Source of the DNA: a virus | Strand: one strand, 5' to 3' | Length of the DNA: 26,114 nucleotides | IMG/VR virus record: IMGVR_UViG_3300046010_004062 | Location: 1 to 26,114 of that record | Shown: positions 1-26,114 of the stretch, piece after piece | Layout: every line of letters begins with the position of its first letter | How positions within the stretch are numbered: the first letter of the stretch is position 1 | Made by a program: the position numbers and the translations under genes | Notes under the pieces: model-generated | Databases searched by the model: none | Seen by the model: the letters and a program-made list of their open reading frames with translations, nothing else | What the model was told of the DNA's origin: nothing

Positions 1-1
1 T

Positions 2-193
2 GTTGCAGATCCTTCTGCTCCCAATGCTTTCGTTAATGGAATCATGGAAGGCAAGGAATGGATTTTTGAAAACGGAATGTGGACCGAAAGAGATCGTGAG
101 CAATCCGTCAAACTCATCAAAAATTCCTCAAAAAGAGATCTACAAGAAAACATTGTAAAAGTCTTCAATAACTATTTTAAGAAATTGTCATGA
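2..193 (+). CDS. 21: C-terminal end of gp21-like prohead protease (partial)
   Basis: The first 64 codons of the window form an open frame ending in TGA at 191-193; the start lies upstream. The visible end carries a WIFENG segment, then a charged helix-like tail (VKLIKNSSKRDLQENIVKVF) ending KKLS. No catalytic residue lies in this piece. The call rests on position directly before the scaffold and major capsid genes, where T4-like phages carry gene 21, the serine protease that cleaves scaffold and capsid proteins during head maturation, and on general resemblance of the tail to that family. The stop overlaps the next ATG (ATGA at 190-193), which implies translational coupling. Other head-assembly proteins are possible, because the fragment is short. 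Confidence 0.55.
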   Translation, partial: VADPSAPNAFVNGIMEGKEWIFENGMWTERDREQSVKLIKNSSKRDLQENIVKVFNNYFKKLS

Positions 194-855
194 ATAACAT
201 TCCTTCAAACACAAAAACATATCTCTGTGCATTGCTTGAACACAAAAATGAAAGCAATCCAAATGACAATGTTTATGTACATTTGAAGGAATACAGAAAA
301 CGTTATTTTGCCGAAGCACGCTCAGATCTCAGCACCACAGGAGTCATAAAAAGTCCATTGGAATTAAAATCCAAAAAAGGTGAAAAAATTGATTTAGAAA
401 AAATGGCTTTTGGTGGCAGAGGTAAAGGATTGGATACTTCGAAAGATAAAGATGGTAAAGAAATAAAAAAACCTAAAACTGATACAGAATCAGGATTTTG
501 GGGTGATGTCCTCAAATATGGAATGGGACCGTCATCTGAAGCAAGTTGGGAGGATATTGGCTCTTTGGCAACTATTGGTGGTGCTGGAAGTATTGCTAAT
601 GTTGTCGGTAAAGTTATGCAACGAGCAGGTGGTTTAGGGGGAGCCATGGGAGTTGTTGCTAGTGGATTGGGTGGTGCCATGGAAGATTTAACTGGTATGT
701 CACACTTAAAACAACAAGCCGCTGCCTTTGGTCCCGAATACGCCGCAAACGTGGTAGACGGTGCTGGTAAGCCTCCAGTTACAATTTATGTACCACAAGC
801 ACAGGCAGCACAATCTAATTGGCTTTATGGTCTACTTGGAGGTAGAACAAGATAA
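190..855 (+). CDS. Unrecognised 221-residue protein in the head-assembly operon
   Basis: I do not recognise this protein. The N-terminal third (to about residue 75) is mixed and charged. A Lys/Asp-rich linker at about 78-97 follows. Residues about 125-165 are rich in Gly and Ala with hydrophobic residues (for example GGAGSIANVVGKVM), resembling a flexible or membrane-seeking helix. The C-terminus has an Ala/Gln stretch and ends LYGLLGGRTR. It starts at the ATGA overlap with the protease-like gene and ends about 20 bases before the late promoter of the scaffold gene. T4 has nothing between genes 21 and 22. The location suggests a prohead core or structural role, but this is inference only. No signal peptide is evident. 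Confidence 0.8.
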   Translation: MNNIPSNTKTYLCALLEHKNESNPNDNVYVHLKEYRKRYFAEARSDLSTTGVIKSPLELKSKKGEKIDLEKMAFGGRGKGLDTSKDKDGKEIKKPKTDTESGFWGDVLKYGMGPSSEASWEDIGSLATIGGAGSIANVVGKVMQRAGGLGGAMGVVASGLGGAMEDLTGMSHLKQQAAAFGPEYAANVVDGAGKPPVTIYVPQAQAAQSNWLYGLLGGRTR

Positions 856-874
856 AGTCTTAAATATTTTGGAG

Positions 875-882
875 TATAAATA
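875..882 (+). promoter_or_regulatory. T4-type late promoter before the scaffold gene
   Basis: A perfect TATAAATA, the T4 late promoter consensus recognised by gp55-bound RNA polymerase, lies 26 bases before the scaffold ATG at 909. It leaves room for a short leader carrying an AAGGA ribosome binding site near 894-898. Confidence 0.8.
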
Positions 883-908
883 ATTTTACACTTAAGGATC
901 CTTTTAAT

Positions 909-1961
909 ATGAAAAATAAGAAACAAACCATTTCAGAAGCCGCCATGCAAGCCATGGGTCTAGGCGATTACGATGCAACCGGCAAGGGTTCCGTCGATGC
1001 AACCGGAAAGGGCTCAATGACCGCCCCACCAGTTGCCACGGGCGCTGTTGCCGTTCCCGGAGTTCCAGCCCCAATCGTCCCCAACTCAATGGGCATGATG
1101 GGTAAGGCTGCTCCAGCAATGTCCGCTCCTGCTCAATCTTCCGGAGAGGAAGAGGAGACAGAGGAAACAGAAGAAGAAGAGCCCACCGAAGTCGAAGAAA
1201 GCGTTGAAGATCAGGAAATGATCGCAGAAGCCCGCGCACAATTCCGCGCTGCTCTCGCTTCATTGCTCGGTGAAGAAGTCGCTTCAGAAGAACTCGTCAG
1301 CAAACTAGAGGCAATCTTTGAAGCCGCTGTCACAGACCGCGTTGAAAAGACTGTTGCCCACATCGTTCAGGGTGTTGACGGCAACGTCAAGCAATATCTT
1401 GAGAATGTCACCGAATCTCTCGTAGAGAAGGTAGACGACTACCTTGACTACGTAGTCGAAGAATGGATGACAGAAAACGCTGTAGCCGTTGAACAAGGCA
1501 TCAAGACTCAAATTGCCGAGAACTTCATCAGTGGTCTAAAGAACCTCTTTGAGAACCACTACATCGATGTTCCCAACGAGAAGTACAATGTTCTTGATGA
1601 ACTTTACGCTCAAAACCGTGAGTTGGAAAACAAACTCAACGAGTCCGTAAATGTCAGCATTGAACTCAAGAAGCAAATCGAATTGACTGAATGTGCTGGA
1701 ATCTTTGTCGCTGAGACAAGAGACCTCGCAGACACTCAAATTGCCAAACTTCAAAATTTAATGGAAAATGTTTCTTTCGCTTCAGTCGATGAATATCGTG
1801 AGAAACTAACTGCCATCAAGGACAATTATCTAAACACCGCAAGTCGCGCTCCAGTTCGTTCCGTTGAGCCAGAGCAAACATTTGCACCAGTCAAAACTGC
1901 CCCGACTACCCTCGTAGAAGGTTACGTCGGTGCGTTGGGTAGACTCAATAAAAAGGTCTAA
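909..1961 (+). CDS. 22: gp22-like prohead scaffold (core) protein
   Basis: Head scaffold: the protein around which the capsid shell assembles, later cut up by the prohead protease. Recognised from its place immediately before the major capsid gene and its composition: an Ala/Pro/Met-rich N-terminal third, a strongly acidic run at about residues 79-103 (EEEETEETEEEEPTEVEE), then a long charged helical and coiled-coil region (about 100-310), and a conserved-looking end (LVEGYVGALGRLNKK). At 350 residues it is longer than T4 gp22 (269). Several (L/I)xE sequences could be protease sites. Residues 22-28 and 30-36 are an exact duplicate DATGKGS. GC content is visibly higher than in the sugar cassette downstream. 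Preceded by a late promoter and an AAGGA site. Confidence 0.92.
   Translation: MKNKKQTISEAAMQAMGLGDYDATGKGSVDATGKGSMTAPPVATGAVAVPGVPAPIVPNSMGMMGKAAPAMSAPAQSSGEEEETEETEEEEPTEVEESVEDQEMIAEARAQFRAALASLLGEEVASEELVSKLEAIFEAAVTDRVEKTVAHIVQGVDGNVKQYLENVTESLVEKVDDYLDYVVEEWMTENAVAVEQGIKTQIAENFISGLKNLFENHYIDVPNEKYNVLDELYAQNRELENKLNESVNVSIELKKQIELTECAGIFVAETRDLADTQIAKLQNLMENVSFASVDEYREKLTAIKDNYLNTASRAPVRSVEPEQTFAPVKTAPTTLVEGYVGALGRLNKKV
972..1016 (+). repeat. Tandem 24-base-period repeat encoding DATGKGS twice
   Basis: Units at 972-992 and 996-1016 encode the same seven residues. They differ at only three positions, all synonymous third-codon changes, which suggests that the peptide rather than the DNA is being kept. 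Confidence 0.8.
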
Positions 1962-1971
1962 ATTTCACTAT

Positions 1972-1980
1972 TACTAAATA
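1972..1980 (+). promoter_or_regulatory. Probable late promoter before the major capsid gene
   Basis: TACTAAATA is a one-base variant of the TATAAATA late box. It ends 27 bases before the capsid ATG, almost the same spacing as the perfect box before the scaffold gene, and is followed by an AGGAG ribosome binding site at 1992-1996. Confidence 0.6.
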
Positions 1981-2007
1981 TTTACACTCACAGGAGAAAA
2001 CACTAAA

Positions 2008-3420
2008 ATGCAATTCGCAGAAAATACACCATATGACGTTTTAACAGAAAAATGGGAACCAGTGCTCGGCCACGATGCACTCCCCAAGATTCAAGATGAC
2101 TATCGCAAGAAAGTCACTGCCGTCCTTCTAGAAAATCAAGAGCAAGCTCTTCGTTCACAACACTTGACCGAAGACATGAGCTCCAACAACTTGGGCATGC
2201 CTATGAATTACCAGAACAATCCAACTGTTGCTGGTTATGATCCCGTGCTCATCTCGTTGGTTCGTCGTGCTATGCCAAACTTGATGGCCTATGATATCTG
2301 CGGCGTTCAACCAATGACCGCCCCAACTGGCCTCATCTTTGCCATGCGCGCTCAATATCAACTTCAAGGAGCCAAGCCCGGTACATACGCTTCCGCAAAT
2401 GAAGCAATGTTCCAAGAACCACAAGCCGAATTCGGCGGTTCGGGTTGGACACTCTCGGCTGCATTCCAAGCCAGCAGAGGTCTTTCCGCTGGTTGGAACT
2501 ACGGTGCAACATTTGAAAACATTTACCGCACTGCAGGTACTCTTGATAGCCTTCGTGGTATTCTAACCTCAAACGGCGAAGGTCTCGGTGGTGCGCCAAC
2601 AACTCCAGGTTACGGTACTTGGAACCAAATGGCCTTCTCAATCGACCGTGTTGCCGTACAAGCCAAGACCCGCGCTCTAAGCAGCAACTACACCGTCGAA
2701 TTGGCACAAGACCTCAAGGCTGTTCACGGTCTAGACGCTGAAGCCGAACTCGCCAACCTTCTCAGCACCGAAATTCTTGCTGAGATCAACCGCGAAGTCG
2801 TCCGCAGCATCTATTATGTTGCCAAGACTGGTTCACAACAACCCGATCTCCTATCGGCTGGAACCTATGATCTTGATGTTGACTCAGACGGTCGTTGGTC
2901 TGCTGAACGCTTCCGTGGCCTCAGCTTCCAAATCGAACGTGAATGCAACACCATCGCCAAGGAAACCCGCCGTGGTAAGGGTAACTTCATCATCTGTGAC
3001 AGCGATACCGCTGCTGCTCTAGCCATGTCTGGCTTCATGAGCCTCAGCCCCGCAATCGCTCCTCAGATCAATGCTGATGATACCCAAAATACCTTTGCTG
3101 GTATCCTCTCTGGCAAGATTCGCGTCTACATTGACCCCTATAGCCCAGTTGGACTAAACTTCTTCGTCACTGGTTATAAGGGTGAATCTCCCTATGATGC
3201 TGGTCTGTTCTACTGCCCATACGTACCGCTACAAATGGTACGTGCAGTAGATCCCAACAATTTCCAACCCCGTATTGCATTCAAGACCCGTTATGGTGTT
3301 GTAGCCAACCCATACGTCCTTGACAGCAGCAATATTCCTGATGGAGAGAAGTTGACCAAGGGCTTGAACCAATACTACCGTATTACTCAAGTCAAGAATC
3401 TACACGGTAACACCATCTGA
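2008..3420 (+). CDS. 23: gp23-like major capsid protein
   Basis: Forms the hexamers of the T4-type head shell. Clear family signatures: LVRRAMPNLMAYDICGVQPM at about residues 84-103, AMRAQY soon after, and near the C-terminus FVTGYKG, DAGLFYCPYVPLQMVRA and FQPRIAFKTRYGVVANP. At 470 residues it is somewhat shorter than T4 gp23 (521). In T4, gp21 removes the N-terminal 65 residues after an (L/I)xE motif; here LTE at residues 53-55 is the best candidate, just before the mature-like region starts. AGGAG lies 11 bases before ATG. The gene is followed by a hairpin terminator, as expected for the most strongly expressed gene. Base composition is among the most GC-rich in the window (34 of 60 in the line at 2701-2760). 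Confidence 0.98.
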   Translation: MQFAENTPYDVLTEKWEPVLGHDALPKIQDDYRKKVTAVLLENQEQALRSQHLTEDMSSNNLGMPMNYQNNPTVAGYDPVLISLVRRAMPNLMAYDICGVQPMTAPTGLIFAMRAQYQLQGAKPGTYASANEAMFQEPQAEFGGSGWTLSAAFQASRGLSAGWNYGATFENIYRTAGTLDSLRGILTSNGEGLGGAPTTPGYGTWNQMAFSIDRVAVQAKTRALSSNYTVELAQDLKAVHGLDAEAELANLLSTEILAEINREVVRSIYYVAKTGSQQPDLLSAGTYDLDVDSDGRWSAERFRGLSFQIERECNTIAKETRRGKGNFIICDSDTAAALAMSGFMSLSPAIAPQINADDTQNTFAGILSGKIRVYIDPYSPVGLNFFVTGYKGESPYDAGLFYCPYVPLQMVRAVDPNNFQPRIAFKTRYGVVANPYVLDSSNIPDGEKLTKGLNQYYRITQVKNLHGNTI

Positions 3421-3443
3421 TTCATAACTTAACCTAACCTTCG

Positions 3444-3477
3444 AAAACCTCCCGAGAAATCGGGAGGTTTTTGTTTT
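3444..3477 (+). terminator. Intrinsic terminator after the major capsid gene
   Basis: A 12-bp perfect stem (3444-3455 with 3460-3471) containing CCTCCCGA closes on a GAAA tetraloop and runs into TTTTTGTTTT. It ends head-operon transcription just before the next late promoter. Confidence 0.93.
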
Positions 3478-3479
3478 AC

Positions 3480-3487
3480 CATAAATA
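3480..3487 (+). promoter_or_regulatory. Late promoter abutting the tail-tube-like gene
   Basis: CATAAATA, a one-base variant of TATAAATA, ends only 5 bases before the ATG at 3493. With T4-like spacing, transcription would start at or next to the A of ATG. No ribosome binding site fits in the gap. Confidence 0.65.
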
Positions 3488-3492
3488 TTTCT

Positions 3493-4032
3493 ATGAGTCT
3501 CTGTTCATCAAACATTAATCCACTCTACAACAGTTATTTTCGTCTGATATTTGGTCGTGGAACCAAGCAGATGGAACTAATGTGTCAGCGTGCAAATTTG
3601 CCTGGAATATCAATTCCAGATCAAAATCAGCCAACAGTTCTTGGTGTGACCATTCCTGTTCCAACCATGAGTGCAAATTTTGAATTATTGAATGTTGAAT
3701 TCATTGTGGATTCAGATCTTACAAACTGGAAAAATTTGTATTCTTGGATCCGAAATATTACAAACATTACAAATGATGTGGATCACAATCTCTTATATCA
3801 AGATTGGCATCATTTTGCAAATCTTTATTTGTTTGATCCTTCAAATAACTGCGAAGTTTTGCAAACAACTTTTCATTACATCATTCCAGTAAAATTAAAT
3901 GGCTTGGTATTTCAGGCCGATAGTAGTGATGCCATCATACAAAAAGCCACATGCAGTTTCAAATATTCATATTACGACATGTGGATAGATGGACAGGATG
4001 CAGTGCCCTCTGATGTCAGCGACGAAAATTAA
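3493..4032 (+). CDS. Tail-tube-like virion protein (gp19/gp3/gp54-type fold)
   Basis: A 179-residue protein with features of the phage tail-tube fold: N-terminal NPLYNSYFRLIFGR, then CQRANLPGISIP (a 'the-way-in-is-NLPG' signature common to tube and tube-cap proteins of T4-like marine phages), FELLNVEFIVDSDLTNW, and a C-terminal strand-rich CSFKYSYYDMW. In T4, gp19 builds the tube and gp3 and gp54 cap its ends; similar marine phages carry a gene 3 just after gene 23, so gp3 is a positional candidate. The N-terminal strand makes ATG 3493 the likely start, even though the late promoter is almost on top of it and no Shine-Dalgarno is visible. The stop overlaps by 3 bases the stop of the convergent gene, with no terminator between them. 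Confidence 0.75.
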   Translation: MSLCSSNINPLYNSYFRLIFGRGTKQMELMCQRANLPGISIPDQNQPTVLGVTIPVPTMSANFELLNVEFIVDSDLTNWKNLYSWIRNITNITNDVDHNLLYQDWHHFANLYLFDPSNNCEVLQTTFHYIIPVKLNGLVFQADSSDAIIQKATCSFKYSYYDMWIDGQDAVPSDVSDEN

Positions 4033-4688
4033 AGATAGTCATTAGGGTTATCTGACCAACTTTCCGGATCCTCTGGTGGGCTCTCCGGTTTATAAGGCAG
4101 TTTATTGGTCTCTGGTTTCGTTTTACGGCGTTTCTTTCGCTTGGGTGGCTTCGGAGGCGTTTCCTCCTCCTCGGGGCTTATAAACGATTCTACGTCGGCT
4201 TCTTCTTCTTCTCCATCATCTCCCAAATCTACTCCAGCAGCCTCAAAATTTTCCATTAAATCATTAATAAACCCGACAAAATCTTCATTGTTGAAAAGAT
4301 CATTTAAAAGTTCCAAACCTTGTTGATTTCCAGTACCGTAAACATTGTTTGGTGCGATTGCTGATTTTGGATTGTCTTGAATTAACACCAAATATGCTTC
4401 ATACATTGATGTCAGTTCGTCTGTGGGTGTTCCCATATAGACAATTGAGTTACGAGGAACCAAAATTTCAAACCCTTTGATGTTGTAAAGATAATTGACA
4501 AGTTTGACGAATTCCATGATATCACCTTCAGGAGTCTTTGTTGCATAGTTCTCCATCAAGGCAGGCATTCTCAAACTAATTTCGTGTTGGGACACATCCT
4601 TGACCAGACCAATTAATTCCTCTCCCGTAAGCAACCTAACAACTCTAAGTGTGCCTGAAAGAGGATTTTCAGGAAGTGAATCGGACAT
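4029..4688 (-). CDS. Sm-like-domain protein with charged C-terminal tail
   Basis: 219 residues. The N-terminal part (about residues 10-85: TLRVVRLLTGEELIGLVKDV, then ISLRMPALM, FEILVPRNSIVYMG) reads like the five-stranded Sm/LSm fold, a small domain usually binding RNA or forming rings; similar proteins occur in T4-like phages, mostly unstudied. A helical middle follows (about 90-150), then an acidic run (GDDGEEEEADVE), and a tail very rich in Pro, Lys and Arg (KPPKRKKRRKTKP). Ribosome binding site AGGAGG lies 7 bases before ATG. It is the last gene of the uvsY-uvsW operon and may also have its own late promoter within the uvsW stop region. An RNA-binding role is inference from fold resemblance; the tail could bind nucleic acid or protein. 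Confidence 0.65.
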   Translation of the reverse strand: MSDSLPENPLSGTLRVVRLLTGEELIGLVKDVSQHEISLRMPALMENYATKTPEGDIMEFVKLVNYLYNIKGFEILVPRNSIVYMGTPTDELTSMYEAYLVLIQDNPKSAIAPNNVYGTGNQQGLELLNDLFNNEDFVGFINDLMENFEAAGVDLGDDGEEEEADVESFISPEEEETPPKPPKRKKRRKTKPETNKLPYKPESPPEDPESWSDNPNDYL

Positions 4689-4705
4689 AGGATGTCCTCC
4701 TACTC

Positions 4706-6214
4706 TTATTTATTTTTTCCAAGGTCTGTAAAAGACATCGAATGAACGGTGTAATCAAACTTTTCTTTTTTGTAAATCTTCACACGCTCTTCGAAATGTC
4801 TGTAGATATGATTTTTGTGAGACTTCCAACAAAGATCGTCAACAATATCATATACTTTGAGTGTTTTCTTTTTCTCTGACACTCTAAGACCACGGCCAAT
4901 GCTTTGAAGCAATCTTATAATCGATTTAGTAGGTGAAGCAAAAATAATATTGTCAAGATTGACAATGTTGATGCCAGTGCTAGTCGTACCAAAACTGGCC
5001 ACCAGAATGGCGTTTGATTCTTTGTCGATGACTTTACGGATGTATTCTCTTGAATCTGCTTCTGTTTTTCCGTGTATGAGATATATTTTGCGATCCGTTC
5101 CCGCTGCTTCCAAGAGAGCTGCGAGTGGTTTACCGTGGTCTTCGACGTAATTAAAGAGGACAAGGGTATTCCCCTTGGTGCGGAGGGCGAGTTCTTTGAT
5201 GAATTCGTTTCGCTTTTCATTCGTTACGATCCATTTCAATTCATCAATGTATTTTTGTTTCTTGATGAATTGCTTCTCCTCATCATTATATTTAAGAATT
5301 ATGCAATCTATGCCGAGTTTTGCAAGCAATCCTTTGTTCATCAACCCCTTGGTTTGAATGAACTGAATCGCAGGACCAAGAATGCCTTCGATGCTAAGTC
5401 GATGAGCCTGTGCCTGATCTAGCGTACCTGTAGTACCAATTCGAAACCAAGCCTTTGAGAGTTTTTGACCAATGAAGTTGATTGATTCGGCTTTGGCTTG
5501 ATGACACTCATCGAAGAAGACGGCATCGAACTGGTCAAACCAAGTCTTTGGGAGTTTGTATATCGACTGCCATGTAGAAACCACAACCTGTCTGTTGAGT
5601 TCCTTTTCTGCCCCAGCCATGATTTTTTGAATGTACTTCTTGCAGGACCAAGACTTGTCGTTCTTTGAATAGTCAAAGAAGTCTGATTCCATCTGATTCA
5701 CCAGACCAACCGTGGGAACTAAAATAAGTATTTTCCGATCTGACTTTAATACGGATTGAAGAAACCGGACCAAGACGTATATGATCAAACTTTTGCCCGA
5801 ACCAGTAGGAGAAATCAGCACGCATCTGTGTTGATTCAAAGCATGCAGTATGGCCTGCTGTTGATGAGAATGCATTTTCACTGCTTGTTTCTTTACCGAA
5901 ACCTGCAATGTATCGTAGAACTGTAAAAGTTTGTCCTCCGTGATGCATAGAGGATTTTTTGTCTCTTTAATATTTAGTTGGTATTGTCGTTCTTTACAAA
6001 ATTTTTCTAGATAAGTTTTCAATCCACGGGGAAGAGTGGAAGAAAGAATGTCGAACAATCTTATTCGCCCATCCCAAATTCTTTTTTTGAATAAAGGCAT
6101 ATATTGAGCACCTGGAACCATGAATGAAAAATAGTCCCTTAACTCTTGTTTTATGCCTTTGTCGGTCTTCACATAATACCGAACTTCATCAATAGAATCA
6201 ACTTCAATATCCAC
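4706..6214 (-). CDS. uvsW: UvsW-like SF2 DNA helicase
   Basis: Helicase that in T4 unwinds R-loops and branched recombination intermediates, shutting off origin replication and promoting recombination-dependent replication. 502 residues, the usual length. The N-terminal domain matches UvsW (ELRDYFSF near 24-31 and WDGRIRLFD near 47-55). Helicase motifs in order: Walker A PTGSGKS at 136-142, DECH at 235-238, TTGT at 261-264, ASFGTTSTGINI at 406-417, and the arginine-finger motif QSIGRGLR at 437-444. All key residues are present. It lies 7 bases after the uvsY stop, so the pair is co-transcribed from the promoter near 6695-6722. Confidence 0.96.
   Translation of the reverse strand: MDIEVDSIDEVRYYVKTDKGIKQELRDYFSFMVPGAQYMPLFKKRIWDGRIRLFDILSSTLPRGLKTYLEKFCKERQYQLNIKETKNPLCITEDKLLQFYDTLQVSVKKQAVKMHSHQQQAILHALNQHRCVLISPTGSGKSLIIYVLVRFLQSVLKSDRKILILVPTVGLVNQMESDFFDYSKNDKSWSCKKYIQKIMAGAEKELNRQVVVSTWQSIYKLPKTWFDQFDAVFFDECHQAKAESINFIGQKLSKAWFRIGTTGTLDQAQAHRLSIEGILGPAIQFIQTKGLMNKGLLAKLGIDCIILKYNDEEKQFIKKQKYIDELKWIVTNEKRNEFIKELALRTKGNTLVLFNYVEDHGKPLAALLEAAGTDRKIYLIHGKTEADSREYIRKVIDKESNAILVASFGTTSTGINIVNLDNIIFASPTKSIIRLLQSIGRGLRVSEKKKTLKVYDIVDDLCWKSHKNHIYRHFEERVKIYKKEKFDYTVHSMSFTDLGKNK
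4707..4714 (-). promoter_or_regulatory. Possible late promoter for the Sm-like gene
   Basis: On the minus strand AATAAATA (one mismatch to TATAAATA) overlaps the uvsW stop codon. It ends 18 bases before the ATG, upstream of a strong AGGAGG ribosome binding site. The box is partly fixed by coding sequence, so it may be chance. Confidence 0.4.
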
Positions 6215-6221
6215 ATAATAT

Positions 6222-6659
6222 TTAGACTATGCCATTCATCATTTTGTTCCACTCAATGGCAGACTTGATGGCAAAGTTTCTATTATTGAGTGCTTTCAAA
6301 AATTCTTCCACCATTTTAATTTTAATTTCTGTGACAGAAATTTTTGACTTAAGTTCAATTAGTTTTGGATCTGCGTCCATGAATTTATCAACATCTGTCT
6401 TTAAAATATCCAATTCAAACGGTTCTTCTTTCCAGTCTGCAAGTTCTTCTTCAGAAGCCTTGCCAGTGTAAATTTTCCATTTACGCAAACGCAAAATGGC
6501 AAAGTCATGTTGGTACTTCGTCAAAAGTAATTTAAGATCCGTAAGTTGATTAAGATACTTGGAGTGTATTTGAGGTATCTTAAGAGACTCTATACCTAGT
6601 TCTGTAGAGTCTATTTGAGAGTCTTTAGTTATAGAGTTCTTTAGTTCTTCTAGATTCAT
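6222..6659 (-). CDS. uvsY: UvsY-like recombination mediator
   Basis: Loads the UvsX recombinase onto gp32-coated single-stranded DNA. Recognised from the N-terminal pattern LEELKNSITKDSQIDSTEL, which follows T4 UvsY (LEDL...KKD..IDSTKL), the central charged helical region, and the ending NRNFAIKSAIEWNKM (T4: SRGFAIKHIQDMRAF). At 145 residues it is close to T4 UvsY (137). It is first in the minus-strand operon, followed 7 bases later by uvsW. The start is preceded only by a weak AAAG, so initiation may be modest. The leader from the predicted start near 6688 is about 28 bases and rich in AGAAC/CTTTAAAG repeats. The uvsX partner is not in the window. Confidence 0.9.
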   Translation of the reverse strand: MNLEELKNSITKDSQIDSTELGIESLKIPQIHSKYLNQLTDLKLLLTKYQHDFAILRLRKWKIYTGKASEEELADWKEEPFELDILKTDVDKFMDADPKLIELKSKISVTEIKIKMVEEFLKALNNRNFAIKSAIEWNKMMNGIV

Positions 6660-6716
6660 CTTTAGTATTGTTCTTTAAAGTTCTTTTTAAGAGAACTATA
6701 GAGTATCTTTAGATAA
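6585..6716. repeat. Degenerate short repeats over the uvsY start and leader
   Basis: On the plus strand, units related to TAGAGTCTTTAG and GTTCTTTA recur about eight times (for example near 6605, 6618, 6633, 6670, 6679 and 6700), including a small inverted pair GTTCT/AGAAC near 6680-6696. They cover the first codons of uvsY as well as its leader. They could be regulator sites or simple drift in AT-rich DNA. Confidence 0.35.
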
Positions 6717-6722
6717 AGTCAA
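6695..6722 (-). promoter_or_regulatory. Sigma70-like promoter for the uvsY-uvsW operon
   Basis: On the minus strand TTGACT (5 of 6 to the -35 consensus, 6722-6717) and TATAGT (5 of 6, 6700-6695) are separated by 16 bases. Predicted start is near 6688, about 28 bases before the uvsY ATG. Confidence 0.65.
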
Positions 6723-6737
6723 ATAAATATATTTGAC
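6718..6737. promoter_or_regulatory. Perfect palindrome between divergent promoters
   Basis: Eight-base arms GTCAAATA (6718-6725) and TATTTGAC (6730-6737) flank a 4-base centre. Each arm contains most of one -35 box, of the uvsY promoter on one side and the sugar cassette promoter on the other. It may be an operator, or it may simply reflect two back-to-back -35 boxes. Confidence 0.6.
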
Positions 6738-6760
6738 ATTTCTTTATTATGTCTTATATT
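6733..6760 (+). promoter_or_regulatory. Sigma70-like promoter for the sugar cassette
   Basis: TTGACA (perfect -35, 6733-6738) and TATATT (5 of 6 to the -10 consensus, 6755-6760) are 16 bases apart. The predicted start near 6767 leaves a leader of only about 7 bases before the ATG at 6774 and no Shine-Dalgarno. It is the only convincing promoter seen for the whole 6774-16215 block. Confidence 0.7.
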
Positions 6761-6773
6761 ATTGTGAGTACTT

Positions 6774-7436
6774 ATGGCAAAACTATTAATCAAATTTCCA
6801 ACCCGTAATAGACCTGAAAAATTTAAAAAAGTCTTACAAAGATACATCGATGGGCTTTCCGGCAAACATGATGTAAAATTTGTAATAACAATGGATCATG
6901 ATGATTCAACGATGAATACGCCAGAAATTAAAGACTGGTTGAATTCATTGCCTGTAAAAATTAAATACAACTATGGACATTCTAAATCTAAAATTGAAGC
7001 AGTCAATGCTGATTTAGAAAATGAAGACGCAGATGTGCTGCTACTAGCGTCTGATGACATGGTACCACAGTTAAAAAACTACGATGACATTATTTTTGAT
7101 TGTTTTCGACAAGTCTTTCCAACATTTGATGGTGCAATAAAGTTCCATGATGGGTTGAGAAATGACGATCTGATGACATTGTGTGTGATGGGTTGGCCTC
7201 TATACAAGGAATTTGGATACATTTATCATCCAGAATACACCTCTGTATATGCTGACAATGAACAAACAATTGTTTTGAAAAAAATGAATAAGTTTGCGAC
7301 ATCTGATACTTGTATTATCAAACATGATTGGTCTCCAGAACCATGGGATGACCTTCATGCAAGAAATGAAAATTCTGAAATGTATCAAAAAGACAAATTG
7401 ATTTTTGATAAACATATGAAAGAATTGTTTGCATGA
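6774..7436 (+). CDS. Glycosyltransferase-like protein, GT-A fold (first cassette gene)
   Basis: 220 residues. The N-terminus (LLIKFPTRNRPEKFKKVL) resembles the first strand of GT2-type sugar transferases. Acidic motifs DHDD at 41-44 and SDDM at 93-96 sit where GT-A enzymes bind the metal and nucleotide sugar. Later VYADNEQT fits the acceptor-side acidic motif. Substrate unknown. It is the first gene after the divergent promoter and overlaps the next gene by ATGA at 7433-7436. GC content is lower than in the replication genes, though less extreme than in the later cassette. Assignment to a numbered family is uncertain. Confidence 0.7.
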   Translation: MAKLLIKFPTRNRPEKFKKVLQRYIDGLSGKHDVKFVITMDHDDSTMNTPEIKDWLNSLPVKIKYNYGHSKSKIEAVNADLENEDADVLLLASDDMVPQLKNYDDIIFDCFRQVFPTFDGAIKFHDGLRNDDLMTLCVMGWPLYKEFGYIYHPEYTSVYADNEQTIVLKKMNKFATSDTCIIKHDWSPEPWDDLHARNENSEMYQKDKLIFDKHMKELFA

Positions 7437-8113
7437 TAAAGTATTTGACATACTTGAATAGTGGATGTAAAGACATATGTGACAACATGTTGTTGTCTGC
7501 ATCTAATGTAGGTATATTAAAAGATCAATTTAAAATTATTGCGTTTGACAAGCCAATTTATGATTATTATTCCAATAAAGGAATTGACATTGATCTATAT
7601 GTAGATTCACCTGAAGAAAAATATCATGAATGGAGTTGGGATATTGATTCTAAATTTAGACATTTAGTAAAAAATAAGTGGTCTATTATAAAAAATCAAT
7701 ATACAAAGTATAAAAACTTGGTTTGGTTAGATACTGATGTTGTATTTTTTAAAAACCCTCTAGAACAATTAAAGAATTGTTTGGTACCAACCTTTCAAGT
7801 TGATTATCCAGTTGCATGTGCATGTACTGGATTTATGTATTTTCCAAACAATAATTTGAGTGAAAAAATTGTAAACGACCTAGGATCGCAAAATACAGAA
7901 GACGATCAATTGATTTGCAATAGTTATTTGAGATCAAATGCTATACAAAATCAAATCAAGTTTTTTGATTTAAATTTGTTTCCAAATGGAAGTTATTTTT
8001 ACGACCACAAAGGAACTGATAAAAATACGGCCCTTATTTTGCATTGTAATTATATCTTGGGTTTAGAAAACAAGATAAATAGATTGAAAGACATCGGAGC
8101 TTGGTATTTGTGA
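7433..8113 (+). CDS. Nucleotide-diphospho-sugar transferase-like protein (Nucleotid_trans/GT77-like)
   Basis: 226 residues. The core motif NLVWLDTDVVFFKNPL at about 95-110 contains the DxD metal-binding triplet (DTD at 100-102) followed by the aromatic/Lys-Asn-Pro pattern typical of Nucleotid_trans-type transferases. Downstream EDDQLICNSYL matches the family's 'DQ...N' motif, and LILHCN near the end may supply the last metal ligand. Soluble, with no membrane segment. It starts inside the ATGA overlap with the previous gene, and its stop overlaps the next start (GTGA), so translation is coupled. Sugar and acceptor cannot be read from sequence. Confidence 0.7.
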   Translation: MIKYLTYLNSGCKDICDNMLLSASNVGILKDQFKIIAFDKPIYDYYSNKGIDIDLYVDSPEEKYHEWSWDIDSKFRHLVKNKWSIIKNQYTKYKNLVWLDTDVVFFKNPLEQLKNCLVPTFQVDYPVACACTGFMYFPNNNLSEKIVNDLGSQNTEDDQLICNSYLRSNAIQNQIKFFDLNLFPNGSYFYDHKGTDKNTALILHCNYILGLENKINRLKDIGAWYL

Positions 8114-8949
8114 TTTATTCTAGAGAAGATTTAAGACCAACACCACGATATCCAACTTATCCTCCGTACCATGTTGGGGATTATTTGGAAGATTATTTTT
8201 ACAATAAATTTGTTGAAAAAAAATTAACGTTAACTAGAGACTACATTGGTATCAGTTGGACAACTTTATACTGTCAAAACCAAGATCAACAAATCCAATC
8301 ATTTTTAAATAGTTTGGATTCAAGTAAAAAGTATTTTACTGTCTGTCAGCATGATGATGCTCCACGACACATTCTTCCACCTGACACAATTTGTTTCTCT
8401 GCGGGTGGAAATGTAAACGGACCAAATATAAAACCAATTCCGCTTATTTGCTCTTCTATACCAATAAAACCCATTGAAACCAAAAAACAATACTTAGCCT
8501 CTTTTGTTGGTTCAATGACTCACCCAATAAGAGCAAGAATGGCTCAAAAATTACAATATTTGTCAGATTACAAAATATTGATAAAAATGTGGAACCCCAC
8601 GGTTGAAAAATCAGAAATGGATGTTTTTTTTAATTTAGCAAGTCAAAGCAAATATTTACTATGCCCAAGAGGATATGGTCTAAATTCATTTAGATTGTAC
8701 GAAGCATTTCAATTAGGGTGTGTTCCCGTAATTATAACAGATAAATTCTTCTTACCTTGGACTGATGAATTAAATTGGAATGATTTTTCTGTATTGATTG
8801 ATGAATCAAAAATCGATCACATTGATGATATATTAAGAAATATAGATGATGATCAATACAATAAAATGATCACAATTGGAAAAAATTTGTATCCAAAGTA
8901 CTTTACTTTAGATGCTTTAGTTGAAAATATTACAAAAAGATTATCATGA
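8110..8949 (+). CDS. Exostosin-like (GT47) glycosyltransferase
   Basis: About 280 residues. The C-terminal half carries the exostosin signature: YLASFVGSMTHPIRARM at about 128-144 and YLLCPRGYGLNSFRLYEAFQ at about 182-201, followed by LGCVPVIITD. In animals and plants such enzymes extend heparan or cell-wall glycans; bacterial and viral homologues add sugars to surface polysaccharides. I place the start at GTG 8110, because it forms a GTGA overlap with the previous stop, matching the ATGA couplings around it; a TTG at 8101 is also in frame. It overlaps the next ATG at 8946-8949. GT-B fold is expected, so no DxD motif is needed. Confidence 0.82.
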   Translation: MIYSREDLRPTPRYPTYPPYHVGDYLEDYFYNKFVEKKLTLTRDYIGISWTTLYCQNQDQQIQSFLNSLDSSKKYFTVCQHDDAPRHILPPDTICFSAGGNVNGPNIKPIPLICSSIPIKPIETKKQYLASFVGSMTHPIRARMAQKLQYLSDYKILIKMWNPTVEKSEMDVFFNLASQSKYLLCPRGYGLNSFRLYEAFQLGCVPVIITDKFFLPWTDELNWNDFSVLIDESKIDHIDDILRNIDDDQYNKMITIGKNLYPKYFTLDALVENITKRLS

Positions 8950-9671
8950 AAAAAATATTATTTGTCATAGCCAATTATTCAGACTGGAAGCAAAGGTTTT
9001 TTGAAAACAATTTTTCTCCAAGAAATAAAAAATTTGCTGATATGCACGGGTATGAGTATATCGTAAGTTCCGGTGGGCTTTTGTTCCGAAATAATCCAAC
9101 TTGGTGGAAATTTACACTTGTCAAAGAAATGATTGACAATGGTACTCTTCAAGATGGAGATGAGTTACTGCATTTAGATGCGGATATGAGAATAGACAAG
9201 TTTGATAAAGACTATCCATGCAATAAATCATTTACGGTATGCATAGACAACGGAAATACATTTTGTATGGGTTCATATAAATTAAAAATCAATGATTGGT
9301 CTAAACAATTAATCTATAATATTCTTGATGAAAAATTATGGTTAAAGAAACAACACGATCCTCATTGGATGTCGTTTCGTGAGCAAGCTGCTTTTTACAC
9401 TTTGTGTGGTGTGGTCCCCCATAGTTGGGTTTCATTTCTAGAATTGCCAAATTACGGCTGGCACCAAAATAAAACTGAGGATACTGTGTATTCTCTAGAA
9501 GAATTGCACAAAAATGTTGAAGTTTTGGGACCAGAGTGGAATACTACGTTATTGTCCGAAGAAGAAAATGAAATTGGTCCAGCTCTAATGAAATACAATA
9601 TTACAAAATCTAAAAAGGAAGACACAATTATTAGACACTTTGCTGGAGGACAAGTGTGGAAAATAATATAA
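8946..9671 (+). CDS. GT34-like (galactosyl/mannosyltransferase-type) glycosyltransferase
   Basis: 241 residues with a GT-A layout: N-terminal strand KKILFVIANYSDW, a YEYIV segment, then WWKFTLVKEM, the metal-binding LLHLDADMR (DAD at 78-80), REQAAFYTLCG (position of the 'DQ.A..Y' motif) and near the end IIRHFAGGQ, which fits the conserved His-Phe-x-Gly ligand of GT34-type enzymes. The donor sugar is probably a UDP- or GDP-hexose but cannot be chosen. Coupled on both sides: ATGA with the previous gene and TAATG with the mutase gene. Confidence 0.72.
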   Translation: MKKILFVIANYSDWKQRFFENNFSPRNKKFADMHGYEYIVSSGGLLFRNNPTWWKFTLVKEMIDNGTLQDGDELLHLDADMRIDKFDKDYPCNKSFTVCIDNGNTFCMGSYKLKINDWSKQLIYNILDEKLWLKKQHDPHWMSFREQAAFYTLCGVVPHSWVSFLELPNYGWHQNKTEDTVYSLEELHKNVEVLGPEWNTTLLSEEENEIGPALMKYNITKSKKEDTIIRHFAGGQVWKII

Positions 9672-10783
9672 TGTTTTATGATTATTTAATCGTGGGAGCA
9701 GGATTTTTTGGTTCAGTTTTTGCTAGATTAGCAACAGATGATGGAAAAAAATGTTTGGTAATAGATAAAAGAAACCATATTGCTGGGAATTGTTACACCG
9801 AATCTATTGAAAATATAAATGTTCATGTTTATGGACCTCATATTTTTCATACAAATGACAAAAATATTTGGAATTTTGTAAATCGTTTTGCAGAATTTAA
9901 TAATTTTATTCTTTCCCCAAAATCTAAAAGTAAAGATAAATTGTATTCACTACCATTTAATATGAATACTTTTTATGAAATATGGAATACAAAAACTCCA
10001 GAAGAAGCTAAACAAAAAATAGAAGAACAAAAATTTAAAGGAATTCCTTCGAATTTAGAAGAACAAGCATTGTCTTTAGTAGGCAAAGATGTATATGAAA
10101 TTTTAATTAAAGACTATACTACCAAGCAATGGGGAAAATTACCAAAAGAATTACCACCTTTTATAATTAAAAGATTACCAGTACGATTTACTTACGACAA
10201 TAATTATTTTAATGATCGTTATCAAGGCATTCCGGTAGGAGGATATACAAAATTATTTGAAAATATATTAAAGGATATTGAAGTAGTTTTAAATGTTGAC
10301 TATTTAAAAAATAAAAACTATTACAATAATATTGCCAAATACGTAGTATATACTGGCTGCATCGATGAATTTTTTAATTATGAATTTGGGAAGTTAGATT
10401 ATCGTTCTTTAGAATTTAAAACAGAAATACTTGAAACAAAAAATTATCAGGGATGTGCAATTATGAATTATAATGATGTCAACATTCCTTGGACACGTAT
10501 TGTAGAACATAAACATTTTGAAAAATGTGATTCAGAAAAAACAGTAATCACAAAAGAATATCCAAAAAAATATGAAATAGGGTCTACTCCTTATTATCCA
10601 ATCAATGATGAAAAAAATAATAGTATTTACAAAAAATATAAAGAAAAAACAAAAACATATTCAAATATTATATTTGGTGGTAGACTAGCCGAGTATAAAT
10701 ATTATGACATGCACATGGTCATTGCTTCAGCAATGACAAAATATAAAAATCATATTAGTGGTAATATAGAGAAAGAATTATGA
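9671..10783 (+). CDS. glf: UDP-galactopyranose mutase
   Basis: FAD enzyme that interconverts UDP-galactopyranose and UDP-galactofuranose, the donor for galactofuranose residues. N-terminal FAD-binding motif DYLIVGAGFFGSVFA (about 4-18), IDKRNHIAGNCY (31-42) and GPHIFHT (55-61). Also TTKQWGKLP (150-158), VRFTYDNNYF (171-180), RYQGIPVGGY (183-192) and the C-terminal GGRLAEYKYYDMH (336-348). Arginines at 172, 276 and 338 fit conserved positions. The full 370-residue family length is present, so it is probably active. The ATG at 9671 overlaps the previous stop (TAATG) and gives the canonical N-terminus; an in-frame GTG at 9656 is less likely. Its substrate UDP-galactose must come from the host. 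Confidence 0.96.
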   Translation: MFYDYLIVGAGFFGSVFARLATDDGKKCLVIDKRNHIAGNCYTESIENINVHVYGPHIFHTNDKNIWNFVNRFAEFNNFILSPKSKSKDKLYSLPFNMNTFYEIWNTKTPEEAKQKIEEQKFKGIPSNLEEQALSLVGKDVYEILIKDYTTKQWGKLPKELPPFIIKRLPVRFTYDNNYFNDRYQGIPVGGYTKLFENILKDIEVVLNVDYLKNKNYYNNIAKYVVYTGCIDEFFNYEFGKLDYRSLEFKTEILETKNYQGCAIMNYNDVNIPWTRIVEHKHFEKCDSEKTVITKEYPKKYEIGSTPYYPINDEKNNSIYKKYKEKTKTYSNIIFGGRLAEYKYYDMHMVIASAMTKYKNHISGNIEKEL

Positions 10784-11715
10784 TAAAAAAACAAACCATA
10801 ACTGTCGATTTTGTAGATTTTTGGCCAAATTTTGTTAAAAATGATAATTATTTTTATCATCTATTGAGTCAAGAATATGATGTAATAATAACCGAAAATA
10901 AACCCGATCTTTTGTTTCATAGTGTAGACTATTTTAGACAACAGGGACATAAAAAATATAATAACAACCACACTAAAAAAATTTACTATACGGCAGAGCC
11001 ACCACATATCCATAGACCAGATTATAACGAAAGTCATTTCTCTTTTACATATGAAGATACTGGGGATAGTAGAAATTATAGATTACCACTGTGGGTATTG
11101 CATTTAAATTGGTTTAATGTACCACATTCAGATGATAGAGATCAGTCTTATCTCCATTCGATTGAAGAGTTTTTAAAACCAAAAGATGCAGAATATTTGT
11201 GGGATACCAAAAAAGAATTTTGCTCTTTTATTAACACTCAACCATTTGGTAGGAGAGTAGAATTTGTTCCCAAGTTAAATCAAACTCAATTTGTTCATTG
11301 TGCTGGGCGTTTATATAATAATGTAAATGGGAATATAATTGGAAGAGGTGATCAAAGGTGGAAAATAGAATATCTAAAACATTTTAAATTTAATGTAAGT
11401 ATGGAAAACTGTGATGATTATGGATATGTAAGTGAAAAAATTATTCATGGAATGTTTGCAAACTGTATTCCAATTTATTGGGGATCGAATGCCGTAATCA
11501 AAGATTTTAATTCAAAATCTTACATTAATTGGCATAATTTTAATAATGATGAAGAAACTATTGAAAAAGTTATGGAACTAAACACAAATAAAGTAAAATA
11601 TTGTGAAATGATGTCTCAACCATGGTTTTATAATAATGAAATACCTATTAATGTTCAACCAAAAACAATTTTAAATTTTATAAATGAAAGAATATTAAAC
11701 AATGCCACTAGATAA
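10780..11715 (+). CDS. GT10-like (alpha-1,3-fucosyltransferase-type) glycosyltransferase
   Basis: 311 residues. It has the GT10 hallmark in the C-terminal half: FKFNVSMEN (202-210), GYVSEKIIHGM (215-225), then NCIPIYWGS (228-236), the donor-binding region of alpha-1,3/4-fucosyltransferases. Before it, FCSFINTQPFGRRVEF (147-162) and HCAGRLYNN (173-181) also fit the family. If donor specificity is conserved it would use GDP-fucose; no GDP-fucose synthesis gene is in the window, so the donor would come from the host or from a gene elsewhere. It starts in an ATGA overlap with glf and overlaps the next gene by 14 bases. Confidence 0.85.
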   Translation: MIKKQTITVDFVDFWPNFVKNDNYFYHLLSQEYDVIITENKPDLLFHSVDYFRQQGHKKYNNNHTKKIYYTAEPPHIHRPDYNESHFSFTYEDTGDSRNYRLPLWVLHLNWFNVPHSDDRDQSYLHSIEEFLKPKDAEYLWDTKKEFCSFINTQPFGRRVEFVPKLNQTQFVHCAGRLYNNVNGNIIGRGDQRWKIEYLKHFKFNVSMENCDDYGYVSEKIIHGMFANCIPIYWGSNAVIKDFNSKSYINWHNFNNDEETIEKVMELNTNKVKYCEMMSQPWFYNNEIPINVQPKTILNFINERILNNATR

Positions 11716-12235
11716 AAATGGAAAAGATTTATTACTTTATAAAAATAATTGTAAAATTTTTATAGAAACCGGATCTGCCGATGGTGGGGGAATAGAATCA
11801 GCACTTAAAGCAGGATTTGAAAAAATTTTTAGTATTGAATTAAATCCCGATTTATATAATAAATGCAAAGAAAAATTTAAAAATCAGAGTAATGTTTATC
11901 TATACTGTGGAAGTTCTGAGATATTCTTAAAACAAATAATAGAAATTGTGGATCAGCCATTTTTATTGTGGTTAGATGCTCATTACTCAGGTGGTCCATA
12001 CATTGGCGATTTGATGCATAATTATTTACCAAAAGAATTAAGTTCTATAACACATCTTGTTCATAAATTTAAAAATTCACCAATATTAATTGATGATATG
12101 AATTTTTATATTAATGATAAAACTTTTTGCAGTAATGTAGAAAATTTGTTAAAACAAATAAAACCTGATGGAAATATCAAATATGAGCAATCTTGTGATC
12201 AAGAAGCCAAAAGTTTGTTTTTAACAGTGTTATAA
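11702..12235 (+). CDS. Methyltransferase-like protein (Rossmann fold)
   Basis: 177 residues. The first strand and turn, IFIETGSADGGGIESALKAG, resemble the SAM-binding motif I of class I methyltransferases (E-x-G-x-x-x-G). FSIELNPDLYNKCKEKF resembles motif II, with an acidic end to strand 2. LLWLDAHYSGGP fits motif IV, and SPILIDDMNFY resembles a later strand with two Asp, as in small sugar or FkbM-related methyltransferases. The target could be a sugar made by the neighbouring transferases. It overlaps the GT10-like gene by 14 bases and is followed 11 bases later by the DUF3431-like gene. No Shine-Dalgarno seen. Function beyond the fold is inference. Confidence 0.6.
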   Translation: MPLDKNGKDLLLYKNNCKIFIETGSADGGGIESALKAGFEKIFSIELNPDLYNKCKEKFKNQSNVYLYCGSSEIFLKQIIEIVDQPFLLWLDAHYSGGPYIGDLMHNYLPKELSSITHLVHKFKNSPILIDDMNFYINDKTFCSNVENLLKQIKPDGNIKYEQSCDQEAKSLFLTVL

Positions 12236-12246
12236 AAATTATATAA

Positions 12247-12882
12247 ATGAACAATCAATTAATTATAGCTCGTTATAATGAAGATTTATTTTGGCTAAAT
12301 GAATGGCAAAGTCAATTTGATATTGTCGTTTATAATAAAGGAAAAGATGATTTAAAACAAGATTATAAAATTATCAATCTTCCTAATATCGGACGAGAAG
12401 CCCACACGTATCTTTATCATATTGTAAATAATTATGATACTTTAGCTGAAAATAATATTTTTTTACAAGGAAACATCAAAGATCTCGGTCCCAATGTTTA
12501 TCAAGATTTAAATTGTTATCTAAATGAAATAAAAGAAAAAGGATATTCTGCCAATGGTGTGTACTATACCTGTGGTAATTATTATAAAAATATAGATTTT
12601 TTAGCAGATCCTTTATACAAGGATCAAGTTTTATCTAAACATTTTAGACTTTCTGATATTACTTTTAAAGATTATATTTTAAAACATTTTAAAGTTCTTC
12701 CAGTGTGTATGATATATTCAATGAAAGGTTGTTTTGGTGTTAGTAAAAAAAATATACAAAGTAGACCAAAAGAATTTTATTTAAATTTGTTAGACTCTAT
12801 ACCGGACTATCATACAGTCGAAGAAGCACATTTTTTAGAAAGACTTTGGGCATTTATATTCACTGAAAAGGTAAATTTATAA
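12247..12882 (+). CDS. DUF3431-like protein, probable glycosyltransferase-related
   Basis: 211 residues. It matches the pattern of the uncharacterised DUF3431 family: LIIARYNEDLFWL at about 5-17, VVYNKGKDD (27-35), LPNIGREAHTYLYHIVNNYD (45-64) and NNIFLQGN (69-76), with a C-terminal ERLWAFIF. The family is common in fungi, algae and large viruses and often sits near sugar transferases; to my knowledge its activity is not established. Here it is embedded between two methyltransferase-like genes of a sugar cassette and coupled to the next by TAATG at 12880-12884, which supports a glycan role. Confidence 0.7.
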   Translation: MNNQLIIARYNEDLFWLNEWQSQFDIVVYNKGKDDLKQDYKIINLPNIGREAHTYLYHIVNNYDTLAENNIFLQGNIKDLGPNVYQDLNCYLNEIKEKGYSANGVYYTCGNYYKNIDFLADPLYKDQVLSKHFRLSDITFKDYILKHFKVLPVCMIYSMKGCFGVSKKNIQSRPKEFYLNLLDSIPDYHTVEEAHFLERLWAFIFTEKVNL

Positions 12883-13529
12883 TGACATATTCTTTACACG
12901 AATTAGATGATAAATTGTTAAAATATTTATTTTATGAAAATGGATTTTTTATTGAAGCTGGTGCAAATGATGGTGTAGCACAATCTAATACCTTATTATT
13001 TGAACAAAAATTAAATTGGAAAGGTATTTTAATAGAACCAAACCCACACAAAGCAAACTTATGTAAAATAAATCGACCAAATTCCATTGTTGAACATTGT
13101 GCTTTGGTTAGCAAAAATTATAATCACCCTTTTATTGAAGGTGATTTTAATCATAATGATTATGCCAATAGTTTAATGAGTATGGTTTTAGACGAGGGTG
13201 ATGAGTGTGATTTAAATTACAAAAATCATAAAAATTATAAAAAAAACCATGAAAATATTATATCAGTACCAGCCAAAACCTTAACATCAATTTTAGAATT
13301 TTATAAAGTAAAAAAAATAGATTTACTTTCTTTAGATGTAGAGGGATATGAAATTTCTGCATTAAATGGATTAAATTTTATTCAATTTTCTCCACTCTAT
13401 TGTTTAATAGAAACAACAACAGATGAAAATAGAATTACCATGATAACCGCATATATGAATGACAATAATTATAATGTGATTGAAAGATTGTCTGGAAATG
13501 ATTTTTTGTTTAAGTTAAAAAATGATTGA
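12882..13529 (+). CDS. FkbM-family methyltransferase
   Basis: 215 residues. It has the FkbM pattern: FFIEAGANDGVAQSNTLLFE at 22-41 (SAM-binding motif I), WKGILIEPNPHKANLC at 46-61 (motif II) and IDLLSLDVEGYEISALNGL in the C-terminal third, a signature of the family. FkbM-type enzymes usually O-methylate sugars or polyketides, and phage and bacterial ones often lie in O-antigen gene sets, so methylation of a sugar made by the cassette is the likely role. Start ATG overlaps the previous stop (TAATG) and the stop overlaps the next gene by 8 bases. Confidence 0.88.
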   Translation: MTYSLHELDDKLLKYLFYENGFFIEAGANDGVAQSNTLLFEQKLNWKGILIEPNPHKANLCKINRPNSIVEHCALVSKNYNHPFIEGDFNHNDYANSLMSMVLDEGDECDLNYKNHKNYKKNHENIISVPAKTLTSILEFYKVKKIDLLSLDVEGYEISALNGLNFIQFSPLYCLIETTTDENRITMITAYMNDNNYNVIERLSGNDFLFKLKND

Positions 13530-14205
13530 CATTAAAACATATATTTTACATTGTAAAAAATTTAAAGAAAGAAAATTATTTATTACAAATCAAATAAATA
13601 ATTTATTTTCTAATTATGAATTTTATGAAAATTATGATGGTGACGAACTTACTACAGAAATTATAAACAAATATTATGATCCATCTCCAGAAAAACAATT
13701 ATTCAAATTTAAATTATGGTTTGAACAAAATAGGGGCCACGCAGTGGCAAGACTTTTAAATACATCAGAAATTTCTTTAACTATAAAACATTATGAAGTT
13801 TTGCAAAAAATTGCATACTCTTCTGATCCATATGCAATTGTTTTGGAAGATGATGTAATATTTGATTCAAATTTTTTACAATTATTTCAAAAATATTTAA
13901 GTGAAACACCAAAAAATTTTGATGTTGTTTTTATGGGTTCTGGTGCAAATTTAAAACCAACAAATATTATACCAGATAAAATCTGGTATTTAAAAACACA
14001 TCCGGCTTCTAAATGTGCAGACTCATATTTAATAACAAAAAAAGCGGCTAATGAAATAGTTCAAACATATACTCCATTTAATATCTGCTCTGATTATGAA
14101 TTAGCATATCAAATGTATCTACACAATCATAAAGTATATTGGTGGGAACCATCTTTAGTAAAACAAGGTTCGGAAATGGGATTATTTAAATCATCTTTAA
14201 GGTAA
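13522..14205 (+). CDS. GT25-family glycosyltransferase (LPS type)
   Basis: 227 residues. GT25 enzymes add galactose or glucose to lipopolysaccharide or to collagen. Visible features: N-terminal IKTYILHCKKFKERKLFI (strand and basic helix typical of the family), YENYDGDEL (36-43), HYEVLQKIAYSSDPYAIVLE with the catalytic EDD at 109-111, FDVVFMGSG, then ASKCADSYLITKKAA and a C-terminal SDYELAYQM. Length is close to bacterial GT25 proteins. Overlaps the previous gene by 8 bases and ends 6 bases before the next ATG, where AAGG may act as a ribosome binding site. Confidence 0.88.
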   Translation: MIDIKTYILHCKKFKERKLFITNQINNLFSNYEFYENYDGDELTTEIINKYYDPSPEKQLFKFKLWFEQNRGHAVARLLNTSEISLTIKHYEVLQKIAYSSDPYAIVLEDDVIFDSNFLQLFQKYLSETPKNFDVVFMGSGANLKPTNIIPDKIWYLKTHPASKCADSYLITKKAANEIVQTYTPFNICSDYELAYQMYLHNHKVYWWEPSLVKQGSEMGLFKSSLR

Positions 14206-14211
14206 ATATAA

Positions 14212-15306
14212 ATGAAAAAAATTGCTTGTATTAAATTTGCAGGATTCGCAACTGGCGGTACAGAAAAAGCTTTGCAAAATATTGCAGTTACTTTAGCAGA
14301 ATCAAAAAAATATCATGTAGATTACTATTACACCAACGCAGCACCATTTTTAAATTGTAATTTTGTGCATCCAGATAATTCTTTAGAACAAAAAAAATGG
14401 GTTGAATCTTATGGTGTTAAATCTATTCCCGTTTTTGTAGAATCAAAAATTGGAAACAAATCACCCTTTGAATGGAATAATACAAATTTTTGGAATTTGT
14501 TTAAAGAATCTGATTATGATGTAATACAAACAGCAAGAGGGGGATACACGGAGTATCCGTTTAATTTAATAAATCATACTCCTATTATTGATGGAATACA
14601 CAGCGATGCTGGTGAGGATAAACCAAACATCAAAAAAGCAATATTGATTTCCAAATGGCAAGCCGACAAATGGGCTTCAAATGGTGGGAATATAAAAAAA
14701 GCTGTTATTATACCAAATTTAGTATTTGTACCAGAAAAAAAACCAAGTACGTTAAGAAACAGATTAAACATACCAGAAGATGCATTTGTTTTTGGTTTTC
14801 ATCAAAGAAATGACCCAGCTCTGTTTTCGCCTGTTGCATTACAGGCATATCAACACATTCAAAAAGAAAATGTTTATTTTGTTTTACTTGGTGGGAGTGA
14901 CAGACATCGCCAGTATGCTAAAGAAAATAATTTAAAAAATGTGTATTTTTTAAATTTTACTTCGGATTTAAATGAAATACATGATTTTTTAGAGGGTATT
15001 GATGTTTATTCACATTCTAGACTTGATGGCGAAGTTTGCTCAGTTGCTATTATAGAAGCCATGTCACATGGTAAACCAATCGTCACTCATCCAGGAACAG
15101 TTTCTATGGGTCATTTAGAACAAATAGAAGGGTGTGGTTATATGGCTTACAACGTTGAAGAATATGCTAACAAACTTAAACTAATTAAAGACAATAAAGA
15201 AATTTATTCTGCAATGAGTGAAAATACATTAAATAAGTATTTTGAAAAATATTCTTACCACAAAGTAAAACAACAAATTATTGATCTTTATTCCGAAGTA
15301 TTATAA
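14212..15306 (+). CDS. GT4-like glycosyltransferase (GT-B fold)
   Basis: 364 residues. The N-terminal Gly-rich loop ATGGTEKALQNIAVTLAE (about 13-30) is the acceptor-side signature of GT4-type enzymes. A linker with KKAILISKWQADKWA follows. The C-terminal donor domain starts near NRLNIPEDAFVFGFHQRNDP and holds the E-x7-E region GEVCSVAIIEAMSHGKPIV, followed by HPGTVSMG. Full length, so probably active on a nucleotide sugar. The gene lies 6 bases after the GT25 gene and 18 bases before the last cassette gene, which has no ribosome binding site of its own. Sugar not predictable. Confidence 0.87.
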   Translation: MKKIACIKFAGFATGGTEKALQNIAVTLAESKKYHVDYYYTNAAPFLNCNFVHPDNSLEQKKWVESYGVKSIPVFVESKIGNKSPFEWNNTNFWNLFKESDYDVIQTARGGYTEYPFNLINHTPIIDGIHSDAGEDKPNIKKAILISKWQADKWASNGGNIKKAVIIPNLVFVPEKKPSTLRNRLNIPEDAFVFGFHQRNDPALFSPVALQAYQHIQKENVYFVLLGGSDRHRQYAKENNLKNVYFLNFTSDLNEIHDFLEGIDVYSHSRLDGEVCSVAIIEAMSHGKPIVTHPGTVSMGHLEQIEGCGYMAYNVEEYANKLKLIKDNKEIYSAMSENTLNKYFEKYSYHKVKQQIIDLYSEVL

Positions 15307-15324
15307 AAAATTATTAAAATAAAA

Positions 15325-16215
15325 ATGAATATTTTATTAGCATATCATTCTGTTCCTGAAAAGGATATTTGGAATACCCCAGTTGGAATTGGTAAATCTT
15401 TTCAAAAAAAGGGACATAATGTATTTTATGTCCCTAATTTAAATCCAAATAATTTAACTTTTGATAATATTTACACAAATATAAATGACGCTGATTTTAT
15501 TTTGTTTTGTTGGTGTGGTCCATCGGAATCTTTTGATTATGAAATAAAAAAATTAAAAAACAATACAAATAAAAAGATTTATCTGGAATTAGGTGACGAA
15601 CCACAAACTTTTTTATATAATCAAAAAAGAATATTTTTTGCGGATGGTCTATTAACACCTGATTTGAGATGTCATAAACACTATCAAAGCAAAGGATTTC
15701 CTTCTTATTGGTTAACGCATTGGTGTGATGATAAAATTTTTTATAAAAAAGAAAATTCAAACAAAAAAAATATTTGTGTTACAACATGCGGCAACAGGCC
15801 ATTTGTAGACAAATTATCTGAAAAATTTAAAGACCAATTTATTAATCAAAAAGTTTGGAATTATGATAATACAGATTTTTTTAATTCAGGAACTGTTTGT
15901 TATCAATATGCTAGATATGATGAAATTACAAGAAGATTATTTGAAGCGGGTGGTTGTGGAAACGCTATATTGACAAATAGAATCTCTCCTGAAAGTGGTA
16001 TTTACGAATTGTTTACAGAAGATGAAGATATGGCTTTTTTTTCAACCGAAGAAGAATGTCTTGCAAAAATGGACAAACTCTTAAATGACAGTGTTTATAG
16101 AAATAAACTTTCAACTAATTTGTATAAAAAAATAACAAGTAAACATATGGTTGGTAATAGAGTGGATGAAATTATACGAATTTATAATAACGATTCTTGT
16201 TTGCAAAAGGTATAA
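15325..16215 (+). CDS. GT-B glycosyltransferase, Glyco_trans_1_2/CgeB-like
   Basis: 296 residues. N-terminal strand MNILLAYHSVPEKDIW, a FILFCWCGPSESFDY segment, and a C-terminal module of the Glyco_trans_1_2 type: YARYDEITRRLFEAGGCGNA followed by ILTNRISPESG, ELFTEDEDM and AFFSTEEECL, with a final helical RVDEIIRIY. Such domains occur in spore-coat and surface-glycan transferases. Last gene of the cassette; 70 bases separate it from gene 55. Its upstream gap (AT-rich, no Shine-Dalgarno) suggests translation depends on coupling or on open AT-rich mRNA. Confidence 0.78.
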   Translation: MNILLAYHSVPEKDIWNTPVGIGKSFQKKGHNVFYVPNLNPNNLTFDNIYTNINDADFILFCWCGPSESFDYEIKKLKNNTNKKIYLELGDEPQTFLYNQKRIFFADGLLTPDLRCHKHYQSKGFPSYWLTHWCDDKIFYKKENSNKKNICVTTCGNRPFVDKLSEKFKDQFINQKVWNYDNTDFFNSGTVCYQYARYDEITRRLFEAGGCGNAILTNRISPESGIYELFTEDEDMAFFSTEEECLAKMDKLLNDSVYRNKLSTNLYKKITSKHMVGNRVDEIIRIYNNDSCLQKV

Positions 16216-16251
16216 AAAACTTCACTCGTATTTGTTATTGGTAATATATAT

Positions 16252-16279
16252 TTGATTATTTTCCATACCATGCTATAGT
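16252..16279 (+). promoter_or_regulatory. Possible sigma70-like promoter for gene 55
   Basis: TTGATT (4 of 6, 16252-16257) and TATAGT (5 of 6, 16274-16279) are 16 bases apart. Predicted start is at or near the GTG at 16286, giving an almost leaderless mRNA. The TATAGT -10 and the 16-base spacing match the uvsY promoter. Confidence 0.45.
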
Positions 16280-16285
16280 ATACAT

Positions 16286-16855
16286 GTGAAAAAAGCCAAA
16301 AAGAAAAAAGCCAAGCCATCGGATGCTGATTATGTAGACAATCAGCAGCTCTACGATGCCTTGGTTGAATACAAAAAGAAGTGCAAGGACGCAGATAACT
16401 CTGGAAGAAAGAAGCCAAAGTTACCAGATTACATCGGTGAGTGTGTATTGAAGATAGCAAGCCGATTGTCATATAGACCAAATTTTGCAAACTATTCCTA
16501 TAGAGACGAAATGGTATCTGATGCCGTTTTAAATTGCATAACATACATAGACAATTTTGATCCTAAGCGTTCAACCAGCCCATTTGGTTATCTAACCCAA
16601 ATTTGCTGGTTTTCTTTTGTGCGTATAATCAACAAAGAAAAGAAAGAAAAGTATGTTCAATATAAGTTTGCAGAACAACAGAACAACAAAGACTTTCAAA
16701 ATTGGTTCAATGAAACCTATGCTGGAATGGATATCGGAAGACGAGATTTTTTTGGTCTGACCGATTCCGACATGGTAAGGTTTGATGAAATGTGTCAGCC
16801 AAAAAAGGCAAAAAGAAAAAAGCGAAAGCCAAAGCCAGATCCGTTTGATCTATGA
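16286..16855 (+). CDS. 55: gp55-like late sigma factor
   Basis: Divergent sigma factor that replaces host sigma70 and directs RNA polymerase to TATAAATA late promoters, coupled to the sliding clamp. Family pattern: YVDNQQLYDALVEYKKK at about 15-31, YIGECVLKIASRLSYRPNFA, YRDEMVSDAVLNCITYIDNF, then SPFGYLTQICWFSFVRIINK, matching T4 gp55 in order and spacing. 189 residues (T4 185). Lys-rich at both ends; the terminal DPFDL may be the clamp-binding tip, by analogy. Start is GTG 16286; the only nearby ATG (16284) is followed directly by TGA in another frame, and the next in-frame ATG is deep in the domain. Overlaps gene 47 by ATGA. Confidence 0.93.
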   Translation: MKKAKKKKAKPSDADYVDNQQLYDALVEYKKKCKDADNSGRKKPKLPDYIGECVLKIASRLSYRPNFANYSYRDEMVSDAVLNCITYIDNFDPKRSTSPFGYLTQICWFSFVRIINKEKKEKYVQYKFAEQQNNKDFQNWFNETYAGMDIGRRDFFGLTDSDMVRFDEMCQPKKAKRKKRKPKPDPFDL

Positions 16856-17898
16856 AAGCAATAATTCTTAACGACACCCACTTTGGATACAAGAATGATT
16901 CGTGCATAGTTCTTGATTACTTCCTTGATTTCTTCACAGAAGAGTTGTTTCCTTACATGAAGGAGCACAACATCAAGACTATCTTCCATCTGGGGGATCT
17001 TTTTGACAGGAGAAAATATGTCAATTTTAAGACGCTTCACAGAGTTCAAAAAGAGTTTTTTGACCCATTACTTGAGATGGGTATCAAAGTCCACATCATC
17101 TGTGGAAACCATGATACCTATTATCGTAACACCAATGCAATCAATTCCTTGCAGGAACTCGCTGGACATTATTCGAATTGGTCAGTATATTCAGAGCCGA
17201 CCAATGTTCATCTTTCCTGCGGTTGTGTCGCACTACTCCCGTGGATAAACCCGGAAAACGAAGATCAAGCAGCAAAGTTTCTTGCAGACAACACCTGTTC
17301 GGTTTTGTTGGGCCATCTTGAACTTTTTGGATTTCAAAGCATCCGTGGTGTGTTTATAGAGCAAGGTTATGATCCCAAACATTTCGATAAGTTTGAGTAC
17401 GTTCTTACTGGGCATTATCACATTAAGTCTAGCCGTGACAATATTCATTATCTCGGAACGCAATACCAAATGGGCTTTTCTGACGTTTGGGAGGAAAAGG
17501 GCTTCCATGTCTTCGACTTTCAGGATCGTACTCTTGCATTTGTCAAGAATACCAGAAAGTTATTCCATACGATTGATTATGACGAAGACAACAAAGAAAA
17601 ACTAGATCATTCCCAGTTCAAGGATTGTTATGTGAAGATCTTCGTGAAAAACAAGACAAAACCTGTATTGTTTGAAAAATATCTAGACAAGTTCTATGAG
17701 GCTGGCGTTGCAGAGTTAGTGGTTGCAGAAGAAGTTTCGGCAAACCCGGAATTGGTGGCTGTGGACATTCACAAAGACACGCTGCAACTTCTGCACGAAG
17801 AAATAGAAACAATCAACGAGAAGTCAATTCAAAAACCGTTGCTTGCCGAGATCATAAATGCAGCTTACAATAATGCATTGTCCAAGGAAGAAGAATGA
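16852..17898 (+). CDS. 47: gp47-like recombination nuclease subunit (Mre11/SbcD type)
   Basis: Nuclease half of the gp46/gp47 complex, which resects double-strand ends for recombination and degrades host DNA in T4. All metal-binding motifs of the Mre11 phosphoesterase family are visible: LNDTHFG (6-12), HLGDLFDRR (46-54), CGNHDTY (84-90), LLGHLE (152-157) and LTGHYHIKS (185-193). 348 residues, close to T4 gp47 (339). Start codon inside the gene 55 stop (ATGA at 16852-16855) and stop overlaps the gene 46 start in the same way, so 55-47-46 form one coupled unit. Confidence 0.97.
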   Translation: MKAIILNDTHFGYKNDSCIVLDYFLDFFTEELFPYMKEHNIKTIFHLGDLFDRRKYVNFKTLHRVQKEFFDPLLEMGIKVHIICGNHDTYYRNTNAINSLQELAGHYSNWSVYSEPTNVHLSCGCVALLPWINPENEDQAAKFLADNTCSVLLGHLELFGFQSIRGVFIEQGYDPKHFDKFEYVLTGHYHIKSSRDNIHYLGTQYQMGFSDVWEEKGFHVFDFQDRTLAFVKNTRKLFHTIDYDEDNKEKLDHSQFKDCYVKIFVKNKTKPVLFEKYLDKFYEAGVAELVVAEEVSANPELVAVDIHKDTLQLLHEEIETINEKSIQKPLLAEIINAAYNNALSKEEE

Positions 17899-19616
17899 TT
17901 GAATTTGTATCAGTAAAGTTTAAAAACTTTGGATCATTCGGAAACAATTACTCCGAGATCAAACTAAACAACAACAAGACAACCTTGGTCACCGGGACAA
18001 ACGGGAACGGAAAGTCTTTTGCTCTTCTGGATTCCTTGTGCTTTGGATTATTCGGAAAGCCATTCCGCCCAATCAACATTCCTCAGTTGGTGAATTCAGT
18101 CAACAATCGCCATTGCATGGTTGAGATTGAATTCAAGCGGTCAGGATCAACATACATCGTCAAAAGAGGTCTAAGTCCAAAAATATTTGAGATCTACAAA
18201 GATGGTGAGATGCTTGATCAACATGCCAAGTCAAAGGATTACCAAGAACACTTTGAGGAACAGATTCTGGGCTTTGATTACGCAGCATTCAAGCAAGTCG
18301 TAATTCTAGGCAAGTCAAACTTTATTCCGTTCATGCAGTTGACACCCAATGAAAGACGAAAGATCATCGAAGGTCTTTTGGATCTTGATATTTTGGCTGA
18401 CATGAATGTCTATGTTCGTGGTGAACTCTCTAAACTCAAGACCGAGATATCTGAAGAAGAGAGTTTTGTAAAGATTGCCCATGAAAAGGTAAAGTCTTTA
18501 AATGAGCTAAAAACTCAGATCGATAACACCAAAAATTTGGAGTTAGCCGAATACGAAGATAAAATTGTAGAACTTAAAGAATCCGTAAAGTCAGAGGAAA
18601 CTTTTATTCGAAATAAAGTAACTGAACTTACAGATCTTGAAAATTTAAAGAAAGAACACAGTTCTAGGATCGCTTCTATGGCCGGGGTTCCCACAATGCA
18701 CTCCAAGGCACTGGAACTCCAAGAATCGCTTATAGGGCAAATAAACACTCTAGAAACAGATCCAAAGTGCACTTGCTGCGGTCAAACTTTGCCAGAAGAG
18801 GCCAGACAGAAGCATTTGGAGGAGAAAAGAGAAAAATTGGCTTCTTGTAAGAAATCCTTACAGGTTGGTGACAAAAAACTCAAAGAACTTGAAAATTTGA
18901 AGGTTGAAGTAGAAACTTTAAATCAAAAGATCTTGGAATTAAATATTTTGCAGGCACAGGGTGTCACCCGTAAGAATGGCTTCAACAATGAAATTTTGTC
19001 TTTGAATCAAAAAATTGCTAAAATAAAAAAGACCTCAAGTGAATCTGAGATCAATACAAAGATCGAAGAAGCAATTGCAGAAAAGGACAAACATGCCAAG
19101 GCTTTGGAGAGCGCCATCAGCAAACAAATTCACCACGACGTTGTTTACGACATTCTCAAGGATGGTGGGCTTAAGAGTCGCATCATCAAGCATTATGTTC
19201 CCATCATCAATGGACTCGTCAACAAGTTCCTCGGAAAACTCAATCTCTATGTTGACTTCCATATCGATGAGGAATTCAAGGAAACAATCAAGTCACGATA
19301 CCGAGATGCATTCTCATATTCCTCTTTCTCTGAGGGAGAGAAACAGCGTATCGATTTGGCCATTCTCCTGACTTGGAGAGAGATTGCAAAGATGAAGAAC
19401 AGCCTGAATTGCAATCTGCTCATCTTTGATGAGATTCTTGATTCTTCTTTGGATTCGACTGGAACTGAATCGTTCTTGAAGTTATTGAACAAGATGAAGA
19501 GCAAGTGTTCGATCTTCATCATCAGCCACAAGGCAGATGCGCTGACTGACAAGTTCGACCAACAGATGCAATTTGAGAAGAAAAACAACTTCTCAAGAAT
19601 CAAGGCTCAAGTCTAA
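17895..19616 (+). CDS. 46: gp46-like recombination ATPase subunit (Rad50/SbcC type)
   Basis: ATPase partner of gp47. Walker A GTNGNGKS at 34-41, Q-loop region VVILGKSNFIPFMQL near 135-149, long coiled-coil arms (about 175-285 and 300-405) broken by a zinc hook CTCC at 292-295, signature SSFSEGEKQRIDLA (476-489), Walker B LLIFDE (508-513), D-loop SSLD (517-520) and switch His 545. Complete at 573 residues (T4 560). ATGA overlap with gene 47. Its stop codon lies within the TCTAAATA box of the next gene. Confidence 0.97.
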   Translation: MIEFVSVKFKNFGSFGNNYSEIKLNNNKTTLVTGTNGNGKSFALLDSLCFGLFGKPFRPINIPQLVNSVNNRHCMVEIEFKRSGSTYIVKRGLSPKIFEIYKDGEMLDQHAKSKDYQEHFEEQILGFDYAAFKQVVILGKSNFIPFMQLTPNERRKIIEGLLDLDILADMNVYVRGELSKLKTEISEEESFVKIAHEKVKSLNELKTQIDNTKNLELAEYEDKIVELKESVKSEETFIRNKVTELTDLENLKKEHSSRIASMAGVPTMHSKALELQESLIGQINTLETDPKCTCCGQTLPEEARQKHLEEKREKLASCKKSLQVGDKKLKELENLKVEVETLNQKILELNILQAQGVTRKNGFNNEILSLNQKIAKIKKTSSESEINTKIEEAIAEKDKHAKALESAISKQIHHDVVYDILKDGGLKSRIIKHYVPIINGLVNKFLGKLNLYVDFHIDEEFKETIKSRYRDAFSYSSFSEGEKQRIDLAILLTWREIAKMKNSLNCNLLIFDEILDSSLDSTGTESFLKLLNKMKSKCSIFIISHKADALTDKFDQQMQFEKKNNFSRIKAQV

Positions 19617-19619
19617 ATA
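19612..19619 (+). promoter_or_regulatory. Probable late promoter overlapping the gene 46 stop
   Basis: TCTAAATA (two mismatches to TATAAATA, same CTAAATA core as the box before the capsid gene) ends 7 bases before the ATG at 19627, with no Shine-Dalgarno in between. It would give a late transcript with a leader of only a few bases. Confidence 0.5.
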
Positions 19620-19626
19620 TTATTGA

Positions 19627-19911
19627 ATGTTCAAAGGAAACTTTCAATTAAAGAACGCTTCCGGGAAACCCATTACTTATTCCAATGGGGATGTAGTGAT
19701 ATATCAGGGAAAGATGTATCAGTGCACAACCGAAACACAAAAGACCCCATTTCAAGCACCCCTTAATTGGAAATTTACTGGTTCTACAGAAATAGTTCAA
19801 TCCAGCGATCCACCATTGAATCCAAAAGTTGGTCAAATGTGGGGATCGACAAATGGAAAATTTTATATTTGGTTTGAGGACCCAGATGGTTCTCAATGGA
19901 TTGAAACTTGA
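19627..19911 (+). CDS. Small virion-like protein with carbohydrate-binding-type motifs
   Basis: 94 residues in two parts. Residues about 16-50 (YSNGDVVIYQGKMYQCTTET then LNWKFTG) resemble the chitin-binding/CBM5-12 type pattern in which conserved Tyr and Trp contact sugar. Residues about 60-92 (DPPLNPKVGQMWGSTNGKFY, then DGSQWIE) match a short motif frequent in phage tail-fibre and virion proteins. The gene is squeezed between gene 46 and the replication clamp region but has its own late-type box, so it is probably a late structural or attachment protein rather than a replication factor. No Shine-Dalgarno. Exact role unknown. Confidence 0.75.
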   Translation: MFKGNFQLKNASGKPITYSNGDVVIYQGKMYQCTTETQKTPFQAPLNWKFTGSTEIVQSSDPPLNPKVGQMWGSTNGKFYIWFEDPDGSQWIET

Positions 19912-19941
19912 TTTGCAAAAAACAGGAGTTATAATATCACC

Positions 19942-20094
19942 ATGAATGAAGACAGTTTTGAGAAATTCACTAATCGCCGCAAGAACAAGAAGACTGGATT
20001 GAGCCGCAAACAAGAAAAAAGACAAAAGCGGGGAAATCGCCATGAGAGCAAGCAGCAAGTGAATGACATGATATATCGTCGTGAAGAAGAATAA
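19942..20094 (+). CDS. Small basic protein, 50 residues, between gp46 and gp45
   Basis: Short frame from ATG 19942 to TAA 20092-20094, preceded by AGGAG at 19924-19928 (13 bases before the start, rather far). Composition is strongly basic: FEKFTNRRKNKKTGLSRKQ near the start, then KRQKRGNRHESKQ and an acidic end REEE. T4-like phages carry small genes (45.1, 45.2, rpbA) at this point next to gene 45, and the NRHESK segment has the look of a conserved small protein, but I cannot name it. A nucleic-acid-binding role is plausible from charge alone. It fills a gap that would otherwise be empty. Confidence 0.6.
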   Translation: MNEDSFEKFTNRRKNKKTGLSRKQEKRQKRGNRHESKQQVNDMIYRREEE

Positions 20095-20111
20095 TCTACA
20101 AAAGGATCTAT

Positions 20112-20783
20112 ATGAGTACTGTGACAAAAATGCGTTTGAGCAAAGAAACATTTAACATTCTAAAAAACTTCTCCTCCATCAATTCAAACATTCTCATCAA
20201 ACCTGGGAATGTGCTGAAGACTCGTTCGGCAGGAAGCAACATCTATGTCAAGGCCACCGTTCAGGAGGACTTTGACACCGAAATTTCCATCTGGGATCTC
20301 AACAAGTTCCTAGGTGTGGTCAGCATGTTCAACAATCCCGATCTTGAGTTCCATGATACTCATGTTGACATCTCCAACGGGCGTTCAAGCGTAAAGTATT
20401 ATTACGCAGAAAAGTCTCTGTTGACTGTTCCCACCAAGGACATCAACATGCCTGAAGTTCTCTTTTCATTCAATCTTGATGAGCAGGATCTTAGTGAAGT
20501 GATGAAGGCTGCTAGTATTCTTCAGGTCAGTGATCTGAAGATCATTGCTGGTGACGGTCATATTCGCCTTACCGTCGATGATTCCTCCAACAGCACATCA
20601 GACAGTTTTGAGATTGTGGTTGAGGAAAACTATAGTGGTCCTGACTATGAAGGAAACATCTCAATCAACGAGATCAAGTTCCTTCCCGGTTCCTACAAAG
20701 TAGAAGTCACGGATACCGTGGTTTCTAGGTTCACACACAGTTCCCAAGACATTACTTACTACATCGCAATCAACAAGGGATAA
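20112..20783 (+). CDS. 45: gp45-like sliding clamp
   Basis: Trimeric DNA clamp that tethers the replicative polymerase and, in T4-like phages, serves as the mobile activator of gp55-dependent late transcription. Recognised by N-terminal MRLSKETFNILKNFSSINSN (T4: KLSKDTTALLKNFATINSG), FDTEISIWDLNKFLGVVSMF, and the two-domain repeat ending PGSYKVEVTD. 223 residues, close to T4 (228). AAGGA lies 5 bases before ATG. Followed 2 bases later by gene 44, consistent with a clamp and clamp-loader operon. Confidence 0.96.
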   Translation: MSTVTKMRLSKETFNILKNFSSINSNILIKPGNVLKTRSAGSNIYVKATVQEDFDTEISIWDLNKFLGVVSMFNNPDLEFHDTHVDISNGRSSVKYYYAEKSLLTVPTKDINMPEVLFSFNLDEQDLSEVMKAASILQVSDLKIIAGDGHIRLTVDDSSNSTSDSFEIVVEENYSGPDYEGNISINEIKFLPGSYKVEVTDTVVSRFTHSSQDITYYIAINKG

Positions 20784-20785
20784 AA

Positions 20786-21730
20786 GTGACTGATATACGT
20801 GATATGTTGTGGGTGGAATCATACCGCCCACAAACGCTGTCTGATTGCATTCTTCCAATAGATCTAAAAAAGATTTTTGAGGGAATGGTAAAAGAGGGAT
20901 CTGTTCCCAATATGCTTTTGTACGGAAAGGCAGGTACGGGCAAGACTACGGTTGCCCGTGCCTTGGCAAAGGATGTTGGTTCAGAATACATTCTCATCAA
21001 CTGCTCGGAAGAAAATGGAATTGATACGCTGAGAACCAAGATTCGTCAATACGCATCGACGGTATCGCTGAATGGAAATCACAAGATAGTAGTTCTTGAT
21101 GAGTTTGACTATGCAAATCCTCAGTCAATTCAGCCAGCATTGCGTGGAGCCATAGAGGAATTCCACAAGAACTGCCGATTCATACTGACTTGCAATTACA
21201 AGAATCGCGTCATTGAACCTTTGCATTCCAGATGCACCGGGATTGATTTCACGATTCCCAATGCAGAAAAAGCACAAATTGCATCTGCAATGCTTGGTCG
21301 TGTGGAACATATTCTGACAACGGAAAAGGTTCCATATGAAAAGGCGGTCTTGGTCAACCTTGTCAAGAAGCATTTTCCTGACATGCGAAGAATCATCAAT
21401 GAACTCCAGAAGTATTCAAGTTCTGGAAAGATTGATGTTGGTATTCTTGCTCAAGGCAGCAGTGAATCGTACAAGGAACTCATCGGATTCATGAAGAACA
21501 AGGACTTTACTTCATGCAGAAAGTGGGTTGTACAGAATCTGGATCTGAATACGACAGAGTTTTTCAAGCGACTTTATACGGAACTATATACAGTCTTGAA
21601 ACCAAATTCAGTTCCACAAGCAATTTTAATTGTTGCTGAGTATCAATACAAAGCAGCTTTTGCATCAGACCAAGAAATCAATACAATGGCATTGATCGTA
21701 CAGATCATGATGGATTGTGAGTTTAACTGA
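20786..21730 (+). CDS. 44: gp44-like clamp loader large subunit
   Basis: AAA+ ATPase that with gp62 opens and loads the gp45 clamp. Motifs: WVESYRPQTLSDCILP (9-24), Walker A GKAGTGKT (47-54), Walker B VVLDEFD (102-108) and the arginine-finger SRC motif HSRC (147-150). 314 residues (T4 319). Start GTG at 20786 with AAGGG about 6 bases upstream, giving the family's normal N-terminus. Its TGA overlaps the gp62 ATG (TGATG), as expected for subunits made in fixed ratio. Confidence 0.96.
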   Translation: MTDIRDMLWVESYRPQTLSDCILPIDLKKIFEGMVKEGSVPNMLLYGKAGTGKTTVARALAKDVGSEYILINCSEENGIDTLRTKIRQYASTVSLNGNHKIVVLDEFDYANPQSIQPALRGAIEEFHKNCRFILTCNYKNRVIEPLHSRCTGIDFTIPNAEKAQIASAMLGRVEHILTTEKVPYEKAVLVNLVKKHFPDMRRIINELQKYSSSGKIDVGILAQGSSESYKELIGFMKNKDFTSCRKWVVQNLDLNTTEFFKRLYTELYTVLKPNSVPQAILIVAEYQYKAAFASDQEINTMALIVQIMMDCEFN

Positions 21731-22113
21731 TGGAATTAAAAGACTTTTTGAACAGCATAAATCACGACAAGAAAGCGCTGCTGGACAAGGACGAAAAGGA
21801 TGTTCGTCTTTATCCAGCCTTTGTCATCAATAAATGCTTGTCATACTTTCCAGATACATTGTTTCATGCAAACGAGATGAATTGTCACCCGTGGCTTGAT
21901 TCCAAATCCCAGTTTGATTTTTACAGACTATCCGTAAGAAAAAAGAAGCGTTTCTCTCATTGGATACGCAAGGATACCGAAGAAAATATTACGGTAATTA
22001 AACAGGTTTTCGGATACAACGACATGAAAGCCAGAGAAGTACTAAATATCCTTAGTACAACAGATATAGACAATTTAAAAGCATATCTAAACAAAGGTGG
22101 AACTGGTAAGTAG
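21730..22113 (+). CDS. 62: gp62-like clamp loader small subunit
   Basis: Small non-ATPase subunit completing the gp44/62 clamp loader. 127 residues, shorter than T4 gp62 (187) but like the short versions of other environmental T4-like phages. Signatures: AFVINKCLSYFPDTLFHANE, a QFDFYRLSVRKKKRFSHW segment, then FGYNDMKAREVLNIL and LKAYLNKGG. The ATG overlaps the gp44 stop (TGATG), which supports coupled translation. Directly upstream of regA. Confidence 0.88.
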   Translation: MELKDFLNSINHDKKALLDKDEKDVRLYPAFVINKCLSYFPDTLFHANEMNCHPWLDSKSQFDFYRLSVRKKKRFSHWIRKDTEENITVIKQVFGYNDMKAREVLNILSTTDIDNLKAYLNKGGTGK

Positions 22114-22127
22114 GAGTGAAAGCAGTT

Positions 22128-22553
22128 ATGTCAGATGTATCCGATAAAATATTCAATAATGTAGGCGTTCATGTAAATTTATTTGACCCTGAAGATTTCA
22201 TGGTTGTTCGTGAAACTTTGTCACGGATCGGCGTGTCACCAAAAGGCAAGAAAGTATTGTACCAATCTTGCCACCTGATTCACAAGAATGAATGTTACAT
22301 TGTTGCCCATTTCAAAGAACTTTTTGCCTTGGATGGCCTTCCATCAAATGTCTCGGAAGAAGACATCAAGAGAAGAAACGCAATCATAAAATTGCTGGAA
22401 GAATGGGAACTTCTTGAAGTTGTTGACAAGGAAAAAGTAAAAGACCGAATGCCCCTATCTGGTTTAAAGATAATTAAATATACAGAGAAAGAACAATGGG
22501 AATTGATACCCAAGTTCAATCCTGGATCTCTTCGTAAGTTTTTCAATACATAA
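22128..22553 (+). CDS. regA: RegA-like translational repressor
   Basis: Binds ribosome binding regions of early phage mRNAs and blocks their translation; in T4 its targets include the 44, 45 and regA messages. Recognisable from FDPEDFMVVRETLSRIG, KKVLYQSCHLIHKNECYIVA, HFKELFALDG, and EEDIKRRNAIIKLLEEWELL, in T4 RegA order, with the C-terminal EKEQWELIPKF. I prefer ATG 22128 because AGGAG (22112-22116) lies 11 bases before it; an in-frame GTG at 22116 overlaps that site. About 141 residues (T4 122). It ends the replication group: no DNA polymerase gene follows. Confidence 0.93.
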   Translation: MSDVSDKIFNNVGVHVNLFDPEDFMVVRETLSRIGVSPKGKKVLYQSCHLIHKNECYIVAHFKELFALDGLPSNVSEEDIKRRNAIIKLLEEWELLEVVDKEKVKDRMPLSGLKIIKYTEKEQWELIPKFNPGSLRKFFNT

Positions 22554-22561
22554 GGATGAAT

Positions 22562-23779
22562 ATGCACAAGTTGACTTTGAGTATGATCGTAAAGAACGAA
22601 GCCCCAAACATTGAGCGTTGCTTGGCTTCATGCGCACCTTTCATTGATTACTATGTAATCTGTGATACCGGATCAACGGACAACACCAAGGAAATCATCA
22701 AGAAGTTCTTTGATGAAAAGGGAATTCCCGGTGAAATACATGACCACGAATGGTCTGATTTCGGAACCAACCGATCCAAGGCTCTTGAACTTTGCATGGG
22801 CAAGACTAAATGGGCGCTGATGATCGATGCCGATGACTTCATTACAGGAACTCTTCCTGTTGATAAGTTTGATGACAATCTTGATGGTTATGTTGTGCAA
22901 ATCAAGCGCGGTGAGTTCAAGTGGCTTCGTGCCCAGATCTTCAACTTGGGCAAGAAAAAGTGGTGGTACGAAGAACCTCTGCATGAATATGCTATCTGCG
23001 AGCAGCCAATGAATGTTGGCAAACTTGAAGGTGATTACGCTTGGGAAGTTCGTACAGAGGGTTGCCGTTCAAGATCTGTGTCGAATGACATTGAGAAGTA
23101 CACCAAGGATTATTACATTCTCAAGGGATACTTGGAAAAAGATCCAAATCAACCTCGCAAGCAATTCTATGCAGCACAATCTGCCTTTGATGCAAGAATG
23201 TTTGAAATTGCAGAAAAAGAATACCTCAAGAGAATCGAACAGGGTGGTTGGCACGAAGAAGTATTCTTCTCTTGGATGCGTGTCGGCATGTGTCGGGAGT
23301 TCCAAGGAAAGCCAGTCGAACAGATTGCCGATGCATTCATGATGGCGTTTGAATCTGCACCAAATCGTGTAGAGCCACTATACCATCTATCCTGCATCTA
23401 CAGGAAGTACAATCGTCCAAGGAATGCTTTCTTGATTGCACACCTAGGCGCTCATATTCCAGTTCCACAGAATGACATTCTATTCGTTGACAATGCCAAT
23501 TATCTGTGGGGCATCTTTGACGAGATCGGAACCACGGCTTTCTATGCAGGAATGCCCCAGTTGGGAATGCAATGCTGCCAAAAGCTCCTAAACGAGCCTT
23601 ATCTACCAGCGGAGCATCGTGAAAGAGTTCAAAACAACATGAACATCTACAGTAAGGCATTTCAGCAGTTCCAAATGAACTTGGAACAGCAGCAAAAGCA
23701 GTGGGCTGAAAAAATTGCCAAGGAAACCAATAAGACTACTTTGAAGGTGAGCCCAGAAGCAGAGACCGTTAAATTATAA
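22562..23779 (+). CDS. GT2 glycosyltransferase with helical-repeat-like C-terminal half
   Basis: About 405 residues. N-terminal GT2 domain: LTLSMIVKNEAPNIERCLAS (4-23), CDTGSTDNT (34-42) and the metal-binding MIDADDF (87-93), followed by a WWYEEPLHEYA segment with a likely catalytic acid. From about residue 190 the protein is helical, with TPR-like blocks (RKQFYAAQSAFDARMFEIAE, then EEVFFSWMRVGMCREFQGKP and VEPLYHLSCIYRKYNRPRNA), a layout seen in phage and bacterial transferases with protein acceptors. The C-terminus is Gln/Lys-rich. AAGGA at 22552-22556 favours ATG 22562 over ATG 22556. GC content resembles the replication genes rather than the AT-rich cassette. It sits just before tail genes, so a virion protein is a possible acceptor (inference). 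Confidence 0.82.
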   Translation: MHKLTLSMIVKNEAPNIERCLASCAPFIDYYVICDTGSTDNTKEIIKKFFDEKGIPGEIHDHEWSDFGTNRSKALELCMGKTKWALMIDADDFITGTLPVDKFDDNLDGYVVQIKRGEFKWLRAQIFNLGKKKWWYEEPLHEYAICEQPMNVGKLEGDYAWEVRTEGCRSRSVSNDIEKYTKDYYILKGYLEKDPNQPRKQFYAAQSAFDARMFEIAEKEYLKRIEQGGWHEEVFFSWMRVGMCREFQGKPVEQIADAFMMAFESAPNRVEPLYHLSCIYRKYNRPRNAFLIAHLGAHIPVPQNDILFVDNANYLWGIFDEIGTTAFYAGMPQLGMQCCQKLLNEPYLPAEHRERVQNNMNIYSKAFQQFQMNLEQQQKQWAEKIAKETNKTTLKVSPEAETVKL

Positions 23780-23790
23780 GTTTTTGCCAG

Positions 23791-23798
23791 TATAAATA
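23791..23798 (+). promoter_or_regulatory. T4-type late promoter abutting the tail gene at 23807
   Basis: Perfect TATAAATA ending 8 bases before the ATG, with no Shine-Dalgarno in the gap. Predicted start gives a leader of about 3 bases. Confidence 0.78.
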
Positions 23799-23806
23799 AT
23801 TTTGTA

Positions 23807-24196
23807 ATGGCAGATTCTTATGATTCTAGCGTAATAAGAGGGGACACCCTTCGATGGACGATGTTCGTCCGGGATTCATCCGGCGGATCTTATGATTTCA
23901 ATGGATCTACTTTGCGAATGCAAGTTCGCAATGGCTATGCTCCAGCAAAAGTGTTTGCTTCATATACGACTGGAGTGACCACCGGAAGTGTCTTGACCAT
24001 TCCAAATGGAATTTGTGGTGGAATTTCTGCAAATGCAGTTGGAAATGTTGTTGTTTGTGTTGGATCTTCGCATACAGAAAATTTTTCACCATATACAAAA
24101 GTTTTTTATGACATTCAAGAACAAAAAAGCAATGGAGACATTGAAACCCTTATTAGCGGAAATATAAATGTTCTTCCAGATGTAACAAAGGTATAA
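23807..24196 (+). CDS. BppU-N-like small tail protein
   Basis: 129 residues, beta-rich. The opening VIRGDTLRWTMFVRDSSGGS and FNGSTLRMQVRNG follow the pattern of small phage proteins (BppU N-terminal type: 'G-D-T...W...D..G...dLtG...rmqiR') that attach receptor-binding or fibre proteins to the tail. The C-terminus VFYDIQEQKSNGDIETLISG, then NINVLPDVTKV, also fits. Its stop is 1 base before the tail-fibre start, so the two are probably made together. Transcribed from the adjacent late promoter. Residues cannot define the binding partner. Confidence 0.72.
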   Translation: MADSYDSSVIRGDTLRWTMFVRDSSGGSYDFNGSTLRMQVRNGYAPAKVFASYTTGVTTGSVLTIPNGICGGISANAVGNVVVCVGSSHTENFSPYTKVFYDIQEQKSNGDIETLISGNINVLPDVTKV

Positions 24197-24197
24197 T

Positions 24198-26114
24198 ATG
24201 AGCAATCCACAGATCACAGTAACAACAAATCCACCCAATATAGTACAGGTTATTGATGGATCAATTTCCGTAAGTATACCAGCAAACGTTTTTGCGCTTA
24301 ATGGATTGGTTGGAGCCGTAGGTTTGTCTGGAAATAATGGCGTTGTTGTTCAAAATTCTGGAAACACAATAAACATTGGTATGACCAATTTTGTGTCAAG
24401 CATCAATAATTTACGAGGAACCGTTGCACTGTCTGGTGATAGCAATCTTTTGGTACAAACTTCTGGAAACACCCTGTCGTTAAGTTTAACAAATGTGGCT
24501 AAAACAAATGTTGGACAAACTTTTACTGCAATTCAGAGTTTTGCTAATGACGTTGTTCTTTCGGGAAATAGCGGTAACGTTACGCTCAAATCTGTTGGCA
24601 AAGATAATTTAGTAATGGGTTCTTCCACAAGTTTAACATCAAACACATCAAGCGTAGGCCAAAATATTGCTATTGGTATTGAAAGTTTACAATCCTCTAT
24701 AGGAGGAAACAATAACATTGGATTGGGTACTCAAAGTTTGAATGGATTGACTGTTGGAAGTTTTAATATTGCAATTGGGGAAAATGCTGGAAAAAATTAT
24801 GGAAGTGAAGGAATAACTTTAGACGCATGCAATCGTGGCATTTTTATTGGTAGAAATACTAGACCATTATCAAGAAGCCAACCAAATCAAATTGTAATTG
24901 GAGATTCAAGTATTGGTTTGGGGGCCAATACCACAGTAATTGGAAATGATTCTACAACAAAAACAAAAGTGCAGGGTCTTCTTGAATTAGATGATGGTTT
25001 GGATTCCTTGAATGTTAAAAATAAAGTAATAAGAATCGAACAACCTCAAACGATTGTGGATCCTTTCGTAGAAGGTGATGTTGGTGTACTTTGTTGGGAT
25101 GACAACAATCTTTACATAAAAACCAATCAAGGCTGGAAACAACTTGCATTGACTCCTGTTACGGGAAACCTGACTGGCATTACTTTTGATTTCAGATTGT
25201 TGCCTTCAGACTCAACCAACTACCTACGATTCCTTCGTGGAAGCAGTGCATCATATTTGGATGTCAATGGAATGACCTTCGTACAGGAAAATATTCCAAG
25301 GGTTGCTTATTATTTGAATTCGAATGGAAGCACTGGAGATCTGGCAGGTCTGTTGGTGGAAAGTAGTTCTATGAATCTATTGCCATCTTTGGAGACCTAT
25401 AATCCATCAGATCCATTTGCTCCTTGGCTAGGAACCAACATCAGTGTTGATAGCGGATCTTGCTATGGAACAAATGTATTCGGAGAATTTAATGTAAGAC
25501 GATTGACGCCTTCGGGTGTTGGTGTCGTGAGACACTTTTTATATACTGATTTAGTTGCTGGTGTTTCTGGACAATCCCACAACATTTCACTTTTTGCCAA
25601 AAATTATCAATATGATGCTTCAAACCCACTATATTTGGTAATTTCCGTAGATAATAACAATGTATTAGCATCGTTTGATTTACAAAATAATATATCTTTT
25701 ATTGAATCTGGAAATTATGCAAACCCACAACCAATTGCAAAAATTACGAACTATTCAAATGATTGGAAAAAAATTGATGTAACTTGGACATATAGAGGCA
25801 TTCCAATAGGAAATGCTGGAATTGGTTTTTATCTTTCGGCATTTGAACCTGGAACTGGGAGAGCCCTCCAAGAATATACTGCAACAAGATTTGCAAATAC
25901 AGGAATTTTAGTAACCGATATTCAATTTGAACAAAATTCTCAATCTTCTTCTTATATAAAAACCGTAGGTTCATCCGTCACAAGAAGTCCCGACAGATTA
26001 TTCATGGATGGTGCCTCTTTCTCTTCTTGGTTCTCAGTAACAAGCGGAACATTCTTGACTCTTGTTGATAATTCTTTGCAAGAAAATACATCACATACAC
26101 AAGGAAATGTAAGA
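24198..26114 (+). CDS. Tail fibre protein, N-terminal 639 residues (open at window end)
   Basis: Continuous frame from ATG 24198 to the last base. Residues 35-65 and 69-100 are a tandem duplication (VGAVGLSGNNGVVVQNSGNT versus RGTVALSGDSNLLVQTSGNT). Residues about 150-260 hold repeated IxIG turns (IAIG, IGLG, IAIG, IFIG, IVIG, TVIG), as in trimeric beta-roll stalks. Residues 282-317 contain the virion motif VEGDVGVLCWDDNNLYIKT with QGW. From about 390 a jelly-roll, carbohydrate-binding-like domain (NLLPSLETYNPSDPFAPWLG, SHNISLFAKNY, WKKIDVTW, VTDIQFEQNS, SSYIKTVGSSVTRSPDRLFM) follows. This is the classical layout of a receptor-binding fibre; AAAGG lies before ATG. The C-terminal tip is missing. 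Confidence 0.88.
   Translation, partial: MSNPQITVTTNPPNIVQVIDGSISVSIPANVFALNGLVGAVGLSGNNGVVVQNSGNTINIGMTNFVSSINNLRGTVALSGDSNLLVQTSGNTLSLSLTNVAKTNVGQTFTAIQSFANDVVLSGNSGNVTLKSVGKDNLVMGSSTSLTSNTSSVGQNIAIGIESLQSSIGGNNNIGLGTQSLNGLTVGSFNIAIGENAGKNYGSEGITLDACNRGIFIGRNTRPLSRSQPNQIVIGDSSIGLGANTTVIGNDSTTKTKVQGLLELDDGLDSLNVKNKVIRIEQPQTIVDPFVEGDVGVLCWDDNNLYIKTNQGWKQLALTPVTGNLTGITFDFRLLPSDSTNYLRFLRGSSASYLDVNGMTFVQENIPRVAYYLNSNGSTGDLAGLLVESSSMNLLPSLETYNPSDPFAPWLGTNISVDSGSCYGTNVFGEFNVRRLTPSGVGVVRHFLYTDLVAGVSGQSHNISLFAKNYQYDASNPLYLVISVDNNNVLASFDLQNNISFIESGNYANPQPIAKITNYSNDWKKIDVTWTYRGIPIGNAGIGFYLSAFEPGTGRALQEYTATRFANTGILVTDIQFEQNSQSSSYIKTVGSSVTRSPDRLFMDGASFSSWFSVTSGTFLTLVDNSLQENTSHTQGNVR

Follow-up and report, generated by a model that had tools for sequence, protein, structure and literature searches.

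The late transcription of phage T4 is a textbook system, in which the mRNAs carry leaders and Shine-Dalgarno (SD) sites. Start codons in T4 lie at least 12 nt past the late promoter box and are mostly preceded by an SD; the single ATG found at a spacing of 5 nt stands behind a CTAAATA box that is atypical of T4. The promoter itself (TATAAATA) is served by gp55, gp33, and gp45. The T4 late box spans positions -13 to -6 (PMC1524935), and +1 is therefore the sixth base after the box; at spacing 5, this base would be the A of the ATG. The phage DNA described here has the same box and the same purine six bases on, and it encodes a gp55 homolog.

The cI mRNA of phage lambda is leaderless. Leaderless mRNAs, which start on the AUG and lack an SD, are known in bacteria such as mycobacteria (PMC4633059). 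A search of the open-access literature turned up no earlier account of T4-like phages whose late mRNAs are leaderless, and nothing relevant on leaderless transcripts of SAR11. Late-promoter prediction in pelagimyophages has been reported to be unsuccessful (PMC7029224).

We analyzed a window of 26,114 bp, an IMG/VR fragment of a T4-like phage from freshwater. The gene that follows its capsid gene very probably has a gp55-dependent T4-type late promoter whose +1 is the A of the start codon; its mRNA would be leaderless, and the gene would be part of a genome-wide class that many aquatic relatives share.

A gp3 gene five nucleotides past a late box

The products with PHROG matches in the window include the gp22 scaffold (phrog_237), the gp23 capsid (phrog_138), UvsY (phrog_231), and the gp62 clamp loader (phrog_225), and the gene order resembles that of marine cyanomyophages. 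The features that concern gp3 and its transcription are the following:

875..882, + strand: late box of the gp22 scaffold gene; spacing 26, SD AAGGA; contrast class
1973..1980, + strand: late box ACTAAATA of the gp23 capsid gene; spacing 27, SD AGGAG; contrast class
3442..3477, + strand: intrinsic terminator of gp23; stem 3442-3455/3460-3473, GAAA loop, U-rich tail; would insulate gp3 from capsid read-through
3480..3487, + strand: T4-type late promoter box CATAAATA; N[AC]TAAATA is invariant across relatives
3493..3493, + strand: predicted transcription start (+1), six bases past the box and on the A of the gp3 start codon; predicted from the box position
3493..4032, + strand: gene for the 179-aa gp3 tail tube terminator (tail completion protein); assigned by homology and synteny after gp23
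16286..16855, + strand: gp55 late sigma factor (phrog_234, late sigma, E = 4.6e-52), the expected reader of the late boxes
20112: gp45-like ORF, assigned from gene order only

From homology and gene order, we identify the gene at 3493 as that of the gp3 tail tube terminator and not of a generic tube protein, because its product has a single PDB match, to a gp3 tube terminator (E = 1.9e-8), its T4 match carries the annotation gene 3, its phage matches are mostly annotated as gp3 or tail completion proteins, and the gene stands after gp23. Indeed, the order gp22-gp23-gp3 is common to the window, P-HM2, and Bellamy. The product falls in phrog_45 (tail tube, E = 1.5e-29), and the first-pass annotation had named the gene tail-tube-like, a name that gp3 tube terminator replaces here. 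A generic tube protein (gp19) was considered for this gene, but PF06841 and PF23849 both scored below their curated cut-offs and gp3 was preferred.

The spacer TTTCT (3488-3492) separates the box from the ATG at 3493. The start region is AU-rich, and no SD 4-mer was found upstream of this ATG, which is the sole in-frame ATG, GTG, or TTG ahead of the conserved gp3 N-terminus. Over codons 4-26, the differences among relatives are mostly in third positions, and most of the residues NxNPLYNSYF are retained; translation therefore starts at or very near the ATG at 3493. These results bear out what had been read from the letters of this site in the first-pass annotation, namely a box ending 5 bases before an ATG without an SD, genuine N-terminal residues, and, for the scaffold and capsid genes, boxes 26-27 nt upstream together with a ribosome binding site.

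Relatives were retrieved using gp3 and gp23 as queries. In the 46 distinct upstream sequences of the window's family, the arrangement N[AC]TAAATA, 5 nt, ATG was invariant, even though the gp3 proteins of this family diverge to ~46% identity. In the same set of contigs, the spacings of the SD class are not fixed (27-31 for gp23, mostly 20-28 for gp22, and 16-23 for ORF 4688(-)).

Two classes of late genes

A survey of box-to-ATG spacing, suggested earlier as a check, was run on eight long relatives (599 kb), where starts were taken from ORFs and not from a gene finder, and on the individual phages named below. We counted the ATGs opening an ORF of at least 50 aa at a given spacing after the late box and used permuted motifs as controls. 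ATGs at spacing 5 were enriched in each of the eight long relatives (per-contig P from 4e-4 to 7e-22), with 53 sites in total against ~1.3 expected. The pelagiphage HTVC008M had 12 such sites (P = 5e-16), and the class is genome-wide both there and in the relatives. The spike was gone with permuted motifs. P-HM2 and Melnitz had three spacing-5 sites each. An excess at spacing 5 was also sought in S-PM2 and in T4, Syn9, Bellamy, DLP6, Cr30, phiM12, and Milchi, none of which showed it; as the same rule for picking ORF starts yielded no spike in the last seven, an artifact of that rule was rejected.

Box-driven late genes fall into two classes, one with spacings of 5-8 and almost never an SD and one with spacings of 16-31 and mostly an SD. 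An SD was present in 0 of 54 genes at spacing 5, in 1 of ~100 at spacings 5-8, and in 64 of 83 at spacings 16-31. All 41 spacing-5 ORFs of at least 100 aa begin with ATG, and none with GTG or TTG. Within the window, the box-to-start spacings are 26 (gp22), 27 (gp23), 5 (gp3), 18 (4688(-)), 4 (the GTG of uvsW), 7 (gene 19627), and 8 (gene 23807).

Members of the predicted leaderless class include gp3, the gp13 neck protein, a head-closure protein, baseplate-related proteins, and a paralogous family without known function, while gp22, gp23, and a sheath-like gene belong to the SD class. This membership suggests a division between low-copy parts (leaderless) and high-copy parts (SD), as an incomplete rule. 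A simple stoichiometry rule fits only partly, as HTVC008M has SD leaders on the genes for its portal gp20, protease gp21, and wedge gp8.

A multi-copy paralogous family mostly starting with M(D/N)YLTNYYKNL was observed in the relatives L155, L156, L158, L166, L214, and L217. Its late box lies exactly 5 nt ahead of the ATG in 11/11 copies, and the one copy checked against PHROG had no match.

The predicted transcription start

As a sequence statistic, a purine occupies the sixth position after the box in 87% of the SD-class genes of the family, compared with 72% in T4, 100% in Melnitz, and 77% in cyanophages, a peak that places +1 at this base. At spacing 5, the A of the ATG takes this sixth position, and 85% of distinct sites have a pyrimidine at the fifth. 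The sixth base has also stayed a purine in 94% and 90% of the genes at spacings 7 and 8, respectively, which implies leaders of 2-3 nt for these genes. Three late boxes of the window lie close to a start codon without being at spacing 5:

19612..19619, + strand: box TCTAAATA, at spacing 7 from the start of gene 19627; +1 predicted at G 19625, 2-nt leader GA-AUG
23791..23798, + strand: box TATAAATA, at spacing 8 from the start of gene 23807; +1 predicted at G 23804, 3-nt leader GUA-AUG
6219..6226, - strand: late box TCTAAATA of uvsW, 4 nt ahead of the GTG start at 6214

Spacing 7 is common among the relatives of gene 19627, and spacing 8 of gene 23807 is conserved in G003 and G004. Both genes probably have leaders of 2-3 nt and are near-leaderless, only spacing 5 being strictly leaderless. 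The first-pass annotation had placed them with gp3 in a single class; this grouping holds in that all three genes lack an SD and stand apart from the scaffold and capsid genes, but it does not extend to the spacings, which are 7 and 8 with a G at the predicted +1.

The ORF ahead of gene 19627 (17895-19616, assigned as gp46 from gene order) has a stop codon that overlaps the late box of this gene, whose small product matches CBM5/12 weakly (E = 8e-6). The spacing of 4 to the GTG of uvsW was found in 18/19 distinct relatives of its cluster and in 7/8 long contigs; it is an exception, out of register with a strict sixth-base rule.

Genes at spacings 6-8 that are related to the spacing-5 class, and the purine retained at 7-8, are also what one would expect if the gp3 box were a real late promoter that initiates 1-3 nt upstream of the ATG, giving a very short leader and SD-less translation. 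We consider this unlikely for gp3, since its spacer contains no purine, its spacing is fixed at 5 instead of being spread across 5-8, and spacing-5 sites in general pair a pyrimidine at the fifth base with the A of the ATG at the sixth. The T4-type +1 can slip by one base, which would yield a 1-nt leader or the loss of the A of the AUG.

Initiation on the AUG itself is the best explanation of the gp3 site. A leaderless gp3 transcript had been proposed from the single site, and the comparative evidence now argues for it more strongly than the site does. Late RNA polymerase with gp55 would start on the gp3 AUG, the terminator just upstream would block capsid read-through into gp3, and the 5'-terminal AUG of the mRNA would be recognized directly, without an SD. 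The spacing-5 class, to which gp3 belongs, stands apart, with the near-leaderless genes at 6-8, from the late class with 16-31 nt and an SD. Where exactly +1 lies, that no leader is present in vivo, and that initiation is of the 70S type are predictions made from the sequences.

The terminator and the spacing of gp3 across phages

The strong terminator that had been placed upstream of gp3, at 3444-3477, was recovered. Its hairpin folds at -23.1 kcal/mol (z = -6.4), and compensatory changes occur in 3 of 8 counted pairs among 35 relatives (17 cells against 5.2 in shuffles). A terminator-like hairpin is present in 46/46 gp3 upstream sequences of the family. A simple terminator scan of the window missed the gp23 hairpin, probably because the stem takes up most of the T run.

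Marine gp3 loci, some of which overlap, were gathered with the HTVC008M and Melnitz capsids as queries. Outside the window's family, gp3 lies at spacing 5 at 80 loci, at 6-9 at 5 loci, and at 15 or more at ~33 (mostly with an SD), and it has no box at 23 loci. The boxless loci include the copies of P-HM2, Bellamy, and DLP6; the arrangement is thus not universal. The marine gp3 genes of the leaderless type have 70 distinct upstream sequences, and those of the SD type have spacings of 15-25 nt. The near-empty gap between the two states would be expected if +1 falls either on the AUG or far enough upstream for an SD. In a quick tree of gp23, the window's clade is leaderless in 46/46 cases and the Melnitz clade has SD leaders, and at least four switches are needed.

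It might be argued that gp3 is translated mainly from capsid read-through, independently of an SD (through S1 or the AU-rich region), with the box being secondary. The AU-rich start region without an SD would suit such a route, and terminators can leak. However, the terminator is strong, covaries, and is kept throughout the family; read-through offers nothing to fix the spacing at 5; and the switched gp3 forms gain an SD as their box moves out to 15-25 nt. We therefore regard this explanation as improbable. The genome is AT-rich, and boxes with at most one mismatch are frequent in it (80 found against 56 expected). Even so, we give next to no probability to the idea that the box match and its spacing reflect chance or common descent, which the sequence statistics refute: the spike is genome-wide against permuted-motif controls, and the arrangement is conserved both among divergent sequences and between separate clades.

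When a host was sought by contig association, neither a capsid relative nor an exact terminator-box match was found in a collection of genome contigs. A permuted tmRNA with the tag ANIKAAPMRMAA lies among several tRNAs in the relative L156 (1244-1643, - strand) and is a possible host clue. Elsewhere in the window, at 6718-6762, there is a palindrome, GTCAAATAAATATATTTGAC, whose right arm continues into a perfect TTGACA -35 element followed by a TATATT/TATTAT -10. The palindrome sits upstream of a glycosyltransferase-like variable region, its spacing of ~44 to the ATG is retained in many relatives, and it resembles an operator overlying a sigma-70 promoter.

Discussion

On comparative grounds, we regard the predicted leaderless late class as a real, lineage-specific variant of the T4 late promoter. 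Many late mRNAs appear to begin exactly on the AUG in a large set of T4-like phages that is common in the environment and to which the SAR11 phage HTVC008M belongs. One could speculate that the box-to-start distance is an evolved two-state switch, AUG-first for gp3, gp13, head closure, and baseplate parts and leader plus SD for gp22, gp23, and the sheath-like gene, which helps to set the amounts of assembly proteins and tracks how host ribosomes handle leaderless mRNA; we hold this idea only tentatively and think it rather doubtful. Leaderless and SD-led genes under one sigma factor in one cell form a natural set, suited to tests of how leaderless initiation works and what purpose it serves. 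The findings also supply a promoter and start-codon rule for the annotation of phages whose late promoters had reportedly resisted prediction (PMC7029224).

HTVC008M and its marine relatives have the spacing-5 class genome-wide, a gp3 of the leaderless type, and often a terminator directly upstream, as in the window, although their capsids form a clade distant from that of the window; the open-access search found no account of such a class in them. The marine cyanomyophages (Syn9, S-PM2, Bellamy, and P-HM2) share the NATAAATA/CTAAATA box and a similar core gene order but have nearly no genes at spacings of 9 or less, and their gp3 is boxless or has a longer leader, unlike that of the window. 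In the clade of the methylophage Melnitz, as in the window, gp3 comes after gp23, with a terminator and a late box between them; the box of this clade lies mostly 18-25 nt from the gp3 start, with an SD, which represents the alternative state. Compared with the leaderless mRNAs of bacteria, the difference is that here a phage-specific late sigma promoter would set the start, for a genome-wide class of genes in a T4-like phage.

Follow-up and report, generated by a model that had tools for sequence, protein, structure and literature searches.

The window analysed here is a 26,114-nucleotide stretch of viral DNA in which the interval between uvsY and gp55 is filled by twelve intact open reading frames (ORFs), all on the plus strand from 6774 to 16215 (Table 1). 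No tRNA gene was found in the window, and the site of the cassette is the uvsY-gp55 interval itself. A sequence-only reading had described this run as eight glycosyltransferase-like proteins, a UDP-galactopyranose mutase (Glf), a DUF3431-like protein and two methyltransferase-like proteins. The run holds, and Pfam confirms most of the families, including Glf and the DUF3431 protein, with transferases drawn mostly from different families. Six of the eight glycosyltransferases (GTs) are clear by Pfam and two are weaker: c01 has a PHROG match only, and c04, previously called GT34-like, matches nothing significantly in Pfam, PHROG, NCBIfam or the PDB sequences. Profiles of c01 and c04 compared to PDB sequences gave nothing useful. 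The predicted c04 model is of low confidence (mean pLDDT 58.7) and its four best Foldseek matches, all PBCV-1 capsid glycosyltransferase entries (2p6w/2p72/2p73), are not significant (E 0.02-0.08). Of the two methyltransferase-like proteins, c09 is confirmed as an FkbM-family member, while c07 carries a FIETGSADGG motif that looks like that of a methyltransferase and has no significant family match in Pfam, PHROG or NCBIfam. As previously noted, most genes are tightly joined, with 8 of the 11 junctions overlapping or abutting (ATGA at 7433, 8946 and 10780; TAATG at 12882); the alternative GTG start of c03 would create a GTGA junction.

Table 1. Features of the window, with the matches on which each assignment is based
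Feature	Coordinates	Strand	Evidence
uvsY, left flank of swap site	6222..6659	-	PHROG 231 1.2e-40
Divergent sigma70-like promoter pair	6695..6762	both	11/12 (plus) and 10/12 (minus) consensus positions
c01, glycosyltransferase-like first gene	6774..7436	+	PHROG 14945 glycosyltransferase 2e-11; no Pfam match
c02, Nucleotid_trans glycosyltransferase	7433..8113	+	PF03407 7.9e-14
c03, GT47/exostosin-like glycosyltransferase	8101..8949, start perhaps GTG 8110	+	PF03016 5.2e-22; PF24785 RXYLT1_C 5.7e-10
c04, probable GT-A glycosyltransferase, possibly GT34/A064R-like	8946..9671	+	HLDADM motif read from sequence; non-significant Foldseek matches
c05, UDP-galactopyranose mutase (Glf), donor synthesis	9656..10783	+	GLF PF03275 7.4e-81; PDB 1i8t 7.8e-144
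c06, GT10, alpha-1,3-fucosyltransferase-like	10780..11715	+	PF00852 8.1e-13; FucT_N PF18025 7e-10; PDB 2nzw 9.5e-25
c07, methyltransferase-like protein	11702..12235	+	FIETGSADGG motif only
c08, DUF3431 protein	12247..12882	+	PF11913 4.6e-15
c09, FkbM-family methyltransferase	12882..13529	+	PF05050 6.5e-21; TIGR01444 1.2e-13
c10, GT25 glycosyltransferase	13522..14205	+	PF01755 1e-15
c11, GT4-like glycosyltransferase	14212..15306	+	Glycos_transf_1 PF00534 2.6e-13
c12, Glyco_trans_1_2 glycosyltransferase	15325..16215	+	PF13524 3e-16
gp55 late sigma factor, right flank of swap site	16286..16855	+	PHROG 234 4.6e-52
Conserved GT2 carrying TPR-like helices, proposed to prime a protein with its first sugar	22556..23779	+	27/27 vs 0/7 loci; model pLDDT 87.1
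Small neighbour protein, PHROG 1084	23807..24196	+	
Tail fibre/spike-like protein, runs past window end, candidate acceptor	24198..26114	+	PHROG 5939 tail protein 5.3e-24; PHROG 4636 tail spike 9.3e-5; Ser+Thr 20 %

The cassette is preceded by a plus-strand sigma70-like promoter (TTGACA from 6733, a 16-nt spacer, TATATT to 6760) that faces away from a minus-strand one for uvsY/uvsW (TTGACT, 16 nt, TATAGT, 6722 to 6695). Under a permissive pattern, a TTGAC-N-15/18-TATA-like site is found 4-26 nt upstream of the first gene in all 34 contigs of the clade defined below, which agrees with the earlier proposal of one operon read from one promoter; counted all together, promoter-like sites in the region are about as numerous as expected (83 against 79.5). 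A late-promoter reading of the cassette was dropped. In 24 of the 34 contigs an ATAAATA precedes the first gene, but the motif is no more frequent in the window than chance predicts (10 found, 10.8 expected), and TATAAATA occurs downstream of the conserved GT2 gene in only 2 of 27 loci, so that the timing of expression was judged from the sigma70-like site alone.

The relatives of the window are T4-like phages known from metagenome contigs. We took in the best 80 of 484 and the best 80 of 108, resulting in 160 loci among which contig pieces were joined with a hand-made table; ORFs were called mechanically throughout. The clade is defined as the 34 contigs, window included, in which both uvsY and gp55 are found and uvsY is 57 % identical or more; the other 33 originate from 27 datasets. 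The outgroup consists of 20 contigs with a uvsY identity of 31-40 %.

All 34 clade contigs hold a sugar-gene locus between uvsY and gp55, of 6.4-13.6 kb and 8-16 ORFs and in 26 types, compared to only 1.7-2.6 kb between the same genes in the 20 outgroup contigs. In this clade of T4-like phages, the uvsY-gp55 interval serves as the fixed site at which glycan-type cassettes are swapped. The sequence-only reading had considered such a full set unusual for a phage; the comparison it proposed of this interval in relatives corrects this for the clade, in which the set is a constant feature. Both the swap-site nature of the interval and the clade-tracking GT2 had escaped that reading because relatives are needed to see them; the GT2 gene also lies beyond the coordinates it covered.

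Constant flanks and exchangeable content, as in an O-antigen-type locus, are found even at close range. Nine contigs whose uvsY and gp55 are at least 95 % identical to those of the window show 5 cassette types. In each of six close relatives with a different cassette, homology to the window ends at 6797, near the beginning of the first gene, and returns at 16270-16286, at gp55; L085 has a single 246-nt match (71 %) inside an otherwise non-homologous cassette. Conversely, c05-c12 are 99.6-100 % identical at the DNA level to their counterparts in L088/G010, compared to 91.8-95.5 % for the core genes uvsW, uvsY, gp55, gp47 and gp46. Near-identical genes next to flanks at 92-96 % indicate a recent exchange. 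The cassette is the sole unaligned stretch in about 40 kb between G009 and G010, and the window and G009 have flanks 91-96 % identical yet different cassettes. Variation outside the cassette occurs too: G009 and G008 are separated by several 0.2-0.8 kb gaps, and one region is only 69-76 % identical between them.

Gene order and promoter site are kept across loci, the coding fraction is 0.960-0.985 and all called ORFs lie on one strand. The c01 family is one of three alternative first-gene families, and sugar-nucleotide genes sit 3' (mean relative position 0.80, with none of 2000 permutations as far 3'). Pfam tallies were made on 77 non-redundant ORFs from 8 relatives plus 122 of 126 cluster representatives, the remaining 4 being the window's own and scanned separately, and cover for the relatives the 25 most frequent among 41, 46 and 48 families; methyltransferase, carbamoyltransferase, aminotransferase and TPP-enzyme families are found in some cassette types. 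Frame breaks were seen in the c03 and c04 homologs of L059, a partial relative outside the 34, and are probably sequencing indels since gp55 and gp46 of this contig are broken as well. Among the 413 ORFs of the window's interval and the 33 related ones, which cover the 26 types, a Kyte-Doolittle count finds 2 with a single hydrophobic segment and none with more. The earlier claim that polymerase and flippase are absent is thus upheld, and no candidate for an ABC exporter is found among these ORFs either. With no export or polymerisation machinery and mostly different transferase families, the cassette probably decorates an existing acceptor, as was first proposed; the further suggestion of a separate transferase for each linkage, giving about eight sugars, is an inference.

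Beyond gp55, a GT2 gene adjoins tail-type genes in all 27 clade loci with at least 9 kb beyond gp55 (window included) and in none of the 7 outgroup contigs of that extent, a pattern that comes from one clade and is not an independent correlation. The predicted model has a GT-A domain followed by TPR-like helices, the architecture of the SunS family. Its best folds are the glycocin S-glycosyltransferases SunS and ThuS (Z 22.8-21.2; next other protein 18.0), in a comparison with PDB structures, which are not known to include GT2 LPS enzymes such as WaaE/LgtF. The superposition on SunS/ThuS is tight over 1-281 (rmsd 3.1) and loose at full length (rmsd 7.8-10.4). At the sequence level GmaR (1e-14) and SunS (5.8e-11) are the PDB matches, with similarity spanning residues 6-206 only, and the best NCBIfam match is the SunS family (5.1e-9), at 35.5 bits against a TIGR04195 cut-off of 350. 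The GT2 domain is thus shared with SunS, ThuS and GmaR, and the helical domain after it with SunS/ThuS; unlike them, the window's GT2 is a conserved phage gene below the family cut-off with a candidate substrate only. Judged from model and sequence matches, the GT2 shared by the clade is closer in appearance to peptide glycosyltransferases than to lipid ones. A Ser/Thr-rich ORF of at least 326 aa lies downstream of GT2 in 16 of the 27 loci, fibre-likeness having been checked for the window's ORF alone.

No near relative of the window was found by megablast among 50,697 phage records. The nearest isolates are Melnitz and HTVC008M by uvsW (45-46 %) and cyanophages such as S-WAM2 by gp23 (54 %). 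The absence of psbA in 10 of 10 related records gives no sign of a cyanobacterial host. A low-sensitivity scan of one genome per bacterial and archaeal species with two GT2 peptide patterns revealed one distant relative (30 %, a Desulfobulbaceae MAG) and no hint of the host.

Several known systems resemble parts of this arrangement. Bacterial O-antigen and capsule loci also have fixed flanks, low G+C, whole and partial swaps, and donor-sugar plus transferase genes; here the cassette is phage-borne and has no polytopic candidate for Wzx, Wzy or ligase. In two rhizobial phages Glf has no annotated glycosyltransferase alongside within 19 and 12 kb. The marine T4-like cyanophages P-SSM2, S-SM2 and S-SSM7 likewise carry many sugar-building genes blocked together, as LPS genes of open function located near hli03 or phoH (PMC3037559; for this and the other cited papers, the accessible part of the text), whereas the present locus is compact and swappable and occupies the same position in all members examined. 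In P-SSM2 the uvsY-gp55 interval is occupied by uvsW and by four small ORFs that carry no sugar-gene annotation, and HTVC008M and Melnitz read uvsY-uvsW-gp55 without annotated sugar genes. The host recognition cluster of pelagimyophages, also T4-like aquatic phages, shares hypervariable glycosyltransferases but lies between vrlC and gp14 with fibres mixed in, and a freshwater group of that study is reported without LPS genes (accessible text of PMC7029224). Chloroviruses have eight putative GT genes, most predicted to be soluble and early expressed, plus a methyltransferase activity on the capsid glycan (PMC9614988), which has conserved core sugars (PMC7826918). The cassette enzymes resemble these in being virus-encoded, apparently soluble for the most part and accompanied by methyltransferases, and the c04 model is weakly like A064R domain 1; the chlorovirus system differs in belonging to an algal virus with a capsid glycan, while ours is known from genes alone, and the accessible text of both papers mentions no swap locus. 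A swappable uvsY-gp55 sugar locus was not found described in the literature within reach of our search, many subscription papers being beyond it.

We hypothesize, as the reading we tentatively favour, that the conserved GT2 primes a virion protein and that the swappable cassette extends a type-specific glycan on this putative acceptor. Host RNA polymerase would transcribe the cassette early in infection. GT2, with its peptide-glycosyltransferase-like predicted fold, would add the first sugar to a virion protein, the candidates being the tail-type proteins encoded next to it, and the cassette enzymes would then, still in the cytoplasm and ahead of assembly, make a type-specific oligosaccharide that is branched and methylated. 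Homologous recombination, both within the cassette and in the core genes on either side, may generate new types. Such a glycan would mask or vary the particle surface, comparable to the type-to-type variation of chlorovirus capsid glycans. It is as if each phage type had its own sugar coat, or coated its host with one. Glycosylated virions have been studied in mycobacteriophages. More cautiously, we can picture serotype-like phages, a tailed lineage that makes the whole of its virion glycan, specific to each strain, within the cytoplasm of the bacterium, using a conserved protein glycosyltransferase for priming and an O-antigen-like exchange locus for particles.

Alternatively, and somewhat less probably in our view, the enzymes may extend or cap the host lipooligosaccharide (LOS) core early, at the cytoplasmic face, and host export would deliver the product so that rival phages and released progeny stop binding the doomed cell, the types diversifying as competing phages adapt. 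The GT25, GT10 and FkbM families of the cassette are frequent in LOS loci and equally at home in LOS synthesis, stepwise LOS-type extension needs neither the flippase nor the polymerase that the cassettes lack, and the sigma70-like site and the differing cassettes of the window and G009 fit this explanation as well. Comparable pelagimyophage genes have been read as host O-chain modification (PMC7029224) and the function of cyanophage LPS genes was left open by Sullivan et al. 2010 (PMC3037559), in the accessible text of each. The peptide-like character of GT2 speaks against host remodelling, as does the lack of any multi-span membrane protein in the 26 types, and eight or more steps seem to us too many for receptor blocking. 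That both acceptors are used at once, or that a different one is, for instance a protein of the host or a polysaccharide that is released, is unlikely; the additional enzyme families in some types leave room for it, but nothing specific speaks for it. A modified DNA base, which the sequence-only reading had listed as an acceptor, is very improbable. Glycosylation of phage DNA against restriction is known from T2, T4 and T6 (accessible text of PMC9614988), but PF00303, the thymidylate-synthase/dCMP-hydroxymethylase family, is absent from all 10 related records examined (57-137 kb, possibly incomplete), the number of enzymes is far above known DNA modification and wholesale cassette swapping would not be expected. 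Least credible is non-functional cargo, either filler or transient auxiliary genes, in line with the 'stuffer DNA' idea for cyanophage LPS genes (Sullivan et al. 2010, accessible text of PMC3037559): the loci are densely coding on one strand with conserved promoter site and gene order, and the L059 frame breaks are probably indels.

Should the cassettes type virions, the surface chemistry of these particles would be under diversifying selection, and a single site in the DNA would suffice to read it. Should they remodel hosts instead, the locus would provide a clean series of natural variants for superinfection exclusion. In both cases the clade supplies 26 naturally occurring combinations of donor-sugar enzymes with glycosyltransferases that are compact and apparently soluble, and a sharp case of recombination at a fixed phage locus.

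The uvsY-gp55 cassette is a constant feature of a phage clade, while its content changes. We fetched loci from IMG/VR (the best 80 of 484 by gp55 and the best 80 of 108 by uvsY) and merged them per contig, resulting in 54 sources with both genes, window counted. In 34 of them, uvsY is at least 57 % identical to that of the window and lies on the minus strand, and the interval of 6.4-13.6 kb (26-35 % G+C, coding fraction 0.960-0.985) holds 8-16 ORFs (minimum length 100 aa), every one on the plus strand. The 33 contigs besides the window derive from 27 datasets. The other 20 sources have a plus-strand uvsY (31-40 % identity) and an interval of 1.7-2.6 kb with 1-3 ORFs. The uvsY inversion accompanies the cassette in 34/34 contigs and is found in 0/20 without it. 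P-SSM2, Melnitz (uvsY assigned by position) and HTVC008M have uvsY, uvsW and gp55 all in one direction and, unlike the clade, no annotated sugar gene between them.

In the virus record of 26,114 bases, the cassette is preceded by gp22, gp23, a tail-tube protein and then, on the minus strand, uvsW and uvsY, and followed on the plus strand by gp55, gp47, gp46, gp45, gp44 (assigned from position and sequence), gp62 and regA. G+C falls from about 40 % outside to 24-31 % inside. The sequence-only reading had assigned glycosyltransferase, mutase, DUF3431 and methyltransferase families to the twelve products; these guesses hold overall, less firmly for the first and fourth genes (c01, c04) and as a motif only for c07.

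Features of the window and of related loci
Feature	Positions (strand)	Observation
219-aa ORF	4029-4688 (-)	PHROG search without match; C-terminus charged, proline-rich
uvsW-uvsY	4706-6659 (-)	Inverted relative to P-SSM2, HTVC008M, Melnitz
Cassette c01-c12	6774-16215 (+)	Twelve ORFs; 8/11 junctions overlapping or abutting
End of left-hand homology	6797	Just inside first ORF
Restart of homology	16270-16286	At gp55
94-aa ORF	19627-19911 (+)	Between gp46 and gp45; CBM_5_12 carbohydrate-binding module, 7.9e-6, just at cut-off
GT2	22556-23779 (+)	407 aa, after regA
Tail-fibre-like gene	24198-26114 (+)	Aligning portion 79 % to contig G009, 58 % to G008
Locus L059	227-1813, 10001-13313	c03 and c04 homologs, gp55 and gp46 broken across frames
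Locus L169 (contig G001)	1335-1613 (-)	Permuted tmRNA, Rfam RF04321, 81.8 bits
Locus L175 (contig G009)	49-235 (-)	Permuted tmRNA, Rfam RF04321, 51.7 bits

With cassettes that share at least half of their 90 %-identity clusters counted as one type, 26 types are present among the 34; clustering the 413 encoded proteins gives 300 groups at 90 % identity and 126 at 30 %. Nine contigs including the window have uvsY and gp55 both at least 95 % identical to the window's, with five types among them. Against the six of different type, left DNA identity is 90-98 % until homology ends, and the sole match inside the cassette is 246 nt at 71 % (locus L085). Two contigs carry the window's whole cassette. 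Compared with one of them, L088/G010, c05-c12 are 99.6-100 % identical at the DNA level, closer than uvsW, uvsY, gp55, gp47 and gp46 (91.8-95.5 %) or c01-c03 (94-95 %), indicating that the right-hand part moved recently. The other contig, 046009_004790, 99.8-100 % identical from c04 through gp44 and divergent on the left, adds a left breakpoint only. Partial swaps were seen on first ORF calls: 042905 and 042540 have 10 of 15 genes each in common, and 8/13 L085 genes are common to two contigs of another type. Seven types recur in more than one contig, which argues against chimeric assembly. Locus L059 probably contains sequencing indels, since gp55 and gp46 are split as well.

Over about 40 kb, G009 and G010 align gap-free everywhere but in the cassette. 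Between G009 and G008, by contrast, several further gaps of 0.2-0.8 kb appear, and past the head genes the two are no more than 69-76 % alike. The tail-fibre-like gene is a second variable spot, differing blockwise among phages with near-identical flanking genes. The permuted tmRNAs are phage-encoded; ARAGORN gives the tag peptide ANIKAAPMRMAA in L169, and the same tag in G009 only by circular reading over the contig ends.

Three families account for the first gene in 34/34 cassettes: one weakly GT25-like (17 contigs; representative: Pfam GT25 E 0.017, PHROG 2835 glucosyltransferase 3.9e-5, PHROG 24091 6.5e-37), one Gly_transf_sug/GT32-like (13 contigs; 2.5e-10) and the c01 type (4 contigs). 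A cluster matching PHROG 2644 glycosyltransferase (1.4e-78), probably GT11, occupies second position in 17/21 occurrences. Sugar-nucleotide enzymes (five clusters, labelled by us from sequences and Pfam tallies) occur in 21/26 types, one contig per type, at a mean relative position of 0.80, matched by 0/2000 within-cassette permutations. The relatives' cassettes include GDP-mannose dehydratase/epimerase, transferases of GT2, GT10, GT11, GT25, GT6 and GT17, FkbM and other methyltransferases, an aminotransferase and a carbamoyltransferase. By hydrophobicity, 411/413 proteins have no membrane segment and two have one.

In 34/34 contigs a sigma70-like site (permissive pattern) lies 4-26 nt upstream of the first gene, in most cases paired with a divergent site for uvsY. 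The window's A+T-rich stretch shows no overall excess of promoter-like sites; what counts is the conserved place of the site, not the match as such, and this place suggests that the cassette is likely expressed early.

The glycosyltransferase gene GT2, outside the cassette, is present in 27/27 clade loci (those with a gp55 identity of 60 % or more and 9 kb or more of sequence beyond gp55, window counted) versus 0/7 outgroup loci. Phage-collection matches number only 10 records at 21-42 % identity, four spanning less than a quarter of GT2. Its AlphaFold model (21 sequences, pLDDT 87.1) shows a GT-A domain plus an array of helices. Foldseek places SunS and ThuS entries in its top six positions (E 6e-15 to 2e-13), and VIA-align gives SunS/ThuS Z 22.8, 21.6 and 21.2, the next protein 18.0 and O-GlcNAc transferase helices less. 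A GT2 profile finds GmaR (1e-14) and SunS (5.8e-11) among PDB sequences. GT2 may work like SunS, though its score lies well below the cut-off for the SunS family. Across 27 loci (window plus 26 distinct homologs), an ORF of 129-140 aa follows GT2 in 25 (one cut by the contig end), and a further ORF of at least 326 aa with 16-30 % Ser+Thr occurs in 16; the window's, the one scanned, is tail-fibre-like.

Sugar-gene clusters are already known in T4-like phages (PMC3037559, PMC7029224), and some T4-like phages from lakes are described as having a small number of sugar genes (PMC10611076). Our literature search found no description of type-specific cassettes exchanged at one fixed site together with a clade-wide partner resembling protein glycosyltransferases.

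What might the glycan be attached to? DNA glycosylation is disfavoured, as the starting hydroxymethylase is missing in 10/10 related records, themselves possibly incomplete. Remodelling of host lipooligosaccharide is the published reading of such phage genes (PMC7029224) and draws on the same enzyme families; we consider it possible, though less likely than not. We tentatively place at slightly below even chances that cassette and GT2 build a glycan on a virion protein as candidate acceptor. Chloroviruses glycosylate a virion protein with mostly soluble early enzymes (PMC9614988, PMC7826918). The anatomy of the locus fits a predicted system in which GT2 would be a conserved primer and the cassette would supply exchangeable extenders.
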